Origin: Aceticella autotrophica
Lineage (GTDB): Bacteria; Bacillota; Thermoanaerobacteria; Thermoanaerobacterales; Thermoanaerobacteraceae
Direction of reading: 5' to 3'
Assembly: GCF_017357865.1 (NCBI RefSeq)
Contig: NZ_CP060096.1
Location: 992,001-1,056,000, forward strand
Length of the DNA: 64,000 nucleotides
The notes below the pieces were generated by a model, which searched no databases, was not told where the DNA came from, and saw only the letters and a list, made by a program, of their open reading frames with translations. A program made the translations under genes and the position numbers. Of this stretch, positions 1 to 64,000 are shown piece after piece. Numbering within the stretch: position 1 is the first letter of the stretch; every line of letters begins with the position of its first letter.

Positions 1-2
1 AA

Positions 3-728
3 AAATATTTGTGCGCCAAATTTCTCGGACTGCCTGATATGGTTAAATGTCTTGTACCGGATTTACCTGAAATAATCGATACTAAGATTGATTTATATAA
101 AAATGATAAATCGCTGATGAGGGAAATAGTACGTACAGGGAAGAAATTTGTAAGCGATAAGGCAAAAATATATATGGGGTATTATAAAGCTCTTGAAATG
201 CAAAATAAGTTCGAGGGAATAATGAAAATGGGTTTTTCTCCAAATGAAGCCATAAAAAGCCTTGAAGGTGAGGATGTGAAAGTAATAAATAATGGAAATT
301 TAAAGATTGCATTGTTGGCACATTCTTATGACATTATGGATGACTACATTTGTATGGGAATTGTAGATAGATTGCGAGAAATGGGAGCATTTGTTTATAC
401 CATAGAAATGATAGAAAAAAATAAAATTGAAATGGGAGTTAGAAAATTACCCAAAGATTCTTTTTGGACATATGGACATGATATTTTGGGTGCAGGTCAA
501 TATTTTCTTGACAATAAAAATGTAGATGGAGTAATAACTGTATCAGCTTTTGGCTGTGGACCTGATTCGTTGATAGAGGACCTTTTAGAAAGATACTACA
601 AAAGAGATGGCAAAATTCCTTTTATGTCATTAACAATTGATGAGCATACGGGTGAAGCAGGTATACTTACAAGGCTTGAAGCATTTATGGATTTATTAAG
701 GTGGAAAAAAGGAGAGATTGTTATATGA
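3..728 (+). CDS. 2-hydroxyacyl-CoA dehydratase/activase-related protein, 5' truncated
   Basis: The reading frame is open to the window edge, so the N-terminus lies outside. The visible 240 or so residues match the C-terminal part of the acyl-CoA dehydratase activase-related (DUF2229/HgdB-like) family. An early segment AKFLGLPDMVK is followed by a second Rossmann-like half with SAFGCGPDS and a closing DEHTGEAGILTRLEAFMDLL. Proteins of this family accompany ATP-dependent activases of 2-hydroxyacyl-CoA dehydratases, and many have no known substrate. The stop overlaps the start of the next gene (ATGA), so the two are translationally coupled. The exact substrate cannot be read from sequence. Confidence 0.75.
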   Translation, partial: KYLCAKFLGLPDMVKCLVPDLPEIIDTKIDLYKNDKSLMREIVRTGKKFVSDKAKIYMGYYKALEMQNKFEGIMKMGFSPNEAIKSLEGEDVKVINNGNLKIALLAHSYDIMDDYICMGIVDRLREMGAFVYTIEMIEKNKIEMGVRKLPKDSFWTYGHDILGAGQYFLDNKNVDGVITVSAFGCGPDSLIEDLLERYYKRDGKIPFMSLTIDEHTGEAGILTRLEAFMDLLRWKKGEIVI

Positions 729-1798
729 AGATAACATATCCACATATGGGTCCGCTTAATATAGCTTTGAAAACTATGTTTTCAGGTATAGGGGTAGATA
801 TTATTGAGCCTCCCCCAATTACAAATCGAACCTTATCCCTTGGTGTAAAATATTCCCCCGAATTTGCATGTCTTCCCCTTAAAATTAATCTTGGCAATTT
901 TATAGAAACCTTAGAAAAAGGTGCTGATACTATTATAATGCTTGGTGGTGTCGGTCCATGCCGTTTTGGATATTATGGTGAGGTTCAAAGAGAAATACTT
1001 AAGGACCTTGGTTTTGATTTTAAAATGATAATTGTAGAGCCCCCGCATGGAAGATTGGCTGATTTTTTTAAAGAGCTTTCAGAAGAATTTCCTGGTATCG
1101 GATGGCAACCAGCTTTGAAATCATTAATATTTGCGATACAAAAAATTTTTGCGGCAGATAAGCTTGAAAAACAGCTTCTTAATTATAGAGCTCATGAAAA
1201 TGAAACAGGGCTTGTTACAAAGATTTATGATGAATATACAAAATTATTGGATGAATCTCAAAATAAAAAAGAACTTGATGAGGTATTACATGAAGGAATA
1301 CTCAAAATGAAACATAATGCAAATCGGATCAATGATATTCAAATTAAAGTAGCGGTTGTTGGAGAAATATATTTACTATTAGAGGCTTTTTCAAATATGA
1401 ACATTTGTAAAGCCCTCAATGAATTAGGGGTTGAAGTTACAAAAACAGAATATTTATCAGATTATTTAAAAAACAGTGCTTTTAAATTACCACAGAAATT
1501 AGAATTTAAAAAAAATGCTAAAGGATATCTTGAAAGGGATATAGGGGGACATGGATTAAATACTGTTGCAAACACGGTAAAGTATGCAAAAAAAGGTTAT
1601 GATGGAATTATTCAGGTATTTCCATTTACATGCACGCCAGAGATTGTTGCACAGGGAATTATTGCAAAAATAGGTCGTGATATGAACATACCGGTAATGT
1701 CATTAAGCTATGATGAAAATACGGGACAGGCTGGATATCAGACAAGACTTGAGGCATTTGTAGATTTACTTGCAAGAAAAAAGATGAAAAAAATATGA
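725..1798 (+). CDS. 2-hydroxyacyl-CoA dehydratase-like (DUF2229/HgdB) protein
   Basis: I chose ATG 725 because it overlaps the upstream stop as ATGA; the frame extends further upstream only inside the previous gene. The 357-residue protein opens with MKITYPHMGPLN and carries EFACLPLKINLGNFIE and GGVGPCRFGYYG, which hold conserved Cys residues typical of the HgdB-like FeS-binding fold. It ends with SYDENTGQAGYQTRLEAFVD. That ending is closely similar to the end of the upstream protein, so the pair shares a duplicated C-terminal domain. It is probably a partner in an activase/dehydratase-like complex. No hydratase substrate genes are visible. Confidence 0.75.
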   Translation: MKITYPHMGPLNIALKTMFSGIGVDIIEPPPITNRTLSLGVKYSPEFACLPLKINLGNFIETLEKGADTIIMLGGVGPCRFGYYGEVQREILKDLGFDFKMIIVEPPHGRLADFFKELSEEFPGIGWQPALKSLIFAIQKIFAADKLEKQLLNYRAHENETGLVTKIYDEYTKLLDESQNKKELDEVLHEGILKMKHNANRINDIQIKVAVVGEIYLLLEAFSNMNICKALNELGVEVTKTEYLSDYLKNSAFKLPQKLEFKKNAKGYLERDIGGHGLNTVANTVKYAKKGYDGIIQVFPFTCTPEIVAQGIIAKIGRDMNIPVMSLSYDENTGQAGYQTRLEAFVDLLARKKMKKI

Positions 1799-1863
1799 TT
1801 TATTGGTATACTTATAATAGCATGAAGCAAATCTGTGTTTAGTATTTTTATGGGGTGATTTTC

Positions 1864-2664
1864 GTGAAGGAGTTAGGTGAATTTTTAAAAAATGAAAGAT
1901 TAAAAAAAGGTATTACACTTGATGAACTGCAAGAGATAACAAAAGTCAGGATAAAATATTTAAAAGCTATAGAGGATGGAAACTTGGATGATATACCGGC
2001 ATTGGTTTATGCAAAGGGATTCATAAAGAGTTATGCAGAGGCTGTCGGGGTTGATGCTAATGAACTTTTAAGCAAATATAATTATTTATTTGAGGAAAAA
2101 GAAGAAGCAAATAAAATTGAAGATGTTTCGACATATCAAAAGGCGGAAAAAAATTTCGATACTGCTGTGTTTTTGAGAAAATTAATTAAACCAATTATAG
2201 GGATAATTATAGTGGGTATTTTATGTTATGGAATATACTATATTGTTGCACAGATAAATAAAGCGGTTACCCCTGTTCCAAACACAACACAGACAAATAA
2301 AAGCAACAAAAACAATTCTAATAAAACAACTGCAAATTCAGTATATAATCAAAATGATTTTATAACTGCTTTGCAACTTGTAAGCAGTACAAAAAAGGAC
2401 GTTGAATATAAGATTATAACTGCAAATAAAACAAACAAGGTAGATATTTTTATTCCGGGGCAGCAATGCTGGTTCAGTATTAAAGCTGATGGTGCTAATG
2501 TATATGAAGGTACTCTGTATAACGGCATGTCAAAAAGCTTTAATATAAAAAACAATATTGAAATTTTGATGGGAAATCCCCCAGATGTTAAAATTACAGT
2601 AGATGGACAAGATATACAGAAAATCAGTATACCTGCACCTGTTACATTAAAAATACACAGATAG
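1864..2664 (+). CDS. rodZ: RodZ-like HTH / single-TM / DUF4115 protein
   Basis: Start GTG 1864 follows a GGGGTGA ribosome site at 5-base spacing; an in-frame GTG nine bases earlier lies on top of that site. Residues about 4-70 form an XRE-type helix-turn-helix (ITLDELQEITKVRIKYLKAI). A single transmembrane helix lies near residues 115-138. A Thr/Asn/Lys-rich linker follows, then a C-terminal beta domain of DUF4115 type from about residue 175. This order of domains is that of RodZ, which links MreB to the cell-wall elongation machinery. The 266-residue length is normal for Firmicutes. No mre genes are nearby, so the role rests on architecture alone. Confidence 0.75.
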   Translation: MKELGEFLKNERLKKGITLDELQEITKVRIKYLKAIEDGNLDDIPALVYAKGFIKSYAEAVGVDANELLSKYNYLFEEKEEANKIEDVSTYQKAEKNFDTAVFLRKLIKPIIGIIIVGILCYGIYYIVAQINKAVTPVPNTTQTNKSNKNNSNKTTANSVYNQNDFITALQLVSSTKKDVEYKIITANKTNKVDIFIPGQQCWFSIKADGANVYEGTLYNGMSKSFNIKNNIEILMGNPPDVKITVDGQDIQKISIPAPVTLKIHR

Positions 2665-2798
2665 AATTAAAAGCAATTTCATACCTTGCCTTAATTATAG
2701 TAACTAATTAAAAACGTGTAGAATAATATATCATAGATATTGTTTTAAGTAAATAAACAAATTATTTTCTGCATGTTTAAAAAATTTGGGGTGAGAGT

Positions 2799-3035
2799 AT
2801 GGAAGCAAAGCTACGGTATGGAAGAGACTATCATATTTACAAAGATTATGAAAGACTTTATGGAAATCTTGATATATTAAAGTTTGCAACAGTAAAAAAA
2901 CTTGTTGAAACAGGAGAATACGAAGAATGGAAAGACTATAAAGAATTTAAAGAATGGTGTGATTTCAAAGAAAAAGATGACTGGAAGAACTCGAAAAATT
3001 ACATCGAATGGGAAATCAGCAAGCTAAATTCATAA
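2799..3035 (+). CDS. Small Trp/Lys/Glu-rich protein of unknown function
   Basis: A 78-residue protein that I do not recognise. ATG 2799 has a good ribosome site (GGGGTGAGAG). It is very rich in Lys, Glu, Asp, Tyr and Trp. Residues about 43-74 contain a loose repeat of W-K-x-Y/F-K-E blocks (EEWKDYKEF, KEWCDFKEK, DDWKNSKNY). There is one Cys, no signal peptide and no membrane segment. It stands alone between rodZ-like and whiA, and its stop codon falls inside a long palindrome that probably ends its transcript. A soluble charged protein is likely; no function is assigned. Confidence 0.55.
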   Translation: MEAKLRYGRDYHIYKDYERLYGNLDILKFATVKKLVETGEYEEWKDYKEFKEWCDFKEKDDWKNSKNYIEWEISKLNS

Positions 3036-3083
3036 TTATACAAACTCCTATTGATTTAAATCGATAGGAGTTTGTATAATTAT
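3032..3083 (+). terminator. Long palindrome, likely bidirectional terminator
   Basis: A 26-base arm (3032-3057) is followed directly by its reverse complement (3058-3083) with a single G-T wobble. Core arms are CAAACTCCTATTGAT and ATCGATAGGAGTTTG. It includes the stop codon of the small upstream gene and precedes whiA. There is no clear T tract, so transcription-stop function is inferred from stem length and position. Confidence 0.6.
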
Positions 3084-3124
3084 GTAGTATAATAAAAATG
3101 TAGTAAGACATGAGGTGGAATAAA

Positions 3125-4084
3125 ATGTCTTTTTCATCTGTAACAAAAAATGAGCTTTCAAAAATTTATCCTCCTGATATATGTTGCAAAATTGCAGAAC
3201 TTGCTGCTCTTACAAGGTCTATAGGTACAATATCAATTTACGGGCATCAGAGAATGAGTTTAAGCTTTATAACAGAAAATGCTTCTGTTGCAAGGCTCAT
3301 CTTTAAATTAATCAAAGATATATTCGGTATTACGTCAGAAGTCATGGTAAAAAGGAATAGCCATTTTAAAAAATCTCTTAGCTACTTAATATTGATTCCG
3401 GAAAAATCATATGCAGAGACTATACTTAAAGTTGTTAAGATACTTAATAATGGCGAAGATGGGATAAAATTAAATTATGGCATTGATAAAGACATTATAA
3501 AGTATAAATGTTGTAAAAGAGCATATTTAAGGGGAGTCTTCTTAGGAGGCGGTTCGTTAAGCGATCCCGAAAAAGGATATCATCTTGAATTTATTACACA
3601 AAATATAGCTCATGCAAAAGATTTAAAAGGATTAATAAATTCTTATCATTTACATTCAAAAATCATTGCAAGAAAAAATAATTATGTAGTATACTTAAAA
3701 GAAGGAGAAAATATTGTCGATATTTTGAATATAATAGGCGCACATAAATCCCTGTTAAATTTTGAGAATATAAGGGTCTTCAAGGATATGAGAAATAAGG
3801 TTAACAGGCTTGTAAATTGTGAAACTGCAAATTTAACAAAAACAATAAATGCTTCAATAAGGCAGATTGAAAACATAGATTATATAAAACAAACAGTGGG
3901 TTTAAATAATCTACCTGATAGTTTAAAAGAAATTGCTGAGATACGTTTAAAATACCCTGATATAAGTTTAAAAGAATTAGGTCAAATGTTGGTTCCTCCT
4001 GTTGGAAAATCAGGAGTAAATCATAGATTAAGAAAAATCGAAGAAATAGCATTAAAAATAAAGGAAAGGAGACTAAAATCATGA
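3125..4084 (+). CDS. whiA: WhiA-type DNA-binding protein
   Basis: ATG 3125 is preceded by GAGGTGG; an in-frame codon 15 bases upstream overlaps this site. The 319-residue product begins [16 protein letters not shown] and has the WhiA layout: an N-terminal LAGLIDADG homing-endonuclease-like region (catalytically dead in the family) with [22 protein letters not shown], then a C-terminal helix-turn-helix with [16 protein letters not shown]. WhiA is conserved in Gram-positive bacteria and affects division and cell-cycle genes. Its stop overlaps the ATG of the HPr-like gene, the usual whiA-HPr pairing in clostridia. Confidence 0.93.
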
Positions 4085-4347
4085 CTGAAAAAACGGTCGA
4101 AATTAAGAATAAAACAGGTCTTGATGCAAGACCAGCAGCTTTATTTGTACAAACCGCAAGTAAATTTTCTTCCCAAATCTGGGTGGAAAAAGACAATAAA
4201 AAGGTAAATGCTAAAAGCATTATGGGGATTATGTCCCTTGGAGTTGGAGAGTGCGATACTATTAAATTAATAGCAGATGGAAGTGATGAGCAAGAGGCAA
4301 TAAAATCACTATTAAATTTAATTGATTCAAAATTTGGTGAAGAATAG
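4081..4347 (+). CDS. HPr-family protein with Asp15 (Crh-like)
   Basis: An 88-residue HPr fold protein. The usual GLHARPAA active-site block reads [12 protein letters not shown], so position 15, normally the His that accepts phosphate from enzyme I, is Asp. Ser46, the HPr kinase target, is kept in [11 protein letters not shown]. This pattern matches Crh-type regulators (Bacillus Crh has Gln15), which take part in catabolite control but cannot carry phosphate for sugar transport. Start ATG overlaps the whiA stop and the ribosome site lies inside whiA (AAAGGAG). Regulatory role is inferred from the two key residues. Confidence 0.85.
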
Positions 4348-4378
4348 ATAAAAGGTTTTCAAAGATTTACATGAAATT

Positions 4379-4416
4379 AAAAATTAATGCTATTTATAAG
4401 CATTAATTTTTAATTT
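4379..4416 (+). terminator. Rho-independent terminator after whiA-HPr
   Basis: Stem AAATTAATGCT (4381-4391) pairs with AGCATTAATTT (4399-4409) and is followed by a T-rich run. It separates the HPr-like gene from dnaE. Confidence 0.75.
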
Positions 4417-4447
4417 TAAATTGAATTTCTCCGTGAAGGTGATAATT

Positions 4448-7400
4448 ATGTTTGTACATCTGCATGTTCATTCGGAATACAGCTTATTAGATGGCTCATG
4501 CAGGATAAAAGAGCTAATAAGGAAGGTTAAAGAACTAAATATGTCATCAGTTGCCATAACCGATCATGGGGTAATGTATGGTGTAATAGATTTTTATAAA
4601 GAAGCAAAAGCTCAAGGTATAAAACCAATCATAGGATGTGAAATATATATTGCACCACGTTCCTTATATGACAAGGATTATGGTATTGATAATCAGAATT
4701 ACCATCTGGTGCTTTTGTGCAAAAATCTAACAGGTTATCGAAATCTAATGGAAATTGTTTCAAAAGCATCAATTGATGGATTTTATTACAAACCGAGGAT
4801 TGACCATGATTTTTTAAGGAGTCATAGTGAAGGATTAATAGCATTAAGTGCCTGTCTTGGTGGTGAAATACCTTCATATCTGTTAATGGGTGATTATGAA
4901 AAAGCACATGATACCGCCATTTTATATCAGTCAATATTTGGAAAGGATAACTTTTATTTAGAACTTCAGGACCATGGTATTGAAGAGCAGGAAAAGATTA
5001 ATTTACAGCTTATTGAATTGTCTAAGGAAACAGGTATACCATTAGTTGCAACAAATGATGTACATTATCTTGAAAAATCGGATCACAAAGCACACGAAGT
5101 CCTTTTATGTATCCAGACTGGGAAAAATTTAGAGGACAAAGACAGGATGTCATTTCCTACTGATGAATTTTATCTTAAATCACCTGAAGAGATGGAAAAG
5201 CTATTCTCTTTTTGTAAAGAAGCTATTCAAAATACTGAAAAAATTGCAGATATGTGTGATATTGAATTTGAGTTTAATAAAACTAAGCTTCCTAAATATG
5301 AGCTGCCTGATGGAATAACATCAGCAGAATATTTAAGGCAACTATGTTTTGATGGTTTAAAGAAAAGATATAGTGAAATAACTGATGAGATAATAGACAG
5401 GCTAAATTATGAGATATCTGTTATTGAACAGATGGGATTTGTAGATTATTTCTTAATTGTATGGGATTTTATTAAATTTGCAAACGACAATAATATTATG
5501 ACAGGTCCGGGAAGGGGTTCTGCAGCCGGCAGTTTAGTGGCATACTGCCTTGGCATAACAAAAATAGATCCGATAAGGTATAATCTTCTTTTTGAAAGGT
5601 TTTTAAATCCTGAAAGAGTCAGCATGCCTGATATTGATTCGGATTTTTGCTATGAAAGAAGACAGGAAGTAATTGATTATGTTGTGAAAAAATATGGAGA
5701 AGATAAGGTTGCACAGATAATTACATTTGGAACTATGGCAGCAAGGGCGGTCATAAGGGATGTGGGCAGAGCTTTAAATTATCCCTATGCCGAAGTTGAT
5801 TCGATAGCTAAGATGATACCTTTTGAACTAAGCATGACTATTGACAAGGCACTTCTATGCAATTTGGAATTAAAGAAAAGATATGAGGAAGATGAAAGGA
5901 TTAAATTACTTATAGATATATCAAAATCCCTTGAAGGGCTTCCGAGACATGCATCAACACATGCAGCAGGTGTTGTCATATCGAGAGAACCCCTTGTTAA
6001 ATATGTTCCGCTTCAGAAGAATGAAGGCACAATTGTAACACAATTTACGATGACAACCCTTGAAGAACTTGGACTGCTTAAAATGGATTTTTTGGGTTTA
6101 AGAACAATTACGGTTATACGAGACACGGTTAACATGATAAAAGAAAATACCGGTATTGATGTAGATATTAATAATATTAATTTCGAGGACAGTCATGTAT
6201 ATGACCTTATAAGCCATGGTGATACGGAAGGGGTTTTTCAGCTTGAGTCATCAGGCATGAAACAATTTATGACGGAATTAAAGCCACAAAAGCTTGAAGA
6301 TATTATAGCAGGGATTTCCCTTTATAGACCAGGTCCTATGGACCAGATACCAAGGTACATAGAAAATAAAAATAATCCAGACAAAATAAAATATGAACAT
6401 CCGCTTTTAAAACCTATACTTGAAGTCACATATGGCTGTATGGTTTATCAGGAACAGGTAATGCAGATAGTACGAGATTTGGCAGGATATTCTCTTGGAA
6501 GGTCTGACCTTGTAAGACGTGCCATGTCAAAGAAAAAAATGAAGGTTATGGAAGAAGAACGAAAGAATTTTATTTTTGGTATAAAAGATGAAAATGGTGC
6601 TTATGTTGTGCCTGGTGCGGTACAAAATGGAGTTGATGAGAAAACCGCAAATAAATTATTTGATGAAATGATGGATTTTGCTAAATATGCTTTTAATAAA
6701 TCCCATGCGGCGGCATATGCTGTTATTGCATATCAAACGGCTTATTTAAAAAAATATTATCCCGTGGAATTTATGGCGGCACTTTTGAATAATTTTGTTG
6801 ATAACATGGACAAGGTTGCATTTTATGTTCAGGTATGCAGAAAAATGGGAATAAAGATATTGCCACCTGATATTAATGAGAGCTTCTCACATTTCAGTGT
6901 CATAGATGCTAATATACGTTTTGGACTTGCAGCTGTTAAAAATGTCGGTTTAAATGTGACATATGAAATAGTTAATAAAAGGGAAGCAAATGGCAAATAT
7001 AAGTCGATAGTAGATTTTTTTGAAAGGTTAGAGGGAAGTCAGTTAAATAAGAAGGCTGTTGAAAGTTTGATAAAGGCAGGTGCTTTTAGCTCATTCGGCA
7101 TTTACAGGTCACAACTTCTTGCAGTATATGAAAAGATGATGGAGGATGTTTATAAAAATAAAGGAAGAAATTTGGATGGGCAGATATCCTTTTTTAAACA
7201 TCATAAAGATACAGAAAATCTAATGGATTTTAGTTTTCCTAATTTAGAAGAATTTCCTAAGAATATAATTTTATCCATGGAAAAAGAAGTGATGGGATTG
7301 TATATAAGCGGACATCCCCTTGATGAGTTTATTGAAGATATTCAAAAGATAACTAAATATACCACGAGGGATATTAAATTAAATGATGAAGAATTGACAA

Positions 7401-7885
7401 AAAGTCAAATATACGATAATCAGGAAGTAATACTGGCAGGAATAATAGAGAGAAAAAAAGTCAAATTTACAAAAAATAATAATATGATGGCATTTATAAG
7501 TATTGAAGATTTATATGGTACGATTGAGGTGATTGTTTTTCCTTCAGTATATGAAAAATACTTAAATTATATTAAAGAAGATTTTCCTGTTATAATTAGG
7601 GGGAAAGTTAGCATAAAAGAAGATGAAGAACCAAAAATACTGTGTGACGAAATAAAACCGCTAACACATATTATAAATAAAAAGCTTTGGCTTAATATTA
7701 AAAAATCTGTAAATATAGAGAAAATTAAAATGATATTAAGCAAACACAAAGGGAATATACCCGTTTTTATAAGATTAAGCAATAAAAATTTTGTAGCAAA
7801 TAAAGATTTATGGGTCAATGGGAATGAACATATGATTGAAGAATTAAATAATATCCTTGGAAAAGATAATGTTAAAATCATGTAA
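4448..7885 (+). CDS. dnaE: DNA polymerase III alpha subunit
   Basis: Start ATG 4448 is chosen because MFVHLHVHSEYSLLDG is the canonical N-terminus and GAAGGTGATAATT provides its ribosome site. The 1145-residue protein is the DnaE1-type replicative polymerase. An N-terminal PHP domain carries HLHVHSEY. The palm carries the catalytic pair in MPDIDSDF at about residues 392-399. Then come a fingers region, a helix-hairpin-helix segment (about 850-900) and an OB-fold (about 985-1060, LAGIIERKKVKF). It stands between terminator hairpins and the pfkA group, the common arrangement in Thermoanaerobacter relatives. A PolC paralogue, usual in Firmicutes, is not in this window. Confidence 0.96.
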   Translation: MFVHLHVHSEYSLLDGSCRIKELIRKVKELNMSSVAITDHGVMYGVIDFYKEAKAQGIKPIIGCEIYIAPRSLYDKDYGIDNQNYHLVLLCKNLTGYRNLMEIVSKASIDGFYYKPRIDHDFLRSHSEGLIALSACLGGEIPSYLLMGDYEKAHDTAILYQSIFGKDNFYLELQDHGIEEQEKINLQLIELSKETGIPLVATNDVHYLEKSDHKAHEVLLCIQTGKNLEDKDRMSFPTDEFYLKSPEEMEKLFSFCKEAIQNTEKIADMCDIEFEFNKTKLPKYELPDGITSAEYLRQLCFDGLKKRYSEITDEIIDRLNYEISVIEQMGFVDYFLIVWDFIKFANDNNIMTGPGRGSAAGSLVAYCLGITKIDPIRYNLLFERFLNPERVSMPDIDSDFCYERRQEVIDYVVKKYGEDKVAQIITFGTMAARAVIRDVGRALNYPYAEVDSIAKMIPFELSMTIDKALLCNLELKKRYEEDERIKLLIDISKSLEGLPRHASTHAAGVVISREPLVKYVPLQKNEGTIVTQFTMTTLEELGLLKMDFLGLRTITVIRDTVNMIKENTGIDVDINNINFEDSHVYDLISHGDTEGVFQLESSGMKQFMTELKPQKLEDIIAGISLYRPGPMDQIPRYIENKNNPDKIKYEHPLLKPILEVTYGCMVYQEQVMQIVRDLAGYSLGRSDLVRRAMSKKKMKVMEEERKNFIFGIKDENGAYVVPGAVQNGVDEKTANKLFDEMMDFAKYAFNKSHAAAYAVIAYQTAYLKKYYPVEFMAALLNNFVDNMDKVAFYVQVCRKMGIKILPPDINESFSHFSVIDANIRFGLAAVKNVGLNVTYEIVNKREANGKYKSIVDFFERLEGSQLNKKAVESLIKAGAFSSFGIYRSQLLAVYEKMMEDVYKNKGRNLDGQISFFKHHKDTENLMDFSFPNLEEFPKNIILSMEKEVMGLYISGHPLDEFIEDIQKITKYTTRDIKLNDEELTKSQIYDNQEVILAGIIERKKVKFTKNNNMMAFISIEDLYGTIEVIVFPSVYEKYLNYIKEDFPVIIRGKVSIKEDEEPKILCDEIKPLTHIINKKLWLNIKKSVNIEKIKMILSKHKGNIPVFIRLSNKNFVANKDLWVNGNEHMIEELNNILGKDNVKIM

Positions 7886-7900
7886 TTTTTAAGATATTTG

Positions 7901-7929
7901 TTGATACTATATTAAAAATAAACTAAAAT
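7901..7929 (+). promoter_or_regulatory. Sigma-A type promoter for the small gene-pfkA-pyk unit
   Basis: TTGATA (7901-7906), a 17-base spacer and TAAAAT (7924-7929), located 29 bases before the start codon at 7958. Confidence 0.55.
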
Positions 7930-7957
7930 AATAATATAAAATCAAGGGGGCCTTTTT

Positions 7958-8152
7958 ATGTGGACGGTAATTTATATGGCAAATAGTTTGAAAACTGCTG
8001 AAAAGGTCAAAAAAATTATGATAAAAGAGGGGTTCTTAGTCAGACTGAGAATCATAGATAAGTATGTAGATAAGAATGGATGTTATGAAGTGATGGTTCC
8101 ATACTCAGAAGCAATTGATGCGCAAAATATTCTTATACGAAACGGTTTATGA
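7958..8152 (+). CDS. Conserved small protein between dnaE and pfkA
   Basis: A 64-residue soluble protein (MWTVIYMANSLKTAEKVKK...) with an AAGGGGG ribosome site. The alternating beta/alpha pattern with MIKEGFLVRLR and YEVMVPYSEAIDAQNIL resembles small ferredoxin-fold signal-transducing proteins of the DUF2007 kind. The family assignment is tentative. It lies 54 bases before pfkA on the same strand and probably shares its transcript. No catalytic residues are evident. Confidence 0.65.
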   Translation: MWTVIYMANSLKTAEKVKKIMIKEGFLVRLRIIDKYVDKNGCYEVMVPYSEAIDAQNILIRNGL

Positions 8153-8206
8153 TGTAATAATACATATAATTCAGGATATAGCGCATAAGGATAAGGAGGA
8201 AATCAA

Positions 8207-9172
8207 ATGAAAACAATAGGAATATTAACCAGTGGCGGCGATGCACCAGGGATGAATGCTGCCATAAGAGCCGTTGTAAGAACTGCTATTTATAATGGTT
8301 TAAAAGTTAAAGGAATTATGCGAGGATATGCAGGTATACTTCAGGGTGAATTTATTGATATGAATTTATCCTCTGTTGCTGATATTCTTCAAAGGGGTGG
8401 AACCATCTTAAGAACTGCCAGGTGTGAAGAATTCAAGCAAAAAGAAGTAAGGAAAAAAGCAGCAGAAATTTTGAAAACTCATGGGATTGAGGGACTTATA
8501 GTAATCGGCGGTGATGGTTCTTTTAGAGGCGCACAGCTTTTAAGCAGTGAGACAGGAGTAAATACCATAGGGATTCCTGGTACAATTGATAATGACATTT
8601 CCTGTTCAGATTATACAATAGGGTTTGATACGGCATGTAATACAGCTATTGATGCTATCAATAAAATAAGAGATACGGCAACATCCCATGAAAGGGCAAA
8701 TATAATAGAAGTTATGGGGAGAAATGCCGGTTATATAGCATTATATGCAGGAGTTGCAGGTGGTGCAGAAATTATAATTCTTCCAGAGGTTCAATGGAAT
8801 ATAAATGAAATCTGTGAAAAAATCACATATGGGATTAAAAGAAAAAAACTCCACCATATAATCGTACTTGCTGAAGGTGTTATAAGTGCAGCTGAATTAG
8901 ATAAAATGATAAGGGAAAGACTTCCGAAACTTGATTTAAGACATACTACACTTGGTTATATTCAGAGAGGTGGTGCACCATCTGTGATGGATAGGATTCT
9001 TGCAAGCAAGATGGGAGCAAGAGCAGTTGAATTGATTCTGGAAAATAAATCTCAAAGGGTTGTAAGTATAAGAAACAATAAAATAGTAGATGATGATATT
9101 AATAGTGCATTATCTATGAAAAAAGAATTTAACTATAACTTATATGAACTTAGTAAAATATTATCAATATAA
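8207..9172 (+). CDS. pfkA: ATP-dependent 6-phosphofructokinase
   Basis: A 321-residue PfkA. It phosphorylates fructose 6-phosphate to the 1,6-bisphosphate in glycolysis. ATP-site motifs [10 protein letters not shown] (10-19) and GGDGSFRG (101-108) are present. The catalytic loop TIDNDI (126-131) holds the base Asp, and the substrate-site motif [10 protein letters not shown] is also present. The Gly at the end of GGDGS is the feature of ATP-dependent rather than PPi-dependent enzymes. Ribosome site AAGGAGG is well placed. pyk follows after 11 bases, giving a two-enzyme glycolytic operon. Confidence 0.96.
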
Positions 9173-9183
9173 GGAGTGAGGAT

Positions 9184-10935
9184 ATGCGCAAAACTAAGAT
9201 AGTATCTACTATTGGACCCGCAAGTGATGATTTTAACATTTTAAAAGAGCTTATTCAAAATGGTTTGAATATAGCAAGGCTTAATTTTTCGCATGGGGAT
9301 TTCAACGAGCATGGTTTTAGAATCGATAATATCAAAAAAATAAGAGAAGAATTGAATTTACCTATAGCAATAATGCTTGATACAAAAGGACCTGAGATAA
9401 GAACGGGTAAATTTAAAAACGGTGGAGTTGAATTAAAAGAAGGTCAAACTTATACTATTACTACACGAGAAATTGAGGGTGACGAAACTATTTGTTCTGT
9501 TACATATAAAGACCTTCCTAAGGATGTGGAAAAAGGGTTCCATATATTGATAGATGATGGGCTTATCTCAATGAAGGTGATAGATGTCAGCGGAGAGGAT
9601 ATAAAATGCATTGTTGAAAATTCTGGTATATTAAAAGATCAAAAAGGTGTGAATGTACCTGGCGCAAAATTAAATTTACCAGCTTTAACACAAAAAGACA
9701 AGGATGATATTGAATTTGGCATTAAAAAAGGAATAGACATGATTGCTGTATCATTTGTAAGGAAGGCTGCTGACGTGCTGGCAATAAGAAAGCTTTTAGA
9801 GAAAAATAATGCAGGTCATGTTATTATAATCTCTAAAATTGAAAGCAGTGAAGGTGTTGAAAATATTGATGAAATCATAAAGGTTTCTGATGGAATAATG
9901 GTTGCACGCGGAGACCTTGGTGTTGAAATACCCATTGAAGACATTCCGATAGTTCAGAAAAAGATTATAGAAAAATGCAACAAGGTTGGGAAACCGGTTG
10001 TTACTGCAACACAGATGTTGGATTCAATGATAAGAAATCCAAGACCAACAAGGGCAGAAGTTACTGATGTGGCAAATGCAATACTTGACGGAACAGATGC
10101 CATAATGCTTTCAGGGGAAACTGCTCAAGGGAAATATCCTGTTGCAGCATTAAAGACGATGGCAAGTATAGCTGAAAAAATAGAATCATATGTCAGCTAT
10201 AAGAAGAATGGTGATAAAACTATCGATTATAATATATCTGTAACAAATGCAATAAGTCACGCTACCTGTGAAACTGCAAAGGATATTGATGCATCTGCAA
10301 TAATTACCCCTACTAAATCCGGATATACTGCAAGAATGGTATCAAGATACAGACCTTTTGCACCAATAATTGCAATAACACATGATGAAGGCGTAGCAAG
10401 AAGATTAAGCATTGTATGGGGAGTATATCCACTTTATTCACCAAAGGTTAATTCAACAGATGAGATGATAGAAGTGTCTATTGAAACGGCTTTAAAAGAA
10501 GGTCTTGTAAGGAACGGGGATATTGTAGTAATAACTGCCGGTATACCGGTTGATATGACTGGAACAACCAATATGTTAAAAGTACATATAGTTGGTGATG
10601 TCATAGCTAAAGGGACTGGTATAGGCGTAAAATCAATTACAGGTGTTGCATGTATTGTAAATGATGTTGAAAAGGACGGATATAAATTTAAAGAGGGTGA
10701 TATTATCGTTGCACCTAAAACAGAAAAAGATTATATGCCTTTAATAGAAAAGGCTTCTGGTATAATTACTGAAGAAGGTGGGTTTACTTCACATGCTGCA
10801 ATTGTTGGCTTGAATTACGGCATCCCTGTCATTGTTGGATGTGAGGGTGCAACATCAAAATTGACAGAGGGGTTGACAATAACACTTGATACGGTAAGAG
10901 GATTGGTCTATAAAGGAGTTATGAATATTAAATAG
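9184..10935 (+). CDS. pyk: Pyruvate kinase with C-terminal PEP-utilizer domain
   Basis: A 583-residue pyruvate kinase converting PEP and ADP to pyruvate and ATP. The barrel carries STIGPAS, LNFSHGD, MLDTKGPEIRTG and IISKIESSEG with the catalytic Lys. MVARGDLGVEIP and VTATQMLDSMI follow, then an allosteric C domain. Beyond the usual 470 or so residues there is an extra mobile phosphohistidine-like domain (about 480-583, EGGFTSHAAIVG). This is known in Bacillus and Thermoanaerobacter enzymes. Start ATG 9184 follows AAGGAGTGAGG. Confidence 0.96.
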   Translation: MRKTKIVSTIGPASDDFNILKELIQNGLNIARLNFSHGDFNEHGFRIDNIKKIREELNLPIAIMLDTKGPEIRTGKFKNGGVELKEGQTYTITTREIEGDETICSVTYKDLPKDVEKGFHILIDDGLISMKVIDVSGEDIKCIVENSGILKDQKGVNVPGAKLNLPALTQKDKDDIEFGIKKGIDMIAVSFVRKAADVLAIRKLLEKNNAGHVIIISKIESSEGVENIDEIIKVSDGIMVARGDLGVEIPIEDIPIVQKKIIEKCNKVGKPVVTATQMLDSMIRNPRPTRAEVTDVANAILDGTDAIMLSGETAQGKYPVAALKTMASIAEKIESYVSYKKNGDKTIDYNISVTNAISHATCETAKDIDASAIITPTKSGYTARMVSRYRPFAPIIAITHDEGVARRLSIVWGVYPLYSPKVNSTDEMIEVSIETALKEGLVRNGDIVVITAGIPVDMTGTTNMLKVHIVGDVIAKGTGIGVKSITGVACIVNDVEKDGYKFKEGDIIVAPKTEKDYMPLIEKASGIITEEGGFTSHAAIVGLNYGIPVIVGCEGATSKLTEGLTITLDTVRGLVYKGVMNIK

Positions 10936-10962
10936 CAGTGCTTTTTAATAGGGGGTAATATT

Positions 10963-11391
10963 TTGTATTATGATACAAAAATCAGGGTGCATTATGGCGA
11001 AACAGATAAGATGGGAGTAGTATACTATGCCAATTATTTAAATTGGTTTGAGATAGGCAGAACAGAATTTTTTCGCTCTCTTGGGATGACATACAGAGAA
11101 CTTGAAGACAACAATATAATGCTGCCAGTAATAGAAGCCTATTGCAAATATTTAATTTCGGCACTATATGATGACCTTTTAATAATTCGTACAAAAATAG
11201 AATTTTTAAAATATACAAGAATTTGTTTTGCATATGATATAATACGTGAGGATGATAAAAAACTTCTTGCAGTAGGCAGGACAGAACATCCCTTTACAAC
11301 GCTGAATAAAAAACCGGTAAGTCTTTATAAAGTTTTACCAGAGGTGTATAATATGTTATTAAAATGCTATACAGAAAATTCTAAAGTATAA
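10963..11391 (+). CDS. Hotdog-fold acyl-CoA thioesterase (YbgC/FadM type)
   Basis: A 142-residue single hotdog domain. It starts at TTG 10963, 7 bases after GGGGG. The motif HYGETDKMGVVYYANYLNWFEIGRTE contains the active-site Asp and the helix typical of the 4-hydroxybenzoyl-CoA thioesterase-like YbgC/FadM group. These enzymes hydrolyse acyl-CoA thioesters; the native substrate cannot be stated. It is 27 bases downstream of pyk and may be co-transcribed. A hairpin at 11459 ends the unit. Confidence 0.85.
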   Translation: MYYDTKIRVHYGETDKMGVVYYANYLNWFEIGRTEFFRSLGMTYRELEDNNIMLPVIEAYCKYLISALYDDLLIIRTKIEFLKYTRICFAYDIIREDDKKLLAVGRTEHPFTTLNKKPVSLYKVLPEVYNMLLKCYTENSKV

Positions 11392-11458
11392 TTATAAATT
11401 TTCCATTTGAGGTATAAATTTATAAATTTAGTATTATAATAAAATAGGTAACCGATTT

Positions 11459-11486
11459 TATAGGAGGATTAGTCCTCCATATTTTT
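11459..11486 (+). terminator. Hairpin terminator downstream of the thioesterase
   Basis: Stem with core GGAGGA/TCCTCC around 11463-11478, followed by a T-rich run. It is positioned after the pfkA-pyk-thioesterase unit and before the pabA promoter. Confidence 0.6.
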
Positions 11487-11530
11487 ATATGTAATTAATA
11501 TTAATTCCACAGATAAATTTTCTCATCCGA

Positions 11531-11559
11531 TTGTTTTTATGTATCATTCCTGCTATAAT
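11531..11559 (+). promoter_or_regulatory. Promoter of the pab operon
   Basis: TTGTTT (11531-11536), a 17-base spacer and TATAAT (11554-11559). A TG dinucleotide one base before the -10 adds extended -10 character. The pabA start lies 33 bases downstream. Confidence 0.6.
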
Positions 11560-11591
11560 GTAAAAATAAAAGATTTTCTACATTTAAGAGG

Positions 11592-12170
11592 GTGAGTCAG
11601 ATAAGCAAGGTGTTGATTATTGATAATTATGATTCTTTTACATACAACCTTGTTCAGTATTTTAAAATGTTAAAGGCTACTGTTCAGGTTTATAGAAATG
11701 ATGAAATAAATTTAGATGATATAGATGAGATAAAGCCATCCCATATTGTGATTTCACCAGGACCATGTACGCCACGTGAATCAGGGGTTTCTTTAAAGGT
11801 TATAAAAATGTATTATAACAAGCTTCCTATTTTGGGAGTGTGTTTGGGACATCAATCAATTGCTTATACATTTGGTTCTGAGATTATAAAAGCAAAAGAA
11901 CCGGTGCATGGAAAAGTATGGAGGATTCATCATAATAATACCGGTGTTTTCATGGGAATAAAAAATCCGTTAAATGTAACAAGATATCATTCTTTAGTCA
12001 TTAATCCTGATACAATACCTGATGAATTTGTTGTTACTGCATGGACAGACGAAGGAGAAATAATGGGAATAAAGCATAAATCATATCCACTTGAAGGCAT
12101 TCAGTTTCATCCTGAAGCTGTGTTAACTGAATATGGACTTTATATGCTGAATACTTTTTTGACGTATTGA
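11592..12170 (+). CDS. pabA: Aminodeoxychorismate synthase, glutamine amidotransferase subunit
   Basis: A 192-residue class I glutamine amidotransferase. LIIDNYDSFTYNLVQYF is the N-terminal signature, GVCLGHQSIAY holds the nucleophile Cys, and GIQFHPEAVLTEYG holds the His and Glu of the triad. PabA supplies ammonia to PabB for 4-amino-4-deoxychorismate, and TrpG is the close relative. The neighbouring pabB with a PIKGT motif and pabC decide for PabA. GTG 11592 is used here; an in-frame GTG six codons later is also possible. Three genes run together as an operon. Confidence 0.9.
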   Translation: MSQISKVLIIDNYDSFTYNLVQYFKMLKATVQVYRNDEINLDDIDEIKPSHIVISPGPCTPRESGVSLKVIKMYYNKLPILGVCLGHQSIAYTFGSEIIKAKEPVHGKVWRIHHNNTGVFMGIKNPLNVTRYHSLVINPDTIPDEFVVTAWTDEGEIMGIKHKSYPLEGIQFHPEAVLTEYGLYMLNTFLTY

Positions 12171-12186
12171 TGAGGAGGAAAACATT

Positions 12187-13542
12187 TTGGGAAAATTAAA
12201 AATATTTAAAAAAGAACTTAATTATATTGAACCAAGTGTTTTGTTCAATACTTTTTATAAGGGGAAAAATTCAATATGGCTTGACAGTTCCCTTCATAAC
12301 AAATTTGGAAGATACTCTATCATGGCTTTTGATGCAGATACAATATTTAAAAGTACAGGAGAAAATATTGAAATAGAATATAAGGATGGTAAAACAAATG
12401 AAAAAGGCAATCCTATTTTAGAGTTGTATAAATTATTTGAGGAAAACAAGGCTGAGAATGCTACGCAGCTTCCTTTTGGGGCAGGGGCACTTGGATATTT
12501 GTCATATGATTTAGCATGGCAGATAGAGAAACTTCCCAACTTGGCAAAGAAACAGATTGATATTCCAGATATATATTTTTGTTTTTACAGCTGGGCTTTT
12601 ATCTATGACCATTTAGAGAATAGATTATTTCTAACCTACATTGATGGAAAAGTTGATGTGGATTATATATTTTCAAAGCTGCCGGATAAAAAAGAATTTA
12701 CTCCTGCTAAGGTATATTCATCAAAGCTTGATTCGTGTTTTAATAAAGAAGAATATGTTAAATTAGTAAAAAGGATAAAAGATTATATTAAAGAAGGAGA
12801 TATATATCAAGCCAACCTTTCTAACAGGTATTTTTGTAAAATATTCAGCAGCCCTATAGAGGTGTACTACAGGTTAAGGGAATTAAATCCGGCACCTTTT
12901 TCTGCCTTTTTGGATTTTGGGGACTTTCATGTATTAAGCTCATCACCTGAAAGATTTATTCTTACTAAAGATAAATATATTGAAACAAGACCTATTAAAG
13001 GTACGAGGAAAAAAGGGAGCAATATCACAGAAAATGAGTGTCTCAAAACCGAACTTTTAAATAGCGTAAAAGACAGAGCAGAACTGCTTATGATTATTGA
13101 CCTTGAAAGAAATGACTTGGGGAAAATATGCAAGGCAGGGAGTGTAAAAGTGCCGCAGCTTTATACTGTAGAAGAATATGCGACGGTGAACCATTTGGTG
13201 TCAACGGTAACAGGAAATTTATGTGATGATATAGGGATAAATGAAATAATAAAGGCGGTATTTCCGGGTGGTTCTATTACGGGGGCTCCAAAGATAAGGG
13301 CTATGGAGATAATAGAGGAACTTGAAATGTATAAAAGAAATGTATATACAGGTTCAATTGGTTATATATCATACTGCGGTGATATGGATATGAATATTGC
13401 CATTAGGACGATAGTTATTAATAAAAATATGGCATTTTATAACGTGGGGGGAGGAATAATCTGGGATTCTGTACCCGAAGATGAATATTATGAAACCCTT
13501 TATAAAGGACAAGCTCTTTATAAAACCTTGGGAGGAGAATAA
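12187..13542 (+). CDS. pabB: Aminodeoxychorismate synthase component I
   Basis: A 451-residue chorismate-utilizing enzyme. It starts at TTG 12187 after GAGGAGGAAA. The catalytic domain carries KEGDIYQANLSNR, TRPIKGTRKKG, DRAELLMIIDLERNDLG and FPGGSITGAPKIRAMEII. Lys in PIKGT is the residue that distinguishes PabB (amination at C4) from anthranilate synthase, which has PIAGT. This is visible evidence for folate rather than tryptophan synthesis. It lies 16 bases after pabA and 6 bases before pabC. Confidence 0.94.
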   Translation: MGKLKIFKKELNYIEPSVLFNTFYKGKNSIWLDSSLHNKFGRYSIMAFDADTIFKSTGENIEIEYKDGKTNEKGNPILELYKLFEENKAENATQLPFGAGALGYLSYDLAWQIEKLPNLAKKQIDIPDIYFCFYSWAFIYDHLENRLFLTYIDGKVDVDYIFSKLPDKKEFTPAKVYSSKLDSCFNKEEYVKLVKRIKDYIKEGDIYQANLSNRYFCKIFSSPIEVYYRLRELNPAPFSAFLDFGDFHVLSSSPERFILTKDKYIETRPIKGTRKKGSNITENECLKTELLNSVKDRAELLMIIDLERNDLGKICKAGSVKVPQLYTVEEYATVNHLVSTVTGNLCDDIGINEIIKAVFPGGSITGAPKIRAMEIIEELEMYKRNVYTGSIGYISYCGDMDMNIAIRTIVINKNMAFYNVGGGIIWDSVPEDEYYETLYKGQALYKTLGGE

Positions 13543-13548
13543 AAGCAC

Positions 13549-14304
13549 ATGGGATATTATTGCTGCTTAAAAAAGGATATTATTGTTTCAAATGCTTTTC
13601 TTTATGGTATGTCTGTTTTTGAAACTATACTGATCGAAAATGGCAATGCAGAATATTTAAAAGACCATTATTTACGTATGATCGATGGTTTAAAGAAGCT
13701 TAATATCGAGTTTAATGTAAAATATGAGGAGATAAAAGAAAAGGTTTATGAATACATAAAGGAAAATAGGTTGACTAAAAGCATACTCCGCTTGACAGCT
13801 TTTGAGCAAGGTTATTTGATAACACATAGAGAATATAATTATAAAGAGGAAAATTTTAAAGAAGGTATTGACCTTTGTTTTGCTAAGAGCATAAGAGATA
13901 AAAATAACCCATTGACATATATAAAATCATCAAATTATGCAGTAAATATCATAGAAGCCGGTATTGCCAAAGAAAAGGGATTTGCACAAGCATTATTTTT
14001 AAATCAACATGGTGAAATATGCGAAACAAATTGTGCAAATATATTCTTTATAGATAAATGCAACATAATAACACCAAAGGTTGAATGTGGACTCCTTGAT
14101 GGTGTAATGCGTCAGAAAATAATTAAAAAAGCTATAGATTTGGGTATAAAAATCATGGAAACCCAGATAAAAAAGGAAGAGATTTATAAATTTCAGGGTG
14201 CATTTGTTTCAAATAGCATATTCAAAATTTTGCCGATAAAGAAAATAGACGAAATAGTTTTCGATATATCTGATATAACAAATAAACTTTTACTGTATAT
14301 CTAA
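13549..14304 (+). CDS. pabC: Aminodeoxychorismate lyase
   Basis: A 251-residue fold-type IV PLP enzyme which splits 4-amino-4-deoxychorismate into p-aminobenzoate and pyruvate. Visible marks are NAFLYGMSVFETILI near the start, the Lys-bearing YIKSSNYAVNIIEAGIAKEKG (position typical for the PLP lysine) and GEICETNCANIFFI. Branched-chain or D-amino-acid transaminases share the fold, so the operon context supports the call. It ends 21 bases before the convergent DNA glycosylase gene. Confidence 0.88.
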   Translation: MGYYCCLKKDIIVSNAFLYGMSVFETILIENGNAEYLKDHYLRMIDGLKKLNIEFNVKYEEIKEKVYEYIKENRLTKSILRLTAFEQGYLITHREYNYKEENFKEGIDLCFAKSIRDKNNPLTYIKSSNYAVNIIEAGIAKEKGFAQALFLNQHGEICETNCANIFFIDKCNIITPKVECGLLDGVMRQKIIKKAIDLGIKIMETQIKKEEIYKFQGAFVSNSIFKILPIKKIDEIVFDISDITNKLLLYI

Positions 14305-14325
14305 TCATTTTTATTATAGAATAAA

Positions 14326-14994
14326 TCATATTGATCTGTTGTATGAACATAAGGTTTTTAATGGGCAAATATCACAGCAAGGGTTTTTACCTTGACAGTA
14401 ATTTTTTCCCAGAGCAACGATAAGAGCGTGATATTCATTAAATAAGTAAGTATTGCAAGGCAGGTTATTCATAAAAAAATCTTGAACAATTTGGTAATCT
14501 TCATTTCCTTTTAAATATCCGAGTCTTGTAAAAATCCTTTTAGTATAAGCATCTACAACAAAAATAGGTTTATTTGCAGCATATAAGATTATAGAATCTG
14601 CTGTTTCTTTTCCTATTCCTTTAATAAGCAAAAGTTCTTTTCTTAATTCATATATGTTTTTATCAAATATTTTAAAGATGTCGCTATCGTATTTTTCTTT
14701 TACATAAAGGCAAAACCTTTTAAGTTTATCGGCTTTTTGGTTATGGTACAAAGTAGACCGTATAAGATTCGCAAGTTTTTGATTTTGAACATTTATAATA
14801 CCTTCTATTGAAAGGATACCTTCATCCTTAAGGTTTATTATTGCTTTTTCTACATTTTTCCAAGAAACACTTTGAGTAAGAATTGCACCGATAATTACTT
14901 CAAAAGCAGAGTCAGCCGGCCACCAATTCTGAGGGCCGAAAAAAGAAAACAATTTGTTATATATATCTAATAAAGTATTTCTCATAGATTTCAC
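14326..14994 (-). CDS. EndoIII-superfamily DNA glycosylase, MagIII-like
   Basis: A 222-residue HhH-GPD protein with an FeS cluster. The hairpin motif LLLIKGIGKETADSIILYA is followed by VVDAYTKRIFTRLG with the conserved catalytic Asp. At the place of the EndoIII catalytic Lys (GVGRKTA) this protein has Glu (GIGKETA). That suggests a monofunctional base glycosylase similar to Helicobacter MagIII (3-methyladenine removal) rather than a bifunctional AP lyase. Four cysteines at the C-terminus fit C-X6-C-X2-C-X5-C for a 4Fe-4S cluster. ATG is preceded by AAGGAAGTG on the minus strand. Confidence 0.85.
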   Translation of the reverse strand: MKSMRNTLLDIYNKLFSFFGPQNWWPADSAFEVIIGAILTQSVSWKNVEKAIINLKDEGILSIEGIINVQNQKLANLIRSTLYHNQKADKLKRFCLYVKEKYDSDIFKIFDKNIYELRKELLLIKGIGKETADSIILYAANKPIFVVDAYTKRIFTRLGYLKGNEDYQIVQDFFMNNLPCNTYLFNEYHALIVALGKNYCQGKNPCCDICPLKTLCSYNRSI

Positions 14995-15080
14995 TTCCTT
15001 AAATACAGTTAAACTATATGTATTATATAATCTTACATATTTTAATACAATATTTTCAGATAATTTTTCATGACAAGTTG

Positions 15081-15109
15081 TTGACTAATACTTTTATAAA
15101 TGTTACTAT
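15081..15109 (+). promoter_or_regulatory. Promoter of the TM1266-like gene
   Basis: TTGACT (15081-15086), a 17-base spacer and TACTAT (15104-15109), 76 bases before the start codon. Confidence 0.55.
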
Positions 15110-15184
15110 TAAATTAGAAAGTTTATCTTTAAATAAAGATTAAAGCTTTCAAAATAAATTTATAAATCAAAGGAGGAATATCAC

Positions 15185-15448
15185 ATGAATTGTTACAACT
15201 TGATGGGAATTGTTATTAGTAAAAGATGTGAAAATGCAGTAAAAGTCCAGGAGATACTGACAAAATACGGTTGCATAATTAAAGTACGTCTCGGATTGCA
15301 TGAATCTAACGATAATGTGTGCTCACAAGATGGCTTTATTGTTTTACAGCTTTGCGGGTCTAAAGATGAAATATCCAATCTTTGTGCTGAACTAAATTCA
15401 ATTAAAGGAGTTACTGCTGATATAGTTACTATAGAAGCTAAAGAATAA
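15185..15448 (+). CDS. TM1266-like (ACT/ferredoxin-fold) putative regulator
   Basis: An 87-residue protein with an excellent AAAGGAGG ribosome site. The pattern MGIVISKRCENAVKVQEILTKYGCIIKVRLGLHE, then DGFIVLQLCGSKDEISNL and INSIKGVTADIVTIE-like ending, matches small proteins named as regulators of iron-only hydrogenase systems (TM1266 family, ACT-like fold). No hydrogenase genes are in the window. It has its own promoter and a hairpin after it, so it is a single-gene unit. Function is inferred only from family resemblance. Confidence 0.7.
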   Translation: MNCYNLMGIVISKRCENAVKVQEILTKYGCIIKVRLGLHESNDNVCSQDGFIVLQLCGSKDEISNLCAELNSIKGVTADIVTIEAKE

Positions 15449-15455
15449 ATACTTT

Positions 15456-15477
15456 AGGATTCAGCGGCGGGAATCCT
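15456..15477 (+). terminator. GC-rich hairpin after the TM1266-like gene
   Basis: AGGATTC (15456-15462) and GAATCCT (15471-15477) pair around an 8-base GC-rich loop, then CCCAAATTTTT follows. Possible terminator. Confidence 0.5.
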
Positions 15478-15610
15478 CCCAAATTTTTAAGGGGAATCAT
15501 TCTGCTTTAATTATTTTTCTGGTTTTAAATCTTATAATTTCATTTTTTTGATAATATAAAGTAAATATAATCTTAGAAAATTTAAATAATCGTAGAGGGA
15601 GATGATACAA

Positions 15611-16126
15611 TTGGATAGAAGTGCCCTCAGGAGTATAACGTATGGATTATATGTAATAACTGTTAAAGCAGGCAGTCATCAAAATGGGCAAATTGCTAAC
15701 ACTGTATTTCAAGTTTCTTCTGAACCTCCTATTATAGCAGTAGGCATTAATCGTCAGAATTACAGTTATGGATTGATTCGGGAAAGCAAGAACTTTGTCA
15801 TTTCTGTACTTTCCAAGGAGGCTCCATTGTCGTTAGTCGGTCTTTTTGGTTTTAAGTCAGGGCGAGATGTTGATAAATTAGGACAGGTTAAATATGAAGT
15901 GACCTCAAAGGGCATTCCTTATTTAATTGAAAATTCTTTGGCTTATTTTGAACTTGAGGTCTTGAAAGAGATTGAAGTTAGTACACATAACATATTTATA
16001 GGACGTTTAACAGATGCGGTTGTCTTAAAAAAGGGAGAACCTATGACATATGCATATTACCACCAGCTTAAAAATGGTACTACACCTAAAACGGCACCTA
16101 CTTTTGTAAAAGAAATGGAGGTATAG
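15611..16126 (+). CDS. Flavin reductase domain protein (Hrb N-terminal part)
   Basis: About 171 residues, FMN-binding split-barrel fold (DRSALRSITYGLYVITVKAG, GQIANTVFQVSSEPPIIAVGIN). TTG 15611 gives family-like MDRSALRSITYGL and sits about 9 bases after GAGGGAG; ATG 15602 directly abuts the ribosome site and is less likely. It matches the N-terminal domain of high-molecular-weight rubredoxin (Hrb), known in Moorella for electron transfer to O2- or NO-reducing flavodiiron proteins. The frame continues after a TAG stop into a rubredoxin gene, so two proteins replace the usual fusion. Confidence 0.85.
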   Translation: MDRSALRSITYGLYVITVKAGSHQNGQIANTVFQVSSEPPIIAVGINRQNYSYGLIRESKNFVISVLSKEAPLSLVGLFGFKSGRDVDKLGQVKYEVTSKGIPYLIENSLAYFELEVLKEIEVSTHNIFIGRLTDAVVLKKGEPMTYAYYHQLKNGTTPKTAPTFVKEMEV

Positions 16127-16129
16127 ATT

Positions 16130-16312
16130 ATGATAGAGGAAAATAAAGCTGCAACAGATCGTTATCGTTGTACTATTTGTAATTACATTTATAATCCTGC
16201 TGAAGGAGATATGGAAAACAATATAAAACCAGGAACACCTTTTGACCAATTGCCTGATGATTGGGTATGTCCCATATGTGGAGCAAGTAAAGATGCATTT
16301 GAAAAGATTTAG
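16130..16312 (+). CDS. Rubredoxin
   Basis: A 60-residue rubredoxin with the two Fe-binding Cys pairs [12 protein letters not shown] and [13 protein letters not shown], and an 11-residue N-terminal extension. It carries single electrons, probably to or from the flavin reductase-like protein encoded immediately upstream. GGAGG at 16117-16121 lies 8 bases before ATG, so it can be translated on its own. It is in the same frame as the upstream gene, separated only by TAG ATT. A strong hairpin terminator follows. Confidence 0.93.
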
Positions 16313-16316
16313 TATT

Positions 16317-16348
16317 AAAAGGGATGGTGAAAGATTACCATCCCTTTT
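16317..16348 (+). terminator. Bidirectional terminator between rubredoxin and copA
   Basis: AAAAGGGATGGT pairs with ACCATCCCTTTT around an 8-base loop; the flanking A and T runs serve both convergent genes. Confidence 0.85.
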
Positions 16349-18737
16349 ATCTTCCTGCTTTGAATCTTTTCAGCCTCAAGGCGTTAGATACTACAGATAC
16401 AGAGCTGAATGCCATTGCTCCACCTGCTATAGCCGGATTTAAAAGACCGATAGCAGCAATTGGGATACCTATTGAATTGTAAATAAAAGCCCAGAATAAA
16501 TTTTGATAAATATTTTTCATTGTAGCTCTGCTTAATTTTATTGCAGTTACCAATCCCATTAAATTTCCGCTTATTAATGTTATATCAGATGTTTCTATTG
16601 CCACATCAGTACCCGTTCCTATTGCAATGCCTACATCGGCTTGTGCCAACGCTGGTGCGTCATTTATGCCATCCCCAACCATTGCAACTATTTTCCCTTG
16701 TTTTTGAAGTTTCATAACCTCTTCTGCCTTATGTTCAGGTAAAACTTCGGCAAGTATATTTTTTATACCTACCTGTTTTGCTATTGCTTCTGCGGTTCTT
16801 TTATTATCACCTGTGATCATATATATATCAATATTCATATCTTGCAGTTCTTTTATTGCTTTTTTAGAATCATCTTTTACGGTATCAGCCACTGCGATAA
16901 TTCCTTCTGCCTTTTTTGCAGAAGCTAAGACCATTGCTGTTTTTCCTTCAGACTCTAATTTTTTTAATTGCGGTTCTATATAGGAAATATCAATATTTTG
17001 CTCCTTCATAAGCCTTCTGTTGCCAATATAAAACTCTTCATTATATACTGTAATACAAATACCGTGACCCGGTACAGCATCAAATTTATCCGGGTCTATT
17101 AATTTTTTTGATGTTTCCCTTGCTTTATTTACAATTGCTTCACCAAGGGGATGCTCAGAATTTTTTTCTGCGATTCCTGATATTTCTATTATTTTATCTT
17201 GTTTCATCTCGCCTGTTGATATAACATCTGTTACTTCTGGTTTTCCTTTAGTTATGGTACCTGTTTTATCCAGTACTATAGCATTTATCTCTTTAGCTTT
17301 TTGCAGATATTCTCCACCCTTTATGAGAATACCGTTTTCCGCCCCTTTACCAGTTCCTACCATAACTGACGTAGGTGTTGCAAGTCCAAGAGAACAAGGG
17401 CATGCAACAACAAGGACACAGACCGCATTTATTATACCTGCATTAATATTACCTAATACTAAATACCATATTAGGAATGTTAAAACTGCTATGCCCAAAA
17501 CAACAGGTACAAAAACCCCGGAAACCTTGTCTGCCAATGCCTGTATTGGCGCTTTTGAGCCTTGTGCATCTTCTACCATTTTGACGATTTGTGAAAGTAC
17601 CGTATCTTTACCAACTTTTGTTGCTTTAAATTTAAATGTACCTGTTTTGTTTATGGTTGCACCTATAACTTCATCACCGGTATTTTTTTCTACTGGTATT
17701 GATTCCCCTGTTATCATGGATTCGTCAATCGCAGAATATCCCTCGATTATTTTTCCGTCAACAGGTATTTTTTCACCTGGTCTGACGATTATAATATCAT
17801 TTACTTTAACCTCTTCAATCGGTATATCCAGTTCCTGATCATTTCTTATCACCCTTGCTGTTTTTGCTTGAAGCCCCATAAGTTTTCTAATTGCTTCAGA
17901 GGTCTTACCCTTTGCTATTGCTTCAAGCATTTTTCCAAATGTTACAAGTGTAATTACAACTGCTGATGCTTCAAAATACATATAATTATGAATCTGAGAC
18001 ATTGGTTTTGTAAGAACATTAAATAAACTATAAAAGTATGCCGCGGAAGTTCCAAGTGCCACTAATGTGTCCATATTGGCAGACCTATTTTTTAAGTTAT
18101 GCCAAGCGCCTCTATAATATCTAAAACCTATTATAAATTGAACAGGTGTTGAAAGGGTAATTTGAAACCATGGATTATCAAGAACCCCTCCTGGAAATTT
18201 AAACATTCTTAAAATCATGGATAATAACAATGGAACTGTCAAAATTGAAGATATAATGACAAGATTTCTCGTATTTTTTATTTCTGCTTCTTTTTTTCCT
18301 GTTTCTATGGCTGTTTCTTTTTTTTCTTTTGCATCATACCCAATATTTCTTACAGCTTTTATTATTGTATCAACATTTATTTCATCAGAATTGTATTCAA
18401 CTGTTGCATTTTCTGTTGCAAAATTTACTGAAGCATGACTTACACCTGGTAATTTATTTAGTGTCCTTTCAATTTTAGCTGCACATGCTGCACAGGACAT
18501 GCCTATAAGTATTAATTCTACTTTATCCTTAATAATATCATATCCTAAATCTTTTATCCTATTTTCCATATCTTTTGTATTGATTCTTTCAGGGTCGTAT
18601 GTTACCGTCGCCTTTTCTAATGCCAGATTTACATTTGCATCACTAATGCCCTTCATATTTTTAAGTTCTTTTTCGATTTTTGCTGCACATGCTGCACAAG
18701 ACATTCCTAATATCTTTAAATTGGCTTTTTTCGTCAT
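16347..18737 (-). CDS. copA: Copper-translocating P1B-type ATPase
   Basis: A 796-residue P-type ATPase. Two N-terminal heavy-metal domains each carry [12 protein letters not shown] (about residues 11-22 and 80-91). The membrane motif is CPC ([15 protein letters not shown]), with the phosphorylation site [17 protein letters not shown] for nucleotide binding, and [16 protein letters not shown]. These mark a Cu(I) exporter. ATG 18737 is preferred because AAGGAG lies about 8 bases upstream; a GTG nine bases earlier abuts that site. The promoter region holds a CsoR-like palindrome. No CsoR or CopZ gene is adjacent. Confidence 0.96.
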
Positions 18738-18762
18738 TTTGCTCACTCCTTTATATGTTCAT

Positions 18763-18781
18763 GATACCCTATATAGGTATC
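18763..18781 (-). promoter_or_regulatory. CsoR-like copper operator upstream of copA
   Basis: GATACC-CTATATA-GGTATC, a 6-base dyad around 7 bases, 26 bases ahead of the copA start. It resembles the TACCC...GGGTA type of CsoR operators. Regulator identity is inferred. Confidence 0.45.
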
Positions 18782-18866
18782 TTGCCTTATATTATAGATT
18801 CCTTATTTTATTATGTCAATATACTTTATGTCTTTTTAAACTTTTTTGTATAGTGTAAAACTTATA

Positions 18867-18895
18867 TTGACAATAAAATATAATTAAATTATAAT
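18867..18895 (+). promoter_or_regulatory. Consensus promoter of sufCB
   Basis: TTGACA (18867-18872), a 17-base spacer and TATAAT (18890-18895): perfect sigma-A hexamers, 50 bases before the sufC start. Confidence 0.75.
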
Positions 18896-18945
18896 GTTAA
18901 AAGAAAACGTTTATTGATTAAATCAAGCAGAGAAAGGTGATTTAA

Positions 18946-19683
18946 ATGCTTAAACTTCTTAATGTCAGTTATAAGGTTGAAGATAAAACTGTAGAAATCA
19001 TAAAAAACATAAGCTTTGAATTTGATAAAAATAAAATATATGTAATTACCGGACCTAATGGCGGAGGGAAATCCTCACTTGCTAAGTTGCTTATGGGAAT
19101 ATATAAGGTATCTTCAGGTAAAATTTTTTATAATGAAAAAGATATAACAGATCTCGGAATAACAGAAAGAGCAAAACTTGGAATCGGATATGCATTTCAG
19201 CATCCGCCCAAATTTAAGGGTATGAAGGTAAGTGAACTGCTTAAGATTTCGGCTTCAAATGATAAGTCAATGGTAGATATGCGTAATTTACTGTTGGATG
19301 TTGGGCTTTGCCCTAAGGATTATATAGATAGAGAAATAGATGGAAGCCTCTCTGGAGGTGAATTAAAACGAATAGAAATTGCAACAATTTTAGCCAGAAA
19401 ACCTAATTTTGCCATATTTGATGAACCTGAGGCAGGTATAGATTTATGGAGTTTTCAAAAATTAGCAGATACTTTCAAAAAATTGCATGAAAATACTGAT
19501 TCAACCTTAGTTATCATTTCACATCAGGAAAGGATATTAAATTTAGCTGATGAGGTTATCCTTATTGCAAATGGAGAAATAAAAGAGGTTGCCGATAAAG
19601 ATGAGATACTGATGGAAATAAGAAACAGTGAAGATGGGGACTGTAGAAAAATATGCAAAATAGGGGGTGAAAGGATATGTTAA
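18946..19683 (+). CDS. sufC: SufC-type ABC ATPase of FeS assembly
   Basis: A 245-residue cytosolic ABC ATPase. Walker A GPNGGGKSS, Q-loop region YAFQHPPKFKG, signature SLSGGELKRIEIA, Walker B FAIFDEPEAGID and the His-loop ISHQE are all present. The Pro-rich Q-loop FQHPPKFKG and short length are SufC-like rather than transporter-like. It powers conformational change of the SufB scaffold during iron-sulfur cluster assembly. The gene overlaps sufB by a few bases. No sufD, sufS or sufU follows, so this is the two-gene minimal form. Confidence 0.9.
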   Translation: MLKLLNVSYKVEDKTVEIIKNISFEFDKNKIYVITGPNGGGKSSLAKLLMGIYKVSSGKIFYNEKDITDLGITERAKLGIGYAFQHPPKFKGMKVSELLKISASNDKSMVDMRNLLLDVGLCPKDYIDREIDGSLSGGELKRIEIATILARKPNFAIFDEPEAGIDLWSFQKLADTFKKLHENTDSTLVIISHQERILNLADEVILIANGEIKEVADKDEILMEIRNSEDGDCRKICKIGGERIC

Positions 19684-20597
19684 GTGAAATAGAAAAACAA
19701 GTTTTAGAAGCGATATCAGATACTCATAATATACCACAAGTTGCCTATAATCTTAGAAAAAATGGAGAAAGTGTCGAAAGAAAAGTTGATGAAGATATTA
19801 CTATAGTTACTAAGAATGATAAGCCGGGAATTGATGTTTTTATTAAGCCGGGTACTAAAAATAAAAGTGTTCATATACCTGTTATTATTTCTAAAGCAGG
19901 TATAAATGATGTGGTTTATAACAGTTTTGACATTGGAGAGGATAGCGACGTGCTTATTGTTGCTGGGTGTGGTATCCATAATCCGGGGAATGAAGGTTCA
20001 CAGCACGATGGTATTCATGATTTTAAGGTTCATAAAAATGCTCATTTGAAGTATACTGAAAAGCATTATGCACAAGGGGAAGGAAAGGGTAAAAAAATTC
20101 TTAATCCTAAAACCATTCTTGAAGTATACGAAGGTGGGTTCGTTGAAATGGAATTAATACAGATTAAGGGGGTAGATTTTACAAATCGTGAAACTGAAGT
20201 TAGACTTCATGAGGGCGCACGATTAATAGTAACTGAAAGATTATTTACTGATTACAGCCAGAAAGCGGAATCCCATATAACTATTCAACTAATGGGGGCG
20301 AATTCTTCAGCTCAAATTATCTCAAGGTCTGTTGCAAAAGGGAAATCTGAGCAGATATATTATTTTAATATGATAGGTAAAAACAAATGTGCAGGTCATA
20401 TACAGTGTGATGCTATAATTATGGATGAAGCAAAAGTTACATCAATTCCAGCGATTTCGGCTTTTCATCAAGATGCACAGCTTATACATGAGGCAGCGAT
20501 AGGTAAGATTTCATCAGAACAGTTAATCAAGCTTATGTCTTTAGGTTTATCTGAAAAGGAAGCCGAAGAAAAAATATTGGAAGGGTTTTTAAAATAG
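19677..20597 (+). CDS. sufB: SufB/SufD-family FeS scaffold (minimal SmsB type)
   Basis: A 306-residue SufBD beta-helix protein, much shorter than standard SufB (about 465 residues). ATG lies inside the sufC end after GGGGGTGAAAGG. Conserved pieces are VAGCGIHNPG, EKHYAQGEGKG and the C-terminal SAFHQDAQLIHEAAIGKISSEQLIKLMSLGLSE, the family signature with the His/Glu cluster-site region. With SufC it forms the small SUF-like system (called SMS in recent literature) of archaea and anaerobic Firmicutes. Cys and Glu ligands are inferred from position. Confidence 0.88.
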   Translation: MLSEIEKQVLEAISDTHNIPQVAYNLRKNGESVERKVDEDITIVTKNDKPGIDVFIKPGTKNKSVHIPVIISKAGINDVVYNSFDIGEDSDVLIVAGCGIHNPGNEGSQHDGIHDFKVHKNAHLKYTEKHYAQGEGKGKKILNPKTILEVYEGGFVEMELIQIKGVDFTNRETEVRLHEGARLIVTERLFTDYSQKAESHITIQLMGANSSAQIISRSVAKGKSEQIYYFNMIGKNKCAGHIQCDAIIMDEAKVTSIPAISAFHQDAQLIHEAAIGKISSEQLIKLMSLGLSEKEAEEKILEGFLK

Positions 20598-20622
20598 CTT
20601 GCTGAAGGGGAGGTAAGGTATA

Positions 20623-20904
20623 TTGTATGGAACTCTTTTTCTTATTATTGTAGTAGCTGTTGTCGCTGTTATTTTTGGCATACAAAACAATTTGCCAATA
20701 ACAGTGAATTTTATGTTTTGGAGTTTTAAATGTTCTGAGGCGATGGTTATAGTCGTTTCTATACTTTTAGGTTTGCTGTTGGGATTTTTATTTTCTTTTC
20801 CAATGATACACCGCCGCAGTAAAAAAATAAAGGGATTAAGCAATGATTTAAAAGACAGTACTAATTCCTTTAAATATGAAGAAAAATCCAAAAAAGATAC
20901 TTAG
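20623..20904 (+). CDS. LapA/DUF1049-family membrane protein
   Basis: A 93-residue protein with two transmembrane helices (about 3-22 and 40-62) and a charged cytoplasmic tail RRSKKIKGLSNDLKD. The pattern IFGIQNNLPITVNFMFWSF between helices is typical of the lipopolysaccharide assembly protein A-like (DUF1049) family, widespread also in Gram-positives where its role is not settled. It starts at TTG 20623 after GGGGAGGTAAGG. It follows sufB by 25 bases, and a terminator comes after. Confidence 0.75.
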   Translation: MYGTLFLIIVVAVVAVIFGIQNNLPITVNFMFWSFKCSEAMVIVVSILLGLLLGFLFSFPMIHRRSKKIKGLSNDLKDSTNSFKYEEKSKKDT

Positions 20905-20923
20905 AATTGATTATTCATCGATA

Positions 20924-20957
20924 TGCATTTACTTGTAAAAGCAGATGCATTTTTTAT
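20924..20957 (+). terminator. Rho-independent terminator after the suf group
   Basis: TGCATTTACTT pairs with AAGCAGATGCA (one wobble, one mismatch) around GTAA and is followed by six T residues. Confidence 0.75.
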
Positions 20958-21022
20958 TGTATAATAATATACAATGAGAAGTTTATAATATCTTTAAAAT
21001 AAATTGTATTAAGGAGAAAAAT

Positions 21023-22153
21023 ATGAGTAAAATAAAAGTATTGTATATAATCAGACGTGCAGAAGGCGGTATGAAAAAACACCTTTTATCTATTTTAAAT
21101 ATGATGGATATGAATAAATACATGGTGGCTGTAGCTTGTCATTTTGATAAAAAAACAAAAGAAGATTTAAGATGTAAGGATATCAACGTTTATGATGTTG
21201 ACATATTAGATAATATTAATCTTAAGGCTGATATTTATTCTATTATGGAGCTTAAACATGCAATAAACGTTTTTGCACCTGATATTGTTCATATACATGG
21301 AGCAAAAGCTTCCCTCGTTGGAAGAATTGCATGCATGGGTAAAAAATGCAAAATTGTTGTCACAGTTCATAATTTTCCTGGATATGATAAAATGCATCCT
21401 CTAAAAAGAGATGTTTATCTTTTTATAAATAAATATCTAAACAAAAGGACATCACAGTTTATTGCTGTATCTGATGCACTAAAGAATGAAATCATAAAAT
21501 ATGAAGGGATAGAGGAAAACAAGATAAAAACAATTTATAATTGTATTGATAATAGTACATATAAAATTAACAGCAATTTAAATCTTAGAAAAGAATTTAA
21601 TTTACCTGCCGAATCCTTGATTGTTGGATCTGCTGCAAGGCTTATTCCTTCAAAAGGAATACAGGATTTGGTCAATGCAGCTAATCTCCTGAGGGATATA
21701 AACAATTTATATTTTATTGTTGCAGGAGACGGTCCTATGATGCCTGAATTAAAAAAGATGGTAAATTATCACAAGCTTGATAATTTTATTTTTACAGGTT
21801 TTAGAGATGATATACCTGATTTTCTTAGGAATTTAGATATTTTTGTATTACCATCCCATCAGGAAGGATTTGGGCTTTCGATTATCGAAGCAATGTTTCA
21901 AGACAAACCTGTAATAGCTACAAATGTAGGTGGAATCCCGGAGATTTTAAAGAATTCCTCATATGGTATAATCATAAATGCAGGGGACGTAAATGCATTA
22001 TCAAAATATATTAAAAAATTAGTGAATGATAGCGAATTAAGAAAAAAATTATCGCAATTCGGTAAAGAATATGTTATAAATAAGTTTTCATGTGAGAAAA
22101 TGTATAGAGAGATTGATTCAATTTATGAAAATTTGACCCGTCTTAATTTGTAA
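21023..22153 (+). CDS. GT4-family glycosyltransferase
   Basis: A 376-residue two-Rossmann glycosyltransferase. The N-terminal half begins VLYIIRRAEGGMKKHLLSI (GGM loop). The C-terminal half carries VGSAARLIPSKGIQDLV, IVAGDGPM and PSHQEGFGLSIIEAM with the Glu pair of the GT4 donor site. It transfers a nucleotide-sugar residue to an envelope acceptor, but neither donor nor acceptor can be read here. Ribosome site AAGGAG is good. It is followed by a small membrane protein gene and lepA. Confidence 0.88.
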   Translation: MSKIKVLYIIRRAEGGMKKHLLSILNMMDMNKYMVAVACHFDKKTKEDLRCKDINVYDVDILDNINLKADIYSIMELKHAINVFAPDIVHIHGAKASLVGRIACMGKKCKIVVTVHNFPGYDKMHPLKRDVYLFINKYLNKRTSQFIAVSDALKNEIIKYEGIEENKIKTIYNCIDNSTYKINSNLNLRKEFNLPAESLIVGSAARLIPSKGIQDLVNAANLLRDINNLYFIVAGDGPMMPELKKMVNYHKLDNFIFTGFRDDIPDFLRNLDIFVLPSHQEGFGLSIIEAMFQDKPVIATNVGGIPEILKNSSYGIIINAGDVNALSKYIKKLVNDSELRKKLSQFGKEYVINKFSCEKMYREIDSIYENLTRLNL

Positions 22154-22179
22154 AGAGGTGCGAAAGGTAGGTAAAGTTA

Positions 22180-22443
22180 GTGAGCAGGGTATTAGAAAAA
22201 AAGAAAAAGCGTTTAAAAAGAAGAATGGTTATATTATGTGTATTGTTATATTTATTTTTTATAATATCCTGCCTTTATACAGTTGACTATTCCTACAATG
22301 AGATTGCAACAGGGGAATGCAGGCAGGACCTTTTAAGTTTCTCTGTTATAAATGGGTATTTAGATATTACAGTTTTTGGTGATAAAATAACTATTGATAT
22401 AACAGGGTTGACAGAAAAACTTAGATCTATCAATATAACTTAA
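22180..22443 (+). CDS. Small single-TM membrane protein, unknown
   Basis: An 87-residue protein, start GTG 22180. It has a strongly basic N-terminus (EKKKKRLKRRM), one transmembrane helix (about 15-34) and an extracytoplasmic tail of about 50 residues with one Cys. The topology suggests an N-in, C-out bitopic protein. I do not recognise a family. It is 26 bases after the glycosyltransferase and 38 bases before lepA. Confidence 0.6.
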   Translation: MSRVLEKKKKRLKRRMVILCVLLYLFFIISCLYTVDYSYNEIATGECRQDLLSFSVINGYLDITVFGDKITIDITGLTEKLRSINIT

Positions 22444-22481
22444 TCATATGATATAATAATAGTATCAAAAGGGGGTTCATT

Positions 22482-24296
22482 ATGTCTGATGATAGAATAA
22501 AACACATAAGAAATTTTTGTATAGTTGCACATATTGACCATGGCAAATCAACTCTTGCGGATAGGTTGATTGAAAAGACTAACCTCCTATCACAGAGAGA
22601 GATGGAAAAACAGGTTTTAGATAGTATGGACCTTGAAAAAGAGCGTGGAATCACTATTAAGCTTACACCTGTACGATTAATATATAATTCAAAAAACGGT
22701 GAAGAATATGAGCTTAATTTAATTGATACCCCGGGACATGTTGATTTTACTTATGAGGTATCAAGAAGCATTGCTGCTTGTGAAGGTGCATTGCTTGTTG
22801 TTGATGCAACACAGGGAATAGAAGCCCAGACCCTTGCGAATGTATATCTTGCATTAGAGCATGACCTTGACATAATACCTATAATAAACAAAATTGACTT
22901 ACCTTCAGCAGATCCTGATTTTGTCAAAAAAGAAATTGAAGATATTATAGGTATACCTGCAGATGATGCTTTACTGATATCTGCAAAAATGGGGATTGGT
23001 ATTGAAGAAGTTTTAGAGGCTATTGTAGAGAGAATTGCTCCGCCGAGCGGTGATGAGAATTTACCGCTTAAAGCACTTATATTTGATTCATACTATGATA
23101 ATTATAAAGGTGCAATAAGTTTTGTAAGGGTTGTTGATGGAAATTGCAGACAAGGTGATCGGATTAAGATGATGTCATCCGGAAAAGAGTTTGAAGTTAC
23201 CGAGGTGGGAAAATTTATACCAAATTTAATTCCTGTAAAAGAATTGAAAGCCGGTGATGTTGGTTATATTGCCGCCAGCATAAAGAATGTAAAGGACACA
23301 AGGGTTGGTGATACGATTACAAGCGCCGAGAATCCCGCAGAAACTCCCTTGCCTGGTTATAAAAAGGTTACACCAATGGTTTTTTGCGGAATATACCCTG
23401 CAGATGGACAGGATTATGAAAACTTAAGAGATGCTCTTGAAAAATTACAATTAAATGATGCATCATTGGTTTTTGAACCTGATACTTCTGCTGCTTTAGG
23501 ATTTGGATTTAGGTGTGGTTTTTTAGGGCTTTTACATATGGAAATTGTTCAAGAAAGGCTTGAAAGGGAATATAATCTGGACCTTGTTACAACAGCGCCC
23601 GGAGTAATTTATAAGGTTTATAAGACAAATGGAGAGGTTCTTGAGCTTAATAATCCGTCAAATTTACCAGAATTGACGGAAATAGATCATGTAGAAGAAC
23701 CTATTGTTTCTGCTTCTATCATGACTCCAACAGAATATGTAGGAACAATTATGGAATTGTCTCAGGATAGGAGAGGTGTATTTCTCGGTATGGAGTATAT
23801 TGAGCAAACAAGGGTATTAATGAGGTATGATATACCATTAAATGAGATAATATACGATTTTTTTGATGCACTTAAATCAAGGACAAAAGGATATGCATCT
23901 TTTGATTATGAACTTAAAGGTTATAAGGAATCAAATCTCGTTAAGCTTGATATACTTATAAATGGAGAGAAGGTTGATGCACTTTCGATGATTGTACACA
24001 AGGATAAAGTAAATGAAAGAGCAAGGAAAATGACGGAAAGGCTTAAAGACAGTATTCCAAGGCATTTATTTGAGATTCCTGTACAAGCCGCAATTGGTTC
24101 TAAGATAATAGCAAGGGAAACCGTTAAGGCCTTGAGAAAAAATGTTCTTGCAAAATGTTACGGAGGCGATATAACAAGGAAGAAAAAATTGTTGGAAAAG
24201 CAAAAAGAGGGAAAGAAACGGATGAGGCAGATAGGGAAAGTGGAAATTCCACAGGAGGCATTTATGTCAATTTTAAAGCTTGATGATGAACAATGA
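22482..24296 (+). CDS. lepA: Elongation factor 4
   Basis: A 604-residue translational GTPase. G1 [17 protein letters not shown]3 [12 protein letters not shown] and G4 [10 protein letters not shown] are present, then EF-G-like domains and the LepA-specific C-terminal domain ending around [15 protein letters not shown]. LepA acts on stalled or mistranslocated ribosomes. The start follows AAAGGGGG. The stop overlaps the hemW start by four bases, the widespread lepA-hemW coupling. Confidence 0.97.
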
Positions 24297-25423
24297 CAGA
24301 AACTGGAATATATATTCATATTCCTTTTTGTAAGAAAAAATGTTTTTACTGTGATTTTAACTCCTATACAGGCTGTGAGTCTCTGTATTACGTTTATACA
24401 GATGCACTTAAAAAAGAAATAGCATTAAGGAAAGATACATTATTTAATACTGTATCATCGATTTTTATAGGAGGCGGTACACCAAATGTTTTGTCAGCTG
24501 AATGTATTAAAGAAATATTGTACATGATTTATAGATATTTTAATGTAATGAGTGATGCGGAAATCACTATAGAATTAAATCCTGGTCTTATCACAGAAGA
24601 AAGATTGAGAATTTACCAAGAGATTGGTATAAACAGGATAAGTATAGGGTTGCAGGCATGGCAAAACAGGCTTTTAAAAAAGATAGGAAGATTGCATACA
24701 ATTGAAGATTTTATAGAGAATTATAGAATTTCTCGTAAGTATTTCAGCAATATAAATATTGATTTAATATATGCACTTCCCGGACAAACTTTTGAGGATT
24801 GGAAGGAAACATTGAGTAAAGTTGTTGAGTTAAAGCCCAATCATATATCATGTTATGGTTTTATACTTGAAAAAGATACTGTGTTTTATAATTTATACAT
24901 AAAAGGTAAGCTTAAGATGCCGAGTGATGATTTTGAAATAGACCTTTTTCACTATACCATAGATTTTTTGCAAAAATGTGGCTATAACCATTATGAGATT
25001 TCAAATTATGCTATTAATTCCTATGAATGCAGGCATAATATATTGTACTGGAAAGATATGCAATATATCGGCTTTGGAGCTGGTGCATATTCATTTGATG
25101 GAGATAAGCGAACGGGTAATATTAAGGGTATAAAAGAATACATTGAGATGATTAATAATAAACGTATTGCAATTATAGAAGAAGAACAATTAAAAAAAAA
25201 AGATAAAATGTCTGAATTTATGTTTTTAGGCTTAAGAATGATGGAAGGAGTAAATGATAGGGAATTTAAGCATAGATTTTCAAAAAGCATGTTTTTAGTA
25301 TATAAAGATGCAATAAATAAAAATATAGATTTAAACCTATTGATGAGAGAAGGGGACAGAGTATATCTTACTTTAAAGGGAATGGATGTATCAAATAATG
25401 TTTTTGAAGATTTTTTAATTTGA
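24293..25423 (+). CDS. hemW: Radical SAM heme chaperone HemW
   Basis: A 376-residue HemW/HemN-like radical SAM protein. The cluster motif [10 protein letters not shown] (C-X3-C-X2-C) is near residues 13-20. [21 protein letters not shown] and YEISNYA mark the family, with HemW-type C-terminal HTH. HemW binds heme and delivers it to respiratory proteins; it lacks the extra Cys of coproporphyrinogen oxidase HemN. It sits between lepA and the hrcA heat-shock operon as in most Firmicutes. Confidence 0.93.
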
Positions 25424-25426
25424 GTA

Positions 25427-25455
25427 TTGACAAATATTAATAAAAGTGGTATTTT
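25427..25455 (+). promoter_or_regulatory. Promoter of the hrcA operon
   Basis: TTGACA (25427-25432), a 17-base spacer and TATTTT (25450-25455); the CIRCE element covers the expected start of transcription. Confidence 0.75.
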
Positions 25456-25465
25456 AAAATTGTAA

Positions 25466-25492
25466 TTAGCACTCTCCAATGCCGAGTGCTAA
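25466..25492 (+). promoter_or_regulatory. CIRCE operator (HrcA site)
   Basis: TTAGCACTC-N9-GAGTGCTAA, an exact match to the CIRCE inverted repeat, 24 bases before the hrcA start. HrcA binds here to repress the chaperone operon when unstressed. Confidence 0.97.
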
Positions 25493-25515
25493 CAAAATAA
25501 TTCGGGGTGGTGAAA

Positions 25516-26550
25516 ATGCCATTAGATGAAAGAAAAAAGAAAATATTAGAAGCAATTATTAATGAATATATTTTAACGGTTGAACCAATCGGTTCTAGGA
25601 CTATAGCTAAAAAATATGACCTTGGTATAAGTCCTGCTACAATAAGAAATGAAATGGCAGACCTTGAGGAGATGGGTTATATTGAGCAACCATATACATC
25701 AGCAGGAAGGATACCTTCAGATAAAGGGTACAGGTATTATGTAAATAATATTATAGAAAATTATTTAAGTGAAACATATTTGAAGGATATTGAATTATTC
25801 GATCAAATGCTTGTGGAAATTGATGATATAGTAAAAAAATTTGCGAAATTTTTATCAGACAGAACAAAACATACAATTGTTGTAAAAATGCCAAAGATAG
25901 ATGAAAATAAAATTAAACGGGTTCAGATAATACCTGTTGATTCAAAGAAGATTGTACTTCTTATTATTACGGAATCTGGCATTATAAAGAATTATCTTAT
26001 AAATTTAAGCATGGAGATAGATTGTAATAATATGGAATTTTTAAATAATCTTTTAAATGATAAATTAGCCGGTAAAAATGAAAGGGATATGGATAATAAT
26101 TTAAAAAATGAAATAAAATCATGGTCAAGAAATGCTGAATTTTTAATTGATGAGATAACGAATGGAATTATAAAAAGTCTGGGACAAATTGAAGATATTG
26201 AGTTATATATAGAAGGTTCATCAAACATATTGAATTTTCCTGAGTATAGAGATATGATTAAAGCAAAGAATTTTTTTGAACTTCTTGGCAATAGAGATAT
26301 AATGAATACTGTATTAGAACCTGAACAGGATATTCTTGATGTAACAATAGGTAGTGAAAATAAATTCGATAATATGAAGGATTTAAGTATAATAAAAGCA
26401 ACATATCTGATCAATGAAGAGATAGCAGGTTCATTGGGTATAATTGGTCCAACAAGGATGAATTATTTTAAGCTTTTAAATGAAATAAATGTAATAGCAA
26501 AAGAGCTTTCCTATGTTTTATCAAATATTTATAGAAACACTGAGAGGTGA
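25516..26550 (+). CDS. hrcA: Heat-inducible transcription repressor HrcA
   Basis: A 344-residue HrcA. The N-terminal winged helix carries DERKKKILEAIINEYI and GISPATIRNEMADLEEMGYIEQPYTSAGRIPSDKGYRYYV. The GAF-like C-terminal domain ends with GSLGIIGPTRMNYFKLL. ATG 25516 follows CGGGGTGG; two earlier in-frame GTGs lie on that site. HrcA binds the CIRCE element just upstream and represses its own operon with grpE, dnaK and dnaJ. Confidence 0.97.
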   Translation: MPLDERKKKILEAIINEYILTVEPIGSRTIAKKYDLGISPATIRNEMADLEEMGYIEQPYTSAGRIPSDKGYRYYVNNIIENYLSETYLKDIELFDQMLVEIDDIVKKFAKFLSDRTKHTIVVKMPKIDENKIKRVQIIPVDSKKIVLLIITESGIIKNYLINLSMEIDCNNMEFLNNLLNDKLAGKNERDMDNNLKNEIKSWSRNAEFLIDEITNGIIKSLGQIEDIELYIEGSSNILNFPEYRDMIKAKNFFELLGNRDIMNTVLEPEQDILDVTIGSENKFDNMKDLSIIKATYLINEEIAGSLGIIGPTRMNYFKLLNEINVIAKELSYVLSNIYRNTER

Positions 26551-26555
26551 TAGGT

Positions 26556-28999
<2,444 letters not shown>

Positions 29000-29000
29000 G

Positions 29001-29021
29001 GACCAGGATAAATCCTGGTTC
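29001..29021 (+). other. Hairpin in the dnaK-dnaJ spacer
   Basis: ACCAGGAT (29002-29009) and ATCCTGGT (29012-29019) form a compact stem just after the dnaK stop. Without a T tract it may be a partial terminator or mRNA-stability element rather than a full stop. Confidence 0.5.
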
Positions 29022-29052
29022 TCATTTGTATAAATAAAGGCAGGTGATTCGA

Positions 29053-30198
29053 TTGGCAAAAGATTATTATAAAATTCTCGGGATTGATAAAAGTGCAACA
29101 GATGATGAAATAAAAAAAGCATATAGGAAGTTGGCAAAAAAATACCATCCGGATGTAAATCCTGGAGATAAAGAATCTGAGAAAAAATTTAAGGAAATAA
29201 ATGAAGCATATCAGATCTTATCAGATCCTAAAAAGAGAGCACAATATGATCAGTTTGGTGATGCAGCATTTAATCAAGGCGGCTTTGATCAAGGTGGTTT
29301 TGGTGGTTTTGGCGGTTTTGGACAAGGTGGTTTTGACTTTGGCGGATTCAGCGATATATTTGGTGATATATTTGGCGACGTATTTGGCGGTGGTACAAGA
29401 AGAAACATGGGTCCTGAAAGAGGAGAGGATATCAGGGTTGAAGTAACACTAACATTTGAAGAAGCAGCATTCGGTACAGAAAAAGAAATCGAAGTTGTAA
29501 GGTATGAGGATTGTGATAAATGTAATGGTACAGGAGCAAAATCAGGCACTAAGCCTGAAATATGTCCTGAATGCCATGGTACCGGTGAAGTGAAAATTAC
29601 CCAAAATACTCCATTTGGCAGAATTGTAAATATAAGAACATGTCCAAGGTGTCATGGAAAAGGGAAAATAATTTCAACTCCGTGTCCTGAATGTCATGGA
29701 ACTGGAAAAGTAAGAAGGGCAAGGAAAATCAAAGTCCATATACCTGCCGGAATAGATGACGGACAGATGGTATCATTGAGGGGTGAAGGTGAGCCTGGTG
29801 TTAGAGGGGGTCCTAAAGGAGACCTTTATGTTGTTGTAAGAATCAAACCACATAAGATATTTAAGCGTGATGGATTTGATGTAAAACTAAAAATGCCAAT
29901 AAGTTTTACAGAAGCGGCTTTAGGAGCAGAGATTGAAGTACCTACTTTGGACGGAAGAGCAGTATATACAATACCACCCGGCACACAGACGGGTACGATA
30001 TTTAGATTGAGGAATAAAGGTATTCCTCATATAAATGGACGTGGTCGTGGTGATCAATATGTAGAAGTATATGTTGAGGTGCCTAAGAGATTGTCTGAGA
30101 AGCAGAAAGAACTATTGAGAGAGTTTGATAAAGTTAGTAAAAGCGAAGGTAATAATAAATCTTTTTTTCAAAGGATGAAAGATGCATTTGGTGGATAA
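29053..30198 (+). CDS. dnaJ: Co-chaperone DnaJ (Hsp40)
   Basis: A 381-residue type I DnaJ. The J domain contains [10 protein letters not shown] with the HPD motif, then a Gly/Phe region with QGGF repeats (about 75-115). Four zinc-finger repeats follow: [30 protein letters not shown] and [10 protein letters not shown]. The C-terminal substrate domain is complete. It starts at TTG 29053 after AGGTGA. It stimulates DnaK ATP hydrolysis and delivers substrates. Confidence 0.96.
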
Positions 30199-30219
30199 AT
30201 TTAAAAAGGGTGTGGAAAG

Positions 30220-31146
30220 ATGAAGTGGCTTGAAGTTCAGGTTACTACTACAGTAGAAGCAGAAGAAGCTGTTACAAATATTATGCATGAATTTGGAGCA
30301 AGCGGTGTCGTCATTAAAGATCCTAATGATATAAGGCTGTTAGCAGATGAAAGCAAGTGGGATTATATCGATCCAAAATTATTAGAGGATGGGAATAGTG
30401 TTAAAATATCAGCATATTTTCCGGTTTTACCTGATATTATTAATAAAGTAAGAATTATAGAGGAAAAAGTTTTAGGTCTTAGGGAATTTAATCTTGATAT
30501 AGGAGATTTTGATTTAGAAGTGTCTGAAGTTGACGAAAAGGATTGGGAAAACAACTGGAAGAAATATTATAAACCTATAAAAATAGGAGAAAAAATCGTA
30601 ATCAAGCCTTCTTGGGAAAAGTATAATCCCGATGCAAATGAAATAATAGTTGAGCTTGATCCAGGTATGGCCTTTGGGACTGGAACACATGAAACAACAA
30701 AAATGTGTATTGAATATCTTGAAAAATGTGTAAAAAAAGGCGATACGGTATTTGATGTTGGTTGTGGCTCGGGGATTCTTTCTATTGTAAGTTCAAAGCT
30801 GAATGCCGGTAAGGTTTTAGCTGCTGATATAGATGAAGTTGCAATAAAAGTTGCTTATGAAAATGTCATGCTAAATAAAGCTGATAATGTGAAAATATTT
30901 AAGAGTGATTTGCTTTCAAATTTTATAGGTAATGCTGATATTATTGTATCTAATATTATTGCGGATGTCATAATAAAAATAGCAGAAGATGTGTCAAAAC
31001 ACCTTATTAATAATGGAATATATATTTCAAGTGGGATTATTAAGGATAGAAAAGACGATGTTTTATTGGTATTAAGTAAATATTTTGATATTGTAGACAT
31101 AAAAGAAAATGGGGAATGGGTTGCAATTTTATCGAGAAAAAAATAA
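30220..31146 (+). CDS. prmA: Ribosomal protein L11 methyltransferase
   Basis: A 308-residue PrmA. The N-terminal substrate-recognition domain begins MKWLEVQVTTTVEAEEAV. The catalytic domain carries LDPGMAFGTGTHETT, FDVGCGSGILSI for SAM binding and VSNIIADVI. It trimethylates ribosomal protein L11. The position after dnaJ is standard in Firmicutes. A clear terminator follows before mtaB. Confidence 0.94.
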   Translation: MKWLEVQVTTTVEAEEAVTNIMHEFGASGVVIKDPNDIRLLADESKWDYIDPKLLEDGNSVKISAYFPVLPDIINKVRIIEEKVLGLREFNLDIGDFDLEVSEVDEKDWENNWKKYYKPIKIGEKIVIKPSWEKYNPDANEIIVELDPGMAFGTGTHETTKMCIEYLEKCVKKGDTVFDVGCGSGILSIVSSKLNAGKVLAADIDEVAIKVAYENVMLNKADNVKIFKSDLLSNFIGNADIIVSNIIADVIIKIAEDVSKHLINNGIYISSGIIKDRKDDVLLVLSKYFDIVDIKENGEWVAILSRKK

Positions 31147-31155
31147 GGATATTCA

Positions 31156-31203
31156 TATAAAACATCGGGCACTTTAATTCTGCTCGATGTTTTATACTTT
31201 TTC
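31156..31203 (+). terminator. Rho-independent terminator after prmA
   Basis: TATAAAACATCG pairs with CGATGTTTTATA around a loop of about 17 bases that can pair further, then CTTTTTC. It ends the heat-shock transcript. Confidence 0.8.
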
Positions 31204-31234
31204 AAACTGAAAGTACAGATTTAGGAGGTTTGTA

Positions 31235-32545
31235 ATGAAAGCCGCATTTTATACCCTCGGGTGCAAAGTAAACCAGTATGAAACAGAAGCGATGACGGAA
31301 CTTTTCCGCAAGTCGGGATATGAAATAGTTGATTTTGATGATTATTCAGATGTATATGTCATAAATTCATGTACCGTTACAGGCAGAAGTGATATGAAGA
31401 CAAGACAGGCAATAAGGAAGGCACGAAAATTAAATATCGATTCAATTATAGCAGTTGTCGGATGTTATGCCCAGATTGCTCCTGAGGAAGTCCTTGAGAT
31501 ACCTGAGGTAAATCTTGTTATCGGTTCAAAAGGTAAGGGGCAGATTGTTGAATTAATTGACAGATTAAAGAAATTAAAGATAAATAAATTAAATGCGGTC
31601 CATGATATATTAAAAGATAAAAATTATGAAGAGCTGGAAATATCGACACAGATTGAACATACAAGAGCCTATCTAAAAATTCAGGATGGCTGTAATCAAT
31701 TTTGTACCTATTGCATAATACCATACGCAAGAGGTACGGTAAGAAGCAGAAAATTGAATAATATCATTGATGAAGTGAAAAGACTTTCACATATGGGTTA
31801 TAAAGAAGTAGTGCTTACTGGTATTCATGTGGCATCATATGGGCAAGATTTGGGGGATGTAGGACTACTGGATGTAATAAAAAGGGTTCATGAAGTAAAA
31901 GGTATAGAAAGAATAAGAATGAGTTCTATAGAGCCAACTTTTTTAACTGAGGATTTTATTAAAGAAGTTTCACAACTTAGAAAATTCTGCAGACATTATC
32001 ATGTATCACTGCAGAGTGGATGTGATCAGACTTTAAAAAGGATGGGAAGAAGGTATACTACAGAAAATTATAGGGAAATAATAGAAAGGATTAGAAAAAA
32101 CATTGTTGATGTTGCAATAACGACCGATGTGATAGTAGGTTTTCCCGGTGAAACAAATCAAGAATTTGAAGAAACATATATATTTTTAAAAGATATAGCT
32201 TTCAGTAAAATTCACGTTTTTAAGTTTTCAAAAAGAAGAGGTACAAAAGCTTATAACTATCCGAATCAAATAAGCAATGCCGTAAAAACTTCAAGGAGCA
32301 AAAGGGTTATAGAGCTATCTGAACAATGTGAAATAGATTTTTATAAAAGATTTATCGGAAGAAAAATGGATGTTCTTTTTGAGCAGAATGTTAAAGGTAT
32401 GGATGGATTTATTGAGGGGTATACGGATAATTATATAAGGGTTGCAGTTCCAGGAGATATAAGGTTTAAGAATTGCATAATCCCTACTACCTTAAAAGAA
32501 ATAAAAAAAGATATGGTAATAGGTGAAATTGTTGAAGGAAAATAG
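31235..32545 (+). CDS. mtaB: tRNA (t6A37) methylthiotransferase MtaB
   Basis: A 436-residue radical SAM methylthiotransferase. The UPF0004 domain carries YTLGCKVNQYETEAM, NSCTVTGRSD and VVGCYAQIAPEE with three Cys for the auxiliary cluster. The radical SAM motif is DGCNQFCTYCIIPYARG (C-X3-C-X2-C), and a TRAM domain closes the protein. It converts t6A to ms2t6A in tRNA. Ribosome site AGGAGG is present. An IS607 element follows directly downstream. Confidence 0.95.
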   Translation: MKAAFYTLGCKVNQYETEAMTELFRKSGYEIVDFDDYSDVYVINSCTVTGRSDMKTRQAIRKARKLNIDSIIAVVGCYAQIAPEEVLEIPEVNLVIGSKGKGQIVELIDRLKKLKINKLNAVHDILKDKNYEELEISTQIEHTRAYLKIQDGCNQFCTYCIIPYARGTVRSRKLNNIIDEVKRLSHMGYKEVVLTGIHVASYGQDLGDVGLLDVIKRVHEVKGIERIRMSSIEPTFLTEDFIKEVSQLRKFCRHYHVSLQSGCDQTLKRMGRRYTTENYREIIERIRKNIVDVAITTDVIVGFPGETNQEFEETYIFLKDIAFSKIHVFKFSKRRGTKAYNYPNQISNAVKTSRSKRVIELSEQCEIDFYKRFIGRKMDVLFEQNVKGMDGFIEGYTDNYIRVAVPGDIRFKNCIIPTTLKEIKKDMVIGEIVEGK

Positions 32546-32616
32546 GTTTGATTTGTAGAATATAGATATAAGAAAGGTAAGGAGGTACGTAACAGCTACC
32601 TTATTTCAGACAAACC

Positions 32617-32645
32617 TTGACAAAAGATGATAAATATTATATGAT
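32617..32645 (+). promoter_or_regulatory. Promoter of tnpA, apparently leaderless
   Basis: TTGACA (32617-32622), a 17-base spacer and TATGAT (32640-32645). The start codon at 32652 falls where transcription should begin, and no ribosome site lies before it. Confidence 0.6.
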
Positions 32646-32651
32646 AATTTT

Positions 32652-33296
32652 ATGGAATTGTTAACTATAAGCAAAGCAGCAAAGAAAATAGGTGTCCATC
32701 CCAACAGCTTGCGTAACTGGGAGAAACAAGGTTTAATCAAGCCTGTCCGTTTGCCAAGTGGTCAGCGCCGATACTCCATAGACGAACTCAACAAGCTATT
32801 GCAGTCCGGACAGATAAACACTGGGCAGGAAGACGTTGTTTTATATGCCCGGGTATCCACCAAAAAGCAGGCAGATGCCGGCAATTTATACAGACAACTG
32901 GAAAGACTGAGGCAATATGCTAATGAATCAAATTACCATGTTGTTGCCGAGTTCACCGACGTAGCCAGCGGCTTAAATCAGAAGCGCCGTGGATTGACAA
33001 ATGTATTCAAGCTGGCTGAACGTGGTGAATACAAGAAGCTTATCATCGAATATCCCGACCGACTGACACGATTTGGGTATTCATACATCGAACGGCATTT
33101 GCATTATTGTGGTGTAGAGGTAATCGCCACATCTGAGAAAGAGCTAGAAGACGCACAATCCGAGCTGGTCAGGGACTTATTAGCGATAATCACGTCTTTT
33201 TCAGCTAAGCTGTATGGCACCAGAGGAGGTAAGAAGATAAGGCAGGGTTTCCGGGAACTGATAACGGAGGTGAAGTCAGATGAAGAAAAAGAATAA
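32652..33296 (+). CDS. tnpA: IS607-type serine recombinase TnpA
   Basis: A 214-residue transposase. A MerR-like helix-turn-helix (about 4-50, ISKAAKKIGVHPNSLRNWEK) is followed by a resolvase catalytic domain beginning VVLYARVSTKKQADAGNLYRQ. The Ser in ARVST is the nucleophile. EFTDVASGLNQKRRGL and EYPDRLTRFGYSYIE are conserved family segments. It performs double-strand cleavage and rejoining through a phosphoserine. It overlaps tnpB by 17 bases. Confidence 0.95.
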   Translation: MELLTISKAAKKIGVHPNSLRNWEKQGLIKPVRLPSGQRRYSIDELNKLLQSGQINTGQEDVVLYARVSTKKQADAGNLYRQLERLRQYANESNYHVVAEFTDVASGLNQKRRGLTNVFKLAERGEYKKLIIEYPDRLTRFGYSYIERHLHYCGVEVIATSEKELEDAQSELVRDLLAIITSFSAKLYGTRGGKKIRQGFRELITEVKSDEEKE

Positions 33297-34971
33297 CAAT
33301 TTAAATAATGATATAACTCACACCGTCTGCGGTGAATTTTTCCCGGAAACCTACCCTGCCTTCCGCTCAAAAAAGTGGAGCCGTGGAATGGAAGATCCCT
33401 TAGACACTGAAATGCGTCTTTTCTGTTCCTGTACACGCTGGGCATTCAACCGGTTGCAAGAAGATAAATCACGTGAAGAATTAAAAAAAGAAGGTCAGCA
33501 GGTATTTGGCTTAAACGTGCGATACTGTGATGATGCCATACTAAAAGGTAGAGCCATAATCGAATCACAAAAAGAGCTTTTAAAGATGGAAACAGAAGAA
33601 ACAAAAACAAAACTGACCCGTGCGAAGAAGAAACTCAGTTGGGCAGAAAAAACCTTAGATAAATCTGTTGAAAAGAACGATTCGGAAAAAATCAAAAAAT
33701 TAAAGCACACCGTACATGGTCGCAAAGCCAGGGTGAAAAAACTATCTGATAAACTCTATGAGCTAAAGGTTCACCAGGATAATGACACCATACCGATAGT
33801 AGTTTTCGGAGGTCATTCTTTGTGGAAGAAAGTTTGCAAAGGTAGGGTTTCGATAGAAGAATGGCGTAAGGCACGTCAAGACAGGTTATATTCCCGTGGT
33901 GACAAAACCAAAGGCGGCAACCCCAACATCAAGATAAGTGAGTATAACGGAGAATTCTTTTTATCAGTGACCATTTCACATCTGTCAGAACAAAAAGGTA
34001 TGGATAAAAAAGACAGACCAATAATGACCAGAGCGCCCCATGTAGAAGGCAGGCTGTGGTTGCCAGATAAATACCGTTCAAAGGTGTATCAATTGCTTTC
34101 ATCCGGTGCACCTTATACAGTAGAACTAATCAAAAGCAAGGATGACAGGTACAGGGTGCATATCAGTTTCGATTTAACACCACCTGATTTAATAACCAAT
34201 CCCGACTACGGATATTTAGGCATGGATACCAACCCTGATGGAGCAGCGCTTGCAAATGTCCGTTATGACGGTCAGCCAGAACCTTGGGCAAAGGATTTTA
34301 ACGTACCATACCCAAAAGCCCTGCACAAATTTGACGGTGAATTTCAGATAACGGTGCATCCGAATGGTTTTCTTTACATCAAGATACCCGAACTGGCCTA
34401 CAGCCGTGGTTTCCGGCGTACTTACTTAGTCGGTGTGTTAGCCAAGATAGTAGTAGACATTGCTAAAGCCTTGGGTAAACCCATAGCCTTAGAAAAGCTG
34501 GACTTCGGGAAAGACCGTCTGGATACCAACAAAAAATTCAACCGCATGGCAGCCAATTTCCCTTTTAAGAAGATGGTTGAAGCTGTCATACGCAGGGCAT
34601 TCAAGGAAGGGGTAGGTGTAAAACAAGTCTGGGCAGCACACACATCAACCATAGGCTACTGGAAGTACATGGAGAAGTACGGCATAACTGTCCACCATGC
34701 CGCAGCATTGGTAATAGCACGTCGTGCATTGAATTACAAAGAGCGTATAACAAAAGAATTAAAACAGAAAATCCAAGTCTTTAAAGAAAAGCTGAATCAA
34801 AAGGTAAATTCCTTACCTGGGGAAGGAAAAGGGATGACCCGAAAGGTGAAGCAGATGTTCAAGAGACTGGACGGAAAGATTCTGACAATGAATGGTTTAA
34901 CCCGTTTCAAACAGGAATCATTCTATTCCGTCTGGCATGACTTGAAGATTCTTGCTTTATCAAGTAGGTGA
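33280..34971 (+). CDS. tnpB: TnpB-like RNA-guided nuclease family protein, atypical
   Basis: A 563-residue TnpB, longer than the usual 400 or so. ATG follows GGAGGTGAAG. A predicted coiled-coil lies at about 100-170 (Lys/Glu-rich). RuvC-I is GYLGMDTNPDGAALANV with Asp316. RuvC-II is IALEKLDFGKD with Glu405. The place of RuvC-III reads ITVHHAAALVIARRAL with His472-His473 where Asp is usual. No CxxC zinc-ribbon pair is seen near the C-terminus. TnpB proteins cut DNA guided by an RNA from the element end. Whether this one still cuts is open. Confidence 0.85.
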   Translation: MKKKNNNLNNDITHTVCGEFFPETYPAFRSKKWSRGMEDPLDTEMRLFCSCTRWAFNRLQEDKSREELKKEGQQVFGLNVRYCDDAILKGRAIIESQKELLKMETEETKTKLTRAKKKLSWAEKTLDKSVEKNDSEKIKKLKHTVHGRKARVKKLSDKLYELKVHQDNDTIPIVVFGGHSLWKKVCKGRVSIEEWRKARQDRLYSRGDKTKGGNPNIKISEYNGEFFLSVTISHLSEQKGMDKKDRPIMTRAPHVEGRLWLPDKYRSKVYQLLSSGAPYTVELIKSKDDRYRVHISFDLTPPDLITNPDYGYLGMDTNPDGAALANVRYDGQPEPWAKDFNVPYPKALHKFDGEFQITVHPNGFLYIKIPELAYSRGFRRTYLVGVLAKIVVDIAKALGKPIALEKLDFGKDRLDTNKKFNRMAANFPFKKMVEAVIRRAFKEGVGVKQVWAAHTSTIGYWKYMEKYGITVHHAAALVIARRALNYKERITKELKQKIQVFKEKLNQKVNSLPGEGKGMTRKVKQMFKRLDGKILTMNGLTRFKQESFYSVWHDLKILALSSR

Positions 34972-35230
34972 CCCCGTTTAGCCGGAGTACGGAAACAACC
35001 GGTAAGTCTAATTTAGCAGATTGCGGGAGGCAAAGTCGTAGGCTTTCGCTTAACGGTCAACGCAAGATGGAAACCCTTATGCTTTTCCATATGTCCGTGT
35101 TTTGCGCCCATAAAGCGCCGTTCTCCTGTCCGGGTGGGACTCCCGGGACTGAGATCTCCCTGTCGCCCCAGAGAAAAATTTATAAAGGAGGTGTAAAGCC
35201 TGGTCATGGGGAGGTCGGGTTTACAAAAAT
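34972..35230 (+). ncRNA. Candidate omega/reRNA region of the IS607 element
   Basis: About 260 bases after tnpB with no convincing gene, GC-rich against the AT-rich surroundings and full of short inverted pairs such as GGAGATCTCAGTCCCGGGAG-type arms near 35138-35160. TnpB guide RNAs are made from this position, with the guide lying past the element end. The reading frames that cross it lack ribosome sites and known motifs. Confidence 0.5.
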
Positions 35231-35276
35231 TAATTATTGTTATGTATTGTAAACTTTTTTGAACCAGGTGAAGATA

Positions 35277-35621
35277 GTGAAAGACTGTATATTTTGTAAG
35301 ATTGCAAATAAAGAAATCAAGTCAGATATTGTTTATGAAGATAAATATGTTGTTGCATTTCCTGATATAAATCCGCAAGCTCCGGTACATCTTTTGATTG
35401 TTCCTAAAGAGCATATTGAATCGCCTTATGATATAAATGAAAGAAATAAAGATATAGTAGGACATGTATATATTATAATAAAAAAACTTGCTCAAAGATA
35501 TGGTATTGACAAGAAAGGCTACAGAATTGTATCAAATTGCGGTGATGACGGTGGACAGACAGTTATGCATTTGCATTTTCATCTTCTTGGAGGAAGATTT
35601 ATGACGTGGCCGCCGGGTTAA
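35277..35621 (+). CDS. HIT-family nucleotide-binding protein
   Basis: A 114-residue histidine-triad protein. GTG 35277 gives the typical start [17 protein letters not shown] and is preceded by AGGTGAAGATA. The active site reads [13 protein letters not shown], matching H-x-H-x-[12 protein letters not shown] is also typical of the HINT/PKCI group, which hydrolyses nucleoside phosphoramidates. It precedes rpsU and yqeY as in related genomes. Confidence 0.92.
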
Positions 35622-35624
35622 ACA

Positions 35625-35653
35625 TTGACACATTATGGTTTAAGGATTATAAT
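35625..35653 (+). promoter_or_regulatory. Perfect consensus promoter of rpsU
   Basis: TTGACA (35625-35630), a 17-base spacer and TATAAT (35648-35653). The start codon is 79 bases downstream. Confidence 0.8.
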
Positions 35654-35731
35654 ATAATAAAACATCCCAATAAACATTGCAGCAATATATGCAGTTTTTA
35701 TTTTGCAGTTTATCCGGAGGGAGGGAGATTT

Positions 35732-35917
35732 GTGTCAGAAATAAAGGTTGGAGAAAATGAGTCCCTTGATAATGCCTTAAGAAGGTTTAAACGTCAGTGC
35801 TCAAGGTCTGGTGTTCTTTCAGAAGTAAGGAAAAGAGAACATTATGAGAGTCCCAGCGTAAAACGCAAAAAGAAATCAGAAGCCGCCAGAAAGAGAAAGT
35901 ATAAATTTGGCAAGTAA
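35732..35917 (+). CDS. rpsU: 30S ribosomal protein S21
   Basis: 61 residues, start GTG 35732 after GGAGGGAGGGAG. It begins [19 protein letters not shown] and ends with the basic tail [19 protein letters not shown]21 helps initiation on the small subunit. It has a strong promoter of its own and is followed at 14 bases by yqeY, with a terminator after that. Confidence 0.96.
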
Positions 35918-35930
35918 GGAAGTGTAATTT

Positions 35931-36374
35931 ATGACCCTAAAAGACCGTATATATAAAGATATGATTAGTGCAATGAAGGCAAAGGATGCTTTTAAAAAGA
36001 ATATATTAAGTATGGTAAGAGCTTCTATTTTACAGGTAGAAAAAGATAAAGGCAGTATTTTAGATGATGAAGGGGTCATTAATGTAATTTCAAAAGAAAT
36101 AAAACAGCGAAAAGAAGTTTTGCATGATTATGAGAAGGGTAAAAGGCAGGATCTAATTGATAAAACAAAACGAGAAATCGAGATAATGCTTGATTATATG
36201 CCACAACAATTGACAGAAGAGGAAATTGACAAAATAGTTAAAAGTGTTATCAATGAAATTGGTGTTTCTAACAAAAATGAATTTGGACGTGTAATGTCGA
36301 AAATAATGCCCCTTGTAAAAGGCAGAGCTGATGGCAATACCGTTAAAAAAATTATTTTACAGCACTTACATTAA
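35931..36374 (+). CDS. yqeY: GatB/YqeY domain protein
   Basis: A 147-residue YqeY protein: KDRIYKDMISAMKAKDAFKKN at the N-terminus and GRVMSKIMPLVKGRADGNTVKKII at the C-terminus, which resembles the GatB tail domain that contacts tRNA. Its cellular role is not firmly known. It lies after rpsU and shares its promoter. Confidence 0.92.
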   Translation: MTLKDRIYKDMISAMKAKDAFKKNILSMVRASILQVEKDKGSILDDEGVINVISKEIKQRKEVLHDYEKGKRQDLIDKTKREIEIMLDYMPQQLTEEEIDKIVKSVINEIGVSNKNEFGRVMSKIMPLVKGRADGNTVKKIILQHLH

Positions 36375-36375
36375 G

Positions 36376-36410
36376 AAAAAACTTGGTACTATATGGTATC
36401 AAGTTTTTTA
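36376..36410 (+). terminator. Rho-independent terminator after yqeY
   Basis: A 15-base stem (AAAAAACTTGGTAC with its complement, two wobbles) around ATAT, followed by TTTTTT. It marks the end of the core region. Confidence 0.85.
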
Positions 36411-36419
36411 ATTTTTATC

Positions 36420-36448
36420 TTGCTTTTATTTATACATTGTGTTATAAT
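36420..36448 (+). promoter_or_regulatory. Promoter at the head of the accessory island
   Basis: TTGCTT (36420-36425), a 17-base spacer and TATAAT (36443-36448). It implies a leader of about 145 bases before the ABC-2 ATPase gene, with no recognised riboswitch in it. Confidence 0.55.
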
Positions 36449-36600
36449 TATCAAAAAGATGACATTATTATTGATTATTTTAAGAGATGTTTATTATCTT
36501 TATGTAAAGGTTTATTTTAAATCAATCATGTTAAATCCAGTTTTCAAGATAAGCTTTATTTCATAAGGGCATTTAAAGATAAAACAAGAGAAGGGTTGTG

Positions 36601-37509
36601 ATGTATAATTTTATGAAAATCAAAGGGGGAATTTTTGAAAAAGAGAAGATTATCCGTGATAATTCTCAACATGCTATTGAAATATGCAGTGTTTTTAAGT
36701 GTTTTGGTAATGTTAAAGCTGTAAATGGACTTACTTTTAATGTTGAATATGGAGAAATTTTCGGATTATTGGGTACAAATGGAGCAGGTAAAACAACTAC
36801 CATTCGTATGCTTACAACATTAACCAAACCTACTGAAGGTAAATTATATGTAGCAGGTTACTCAGTAGATAAAAATCCCGTGGATGTAAAAAGGCATATT
36901 GGAGTTGTGCCACAGCAAAATAATTTAGAGAGAGAACTTACAGGGAAAGAAAATTTAGTTTTACATGCACTTTTGCATAAAATGCCAAAAAATGTACGGG
37001 AACAGCGGATTGAAGAGCTCTTATCTTATGTGGGTTTAGATGACTGGGCTGATAAAAGGGTGCAAAATTACTCAGGAGGAATGGCGCGCCGCCTACTAAT
37101 CGCACGTGCATTAGTGCATAATCCGCCAATCTTGTTTTTGGACGAGCCGACTATTGGTCTTGATCCTCAAACTCGCAGGAAAATCTGGGATTTGATTCAG
37201 TTAATGAATCGTGCTGGGGTAACTGTTATGTTGACTACACATTATATTGAGGAAGCGGAACGGTTATGCCATCGTGTAGGAATTGTGGATCATGGAGAAC
37301 TGGTTGCCCTCGGGTCTCCGGAAGAACTTAAAACATCATTGGGCAATTATTGTGTGGAATTTTTGAATAAAGAAGGTACAGAACGGCATTTCTTTCCTAC
37401 AAGACAGGAAGCCTATTCATATTCTGAGGCATATGATTGTGATACTGCAATACGCCGTACGAATTTGGAAGATGTTTTTGTGGAGGTGACCGGACGTGAA
37501 GAAGGATAA
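36601..37509 (+). CDS. ABC-2 type exporter ATPase (DrrA/CcmA-like)
   Basis: A 302-residue ABC ATPase. Walker A is GTNGAGKTT, Q-loop VVPQQNNLERELTGKENL, signature YSGGMARRLLIARAL, Walker B ILFLDEPTIGLDPQ, and the His switch lies in TTHYIEEAERL. A C-terminal regulatory part follows as in DrrA-type exporters. ATG 36601 follows GAGAAGGG; GTG just before it is an alternative. It overlaps the first permease gene. It drives export by the two permeases; the cargo is unknown. Confidence 0.9.
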   Translation: MYNFMKIKGGIFEKEKIIRDNSQHAIEICSVFKCFGNVKAVNGLTFNVEYGEIFGLLGTNGAGKTTTIRMLTTLTKPTEGKLYVAGYSVDKNPVDVKRHIGVVPQQNNLERELTGKENLVLHALLHKMPKNVREQRIEELLSYVGLDDWADKRVQNYSGGMARRLLIARALVHNPPILFLDEPTIGLDPQTRRKIWDLIQLMNRAGVTVMLTTHYIEEAERLCHRVGIVDHGELVALGSPEELKTSLGNYCVEFLNKEGTERHFFPTRQEAYSYSEAYDCDTAIRRTNLEDVFVEVTGREEG

Positions 37510-38335
37510 GTTATTCCTTCAAAATGAAAAACTTAAAACGTATGATTATACAATTCCTTCTAATTCCCGAAAGATTTCTACACGAGGAATATTACGGTGC
37601 TTAGACTGGGTGCCAATTTTCTTGGCTATGGGAATTGTTTGGAGAAGAAGGTGGTGGCGTTTTCTTGTCGGTGGAATTAATAGATCTGTAATTTTTTTAG
37701 CGATTTTTGCATGGAACCTTAAAGGAGGAAACACAGCTATAAAAGGTTATTTAGGTTATCTCATTCCGGGTCTTGTGGTTATGGCGGCTGTTTCAGCCAG
37801 CTATTCGGATTTGGTGAATTGGTTTACTTTAAGAAGAACCTTCTATAGGGTATTAGATGAGTATCTTCTATCACCGATATCAAATTCTTCATTGCTTTTA
37901 GGACATGTGTTAGGAGGGGCGGTTAAAGGGTTTTTAATCGCATTGATTGTCTACTTATCGTCTAATTTATTTATGAATGGCTTACATTTAAATCCTTTGA
38001 TTTTCCTCCAACTATTTATAATATGTTTAACTTTTGCTTCTCTTGCAGTTGCGGTGGCAATGGTTGCAGGTGGGGATAAGGATGTGTTGATGTTTACAAA
38101 TTTGATTGTTTTTCCGATGACCTTTTTCTGCGGCACCTTTTTTCCTGTTGACAGATTACCTGGGTTTTTAAAGATAGGCAGTTGGTTTTTGCCTCTCACT
38201 GCCGCCACATATAACCTGCGTTCGCTTGCTTTAAACGGATTAAATAATTTTAGTTGGTTTATACAAAGTTTAGCATGGTTATTTATTCTGTATTTATCAG
38301 CTTTTATTTTATTGAGATTAAGGAGGGAGGATTAA
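37496..38335 (+). CDS. ABC-2 type transport permease 1
   Basis: A 279-residue membrane protein, start GTG 37496 after GGAGGTGACC. After about 40 cytoplasmic residues there are about six hydrophobic segments. VFPMTFFCGTFFPVDRLP near residue 205 is the ABC-2 permease motif between the fifth and sixth helices. It overlaps the ATPase gene and is followed after 3 bases by a second permease, so the exporter is probably a heterodimer with one ATPase type. Confidence 0.87.
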   Translation: MKKDKLFLQNEKLKTYDYTIPSNSRKISTRGILRCLDWVPIFLAMGIVWRRRWWRFLVGGINRSVIFLAIFAWNLKGGNTAIKGYLGYLIPGLVVMAAVSASYSDLVNWFTLRRTFYRVLDEYLLSPISNSSLLLGHVLGGAVKGFLIALIVYLSSNLFMNGLHLNPLIFLQLFIICLTFASLAVAVAMVAGGDKDVLMFTNLIVFPMTFFCGTFFPVDRLPGFLKIGSWFLPLTAATYNLRSLALNGLNNFSWFIQSLAWLFILYLSAFILLRLRRED

Positions 38336-38338
38336 CAA

Positions 38339-39127
38339 TTGTTTTTTAGTAAGAATCAGCATGTTTCAGAAGAATTAGCACTGCCATCATGGTATCCGAT
38401 AATATGGGAGGAATTTGTCTACTGGAAAAGCAAATTTTGGCTTTATCTTACAACCTATATGTTGTCCCCTATGATATTTCTTTTATCATTTGGATTTGGA
38501 GTGGGACAGCGATTAAAAATGATGATGCCGGGAGGGGTGAGTTATCTTGAATTTCTTATACCGGGCGTAGTTGCACTTGCACTTTTTAATAATGGTGTAA
38601 CATCTGTAATTATCAGGATGTTTTATTGCAGGCTTTTTTATTATAGCTTTGAGGCTTATCAATTGGCACCGTTAAGCACATTTTCAATTTGGTTTGGATA
38701 TGTTTTAGTAGGGATGCTTAGGGGCTTGATCTCAGGATTAATAGTGCTGGGAATGATATTCATTTTTATTCCGGTTTTGTCTTTTAATTGGGGATTTATT
38801 CTAAGCATGTTCTTAGTTTCATTTTGTTTTGGCGCTATGGGTGTTCTTATTGGATTGTATCTTCGTTCTTTTGATGACCATGCGTTAGTTAGTGAATTTA
38901 TTATAGTACCGATGACATTTCTTAGTGGGACATTAATACCTGTTGAGCGTTTGCCATTCGTACTTCAGCCGATAGTCTGGCTTTTTCCACTTACTCCGGC
39001 AACACAGCTATTGCGTTTTAGTTTTGCCGATAAGGGTTTTTCATTAGAAATGGCATCAATTGTCTTGGGATGGACTTTATTATTTTTCTTCTTAGGGTGG
39101 TTTAAATTAACCAAATTAAATGATTAA
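38339..39127 (+). CDS. ABC-2 type transport permease 2
   Basis: A 262-residue membrane protein, TTG start after AAGGAGGGAGG. About six transmembrane segments, with IVPMTFLSGTLIPVERLPF matching the same motif as in permease 1. It opens with a cytoplasmic SWYPIIWEEFVYWKSKFW segment. The end of the gene overlaps the upstream reach of the binding-protein gene, which ties exporter and importer parts into one unit. Confidence 0.87.
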   Translation: MFFSKNQHVSEELALPSWYPIIWEEFVYWKSKFWLYLTTYMLSPMIFLLSFGFGVGQRLKMMMPGGVSYLEFLIPGVVALALFNNGVTSVIIRMFYCRLFYYSFEAYQLAPLSTFSIWFGYVLVGMLRGLISGLIVLGMIFIFIPVLSFNWGFILSMFLVSFCFGAMGVLIGLYLRSFDDHALVSEFIIVPMTFLSGTLIPVERLPFVLQPIVWLFPLTPATQLLRFSFADKGFSLEMASIVLGWTLLFFFLGWFKLTKLND

Positions 39128-39149
39128 ACTTTTAGAAAGGAGCATTTTT

Positions 39150-40214
39150 ATGAAAAATATTTGTTGTATAAAAAAACACTTAACAATCTTATTGATTTGT
39201 ATATTAATTTTATTATCAACCGCTGGTTGCGGAAAAGAGAAAACACAAGTTTCTCAGCCAGAGAAAAAAACGATTGAAATTACTGATTCAATGGGACGGC
39301 ATTTGACCGTGCCGTACAATCCTCAGCGTATTGTATCTGTAAATAGTGATGTTTCAGAAGTTATATGTGCCTTGGGTTCTCAAGACAAAATAGTGGGTGT
39401 TGCAGATACAAGTAAATTTCCTCCTCTTCTTAAAGAGAAATCTAAGGTTGGAGCTGCATTTACACCAAATGTTGAAAGAATATTAGAACTTAAACCCGAT
39501 ATTGTTTTTGGCTATGGGAAATTTTTAAAACCAGAAATTGCTCAGAAAATAGAATCTGCAGGGATTCCTGTGGTTTATCTTGATTGTTATAAGATTAAAA
39601 CGATGGGTAAAGATATAAAAACTCTTGGGTCCATTTTGAATAAAGAAAAGCAAGCAAAAGAATATGTAGATTTTTTTGATAAATATTTAAAAGAGGTGTC
39701 TGATAAAGTAAAGAATATACCGGAGGATAAAAAGGTAAAGGTTTATATTGAAGGATATACTGACTATAGTACAAATGCATCAGGTTCTGCTGCCGCAGAA
39801 ATGTTAGAATATGCTGGAGGGAAAAATATTGCTGCATCAGAAAATAAGCCATATCCAACAGTAAGTTCAGAATGGGTGATAGCGCAAAATCCACAGGTAA
39901 TAATCAAAGCAGCCAGTGGTTCAACTGTTTCAGGATATGGCGCTTCAGATGAGGGAATGAAAAAATTATGGGAGAAGATAGTATCTCGAACCGGTTGGCA
40001 ACAGATTCAAGCGGTTAAAGATGGACGTGTTTATATTATCTCAAGTGAAATTTATACTGGCCCACGGGCTCCGGTAGGTATTTTCTATTTTGCAAAGTGG
40101 ATGTATCCAGAACTTTTTAAAGATATAAATCCTGAAAATATAAATAAAGAATTTTTACACCGCTTTTACGGGCTTGATGCAAAAGGGGCATGGGTTTATC
40201 CAAGCCAGCATTAA
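39150..40214 (+). CDS. Iron-complex/cobalamin-type binding lipoprotein 1
   Basis: A 354-residue periplasmic-binding-type (FecB/BtuF) lipoprotein. ATG 39150 after GAAAGGAG gives a signal peptide with lipobox LSTAGC, cleaved before Cys. The mature part has DSMGRHLTVPYNPQRIVSV, ERILELKPDIVFGYG and, near the end, GIFYFAKWMYPELFKDINP. These proteins have two lobes joined by a rigid helix and bind iron chelates, B12 or other tetrapyrroles. It lies just upstream of a FecCD/ATPase pair. Ligand not readable. Confidence 0.9.
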   Translation: MKNICCIKKHLTILLICILILLSTAGCGKEKTQVSQPEKKTIEITDSMGRHLTVPYNPQRIVSVNSDVSEVICALGSQDKIVGVADTSKFPPLLKEKSKVGAAFTPNVERILELKPDIVFGYGKFLKPEIAQKIESAGIPVVYLDCYKIKTMGKDIKTLGSILNKEKQAKEYVDFFDKYLKEVSDKVKNIPEDKKVKVYIEGYTDYSTNASGSAAAEMLEYAGGKNIAASENKPYPTVSSEWVIAQNPQVIIKAASGSTVSGYGASDEGMKKLWEKIVSRTGWQQIQAVKDGRVYIISSEIYTGPRAPVGIFYFAKWMYPELFKDINPENINKEFLHRFYGLDAKGAWVYPSQH

Positions 40215-40255
40215 TTTTTTATTGGCTCAATCTATCTTTAAGATGTGAGTGTAAA

Positions 40256-40426
40256 ATGATAATCAGAAGATGCATACCTCTGCCGCATGCTCCTGTAGGT
40301 TGTGTTTTTCAGCGTAAAGTCAACCCGTTTCAACCTATGGACAGGGAAATAAAAAACAAAATACGGGAACGTTATTTAGAGGGAAGCAAACCGGATAGTA
40401 TTTATAAATTGATAAAAATTTACTGA
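40256..40426 (+). CDS. Possible small protein or gene remnant
   Basis: A 56-codon frame from ATG 40256 (MIIRRCIPLPHAPVGCVFQR...). It contains two Cys and a His, ends in KPDSIYKLIKIY, and has no convincing ribosome site. I do not recognise it. It may be a small gene of the island or a leftover piece. It fills the 243 bases between the first binding protein and the permease. Confidence 0.3.
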   Translation: MIIRRCIPLPHAPVGCVFQRKVNPFQPMDREIKNKIRERYLEGSKPDSIYKLIKIY

Positions 40427-40457
40427 TGAATACTAAATATTACACAGAGGAAGGTAG

Positions 40458-41570
40458 ATGAATTTGACGAAGAATAGCGATTTTATAGAAAGATATACAG
40501 ATGCAGAAAAGCTTAAAGGAATATATGCAAAGCATACAGGAAAAAAGATTTCTATTGTATTTATAATACTGCTGCTATTGGCATTGGCAGTATTATATTC
40601 TGTTGCTGTTGGAGCAGCTTCAATAAGCATAAGTGATGTTATAAAGGTTCTCACAAACAAAATATTTCATTTAAAATACACTTACAGTAATAGCTTAGCT
40701 GAAACAATAGTTATGCAGCTAAGGCTACCACGCATATTATTAGCTGTTCTCACAGGAATAGGGCTTGCGGGAGCTGGTGCAGTTATGCAGGGTATACTTC
40801 ATAACCCCCTTGTGAGCCCCTATACATTGGGAATGTCAGGAGCGGCTTCTCTGGGAGCAGCAATCGGGATTGTACTGGGAAAGAGCATCTTAGGAAACTA
40901 TTTTGGAGTTGCCGGAACCTATTTAATTGCCTTTAATGCTTTTGTTTTTGGCTTTTTGACAATATTTATAATAATTGGGCTTGCTCGTATGAAAGGCAGC
41001 TCTCCGGAAACTCTTGTATTGGCGGGTGTAGCTTTAGGTTATATCTTTTCGGCTGGTGTATCAGCATTAAAGTATTTTTCAAACAATGATGCATTGAAAG
41101 ACCTTGTTGTATGGTTGATGGGCGGCATGTGGGGCGCGTCATGGAAGGCCGTGGGTTTACTTACACCTGTTGTATTGATATGTATGGTTATTTTATTAGG
41201 TTATGCATGGGATATGAATGCCCTCTCTGCCGGAGAGGATGTAGCAACAAACCTTGGTGTAAATGTAAAAAAACTTCAGTTTGTATGCCTTACCATAGCT
41301 ACTTTAGCTGCTTCGGCGACGGTAGCATTTACGGGGGTTATCGGGTTTATCGGTCTGGTAGCACCTCATATATCCCGTCTATTTGTTGGAAGCGATAACA
41401 GATTTTTAATTCCATGTTCATGCCTAATGGGAGCTCTAATTCTCCTTTTTGCGGACACAGTTGGAAGAATAATCATAGCTCCGGTAGAATTACCCGTTGG
41501 CATAATAACAGGTTTGGTGGGAGGTCCTTATTTCCTTTATATGCTTTTAAGAAAAAAGAAATTTTATTAA
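40458..41570 (+). CDS. FecCD-type permease 1
   Basis: A 370-residue polytopic importer permease of the FecCD/BtuC family. A 35-residue cytoplasmic lead is followed by about ten membrane helices. Family marks are LRLPRILLAVLTGIGLAGAG, MQGILHNPLVSPYTLGMS and FIGLVAPHISRLFVG (coupling helix for the ATPase). Ribosome site GAGGAAGG. With the next gene and the neighbouring binding lipoproteins it makes a full importer. Confidence 0.94.
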   Translation: MNLTKNSDFIERYTDAEKLKGIYAKHTGKKISIVFIILLLLALAVLYSVAVGAASISISDVIKVLTNKIFHLKYTYSNSLAETIVMQLRLPRILLAVLTGIGLAGAGAVMQGILHNPLVSPYTLGMSGAASLGAAIGIVLGKSILGNYFGVAGTYLIAFNAFVFGFLTIFIIIGLARMKGSSPETLVLAGVALGYIFSAGVSALKYFSNNDALKDLVVWLMGGMWGASWKAVGLLTPVVLICMVILLGYAWDMNALSAGEDVATNLGVNVKKLQFVCLTIATLAASATVAFTGVIGFIGLVAPHISRLFVGSDNRFLIPCSCLMGALILLFADTVGRIIIAPVELPVGIITGLVGGPYFLYMLLRKKKFY

Positions 41571-41595
41571 AAATATAAGATAAAAGGTGAGAAGA

Positions 41596-42387
41596 ATGAA
41601 AATATCAGTTCAAGATGTATGTTTTTCCTATAACAGCCGACAAATACTAAAAAACGTTGCTCTTGAAGTAACCGAAGGGCATGTTTTAAGCATTGTTGGT
41701 CCCAATGGTGCAGGCAAATCAACACTTTTAAAATGCATGGTTCGATTGTTAAAGCCTCAACAAGGTATTATTTATTTAAATGGGGTTGACATTGCATCAA
41801 AAGATTCAAAAGAGCTTGCTAAAGCAATGGGGTATATACCTCAGGATAGCAGAGAGGTTTTTTCCTTTACCGTGATGGAAACAGTTTTAATGGGTAGAAA
41901 GCCTCATTTAAAATGGGGTGTAACAGAAGAAGACTTAAATATTGTCTCAAAAGTAATGAAATTTATGGATATAGAAGAATTGGCAGAGAGGTCTCTTGAC
42001 CAATTAAGCGGGGGACAGAAGCAGAAGGTTTTTGTAGCCCGTGCGCTTGCGCAACAGCCTGAGATATTTCTCTTTGATGAGCCTACAAGCAACCTTGATA
42101 TAAGACATCAGCTGGAGGTTTTTGAAACCATAAGAAAACTTGCACAGACAGAAGGACGTATAGTTATTGTGGTTGTACATGACTTAAATCTTGCATCAAG
42201 ATTTTCAGAAAAATTAGTTATGCTTAAAGATGGATATATCTATGCGGTGGGCAAACCCGAAGAAATAATTACAAGGGATAATATAAAAGACGTTTATGGT
42301 GTTTCAGCTTCGATAATAGAAACAGAATTCGGACCTTACGTATTGCCACTAAAACCTCTTAAAGATACTGTAGATTGTCTTAAATAA
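41596..42387 (+). CDS. FecE/BtuD-type ABC ATPase 1
   Basis: A 263-residue importer ATPase. Walker A GPNGAGKST, Q-loop MGYIPQDSREVFSFTVMETV, signature LSGGQKQKVFVARALAQ, Walker B LFDEPTSNLD. ATG 41596 follows AAAAGGTGAGAAG. It partners the upstream permease; both are of the vitamin B12/siderophore/hemin importer class. A binding protein with a stalk domain follows downstream. Confidence 0.94.
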   Translation: MKISVQDVCFSYNSRQILKNVALEVTEGHVLSIVGPNGAGKSTLLKCMVRLLKPQQGIIYLNGVDIASKDSKELAKAMGYIPQDSREVFSFTVMETVLMGRKPHLKWGVTEEDLNIVSKVMKFMDIEELAERSLDQLSGGQKQKVFVARALAQQPEIFLFDEPTSNLDIRHQLEVFETIRKLAQTEGRIVIVVVHDLNLASRFSEKLVMLKDGYIYAVGKPEEIITRDNIKDVYGVSASIIETEFGPYVLPLKPLKDTVDCLK

Positions 42388-42472
42388 AAAAGATTATTTG
42401 CAAATTCAACTTATCTATGAAATGGGGTGTATAACGTAAATAAGGCGATATAGTTTTTAACACAAAAAATAC

Positions 42473-42967
42473 AAAATTAAAACTTTAAGGAGGATTTTAA
42501 ATGAAAAAAAAGATTTGCTTTTTAATGATTTTTGTTCTATTGATGACATTGTTTCCTGTTTTTGGACTTGCAGATACAGCCAAGTCACAGGAAACACAGG
42601 TTTATCTAAACGGGATAAAGATAAATACAGGAGATGTTTCACCATTTATAGAAAATGGGCGAACAATGGTGCCTGTAAGGCTTTTTTCCGAGAATCTCGG
42701 TGCAGATGTAAAATGGGATGATGCTGTACAAACTGTGACAATAAAAGGTCAAGATGTCAGTGTGAAATTAACCATTGGCAAAAATGAAGCTGTTGTAAAC
42801 GGCAAAAACAAAATCCTTGATGTTGCACCTGTGGTTTTATCGGGCAGGACAATCGTTCCATTGAGATTTATAGTGGAAGCCTTTGGTGCTGATGTAAAGT
42901 GGGATGATGCGGCATTTAAGGCGGTAGTGACTTGGAATATAAAAATAAAGGATTCTACAGGAAAAGA
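42473..42967 (+). repeat. Duplicated block, copy A
   Basis: Near-identical over about 495 bases to 60523-61017 at a constant offset of 18050. It spans ribosome site, signal peptide and the N-terminal stalk domain of a binding-protein gene. The copies diverge at the boundary with the ligand-binding domain. Confidence 0.9.
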
Positions 42968-43901
42968 TGTAATTATTCCTGCATCTGGTTTAACTAGAGT
43001 AGTTGTGTTAAATTGCAATATAGCTGAAGCAATGAAGATATTACAAATACCTGATAATTTTATAGTTGGTGTAAGCAATACAGTTCAAAAAAATCCATAT
43101 TTAGGTCTTAACAATAAGCCATGTGTTGGAGCTTGGACAAACCCGGATATAGAAAAAATAGCAGAGCTGAAGCCTCAGGCAGTCCTCACATATGGTCAAT
43201 ACCCTGCAGAAGATATAAGGAAAAAGATTGAATCGTTAGGAATTAAGGTTATTGGTATCGATTTTTATTATCTGAATACGTATAACCAGGATTTAACAAG
43301 AACTGCTTTGTTATTTAATCAAGGGAAGAAAGCTGTGGAGTTTTTAAATTATAAAGATGGAATATTGTCAAATATAACAAAAAATTTAACAGATATCGAT
43401 GCAAACAAAAAAACAAGAGTAGTATGTCTCTGGACATCTTATTTTCAAAAAGGAACATATAAAACCTTTCCGCCGAATTCTTCTTATGATCAGGTAATTA
43501 AATTTGCGGGTGGAAATAATATAGCTGCTGATTTAAAACCATCAACAAGTACACAGGAGGTAAGTGCGGAATGGTTAATAGCAAAAAATCCGGAGGTTAT
43601 TATATTTGTGTATAGCAGTGATATATTAGGTTATACAACAAAAGATAATTCAGCGGTTATGAAATTAGCAAATGATATTAAAAAAGACCCTGTTCTAAGT
43701 AAAACAGATGCGGTTAAGAACAATCGCATATATTTTACAAATATTTCAAATTTATTCAGGTTTAGTGAAGCAGTTTATTTTGCCAAATGGATGTATCCTG
43801 ATCGTTTTAAGGATGTAAATCCCGATCAGGTTTTAAAAGAGTATTTTGAAAAATGGCTTGGGATACCTATGAAAGGCATATGGGCTTATCCTATTTCTTA
43901 A
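42501..43901 (+). CDS. Binding protein with copper-amine-oxidase-N stalk domain
   Basis: 466 residues. A signal peptide without lipobox (cleavage likely after FGLA) is followed by two copies of a copper amine oxidase N-terminal-like repeat (about 30-150: NGRTMVPVRLFSENLGADVKWDD and SGRTIVPLRFIVEAFGADVKWDD). Such domains are common surface modules in clostridia. From about residue 155 comes a FecB-type ligand-binding domain (KDVIIPASGLTRVVVLN, EKIAELKPQAVLTYGQ, FAKWMYPDRFKDVNP). It may be held to the cell surface by the stalk rather than by lipid. Ligand unknown. Confidence 0.88.
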   Translation: MKKKICFLMIFVLLMTLFPVFGLADTAKSQETQVYLNGIKINTGDVSPFIENGRTMVPVRLFSENLGADVKWDDAVQTVTIKGQDVSVKLTIGKNEAVVNGKNKILDVAPVVLSGRTIVPLRFIVEAFGADVKWDDAAFKAVVTWNIKIKDSTGKDVIIPASGLTRVVVLNCNIAEAMKILQIPDNFIVGVSNTVQKNPYLGLNNKPCVGAWTNPDIEKIAELKPQAVLTYGQYPAEDIRKKIESLGIKVIGIDFYYLNTYNQDLTRTALLFNQGKKAVEFLNYKDGILSNITKNLTDIDANKKTRVVCLWTSYFQKGTYKTFPPNSSYDQVIKFAGGNNIAADLKPSTSTQEVSAEWLIAKNPEVIIFVYSSDILGYTTKDNSAVMKLANDIKKDPVLSKTDAVKNNRIYFTNISNLFRFSEAVYFAKWMYPDRFKDVNPDQVLKEYFEKWLGIPMKGIWAYPIS

Positions 43902-43950
43902 GCTAAAAATATATTTGTTTCTTGCGTTTTGTTTATTTTATTTAGTAAGT

Positions 43951-44119
43951 TCAAAAATCACATGCGCACCTCAAGGTGCAGCGGGAGAATGGTATATTGT
44001 TAAGTGGCTTCATCCAGAGCTATTTAAGGAGGTAAATCCACAATCGATTCACAAAGAGATGCTCAAAAAGTTTTATGGACAGGAATAATAAAGGAATATG
44101 GGTTTATCCAGTCCAATAA
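43951..44119 (+). pseudogene. Remnant of a binding-protein C-terminus
   Basis: Frame from 43951 encodes APQGAAGEWYIVKWLHPELF and continues KEVNPQSIHKEMLKKFYGQE, then double stops. After a frame shift GIWVYPVQ and a stop follow. This is clearly the tail of a protein like the one at 39150 (APVG...FAKWMYPELFKDINP...FYG...GAWVYP). No start, signal or front part remains. It occupies the 389-base gap between two binding-protein genes. Confidence 0.85.
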
Positions 44120-44142
44120 GCTTTTGATGTTAATACTTAAAA

Positions 44143-44185
44143 GTTCACTGAGTGCAGGAGGGTAATTCTCTTACACTAAGTGAAC
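44143..44185 (+). terminator. Hairpin in the 43.9-44.3 kb gap
   Basis: GTTCACTGAGTG (44143-44154) and CACTAAGTGAAC (44174-44185) pair with one mismatch, and the enclosed bases pair partly. No T tract, so terminator action is uncertain. Confidence 0.45.
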
Positions 44186-44290
44186 ATAATTTAAATTGTT
44201 AAACAGACCAGAGATGATTATTATTGAAAAATCAAGGCTTTATTTGTAAAGAGCTTGAGAGGGTATTTAAAACTTTAAGGAGGATTTTGA

Positions 44291-45295
44291 ATGAAAAAGA
44301 AGATTTGCTTTTTAATGATTTTTGTTCTATTGATGTCTTTGTTATCTGCTTGCAGTCACACTAATACAGATCAAATAAAAAAATCAGCGAGTTCAACAAA
44401 TACACCTAACGAAACACAGTCTACGCAAATTGTTACTGATGATTTGGGAAGAAAAATAGAAATACCCAAAAATCCTCAACGGATTATTTGTTTTCGTTCA
44501 GATGATGTTGGTACATTATTTGCAATAGGTGCTGGAGATAAGGTTGTTGGGAGACCGGCTTATGAAGCATTCCCGAAAGAAGCCGAAAAAATTCCTGATG
44601 TTGGTGTACCAGGAGGACCCGTCCCTCAACCGAATATGGAAAAAGTTTTATCTTTGAAACCCGATTTGATTCTTATGACAACGTCAATAACATTACAAGC
44701 AGGGCAATGGAGCGGACCAAGTAAGGATTTAGTAGATAAACTTGAAAATTTACATCTGAAAGTAGTTGTTTTAGATACACCAAAGACAGTTGAGAATAAT
44801 CTTGAGAAGATTAAAAGAGTTGGTCGAATAGTTGGTAAAGAAAAAGAAGCAGTTGCCTTAACCAGCAATTTTGAAAAACAGATAAAAGAAATAACAAGTA
44901 AGGCAAATGAATCAAATTACAAACCCAATGTAGCAACCGCATTTTTAAACAAATTCTATGTATTGGATAAAGATTATGCAAAGTTTATTGAAATGACAGG
45001 CGGTAACTACCAGTTTTCTGATTTAAAATCAGGGAGTTATGTGGCTACGGAAGAAACTATAAATAAAAATCCGGACATAATTATAGTTTTCTATTCTTCC
45101 AGTAAAGGAACAGATCAGGAGGCATGCGATACTGCAATACAATATATAAGGAATTTACCAGGTATTCAATCTACAAATGCCTATAAAAACAATAAAATAT
45201 ACGGTATTAAGTGGGCAATGGTTGTAAGTCCCGGTCCCAGAATAGTTGAAACAGTAAAAGAATTTGCAAAATACATTCATCCGGAAAAATTTTAA
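44291..45295 (+). CDS. Iron-complex-type binding lipoprotein 2
   Basis: 334 residues. The signal peptide MKKKICFLMIFVLLMSLLSAC has lipobox LLSAC and is nearly identical to that of the other cassette genes. The mature domain carries DDLGRKIEIPKNPQRIICF and EKVLSLKPDLILMTTSI, with ICFRSDDVGTLFAIGAGDKVVG in between. It is a class III solute-binding protein. It directly precedes cobN copy 1 and could present ligand to the same importers. Confidence 0.88.
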   Translation: MKKKICFLMIFVLLMSLLSACSHTNTDQIKKSASSTNTPNETQSTQIVTDDLGRKIEIPKNPQRIICFRSDDVGTLFAIGAGDKVVGRPAYEAFPKEAEKIPDVGVPGGPVPQPNMEKVLSLKPDLILMTTSITLQAGQWSGPSKDLVDKLENLHLKVVVLDTPKTVENNLEKIKRVGRIVGKEKEAVALTSNFEKQIKEITSKANESNYKPNVATAFLNKFYVLDKDYAKFIEMTGGNYQFSDLKSGSYVATEETINKNPDIIIVFYSSSKGTDQEACDTAIQYIRNLPGIQSTNAYKNNKIYGIKWAMVVSPGPRIVETVKEFAKYIHPEKF

Positions 45296-45392
45296 ATATG
45301 AATAATTAAGAGGAAAGGAAACTGAATTAACCAAAATGACTGTAATAAGGAGCATTTAAAATTGCAATTTAAAATGAAAAGGAGGTATCTTG

Positions 45393-48300
45393 ATGTTAAA
45401 AATCGCAGCTTTTAGAGTTATTTTTGGACCGAGCACTGTGGGGCGTTTATATGAGCAGGCAATAGCTGAATTAAAAAGTGTTATAGATATAGAGTTTCGC
45501 TATGTCCAGCCGGCGGCAGCAGGACTGCCCATGCCGTCGCCGGATTGGCTTCGGTTTGCAAAGGAGGAAGCTGATGCGATTTTTTTTGGATTTCCATTGG
45601 AATTTAAGGCATTGGGGGACTTATTTAGACAGCTTAGTGAGGAATTGAAAAAGCCGGTTGTGCCGGTGACAACTGAGGTAGAGGGATTAGGCAACGTAGC
45701 ACCGGAGACGGTACAGCGTGCTATTGCTTATCACCTGTACGGTGGGAGAGAGAATCTGAAACAGTTTTTCTGTTGGTTAGGAGAGATTGCTGGAAGACTT
45801 CCGGAAGTACAGGCACAACTGCCACAGGAACTTCCATGGGCTGGATTTTACCATCCGAAGTCAAGCCGGTTTTACACTTCTTTAAAGGAGTACTTGGATT
45901 GGTACGGAGAACGACATCCACTTGTCGGACTTCTTTTCCCTCGGGTATTTTGGGTGGAGGAAAACCTATCGGGGTGTGATGCTATTATCGAAGAAATTGA
46001 ACGGCGCGGCGCCGGAGTGATTCCCGTTTTCAGTGATGGTTGGTTTGGCCAGGTAAAGAACGATGATGTAATCCGGCAGTTTTTCTTCCGCAATGGGAAG
46101 CCGGTTATTGAAGCCCTAGTAGCCTACAGTGCGTTTTTCCTCAAAACACAGCGGCAGGTTGTGGCACTGAAGCAGGAGCCTTCAAATGATGTACTTCGGG
46201 AGTTGAATGTGCCCGTTTTAAAAATGATTCAGGCGGCCAGCCAGACAGAAGAGCAATGGAGAGAAGACCCTCAGGGTTTAAATTTGCCGCAGGTAATCAT
46301 CAGTATTACCTTGCCGGAGTTCGATGGACTCATCGAGCCGCTTCTGGTTAGTGTGGCAGAAGATGAAAGCGATTTTGCACGAGCCAAGCCACTACGTAAG
46401 GAAGTAGGTTATTTGGTTGACAGAATGATGAAGTGGATTGAACTCCGACATAAGTCCAATGCTGAAAAAAAAGTAGCCTTCATCCTTTTGAATTCTCCCT
46501 GTAAGAGTGTAGAAGCTACGGTGGGTACGGCTTTCGGGCTTGATAGTTTAGAAAGCGTAGTACGCATCTTAAAGCAGATGAGTGATGAGGGATATCGCCT
46601 TGAATGGGTGCCACAAGATGGTCAAGAGCTAGCGGAAGCAATTTTGGGACGCAAAGCGCTTCCTGACTTTCGTTGGACAACATTGGATGAAGTGGTGACC
46701 AAAGGCGGCGCCGCAGCGCTCGTGCCATTAGAGAAGTATCTCTCTTGGTTTAATGAGCTTCCGGAAGAAGCCAGGGGAAAGGTAGCTGCGGCATGGGGCC
46801 ATCCTGGTGCGGCAATAGAGTTAAATGGAGTAGAAAAACTCTCTTTGGGTCTTTATGATGGACAAATTGTTATTCCCGGCATCATCACAGGTAACATCTT
46901 TATTGGCGTGCAGCCAAAGAGGGGTTGCGCTGGTTCCCGTTGCGATGGAGAAATTTGCAAAATCCTTCATGACCCCGATGTACCGCCGCCCCATCAGTGG
47001 CTGGCTTGGCACAAGTGGCTCGAGGAGGAATTTGGTGCCGACGTGATGGTACACGTAGGGACCCATGGGGTATTGGAGCTTCTGCCTGGCAAGACTACTG
47101 CTCTGTCTGAATCCTGCTTCCCCCGTATTTCTCTAGGTAAGGTACCGCACCTTTACATTTACAACCTGGTCAACCCAATGGAGGCGGTAGTGGCAAAACG
47201 GCGTTCGGCAGCAGTCATTGTAGATCACCTGCCGCCGGTTCTGGCTAGTATGCGGTTAAGCGGAGATCTTTTAGAGTTAGAGGAACTTTTAGAGGACTTT
47301 CAGAAGGCTGCAGGGATGAAGGAAAAGGCACGTGAGGCAGTGCTTTTGGAGCAGATTGAGAAGAAAGCTCGGGCAGCCGGATTGCTGCCCGAGGGTATGG
47401 AACCAGATCCTGCGATGCTGCATGAAAAACTCACCGTTTTGCGTGAGAGCCAGTTTCGTGACGGTCTGCATATATTTGGGGAGGCACCGAAAGGTGAAGC
47501 ACTGGCAGAATTGCTCAACACAGTACTCAGGTTGGACCAACCGGACTGCCCAGCTCTGAGACGGGCCATGGCAGATTGTTTTGGGTTGTATTACGATGAT
47601 ATGCTACAAAATCCTGAGGCGTTAGGACCGGATGGAATGACAAATGGCAAATTCCTGGACGACTTAGACCGGTTGGGTAGAGATATCCTGTTGGATATTT
47701 TAGATATTACGTTGGATTCGGATGACGAGGCAATGACATGTGCTGAAAAGCATCTATATGATTTTGCTAAACGTCATAACATTGTATTCAATTATAAAAA
47801 AGAGATGTTATCCAAGGTGATAACTAAGGCATTGCGAATCATTCCGCAGGTGCGCCGAACCACCGATGAGATAAGCAATCTTCTTAGAGGCTTCAACGGA
47901 GAGTTTATTGAGCCGGGGGCTTCCGGTGCTTTAGCACGAGGGAAGGTGGAAGTATTGCCAACCGGCCGCAACCTGTATTCTATTGATCCCTGGCGCATTC
48001 CTACATCAGCGGCTTGGGTGGTGGGTAAGCGTTTGGCTGAAGACCTCGTTGCTAAATATGTGAGCGATGAAGGTATTTATCCAGAGACTATTGGCTTTAC
48101 ACTACGAGCAATGGATCCCTTTCGAGCTGATGGTGAGATGATTGCCCAGATTCTTTATATTCTTGGTGTGGAGCCAATCTGGGTAGCAGGGCGAGTGGTA
48201 TCACTTAAGCCTATCTCATTGGAGAAACTCAGACGACCGCGTATTGACTGCATGGTGAACCTTTCATCAATCCTACGGGATGGGATGCCGCGGGCTTATG

Positions 48301-49274
48301 AGCTTATCGATCAAGCAGTGAAGATGGTGGCAGAACTTCCTGAACTATCGGAACAAAACTTTGTTCGTAAGCACGTTCTGGAACGCGAAGCTGAGTTAGC
48401 CGAAGAACATGGGGCAGAAGAAGCTAGGCGTCTGGCTAGCTTGCGGGTTTTTTCTTCAGCGCCTGGTACTTACGGTACCGGCGTAGAGCTGGCAGTGTCT
48501 GCATCTGCCTGGAAAGAAGAGAAGGACCTTGGCGAGGTTTATTTCCATTGGACAGGTTATGCCTATGGCGAGGGAGTATATGCTCGCAAAGCCACTGACG
48601 AGTTGATCGACAACTGCCGCCGGGTGACTGTGACCTTCGAGAAATTCGATTCCGACGAAATCGATCTCTTGGACTGCTGTCACATTTACGGGGTACATGG
48701 AGGCTTTACTGTGGCGGCGCAGGTGGCATCTGGGAAGGAAGTGAAGACCCTTTTCGGTGATACTCATGACCCGGCCCGCCCGGTTATCCGCACTTTACGC
48801 GAGGAGCTTTCCCGTATTGCCCACACTCGGCTTTTAAATCCAGCGTGGATTGAGGGTAAGAAACGCCATGGGTACAAAGGGGCTGGGGATATCTCCAGCA
48901 GGGTCGACCACATGTATGGCTGGCAGGCCACCACGCGACAGGTGGAAAACTGGGTTTTCGACGGTATAGCAGAAAAATTTATAGTGGACGAAGAAAATCG
49001 TAAGTTCTTTGAAGAAAACAATCCCTGGGCGCTGGAAGAAATTACTCGGCGGCTGTTGGAGGCCGAAAGCCGGGGGTTATGGCAGGCCGACCCGGAAATG
49101 TTAACTCAAGTAAAGGAAATTTACCTGAAAATCGAGGGTTGGATGGAAGAAAACATGGGTGAGGTCAAAGGCGAATTTCAGGGTGGAGCTATTGATATTA
49201 TAACATCTGAAGAGGTAGCTGATTGGAAATCTAAAATACAAGAAATCAAGGGAAAACTAGAAAAAGAAAATTAA
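45393..49274 (+). CDS. cobN: CobN-like chelatase large subunit 1
   Basis: 1293 residues, ATG 45393 after AAAAGGAGG. Homologous to CobN/ChlH, the tetrapyrrole-binding subunit of cobalt or magnesium chelatases. QPKRGCAGSRCDGEICKILH is at about 506-525, VHVGTHGVLELLPGK at about 552, and KRRSAAVIVDH follows. Near the end RHGYKGAGDISSRVDHMYGW and ENMGEVKGEFQGGAIDI are typical. Three Cys spaced C-X4-C-X4-C sit before HDPDVPPPHQ. Codon use is GC-rich at third positions compared with its AT-rich neighbours, suggesting transfer. No CobS/CobT-type ATPase partner is in the window. Confidence 0.9.
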   Translation: MLKIAAFRVIFGPSTVGRLYEQAIAELKSVIDIEFRYVQPAAAGLPMPSPDWLRFAKEEADAIFFGFPLEFKALGDLFRQLSEELKKPVVPVTTEVEGLGNVAPETVQRAIAYHLYGGRENLKQFFCWLGEIAGRLPEVQAQLPQELPWAGFYHPKSSRFYTSLKEYLDWYGERHPLVGLLFPRVFWVEENLSGCDAIIEEIERRGAGVIPVFSDGWFGQVKNDDVIRQFFFRNGKPVIEALVAYSAFFLKTQRQVVALKQEPSNDVLRELNVPVLKMIQAASQTEEQWREDPQGLNLPQVIISITLPEFDGLIEPLLVSVAEDESDFARAKPLRKEVGYLVDRMMKWIELRHKSNAEKKVAFILLNSPCKSVEATVGTAFGLDSLESVVRILKQMSDEGYRLEWVPQDGQELAEAILGRKALPDFRWTTLDEVVTKGGAAALVPLEKYLSWFNELPEEARGKVAAAWGHPGAAIELNGVEKLSLGLYDGQIVIPGIITGNIFIGVQPKRGCAGSRCDGEICKILHDPDVPPPHQWLAWHKWLEEEFGADVMVHVGTHGVLELLPGKTTALSESCFPRISLGKVPHLYIYNLVNPMEAVVAKRRSAAVIVDHLPPVLASMRLSGDLLELEELLEDFQKAAGMKEKAREAVLLEQIEKKARAAGLLPEGMEPDPAMLHEKLTVLRESQFRDGLHIFGEAPKGEALAELLNTVLRLDQPDCPALRRAMADCFGLYYDDMLQNPEALGPDGMTNGKFLDDLDRLGRDILLDILDITLDSDDEAMTCAEKHLYDFAKRHNIVFNYKKEMLSKVITKALRIIPQVRRTTDEISNLLRGFNGEFIEPGASGALARGKVEVLPTGRNLYSIDPWRIPTSAAWVVGKRLAEDLVAKYVSDEGIYPETIGFTLRAMDPFRADGEMIAQILYILGVEPIWVAGRVVSLKPISLEKLRRPRIDCMVNLSSILRDGMPRAYELIDQAVKMVAELPELSEQNFVRKHVLEREAELAEEHGAEEARRLASLRVFSSAPGTYGTGVELAVSASAWKEEKDLGEVYFHWTGYAYGEGVYARKATDELIDNCRRVTVTFEKFDSDEIDLLDCCHIYGVHGGFTVAAQVASGKEVKTLFGDTHDPARPVIRTLREELSRIAHTRLLNPAWIEGKKRHGYKGAGDISSRVDHMYGWQATTRQVENWVFDGIAEKFIVDEENRKFFEENNPWALEEITRRLLEAESRGLWQADPEMLTQVKEIYLKIEGWMEENMGEVKGEFQGGAIDIITSEEVADWKSKIQEIKGKLEKEN

Positions 49275-49300
49275 AGATTATAGAGGGAGAGAGATCTTGA

Positions 49301-50419
49301 ATGAAAAAGAAGATTTGCTTTTTAATGATTTTTGTTCTTATGATGTCTTTGTTATCTGCTTGCAGTCATACTAATCCAGATCAAACAAAAAGATCAGCAA
49401 GTTCAACGCCAAAGAATAAGACGGTTACGATTACCGATTTAACAGGACGTCAAGTAAAGATAGATGTTCCTGTAAATAGAGTTGTAGCAATCGGACCTGG
49501 TGCTTTAAGGCTTGTCTGTTATGCAAATGGTGCTGATAAGGTTGTTGGTATAGAAAATTTTGAGAAAAAGAGTTCTTCCGTAACAAGACCATATATTTTG
49601 GCATATCCTCAGCTAAAAAATTTACCTATAATAGGACAAGGGGGCAAACCAGATTATCTTCCAAATGCCGAACAAATTATTGATGTTAAACCTGATGTAA
49701 TTTTTGTTGCATATTTAACAGATAAAAATCAGGCAGATGCGTTACAAGATAGAACCAATATTCCGGTTGTTGTATTAAGCTATGGAAAGTTATCCACATT
49801 TGATAAAAATGTTTACACATCATTGCAGATAATAGGTAAAGTAATTGGTGAAGAGAAAAGAGCAAATGAGGTAGTTGATTATCTTGAAAAATGTCAGCAA
49901 GATTTAAATGACAGAATAAAAAATATTTCTAATGATAAAAAACCGAGGGTTTATGTTGGTGCTATAGGAAATAATGGTATCGAAAGCTCACAATGTAAAT
50001 ATCCTCCTTTTATAGCTGTCAATGCAGAAAATGTAGTAGATGAAACAGGTAAAATCGGTCATATTACAGTTGATAAAGAAAAACTGTTGAAGTGGGATCC
50101 TGACTTTATTTTCTTAGATGCAGCAGGTCTCTCCTTTGTGAAGGAAGATTATAAGAAAAACCCTCAATTTTATCAATCATTGAAGGCATTTAAAAACGAA
50201 AAAGTTTATAGTCAAATTCCATTTAATTATTATACTACAAATATTGATAATGCCATTGCTGATGCTTATTGGACAGGTAAGGTTTTATATCCGGAGCAAT
50301 TTAAAGATATTAAACCTGAAGAAAAAGCTAATGAAATTTATAAGATGCTTTTAAAGAAACCGCTATATAAAGATATTTCAGAAAAATTAGGTGGATTTGA
50401 ACAATTGAATTTTAAATAA
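49301..50419 (+). CDS. Iron-complex-type binding lipoprotein 3
   Basis: 372 residues with the shared signal cassette and lipobox LLSAC. Mature part: TDLTGRQVKIDVPVNRVVAI, GADKVVGIENFEK and AEQIIDVKPDVIFVAYL, ending in a long LYPEQFKDIKPEEKANEIY tail. It resembles the binding protein at 51774 (both have VPVNRVV and end GGF). It sits 26 bases after cobN copy 1, so the two are probably made together. Confidence 0.88.
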   Translation: MKKKICFLMIFVLMMSLLSACSHTNPDQTKRSASSTPKNKTVTITDLTGRQVKIDVPVNRVVAIGPGALRLVCYANGADKVVGIENFEKKSSSVTRPYILAYPQLKNLPIIGQGGKPDYLPNAEQIIDVKPDVIFVAYLTDKNQADALQDRTNIPVVVLSYGKLSTFDKNVYTSLQIIGKVIGEEKRANEVVDYLEKCQQDLNDRIKNISNDKKPRVYVGAIGNNGIESSQCKYPPFIAVNAENVVDETGKIGHITVDKEKLLKWDPDFIFLDAAGLSFVKEDYKKNPQFYQSLKAFKNEKVYSQIPFNYYTTNIDNAIADAYWTGKVLYPEQFKDIKPEEKANEIYKMLLKKPLYKDISEKLGGFEQLNFK

Positions 50420-50448
50420 TTGATTCCAAGAATATTATGTGTTATTAT
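50420..50448 (+). promoter_or_regulatory. Promoter of the TrmO-like/flavin reductase pair
   Basis: TTGATT (50420-50425), a 17-base spacer and TATTAT (50443-50448), right at the end of the preceding gene. The -10 context TGTGTTATTATT also occurs in the cobN copy 2 promoter. Confidence 0.5.
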
Positions 50449-50484
50449 TTTACTATATTATATTACATGTAAGGGGGTGATTTA

Positions 50485-50910
50485 TTGGAGATTATTAATA
50501 TCGGCGTCATTCACAGTCCTTATAAGTCACCAGGGGATGCACCGAACCAGGGGTGTTTTTCAGATGAAATAATGCAACTTGAGATTTATCCTCAATTTCT
50601 GGATGGATTAAAGGATATTGAAAGGGTTACACACTTAATTGTACTTTATTGGTGCCATTTAGCGCGTAGAGATGTGCTTCAGACTAAAACCCCTTATGGT
50701 TCTAAGATTCGCGGTGTATTTGCCTGCCGTTCTCCGGCACGTCCAAATCCCATTGCATTTTGTGTTGCAAAATTATTGGAAGTGAAAGGTGATAGATTAT
50801 TTGTCCGTGGGATTGAAGCTGTAGATGGCAGTCCTATTGTGGATATAAAGCCTTATTCAACAGATATAGACAGTATTCATGATGCATCTATTGGCTGGTT
50901 TAAAAAATAA
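50485..50910 (+). CDS. TrmO/TsaA-like SAM-dependent methyltransferase family protein
   Basis: 141 residues, TTG start after AAGGGGGTGA. A single TsaA beta-barrel domain: IGVIHSPYKSPGDAPNQG, GLKDIERVTHLIVLYWCH, RGVFACRSPARPNPIAFCVAKLL and VDGSPIVDIKPY. Escherichia TrmO methylates N6 of t6A37 in tRNA. Short TsaA-domain proteins lacking the extra C-terminal part often sit in metal or cofactor clusters with other roles. Placed here between cobN and transport genes, a small-molecule target is possible. Confidence 0.82.
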   Translation: MEIINIGVIHSPYKSPGDAPNQGCFSDEIMQLEIYPQFLDGLKDIERVTHLIVLYWCHLARRDVLQTKTPYGSKIRGVFACRSPARPNPIAFCVAKLLEVKGDRLFVRGIEAVDGSPIVDIKPYSTDIDSIHDASIGWFKK

Positions 50911-50932
50911 AAAATTATAGGAGGTTTTGTAA

Positions 50933-51484
50933 ATGGTAATAGAGCCACATAAAAGGTCTCAGGTAATGCCGCTTCCAGTTGTATTAATTTCTACAATAGA
51001 TAAAAAAGGAGTAAGAAATCTGGCTCCATGGTCTTGTGTTATGCCAATATTAAGACCGCTTGATGAAATTGCTATTGCTTCATGGATTAAACGTGATACT
51101 TTGAATAATATTCGTGAAACAGAAGAATTTGTCATAAATATACCAACAGCTGATATGATAGAAGCTGTTAAAATATCATCTCAGAATTTTCCGCCCGATG
51201 TTGATGAGTTTGAAAAAGCAGGTTTAAAATCTCATATATCTAAAAAAGTTAATGCTCCTGGTGTTGAAGATTGCCTAGCATGGGCTGAATGTAAATTAAT
51301 TGAAGAAATCAGTAGAAAAAATTATTCTTTAATTATAAGTAAAGTATTGCATCTTGAAGAAAATGATTCTTATTTTAATAATAAAGGAGAATTTGATTAT
51401 GAAAAAGCAAAGCCATTATTAATTTATAAGATGCGATTTTCATATCCAGTTAATGTTAGTAATGTAATGAATTTAAGTATATAA
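50933..51484 (+). CDS. Flavin reductase-like FMN-binding protein
   Basis: 183 residues, split-barrel flavoprotein fold: VMPLPVVLISTIDKKGVRNL, APWSCVMPILRPLDEIAIA, RDTLNNIRETEEFVINIPT and LAWAECKLIEEI. Members reduce or carry FMN and act in redox steps. It lies 22 bases after the TrmO-like gene, with AGGAGG. In a corrinoid or nickel-tetrapyrrole setting a metal- or ring-reducing role is conceivable, but nothing in the sequence fixes the substrate. Confidence 0.82.
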   Translation: MVIEPHKRSQVMPLPVVLISTIDKKGVRNLAPWSCVMPILRPLDEIAIASWIKRDTLNNIRETEEFVINIPTADMIEAVKISSQNFPPDVDEFEKAGLKSHISKKVNAPGVEDCLAWAECKLIEEISRKNYSLIISKVLHLEENDSYFNNKGEFDYEKAKPLLIYKMRFSYPVNVSNVMNLSI

Positions 51485-51773
51485 TTCAATTAAGTTAAAA
51501 ATATAATTTAATAAATATATCGCTTATAATTATTGAATCAACTTTAATTATTGCTAACTAAAATTGGAATTACTTAAAAAATGATGATTCTAAAATAAGA
51601 AACAGAACGTTACAAGAAATTATTGGAGTTACTTTAAAACTGTTTTCAGGTATTAAAAATAATTTGTATCATAATTATTTGTATACTATTGATTTAATTT
51701 TTAATTTATGCTATTATATTTTAAAAGATAGTATCAATATATTATCTGAAAATAAATTTTACGGAGGGATCAT
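51485..51773 (+). other. AT-rich spacer with a promoter
   Basis: 289 bases with no gene. The only thing seen is a likely promoter, TTGATT (51689-51694), a 17-base spacer and TATTAT (51712-51717), serving the binding lipoprotein at 51774. It is therefore the third similar promoter inside the island. Confidence 0.45.
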
Positions 51774-52913
51774 ATGAAAAACATATCATCACAATTTAAG
51801 TTTTTTGTTGTTGCATTGCTTACAATTGTTATCATTACTACAGCATGCAGCTCTAAAGCCCCTGTTCAGCAAAAACAGGAAACGACAACAGCACAACAGG
51901 AAACAAAACCGCAAAAGATTAATGTTACAGACCTTGCAGGTCGTCAGGTTGAACTTACTATTCCTGTAAATAGGGTTGTAGGTTTGACCAGTGCTTTAAG
52001 ATTCATTACATGCATAGACGGGGCTAAAAAAGTCGTTGGTATTGAGGATATTAATTTAAAAGCCACTGATGGTTTAACGTATAATACGGCATATAGAGAT
52101 GAATTATCAAAATTGCCAGTAGTTGGAGTAGGAGGGTCTAAGGCAGCTGCTAATCCAGAAAAGCTTGTAGAGGTAAAGCCAGATGTTATTTTTACAGGAT
52201 TTTCCGACAAATCACAGGCAGATAACCTTCAGACAAAGACAGGTATTCCTGTTGTAGTTTTAAGTTATGGAACTTCAATTTTTGATGAAGACTTTTATAA
52301 ATCTCTTAAGCTTGTTGGAAAAATTATGGGAGATGAAACAAGAGCACAGAAAGTAGTAGATTATATAAAAAATTGTCAGAAGGATTTAAATGACAGGACA
52401 AAAGGGATTCCAAACGATAAGAAACCAACGGTATATGTTGGAGCAGTTAGCCATGCTGGTTCTCATGGAATAGAAAGTACACGTGGTAATTATCCGCCAT
52501 TTGTAATTGTAAATGCTAAAAATGTTGCAGATGAAACTGGTAAAAATGGTAGTATTGATATAGATAAAGAAAAGCTTTTGTCATGGAATCCTGATATTAT
52601 TTTTATTGATGAGGGTGGTTTACCATTAGTTAAACAGGATTATCAAAAAGACCCGAAGTTTTATCAATCCTTAAAGGCGGTAAAAGATGGACATGTTTAT
52701 GGATTGTTGCCGTATGTATACAATGGAACTAATATTGATACAGCAATTGCTGATTGTTATTATGTAGGTAAGGTTTTATATCCGGAGCAGTTTAAGGATA
52801 TAGACCCTGCTAAAAAGGCGGATGAAATATACAAATTTTTCTATGGGAAACCTTTATATGAAACATTAGCTAAGTCTTCGGGTGGCTTTAAACAGATAAC
52901 CTTAGGTCAATAA
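51774..52913 (+). CDS. Iron-complex-type binding lipoprotein 4
   Basis: 379 residues, ATG after ACGGAGGG. The signal peptide has lipobox TTAC and differs from the shared cassette of its neighbours. A Gln/Thr-rich linker is followed by TDLAGRQVELTIPVNRVVGL, EKLVEVKPDVIFTGFSDKS, GIESTRGNYPPFVIVNAKNV and an LYPEQFKDIDPAKKADEIY tail. It is the first gene of a tight binding protein-permease-ATPase operon, and so most likely the cognate receptor of importer 2. Confidence 0.9.
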   Translation: MKNISSQFKFFVVALLTIVIITTACSSKAPVQQKQETTTAQQETKPQKINVTDLAGRQVELTIPVNRVVGLTSALRFITCIDGAKKVVGIEDINLKATDGLTYNTAYRDELSKLPVVGVGGSKAAANPEKLVEVKPDVIFTGFSDKSQADNLQTKTGIPVVVLSYGTSIFDEDFYKSLKLVGKIMGDETRAQKVVDYIKNCQKDLNDRTKGIPNDKKPTVYVGAVSHAGSHGIESTRGNYPPFVIVNAKNVADETGKNGSIDIDKEKLLSWNPDIIFIDEGGLPLVKQDYQKDPKFYQSLKAVKDGHVYGLLPYVYNGTNIDTAIADCYYVGKVLYPEQFKDIDPAKKADEIYKFFYGKPLYETLAKSSGGFKQITLGQ

Positions 52914-52950
52914 AATATCTAATATGAATTTAGGTAAGGAGATAAAAAAA

Positions 52951-54021
52951 GTGAAACAGCAAGCGATGGAAAACATTCCAAGCAGTTATCAGAAATATAC
53001 CGGAAGAAAAATTTTTATAATTTTATTGTGTGCACTTTTTGTTTTAGTTTTGTCAGTATATGCAATAAATGCCGGTTCTGCCGGTACCACCTTAAAGGAG
53101 GTATTGACGACCTTATTAAATAGAAGTGATAACAGGCTGAGTATTATTGTATGGAATATAAGATTGCCGAGGATTTTATCTGCGATTGTAGCGGGAGTTG
53201 GTCTTTCAATAGCCGGCTGTGTAATGCAGAGCATTCTTAGAAATCCTCTTGCCTCCCCTTTTACAATAGGTATTTCACAAGGTGCGGCATTTGGAGCGGC
53301 GATGGCTATCATTGCATTTGGAGCAGGCAGTGCACAAAACAGTGCATCTGAGTCAATAATCATCAATAATCCGTATATGGTTGTTATATTTGCATTTTTA
53401 GGAGCAATGTCATCAACGATAGTTATCCTTATGCTGTCTTCAATTTTCAGGGTAACTCCTGAAGCCATGATATTGACAGGTGTTGCTCTAAGCTCGTTGT
53501 TTTCGGCTGCTACTATGCTTCTGCAGTATTTTGCAGATGATGTGAACGTTGCTTCTGTGGTATTCTGGACATTTGGGGATATCGGAAGGGCGTCCTGGCG
53601 GGACTTACTTATCATGACTATAATCATTTTAGCCGGATTTGTTTATTTCATGTTTAACAGATGGAATTATAACGCCTTAAACAGCGGCGAAGAAACCGCA
53701 AAAGGACTTGGTGTAGATGTAGAAAGAATAAGATTAATAGGTATGTTTATAGCATCCTTAATAAGTGCGGTAACTGTTTCTTTCTTAGGCATAATTGGTT
53801 TTATCGGATTAGCAGGTCCTCATATAATGAGAAGGCTGATTGGAGGAGACCATCGCTTTTTAATCCCTGCTTCAGGAGTTATTGGAGGACTGCTGCTTTT
53901 AGGTTCTGACACCATAGGAAGAACGGTTATTGCTCCGATAGTGCTTCCGGTAGGAGCTATAACTTCCCTTTTTGGAGCACCGCTCTTTTTATATCTCCTT
54001 TCAAGGAGGCTTAACAGATGA
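52951..54021 (+). CDS. FecCD-type permease 2
   Basis: 356 residues from GTG 52951, which has AAGGAG at proper spacing; an ATG nine codons earlier lacks a ribosome site. About ten membrane helices with IRLPRILSAIVAGVGLSIAG, MQSILRNPLASPFTIGIS and FIGLAGPHIMRRLIGGD (coupling segment). It is similar to permease 1 in the same island but not identical, so the island carries two full importers. The stop overlaps the ATPase start (ATGA). Confidence 0.94.
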   Translation: MKQQAMENIPSSYQKYTGRKIFIILLCALFVLVLSVYAINAGSAGTTLKEVLTTLLNRSDNRLSIIVWNIRLPRILSAIVAGVGLSIAGCVMQSILRNPLASPFTIGISQGAAFGAAMAIIAFGAGSAQNSASESIIINNPYMVVIFAFLGAMSSTIVILMLSSIFRVTPEAMILTGVALSSLFSAATMLLQYFADDVNVASVVFWTFGDIGRASWRDLLIMTIIILAGFVYFMFNRWNYNALNSGEETAKGLGVDVERIRLIGMFIASLISAVTVSFLGIIGFIGLAGPHIMRRLIGGDHRFLIPASGVIGGLLLLGSDTIGRTVIAPIVLPVGAITSLFGAPLFLYLLSRRLNR

Positions 54022-54770
54022 TATTAGAAGTAGATGGAATAGAATTCAGATATATAAGCGTACCCACATTAAAAGATGTAAGTTTCAGTCTCAAAAGGGG
54101 AGAACTGCTGTCTGTTTTAGGGAATAATGGTGCTGGAAAGTCTACACTTTTAAAATGCATCAACAGGATTTTAAAGCCGCAAAAAGGCACAGCATACATT
54201 GAAAAAAGAGATATTGCAAAATTAAGCCGCAGGGAAGTAGCACAAAAGATGGGATATGTCGCACAAAGATATGAAAATGCTCGTTTTACGGTATTTGATG
54301 CCGTTCTTCTTGGAAGAAAACCCCATATCAAATGGGATGTTACAAAGAAGGATATGGATATAGTAAACAGGGTTTTAGAAAAATTAAACCTACAGCAATT
54401 TGCACTGCGATATTTAGATGAATTAAGCGGTGGGGAACTGCAAAAGGTTGTTATAGCAAGAGCATTGGCGCAGGAACCGCAGGTACTTTTGTTGGACGAA
54501 CCGACAAGCAACCTGGATTTAAAAAATCAAATCGAGGTGCTGAGGATACTGAAACAGACAGTAGAAGAGGAAAATATTGCTGCAATTGTTATAATGCATG
54601 ACCTTAATCTGTCATTAAGGTTTTCTAACAAATTTCTGCTTTTAAAAGATAAGACAATTTTTGCCTGTGGAGGGATGGAAATCATGACATCAAAAAATAT
54701 AGCATCTGTTTATGGGATTCCCATTGCTGTAGAAAAATTTCATGATATACCCGTGGTTGTTCCGTTATAA
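54018..54770 (+). CDS. FecE/BtuD-type ABC ATPase 2
   Basis: 250 residues. Walker A GNNGAGKST, Q-loop MGYVAQRYENARFTVFDAV, signature LSGGELQKVVIARALAQ, Walker B LLLDEPTSNLD. Partner of the upstream permease through translational coupling. It ends 63 bases before the CooC-like gene, so maturation and import genes may share a transcript. Confidence 0.94.
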   Translation: MILEVDGIEFRYISVPTLKDVSFSLKRGELLSVLGNNGAGKSTLLKCINRILKPQKGTAYIEKRDIAKLSRREVAQKMGYVAQRYENARFTVFDAVLLGRKPHIKWDVTKKDMDIVNRVLEKLNLQQFALRYLDELSGGELQKVVIARALAQEPQVLLLDEPTSNLDLKNQIEVLRILKQTVEEENIAAIVIMHDLNLSLRFSNKFLLLKDKTIFACGGMEIMTSKNIASVYGIPIAVEKFHDIPVVVPL

Positions 54771-54833
54771 GCGATATAAAATATTAAAAAGAGATTTAAA
54801 TTTAAAAAATAAAAATTATAGGAGGTTATAAAA

Positions 54834-55604
54834 ATGCCAAAATTAATTATAAGCGGTCGTGGAGGCAGCGGTAAAAGCACATTAGTAACATTATTAGCAC
54901 AAAGGCTTGGAGAGGAAGGAAAAGTTCTTGTTGTGGATTCGGACGAGTCTAATCTTGGGTTAAATGCAATGTTTGGTATTGAACCGCCATCTCAAAGTCT
55001 GATGGATTATTTAGGAGGGAAACCAGCCGTATCTAAAAAGCTAAGAGCCCGTATGCAAAGCAATGGTGATGAGAAGATAGCCCTTTTTGAAGAAAATGTA
55101 GGTTTAGATGAACTGCCAACCCAATGTGTCAGCAGAAAAGGGTCTGTGTCATTACTAAGAATTGGGAAAATTGAACATAGTATGGAAGGATGCGCCTGCC
55201 CTATGGGTGCGTTAGCCCGTGATTTTTTAAACCATTTAGTACTTAAAGAAGGAGAATGGGTATTGGTAGATACAGAAGCAGGTGTGGAGCATTTTGGAAG
55301 AGGTGTCATTGAAGGTGTGGATTCTGTTATTATGGTAGTTGACCCATCATATGAAGCGGTACTACTGGCAGAAAAGGCAGCAAAATTGGCACATGAGGCA
55401 AAGAAGGATTTTGGGGTAGTATTAAATAAGGTAAACGAAAAAACGGAATCGGACTTAAAAGAAATGCTGGCAGGAAAAGGTATCGAAATCAAGGGTATTA
55501 TGCCGTTCTCTGAACAAATAGCCCGTACAAATCTGCTTGGAGGAGCTTTGCAAACAAATGCGGTAAAGCAAGAGCTTGATAAGATAATCAATGGATTAAA
55601 ATAA
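54834..55604 (+). CDS. CooC-type P-loop ATPase
   Basis: 256 residues. Deviant Walker A GRGGSGKST at 8-16, switch I region VVDSDESNLGLN, CACPMGALARDFL at about 119, and VDTEAGVEHFGRGV as Walker B/switch II. The C-X-C pair is the dimer metal site known in CooC, the nickel-insertion ATPase of CO dehydrogenase. No CO dehydrogenase or acetyl-CoA synthase gene is here. Its place among importers, cobN genes and a methyltransferase suggests nickel or cofactor handling. That is inference. Confidence 0.88.
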   Translation: MPKLIISGRGGSGKSTLVTLLAQRLGEEGKVLVVDSDESNLGLNAMFGIEPPSQSLMDYLGGKPAVSKKLRARMQSNGDEKIALFEENVGLDELPTQCVSRKGSVSLLRIGKIEHSMEGCACPMGALARDFLNHLVLKEGEWVLVDTEAGVEHFGRGVIEGVDSVIMVVDPSYEAVLLAEKAAKLAHEAKKDFGVVLNKVNEKTESDLKEMLAGKGIEIKGIMPFSEQIARTNLLGGALQTNAVKQELDKIINGLK

Positions 55605-55626
55605 TAAAAAGGTGGTATATAAATCA

Positions 55627-56517
55627 ATGGAATCGCTTAATAAAAGACTTTGTGAAGTGGATTTTTGGCAGAATGTTTGGGAAGATGCCAAGAATTCTTC
55701 ATTTAATATGAGGAAAAAAATTCGCACTGAAAAAGAAGATATTGAATTTTGGAATAAATTTGCACCATCATATGGAAAAAATACTTCCGGGAGAGGTAAG
55801 GAACGCTTAGAGAAGGTCATAAGGCTTCTCGAAAGTGAAGGGATACTTTCTCCGGAAGCAGAGATTTTGGATATCGGTTGTGGTCCAGGAACATATGCAA
55901 TACCGTTTGCAAAAAGAGTAAAATCGGTTACGGCGGTTGACGGTGCCGAAGAAATGTGCAGAATTCTCAAGGAAAATATGGAAAAGTCAGGACTAAAAAA
56001 TATAAATATATTGAATAGGTTATGGGGGGATGTGGATATTAAAAAAGAAGGGCTTGAAAATGGTTTTGACCTTGTATTTGCCTCTATGACACCTGCTGTA
56101 AGTGATTATAAAGCCTTAATGAAAATGAATGAAGCCTCAAGGAAATATTGCTGCTTAATATCGTGGGCTGGAGCGAGATTTAATCCAGCAAGAAATGAAT
56201 TATGGAAAATTATATTTCATGAGGAAGACAAAGGCATGGCTAATATGATTATTTATCCATTTAACCTTCTTTATAGTTTAGGATATTATCCTACAATGCA
56301 GTACCTTAATACAGGATGGATGCAAGAAGAAACCATAGATGAGGCTGTTGAAAGTTTGTCACGTACGTTTTGGAGATTTACAGAAATCACTCCTGAGATT
56401 AAAGACATTATCTATAATTATGTTAAGGAAAAGGCGAAAGATGGTCTATTCCGCCAAGAAACAAAGGTTCGGATGGGTATTATGACATGGCGTGTTGATG
56501 AAGGAGGAAAGATTTAA
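55627..56517 (+). CDS. Class I SAM-dependent methyltransferase
   Basis: 296 residues, ATG 55627 after AAAAAGGTGG (long spacing of about 12). The SAM motif ILDIGCGPGTYAIPFAKRV is at about 79-97, with AVDGAEEM as motif II and FDLVFASMTPAV as motif IV. The substrate is not readable; small-molecule methylation is typical for this fold. It is 22 bases downstream of the CooC-like gene and precedes the regulated promoter of cobN copy 2. Confidence 0.85.
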   Translation: MESLNKRLCEVDFWQNVWEDAKNSSFNMRKKIRTEKEDIEFWNKFAPSYGKNTSGRGKERLEKVIRLLESEGILSPEAEILDIGCGPGTYAIPFAKRVKSVTAVDGAEEMCRILKENMEKSGLKNINILNRLWGDVDIKKEGLENGFDLVFASMTPAVSDYKALMKMNEASRKYCCLISWAGARFNPARNELWKIIFHEEDKGMANMIIYPFNLLYSLGYYPTMQYLNTGWMQEETIDEAVESLSRTFWRFTEITPEIKDIIYNYVKEKAKDGLFRQETKVRMGIMTWRVDEGGKI

Positions 56518-56545
56518 CAATGGAATGAAATAAAATTCAGTCTAC

Positions 56546-56574
56546 TTGACATTAATATCAGCTTGTGTTATTAT
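56546..56574 (+). promoter_or_regulatory. Promoter of cobN copy 2
   Basis: TTGACA (56546-56551), a 17-base spacer and TATTAT (56569-56574). The ATG at 56648 is about 67 bases after the expected start of transcription. Confidence 0.75.
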
Positions 56575-56602
56575 TATCAATGATATAGCACAAGCTGATA
56601 TT
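56554..56602 (+). promoter_or_regulatory. Perfect inverted repeat overlapping the cobN 2 promoter
   Basis: AATATCAGCTTGTG (56554-56567) and CACAAGCTGATATT (56589-56602) are exact complements 21 bases apart. The left arm fills the -35/-10 spacer and the right arm lies just past the expected transcription start, the geometry of a repressor operator. The regulator is unknown. Confidence 0.75.
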
Positions 56603-56647
56603 CTTAAGTTTGTTTTTACTAATAATCTTAAAATAGGGGGGAAATTA

Positions 56648-59600
56648 ATGAAAAAAGTTACCGCTGTAGTATGGCATAGTCATGCCACACCAATTAGAAA
56701 GGCTGGTGAGAAGGTAAAAGAAGCTTTGGATGTGAAGGTTTATTCAGCACGCTTTCTTGAGGAAGGGAAGGAAGACATTGAAGAAGTATATAAAGAAATG
56801 GAAACCTCTGATCTTATATTCTTTTACAGATCCTCAGAAGAAAGCATATGGGCGGAGTTGGAAGCAAAGGCAAAAGATTTAAATAAACCTATTGTGTGCA
56901 GTTCTTTTGATCCTACTTTTTGGTCTATGTCCAATGTAGATTTTAGTATACCTGCCAAATGTTATAGCTATATAACACAAGGAGGAAACGAAAATTTTGT
57001 TCAGATGCTTTTGATGCTGGCATCAGAAATATTACATGAGAATGTTGATTATGCGGACCCTAAAATATATCCGTGGGAAGGAATCTATCATCCGGAAGCA
57101 AAGAAAAGCTTTTCATCTACTGTGGAGTACTTCTCATGGTATAAAAATTATAGAGAAAATGCTGTAAAGGATAAAGCATTTAGCGAATTACCGGCAGTAG
57201 GTTTGCTATTTGCCCGCAGTTATTGGGTAAATAACAATACGGCTGTGGAAGACATGCTGATTCATACCTTGGAAGAAAAAGGGCTGAATGTTATACCTGT
57301 TTTTTGTTATTCTGTTAAAGATGAAGGACTAGGTACAAGAAGTTCTGGAGAAATCGTACGGGAATATTTTATGAAAGATGGTAAACCTCTAATTAATGCC
57401 ATGATAAAGCTTATGTCCTTCTTTTTAGAAAGTGGGAAAAATGAATTCGATAAAAAAGAAACGGCTTGTAAAGGTGTATCTTTGTTGAAAGAATTAGGAG
57501 TACCTGTATTTGAACCGGTGGTATCTTATTACAAGACCGTTGAGGAGTGGACAAATGATCCTCAAGGCTTGAATACAGATATCTCTTGGACAATAGCCAT
57601 GCCTGAATTTGAAGGTGTCATAGAACCTATATTCATTGGAGGCATAAAAAGAGAAGGCGGCGTGGAATCAAGAGAACCGATGAAAGAGAGGGTGGAGAAG
57701 CTGTCTGAGCGTGTACTCAAGTGGATAAAGCTTCAGCTTAAACCCGTCAAGAAAAGAAAAGTAGCTTTTATGCTAAATAATAACCCTTGTGCTTCAGTAG
57801 AAGCAACAGTCGGAGGAGGAGCAAACTTAGATACATTGGAAAGTGTTGCCCGTATAATAAATCAAATGAGAAAGATCGGTTATAATGTAGACCCTCCTGC
57901 TGATGGTAAAGAATTAATTGAAACGATTATGGATAGAAAAGCCATATCCGAATTCAGATGGACAACTATTGACGAGATTGTCAGCAAAGGTGGCGTTATA
58001 AAATTCATGGATGTGGATGAATATTGCCGTTGGTTTGACACATTTGAACCAATGGTTAAAAAGCGCATAACGGAGGCATGGGGCAATCCGCCGGGAGAAG
58101 AAATGAATGGTGTACCGGCAGCTATGGTATATGAGGGTAAGATTGCCATAACAGGTGTAAAATATGGAAATGCCTATGTTTGCGTGCAGCCAAAAAGAGG
58201 ATGTGCAGGTTCTAGATGTGACGGTCGGGTTTGCAAAATACTGCATGACCCTGATATTCCACCTCCTCATCAATATATAGCTACTTATAAATATCTTGAA
58301 GAACAGGTTGATGTTATTGTACATGTAGGAACACATGGCAATCTTGAATGGTTACCCGGTAAGGGTGTTGCATTATCTCAAAATTGCTATCCTGATATTG
58401 CCATTGGAACTATTCCACATCTATATATCTATAATGCTGATAACCCACCTGAAGGAACCATAGCCAAAAGGAGGAGTTATGCCACACTCGTTGATCATAT
58501 GCAAACCATAATGACGCAAGGAGGACTTTATGATGACCTTGCCGAGCTTGACAGATATATGGAGGAATATGAAAAGGCTAAGGTCGCAGATCCTACAAGA
58601 GCTCACATGTTGCAGCATATGATAATAGATGAAATAAAACGTACAAATCTTGACAAGCAGATACCGCTGGAAGATCCACATAATTCCTTTAAAGAAATAG
58701 CGGAAAAGGTTCATGGTCTGCTTTCAGAAATCAGAAATACGCAAATTCAAGATGGTCAGCATATATTTGGGGATATTCCTGAAGGAGAGCGCCGTGTAGA
58801 ATTTATAAATTCTATCATGCGTTTTGACAGCGGAAATGAAATATCACTAAGAAAAGTAGTAGCAAGGCTTATGAAATTAGAGCTTTCTGAACTTCTCAGT
58901 GATCAAAGCAGGATTTGCCAACAATACGGAAAATCCTATGGGGCTCTTTTGGAAGATATTGATAGAGCTTCTAAAGCCTTTTTAGCTCATCTTATTGAGG
59001 GTATAGAGGTCAATGCAAATCTCGCAGGAGACATATTGAAAGAAAAATTTATTTGTGAAGAACCCCTAAAAGATCTAAATGCTCTTTTGCCCCGTGTGAC
59101 AGATTTAAGTGAAAGGATTGAAGCGTCAAAAGAGATAGATGCTCTCTTATCCGGTTTTAATGGAAAATACATTCCAGCCGGACCATCGGGTTTGATTACA
59201 AGAGGCAGGGATGATATTTTGCCGACAGGCAGGAACTTTTATTCATTAGATCCTCATAGGGTTCCTACTAAAGCGGCATATGAGGTTGGAAAACGTCTTG
59301 CGGATAAAGTTATAGAAAAGCACCTTAATGAAGAAGGACGATATCCTGAAAACATAGCCGTATATTGGATGTGCAATGATATTATGTGGGCAGACGGAGA
59401 AGGTATGGGTCAAATGCTTTATTTATTAGGAGTACGTCCAAAATGGCTATCTAATGGTCGTGTTGGAGGTATTGAGGTTATTCCACTGGAAGAGCTTGGG
59501 CGTCCCAGAATTGATTTAACAATCAGGGTTTCAGGCATCACCCGTGACAATTTCCCCAACTGCGTGGAGTTGCTGGATGAGGCTGTTCAGACCGTTGCTG

Positions 59601-60490
59601 CTTTAAATGAGCCTGAAGACAAGAACTTTGTTCGAAAACATACCCTTTCACAATTGGAGGGGGATAAAGGGGAAGAAGCTTGGAGAAACGCCACATTAAG
59701 GATATTTGCATCTAAACCCGGTACCTATTCACCCGGTGTAAATCTTGCAGTTTATGCTTCAGCTTGGAAAGAAGAAAAGGACCTTGCCGATATCTTTGTT
59801 TACTGGAATGGATATGCGTATGGCAAGGGTACATTTGGCAAAGAGGCTTTCAAAGAACTTCAGTCAAGCCTTAAAACCGTTGATGTAACCTACAACAAGG
59901 TAGTAAGTGATGAATATGACCTTTTTGGTTGTTGCTGCTATTTTGGTACTCATGGCGGAATGACAGCAGCGGCAAGGGTGGCTTCCGGAAAGGAGGTGAA
60001 AACCTACTACGGTGATACCAGGGAGCCCGAACACGTTGAAGTGAGAACCTTAGCAGATGAAGTGAGAAGGGTTGTGAGAACTAAGCTTTTAAATCCTAAA
60101 TGGATAGAAGGGCAGAAACGGCACGGTTATAAGGGGGCAGGTGATATTTCCAAGAGAGTTGGCAGGGTTTATGGCTGGGAAGCAACGACACAGGAGGTAG
60201 ATGACTGGATTTTTGACGATATTACAAGGACTTTTATTCTCAATGAAGAAAACCGCCAGTTTTTCAAAGAAAACAACCCATGGGCAATGGAAGAAATAAC
60301 CCGACGTCTTTTGGAGGCTCATCAGAGAGACCTATGGAAGGCTGATCCTGAAGTGCTTGAAGGTCTGAAGCAAACCTATCTTGAGGTAGAGGGATGGTTG
60401 GAAGAAAACATGGGCGATGTAAAGGGAGAGTTTCAAGGTGGCGCTATCGATATCCTCACGGCAGAAGAGGTAGCTGACTGGGGGGGCTAA
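56648..60490 (+). CDS. cobN: CobN-like chelatase large subunit 2
   Basis: 1280 residues. ATG 56648 after AGGGGGGAAATTA is chosen; the frame runs 34 codons further upstream through the promoter dyad, which cannot be coding. QPKRGCAGSRCDGRVCKILH is at about 513-532, VHVGTHGNLEWLPGKG at about 558, and GRPRIDLTIRVSGITRDNFP near 955. GYKGAGDISKRVGRVYGWEA and FQGGAIDI come at the end. The same Cys triad as in copy 1 is kept. Codon use is AT-rich like the host. Metal and tetrapyrrole are unknown; ATPase partners are absent here. Confidence 0.92.
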   Translation: MKKVTAVVWHSHATPIRKAGEKVKEALDVKVYSARFLEEGKEDIEEVYKEMETSDLIFFYRSSEESIWAELEAKAKDLNKPIVCSSFDPTFWSMSNVDFSIPAKCYSYITQGGNENFVQMLLMLASEILHENVDYADPKIYPWEGIYHPEAKKSFSSTVEYFSWYKNYRENAVKDKAFSELPAVGLLFARSYWVNNNTAVEDMLIHTLEEKGLNVIPVFCYSVKDEGLGTRSSGEIVREYFMKDGKPLINAMIKLMSFFLESGKNEFDKKETACKGVSLLKELGVPVFEPVVSYYKTVEEWTNDPQGLNTDISWTIAMPEFEGVIEPIFIGGIKREGGVESREPMKERVEKLSERVLKWIKLQLKPVKKRKVAFMLNNNPCASVEATVGGGANLDTLESVARIINQMRKIGYNVDPPADGKELIETIMDRKAISEFRWTTIDEIVSKGGVIKFMDVDEYCRWFDTFEPMVKKRITEAWGNPPGEEMNGVPAAMVYEGKIAITGVKYGNAYVCVQPKRGCAGSRCDGRVCKILHDPDIPPPHQYIATYKYLEEQVDVIVHVGTHGNLEWLPGKGVALSQNCYPDIAIGTIPHLYIYNADNPPEGTIAKRRSYATLVDHMQTIMTQGGLYDDLAELDRYMEEYEKAKVADPTRAHMLQHMIIDEIKRTNLDKQIPLEDPHNSFKEIAEKVHGLLSEIRNTQIQDGQHIFGDIPEGERRVEFINSIMRFDSGNEISLRKVVARLMKLELSELLSDQSRICQQYGKSYGALLEDIDRASKAFLAHLIEGIEVNANLAGDILKEKFICEEPLKDLNALLPRVTDLSERIEASKEIDALLSGFNGKYIPAGPSGLITRGRDDILPTGRNFYSLDPHRVPTKAAYEVGKRLADKVIEKHLNEEGRYPENIAVYWMCNDIMWADGEGMGQMLYLLGVRPKWLSNGRVGGIEVIPLEELGRPRIDLTIRVSGITRDNFPNCVELLDEAVQTVAALNEPEDKNFVRKHTLSQLEGDKGEEAWRNATLRIFASKPGTYSPGVNLAVYASAWKEEKDLADIFVYWNGYAYGKGTFGKEAFKELQSSLKTVDVTYNKVVSDEYDLFGCCCYFGTHGGMTAAARVASGKEVKTYYGDTREPEHVEVRTLADEVRRVVRTKLLNPKWIEGQKRHGYKGAGDISKRVGRVYGWEATTQEVDDWIFDDITRTFILNEENRQFFKENNPWAMEEITRRLLEAHQRDLWKADPEVLEGLKQTYLEVEGWLEENMGDVKGEFQGGAIDILTAEEVADWGG

Positions 60491-60491
60491 G

Positions 60492-60524
60492 ATGAAAGAA
60501 GTAAAAGCAAAGCTTGGGGAATAA
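60492..60524 (+). other. Truncated 10-codon frame at a duplication junction
   Basis: ATG...TAA frame of ten codons (MKEVKAKLGE) right after cobN copy 2, ending exactly where the duplicated block (60523 on) begins. It looks like the beginning of a former gene cut off by the inserted block. A chance frame cannot be excluded. Confidence 0.3.
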
Positions 60525-61017
60525 AATTAAAACTTTAAGGAGGATTTTGAATGAAAAGGAAGATTTGCTTTTTAATGATTTTTGTTCTGTTAATGACATT
60601 GTTTCCTGCTTTTGGACTTGCAGATACAGCCAAGTCACAGGAAACACAGGTTTATCTAAACGGGATAAAGATAAATACAGGAGATGTTTCACCATTTATA
60701 GAAAATGGGCGAACAATGGTGCCTGTAAGGCTTTTTTCCGAGAATCTCGGTGCAGATGTAAAATGGGATGATGCTGCACAAACTGTGACAATACAAGGTC
60801 AAGATGTCAGTGTGAAATTAACCATTGGCAAAAATGAAGCTGTTGTAAACGGCAAAAACAAAATCCTTGATGTTGCACCTGTGGTTTTATCGGGCAGGAC
60901 AATCGTTCCATTGAGATTTATAGTGGAAGCCTTTGGTGCTGATGTAAAGTGGGATGATGCGGCATTTAAGGCGGTAGTGACTTGGAATGTTAAAATCAAG
61001 GATTCTACAGGAAATAA
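60523..61017 (+). repeat. Duplicated block, copy B
   Basis: Near-identical partner of 42473-42967. Only scattered substitutions are seen (for example GTACAA versus GCACAA, ATAAAA versus ATACAA), so duplication or gene conversion is recent. Confidence 0.9.
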
Positions 61018-61951
61018 TGTAACAGTACCTGCAGGTTTAAACAGAATAGTGGTTTTAAATACCGATGCGGCAGAGGCACTTCGCATATTACAGATTCCAG
61101 ACGATTTCATAGTAGGTGTAAGTGATACCGTCCAAACAGACCCCTATATTGGTTTGAATAATAAACAAAATATCGGAAAATGGCAAACACCTACTATTGA
61201 AAAAATCATGTCAGTAAAGCCTCAGGCAGTTATTACCTATGGAAGGTAGCCTGACAAAACATTGGAAGATAATTTAAAACCTGCCGGTATCAAGGTTATA
61301 AGGCTTGACCTTTATAAACCCGAGACATATGACAATGACCTTAAAACATTGGCTAAAATATTCGGAAGGGTAAAGACAGCAGATGAGTTTATACAATGGA
61401 AAGCAGAGAAAATAGCACTTGTAGCTGATAGGGTAAAGGATTTGAAGCCGGAAAACAAGGTTAAGGTGTTTGGAATTTGGAATAGCTCTTTAACAGGAAC
61501 AACATGGAAAACATTTGCCCAAAATACTTCTATACACCAAGGATTAGAAGCAGCCGGTGGGATAAATGTTGCCCGTGATATGAAGGATTACCCACAAATA
61601 AACCCCGAATGGATTTTAGATAAAAATCCTGATATAATAGTTATAGGCACATATGATAAAGATGTGCTTGGATATGCGGTTAAAGATAATACAAATGCTG
61701 CAAAATTAAGAGATAGTGCTATAACTAATGCAGTTTTAAGCAAAACTAATGCCGGTAAAAATAAGAAGATTTATATTATTAATACAAAGCTATTTGGTGG
61801 CTGCAAAACATATCTGGGAACTTTCTATCTTGCCAAATGGATGTATCCTGATCGCTTTAAGGATGTCAACCCCGATCAGGTATTAAAGGAGTATTTTGAA
61901 AAATGGCTTGGGATACCATTTAAAGGCGTATGGGCTTACCCTGCTCCTTAA
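60551..61951 (+). pseudogene. Stalk-domain binding protein interrupted by one amber codon
   Basis: One continuous frame homologous over its whole 466 codons to the protein at 42501, but with TAG at 61247-61249. The intact paralogue has TYGQYPAE where this copy reads TYGR-stop-PDK, so the codon replaces a Tyr (one base change from TAT or TAC). Downstream the domain continues intact to FAKWMYPDRF-like and GVWAYPAP ends. Without readthrough a 232-residue secreted fragment results, lacking most of the ligand-binding domain. The downstream part has no signal peptide. Confidence 0.8.
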
Positions 61952-61982
61952 AGGTATACCAAAAAGAGGCGAGGGTGTTTTT

Positions 61983-63218
61983 GTGTTAAAATATCAAAAA
62001 ATCAGTATAAAATTAATATTTGTTTTTGTTCTTGCAAGTATAATTTGTGCTAAACCATTAGTATCATTAAGTGCGGGGGGGAATTCCCCCTCCCTTAATG
62101 AATATACATCTGGCATGCATATGGCGCAGACAAAGATTGCAGAGATTCTACGCCATAATGGATGCTATCCTTCTTCTATTGCGGTAAAGGTATGGGGAAA
62201 AGATGTGGCAGGTGCAGAAGGCGTTAGCATTTCCGTTGCAATGTATGCTTTAGGTGTAAAACCACAGTGGGATGCTGCCGGTAATATAACCGGAGTAGAT
62301 ATAATAAGTACAAGTGATTTGGGAAGACAGCGGATTGATGCTTTTATTATAATTGACGGTGATATTTCGGACAGTTTCAAGCCTGCTATAATTTCTATGG
62401 ATAGTGCATATAGAAAGGTCCTTGCTTGTTCCTACAATACGCTTATAAATAAATATCCGGAGCTTAAATATTCCTTAGACAGAACCCTAAAACCTATTGG
62501 TAATTATAACAAGGGGAATGAAACATTAGAAGAAAATCCTCTTGCAGCACATTGGGCAGAAGGTGTTAAATCATTTTTGGCAAAAGGGACTGACCCGGTT
62601 TCCGCAGGGGAGATGTCGCTAAGCTTAAGAATGATTGATTCCAATAAAAAAGAACTGCCCAAAGATGCTGAGGTCATAAATACTTCTGTTAATAGTACAA
62701 ATACTATGGAAATAATATTTGGAAAAGGCACAGGGAGTGGCACAGGCTCTGGAAGTGGTACAGGAAGTGGCACAGGCTCAGGAGATACTGGAAACGGTAC
62801 AGGAAGTGGCACAGGCTCAGGAGATACTGGAAACGGTACAGGAAGTGGCACAGGCTCTGGAAGCAATTCCAATACCACGGGTGTTGTAAAAAGCAGTGGA
62901 AATAACGCATCTTCTGAAGGTACCAAATCAGCGAACCCTGAAAAAGCTATTGTTAATTCTTCAAAGGAAGATAAAAATAAAGAAGGGTATGGAATAGCAA
63001 CAACCTCTCAGAATGAGGTAGCGGTAAAACCAAGTGGTGGAGGAAGTTCCGGTAAAAGCGGAGGGGGTTCCGGTACAGGTCATGTTTATGAAGTTAGCGT
63101 AGAAAATCAGCAAGTTCCCAAGGAAGACGTACAAAATGCCAATTATATATATTTATTTGCTCTATCAATGATTATGATTGGTATGTTCTATCAGAATAAA
63201 AAAGGTTATTTGAGGTGA
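61983..63218 (+). CDS. Secreted, membrane-anchored CobN-domain protein
   Basis: 411 residues from GTG 61983 after GAGGCGAGGG. An N-terminal signal peptide (cleavage near SLSA, residue 31) is present. Residues about 45-150 align with a C-terminal piece of CobN: YPSSIAVKVWGKD versus YPENIAVYWMCND, ALGVKPQW versus LLGVRPKW, and LGRQRIDAFIIIDGDISDSF versus LGRPRIDLTIRVSGITRDNF. Similarity may extend to about 215. A Gly/Thr/Ser-rich linker (about 247-300) and a Ser/Gly-rich part follow, then one C-terminal transmembrane helix (about 385-403) and basic tail. Predicted outside, tail-anchored. Next to an ExbB-like gene. Confidence 0.82.
   Translation: MLKYQKISIKLIFVFVLASIICAKPLVSLSAGGNSPSLNEYTSGMHMAQTKIAEILRHNGCYPSSIAVKVWGKDVAGAEGVSISVAMYALGVKPQWDAAGNITGVDIISTSDLGRQRIDAFIIIDGDISDSFKPAIISMDSAYRKVLACSYNTLINKYPELKYSLDRTLKPIGNYNKGNETLEENPLAAHWAEGVKSFLAKGTDPVSAGEMSLSLRMIDSNKKELPKDAEVINTSVNSTNTMEIIFGKGTGSGTGSGSGTGSGTGSGDTGNGTGSGTGSGDTGNGTGSGTGSGSNSNTTGVVKSSGNNASSEGTKSANPEKAIVNSSKEDKNKEGYGIATTSQNEVAVKPSGGGSSGKSGGGSGTGHVYEVSVENQQVPKEDVQNANYIYLFALSMIMIGMFYQNKKGYLR
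62757..62858 (+). repeat. 39-base tandem repeat coding for the Gly/Thr/Ser linker
   Basis: Two full 39-base copies (62757-62795, 62796-62834) and a partial third. Each encodes GTGSGTGSGDTGN. In-frame units allow the linker length to vary by 13 residues. Confidence 0.85.
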
Positions 63219-63223
63219 AATGA

Positions 63224-63865
63224 ATGATTTTAAGTAAAACATTACATTGGATATCACAAAGTCTGCTTATACCGGTTATTATATCCTTGTGGATTTTTCT
63301 CTTATGGAGTCTTGTAGAACTTGGAAGTTTTATAGTAGAAAGCATACGCAGAAAGAAAATTCCCGCTGACAGGCTTATAACCTATTTCAAGGATATGTCT
63401 GATTTTGACGCACTTGAAAAATTTATCGAAGAAAGCAAACTGCCAAGGAATGGCAAACAAATATTGATAAAACTTTATCAGAACAAGGACATTCCTGAAA
63501 CCTCACTTATTGCTTTAAAGAAAAAATTAATTGAAGCTGAGGAAATAAGGGCAACAAAGGTATTAGAAAAAACCGATATAATTGCAAAGCTTGGTCCCCT
63601 CGTTGGCTTGATGGGGACATTGATACCATTGGGACCGGGGCTTATGGCTATGGCAAATGGTGACATGAAATTATTAGCCGAATCAGTTAGTGTTGCTTTT
63701 GACAATACGGTAGTTGGTATGGGTGCGGCAGGAATATCAAGTGTCATATCAAAGGTTAGAAGGAGATGGTATGAAGAATATCTAAGTACCATTGATGAAA
63801 TAGCTAACTTATTTACGGAGGTATTGATAAATGAAAAAGAGAAACAATACAATATCAAGGCTTGA
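63224..63865 (+). CDS. MotA/TolQ/ExbB-family proton channel protein
   Basis: 213 residues with about three membrane helices (about 14-38, 120-140, 155-178) and a cytoplasmic loop rich in Lys/Glu between the first two. KLGPLVGLMGTLIPLGPGL and VAFDNTVVGMGAAGISSVI are the ExbB/TolQ signature. ExbB-type channels use the proton gradient to drive a partner, usually ExbD/TonB across an outer membrane. Here the partner is probably the DUF2149 protein, whose start overlaps, and the membrane-anchored CobN-domain protein upstream. Confidence 0.9.
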   Translation: MILSKTLHWISQSLLIPVIISLWIFLLWSLVELGSFIVESIRRKKIPADRLITYFKDMSDFDALEKFIEESKLPRNGKQILIKLYQNKDIPETSLIALKKKLIEAEEIRATKVLEKTDIIAKLGPLVGLMGTLIPLGPGLMAMANGDMKLLAESVSVAFDNTVVGMGAAGISSVISKVRRRWYEEYLSTIDEIANLFTEVLINEKEKQYNIKA

Positions 63866-64000
63866 AGATGATGATGAAGAATTCAACCCGCTGGCATATG
63901 TGGTGAATCTTGCTGATTTGATGCTGGTGTTTGCATGTGGTTTGATGGTTTCTCTAATGCTTAGCTGGAGTGGTGGCAAGATTTTGCCAAGTGAATTAAA
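63831..64000 (+). CDS. DUF2149 protein (ExbD-like), 3' truncated
   Basis: ATG 63831 after ACGGAGG overlaps the end of the ExbB-like gene by 35 bases in another frame. The 56 visible residues have an acidic N-terminus (RLEDDDEEFNPLAYVVN) and one transmembrane helix (LADLMLVFACGLMVSLM), the DUF2149/ExbD-like layout with an Asp at the start of the helix. In ExbD the corresponding Asp takes part in proton flow. The gene runs out of the window. Confidence 0.78.
   Translation, partial: MKKRNNTISRLEDDDEEFNPLAYVVNLADLMLVFACGLMVSLMLSWSGGKILPSEL

Follow-up and report, generated by a model that had tools for sequence, protein, structure and literature searches.

An exported CobN fragment beside an ExbB/DUF2149 pair suggests a powered metal-chelate uptake device in single-membrane cells

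Results

An Exported Piece of CobN

Close to the end of the window, a stretch of 64,000 nucleotides from Aceticella autotrophica (contig NZ_CP060096.1, positions 992,001 to 1,056,000), three consecutive genes code for an exported protein bearing a piece of CobN, called SPC here, an ExbB-family channel subunit and a DUF2149 protein (Table 1). The association of the fragment with a TonB-like motor, and the existence of relatives of this motor with other exported "heads", suggest a powered metal-chelate uptake device in single-membrane cells. An earlier note, made from the letters of this DNA, had read the first two genes with the same limits and had proposed a signal peptide, a linker and a C-terminal anchor for the first one, a layout with which hydropathy and sequence agree. 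Beyond that note, the same motor was found to carry other heads, and genes for ChlI and then ChlD follow the trio in the same orientation, just past the window end (L005).

Table 1. Coordinates of the trio, of the segments of SPC and of the surrounding cluster in the window.
Feature	Position	Strand	Evidence and remarks
Second full-length cytosolic CobN of the cluster	45390..49274	+	PF02514 E 0
Flavin reductase-like protein	50933..51484	+	PF01613; homologues at the fragment loci of G405 and G173
Chelate-type ABC importer: binding lipoprotein, FecCD-type permease, ATPase	51774..54770	+	permease and ATPase named from sequence
SAM methyltransferase	55612..56517	+	Pfam; homologues at the fragment loci of G070 and G173
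Full-length cytosolic CobN	56546..60490; likely start ATG about 56648	+	PF02514 E 0
Cu_amine_oxidN1 + Peripla_BP_2 binding protein, TAG-interrupted	60551..61951	+	Pfam
Exported protein with a fragment of CobN domain V (SPC)	61983..63218	+	GTG start, 411 aa; PF02514, orthologues, AF2
Signal peptide MLKYQKISIKLIFVFVLASIICAKPLVSLSA (predicted)	61983..62075	+	sequence, hydropathy
CobN domain V homology, residues 36–149	62088..62429	+	PF02514 profile 725–838/1090; VIA Z 20.3 to 9fpc
Insert of about 33 aa (CSYNTLINKYPELKYSLDRTLKPIGN...)	62427..62525	+	alignment, tree; common to full-length exported "expB" CobN-like proteins
Flexible Gly/Ser/Thr-rich linker with repeats	62727..63080	+	sequence
Juxtamembrane box HVYEV (Y369-E370)	63081..63095	+	box statistics over head-protein tails
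C-terminal transmembrane helix, then short basic tail QNKKGYLR	63144..63191 (helix)	+	hydropathy
ExbB/TolQ/MotA-family channel subunit	63224..63865	+	PF01618 E 2.7e-10; invariant T132, T162, TLIPLGP stretch
DUF2149 (HmuV-type) subunit	63832..64000, cut at window end; ends at window-equivalent 64142	+	PF09919

The hydropathy of SPC showed two hydrophobic segments, one N-terminal and one C-terminal; the N-terminal signal or helix and the C-terminal membrane helix of HmuS-type proteins are both present. The model PF02514 (CobN-Mg_chel) matched residues 36–149 with 81.4 bits for a cut-off of 24.5 (E 5e-23), and 9/9 CobN/BchH NCBIfam models placed the match on the same stretch. The CobN homology announced by the earlier note was thus confirmed, but not its assignment to the C-terminal part: the match corresponds to domain V, after which the chelatase has one more structural block. 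The layout of a full-length cytosolic chelatase is absent from SPC, which consists of 411 residues with a signal peptide and the fragment only.

Five bases separate the SPC gene from the ExbB gene, and the ExbB and DUF2149 genes overlap. Upstream of SPC, chelate transport genes of the FecCD type form two sets; the binding lipoprotein of the set listed in Table 1 had its best NCBIfam matches among siderophore and heme types, all below their cut-offs. The CobN encoded at 56546..60490 is a probable partner. The binding-protein gene between this CobN and SPC is interrupted by an in-frame TAG at 61247–61249, a position occupied by Trp in genome G405, its halves being otherwise intact; this corresponds to a nonsense mutation or a sequencing error. 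No cobalamin riboswitch reached the gathering score before the two-CobN cluster of the window; one was observed ahead of the genome's third CobN locus (L006:18012-18188, minus strand). Elsewhere in the window (32652–34971), a MerR-resolvase gene overlaps a 563-aa ORF devoid of a Pfam match and looks IS607-type, and a similar resolvase is present at L006:15954-16604.

Fold of the Head and Loss of Catalytic Residues

The AlphaFold2 model of SPC residues 30–245 was confident (pLDDT 85, pTM 0.83). The best-matching structure was 9fpc, a C-terminal construct of CobN (Foldseek E 1.7e-11, VIA Z 20.3); M. tuberculosis CobN, ChlH and HmuS (residues 971–1204) came next. The best unrelated fold reached a Z of 5.4, the rest were lower and no other family was prominent. 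From the six-domain chelatase body (I–VI), SPC keeps only the part corresponding to positions 725–838 of the 1090 in PF02514, the HmuS counterpart of which starts at about residue 970.

In HmuS, domain V forms a conserved face of the central cleft, the site of porphyrin docking (PMC12583661). The catalytic His-538 of HmuS belongs to domain III, which is missing from SPC. The segment of domain V with His-1209 is missing as well from the SPC of the window; in the longer copies of a second Bacillota family (f31) it is changed and reads ILDQDDLPLEY. Most of the HmuS cleft-lining residues are missing or altered in the window's SPC. Because the other chelatase domains and the catalytic histidines are missing, the head is, as judged from its sequence, neither a chelatase nor any enzyme. 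Metal extraction by the exported piece itself is unsupported since these histidines are missing and domain V is only partial. It is possible that the head binds a tetrapyrrole or a chelate.

Distribution, Selection and Origin of the Fragment

The fragment is rare, being present in 3 of 398 genomes drawn from the phylum. Within the same family it was present in 2 of 20 genomes, the other member being G405, with two copies and 59% identity over the matched stretch. It was also detected in the second Bacillota family (G070, G173 and G223, with a partial match in a fourth genome) and in Desulfovirgula thermocuniculi (L095). The co-occurrence in other genomes that the earlier note had named as a test was observed: the trio recurs in G405, in G070, G173 and G223, and in D. 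thermocuniculi. In the second genus, represented by G405, the genes run in an identical order (CobN, binding protein, fragment, ExbB, DUF2149, ChlI, ChlD). The Desulfovirgula fragment comes after an ABC ATPase of the chelate type and a binding-protein gene with Cu_amine_oxidN1. Opp-type ABC ATPases precede the fragments of the second family, and the substrate may therefore differ there. A full-length cytosolic CobN was present in 5/5 genomes with the fragment versus 0/6 sampled genomes with other heads, a distribution which involves only two families and suits a chelate-related role of the fragment head.

The signal peptide, the anchor and the motor are intact in all seven fragment copies (7/7). 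The dN/dS ratio of the head was 0.14 between G000 and G405, with synonymous sites near saturation, and 0.16–0.17 within the second family, where synonymous sites were unsaturated. The SPC head is under purifying selection, at a dN/dS of about 0.15. The two G405 copies (L047 and L048) encode identical fragment proteins, and the second cluster holds CobN and ChlI remnants, which suggests a recent duplication and decay of this cluster.

In a maximum-likelihood tree, the fragments formed one clade (99/99), the nearest group being the full-length exported CobN-like proteins expB, and a branch with 100/99 support parted fragments and expB from cytosolic CobN and HmuS-like proteins; the tool warned of long branches meeting, and the insert of about 33 residues provides independent support. 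This insert is present in the fragments and in expB, and missing from cytosolic CobN and HmuS-like proteins. Given the tree and the common insert, the fragment most likely arose via truncation of an exported, motor-linked chelatase. An origin as a duplicate of the neighbouring cytosolic CobN was ruled out by the same two observations.

The ExbB/DUF2149 Pair

The ExbB-like channel expected downstream of SPC was recognised by PF01618; against PDB sequences, it gave weak MotA matches only (E 0.0012). Among 22 sequences, the threonines T132 and T162 are invariant, one in each pore-helix region (TLIPLGP stretch; AFxxT). The DUF2149 protein, read in L005:5832-6143, matched PF09919 (E 8e-10, 39.4 bits for a gathering score of 27.1) and is invariant at N26 and D29, where the transmembrane helix starts. 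The DUF2149 assignment of the earlier note therefore stands, and its term "ExbD-like" rests on the position and the invariant membrane Asp: hhalign gave a probability of 0.3% against ExbD, from thin alignments in which only the segment of the membrane Asp aligned, in register. A comparison of DUF2149 with the sequences of solved structures gave nothing significant. DUF2149 adjoins ExbB in 118 of 119 ExbB hits, a set made of the best 80 of 569 ExbB relatives (pattern search with an ExbB alignment on genome contigs) and of further genomes. Both subunits retain the residues expected for an ion path.

Exchangeable Heads and a Common Anchor

In most ExbB/DUF2149 loci, an exported protein with a C-terminal helix is encoded directly upstream or downstream. 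The heads were of several types, namely HmuS-like full-length chelatase, CobN fragment, molybdopterin-type domain, DUF3344 and FmdE, some of them with Ig-like domains. The pterin-type domain showed a weak match to oxidoreductase molybdopterin-binding proteins, and its model (pLDDT 75) matched sulfite oxidase and the pterin-binding PruR. Such sulfite-oxidase/PruR-like heads with Ig-like and chitobiase-C-type domains (L090:5286-6977 and similar ones, L063-L084 and L089-L155) were hosted by Syntrophomonas, Pelotomaculum and relatives. An exported FmdE-domain protein with the tail GRAYEV (L111:8210-11395) and an exported DUF3344 protein (L049:10769-12406) were also seen beside ExbB/DUF2149.

These different heads have their anchor in common. 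Searched against a collection of 1432 tails, a profile built on heads other than the CobN type recovered the fragment tails (E 2e-12, 6e-5 and 0.0014, with a range to 0.15), and in reverse a fragment-tail profile recovered other heads at up to 2e-9. The box [YF]E[ILVMF] was found before the last helix in 54 of 72 head proteins versus 10 of 297 other ORFs with a C-terminal transmembrane segment, and 7 of these 10 resemble head proteins missed by the selection. The corresponding Fisher value of 1e-38, for a box defined after the tails were inspected, overstates the strength because the sequences are related. All fragments (6/6) and all HmuS-like heads (12/12) carry the box. It was absent from the five Bacteroidota HmuS tails (0/5; L204-L208), in which another short segment (GVVLKKNE, SVVLEKDK) sits at the place of the YE box.

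Discussion

Comparison with Known Systems

Exported CobN-like proteins associated with ExbB and DUF2149 have been described before; new relative to Hmu are the missing catalytic parts, the cell without an outer membrane and the several head types on one motor. In the literature searched, no description was found of a catalytically stripped, monoderm, multi-head variant of Hmu. The hmu operons encode an exported CobN-like protein with the ExbB-family HmuU and the DUF2149 protein HmuV (PMC12583661, PMC13227078, PMC10434189). In Bacteroidota, exported HmuS handles heme beside these same two gene types, and in current models HmuU/HmuV energise the outer-membrane receptor HmuR (PMC12583661). The likeness to the window lies in the CobN-family exported protein, its membrane segments at both ends and the ExbB-family and DUF2149 genes. 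However, HmuS is a six-domain heme dechelatase working in a diderm with HmuY/HmuR, whereas the window holds only a non-catalytic domain V piece in a cell without Omp85, and the Bacteroidota tails lack the YE box. We argue from the monoderm loci that the ExbB/DUF2149 pair acts directly on the exported protein of the CobN type.

The Zur-regulated PA1921-PA1925 genes of P. aeruginosa start with a methyltransferase and also encode an Exb-type protein, a DUF2149 protein and a protein resembling CobN (PMC4542158, PMC9431628). The same four kinds of genes are present in the cluster of the window, the methyltransferases being matched by description, but the Pseudomonas system belongs to a diderm, has a TonB-dependent receptor and is under zinc control. 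At PA1923-PA1925 as in hmu, the exported CobN-like protein is full length and the hosts are diderm (PMC12583661, PMC10434189, PMC9431628). The full-length exported CobN-like proteins of Bacillota, expA and expB (for example Carboxydocella L050 and Ammonifex L087), occur with the same ExbB/DUF2149 pair and mostly have the same C-terminal anchor; unlike the fragment, they are 1300–1800 aa long, carry an HxGxH motif and are potentially catalytic. Like TonB-ExbB-ExbD, the trio combines a channel of the ExbB family with a small one-helix partner, which has an Asp in the membrane, and with a third protein that extends outward. In contrast, the system of the window has no outer membrane, TonB or receptor, its third protein is exported by a signal peptide and anchored C-terminally, and DUF2149 is not detectably homologous to ExbD.

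A Motor without an Outer Membrane

Motors of the Ton, Tol and Exb families are generally taken to exist for powering the outer membrane. Ton genes in monoderms have been termed likely non-functional (PMC12204202); these systems resemble the present one in having ExbB-type motors in one-membrane cells, but the study treats tonB and receptor genes and leaves DUF2149 unmentioned. The earlier note had held that this kind of organism has no outer membrane, and indeed Omp85 was found in 0/35 DUF2149 genomes, the genome of the window among them. No classical ExbD was found in the latter genome, and no TonB-dependent receptor among the cluster genes examined. With neither Omp85 nor classical ExbD, the motor cannot serve a usual outer membrane: if Omp85 is taken as the mark of an outer membrane, the outer-membrane customer of a Ton motor is absent in this genome. 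In a draw of 299 genomes from the phylum, 74 had a classical ExbD (PF02472).

Proposed Mechanism and Alternatives

We propose, at slightly below even chances, that the trio works as an ion-driven device on the surface of a single-membrane cell, where it handles a tetrapyrrole or metal chelate and feeds an ABC importer. In this model, ExbB and DUF2149 would make up a cytoplasmic-membrane motor resembling ExbB/ExbD, and the exported protein would dock into this motor via its C-terminal helix and YE box. The flexible tether would bear the non-catalytic domain V, which would bind a tetrapyrrole or a similar metal chelate, or a binding protein loaded with one. Strokes of the motor would pull on the ligand or free it, and the ligand would pass to the binding lipoproteins and then to the FecCD-type ABC importer of the cluster. 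Inside the cell, full-length CobN and ChlI/ChlD would insert or remove metal. The model builds on the observed architecture, the conserved gene set, the lost catalytic domains, the purifying selection and the anchor common to different heads. Against it speak the missing or altered cleft-lining residues, the insignificant similarity of DUF2149 to ExbD, the Bacteroidota HmuS tails devoid of the YE box, the lack of a cobalamin riboswitch before the cluster, the stop codon in the adjacent binding-protein gene and the Opp-type ABC genes of the second family. Like the earlier note, we thus infer a device acting on a tetrapyrrole or chelate; motor activity, the ion-driven force, the ligand, the direction and the hand-over are all parts of this proposal.

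The head might instead act as a sensor or gate, its ligand altering the ion flow through ExbB/DUF2149 or signalling the availability of chelate. A small and non-catalytic head on a long flexible linker, and the interchangeability of heads, would fit such a role, but ExbB relatives normally generate force, and no kinase, anti-sigma factor or regulator was found in the stretches examined around the trio; we consider it unlikely. Slightly less probable still is a scaffold, with the fragment docking or assembling the binding proteins and the ABC importer while the motor merely anchors or stabilises, or acts on the cell wall. This would agree with the presence of a Cu_amine_oxidN1 protein at most 4 kb away in 37 of 118 loci and the fusion of this domain into some heads. 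Against it, ExbB and DUF2149 keep ion-path residues, and a channel pair is needless for a simple anchor.

It is very improbable that SPC is a decaying, functionless remnant of an exported HmuS-like chelatase, as the strong truncation, the interrupted neighbouring binding-protein gene and the location of one of the two G405 copies in a degraded cluster might suggest. The low dN/dS of the head in two families, the seven intact copies and the confident fold oppose this, and a pseudogene reading is disfavoured by the dN/dS of about 0.15. A conventional Ton system for an outer membrane, to which the ExbB family membership would point, is hardly credible and was rejected given the missing Omp85 and classical ExbD, to which the lack of a TonB-dependent receptor among the cluster genes examined adds.

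Somewhat more tentatively than the ion-driven device itself, we propose that monoderms and methanogens possess a general ExbB-DUF2149 surface motor with swappable heads (chelatase, fragment, pterin-type, FmdE, DUF3344) fixed by a common C-terminal box and helix. Such a motor would be a TonB-like energy-coupling system of cells devoid of an outer membrane, with the CobN fragment as its minimal head for gripping tetrapyrroles. If this is true, ion-driven pulling at the surface would be used without an outer membrane. The fragment would split the gripping of the ligand from catalysis in the CobN/HmuS family, and therefore what HmuU/HmuV do in heme uptake, and PA1924/PA1925 under zinc starvation, would be directly testable in a small system.
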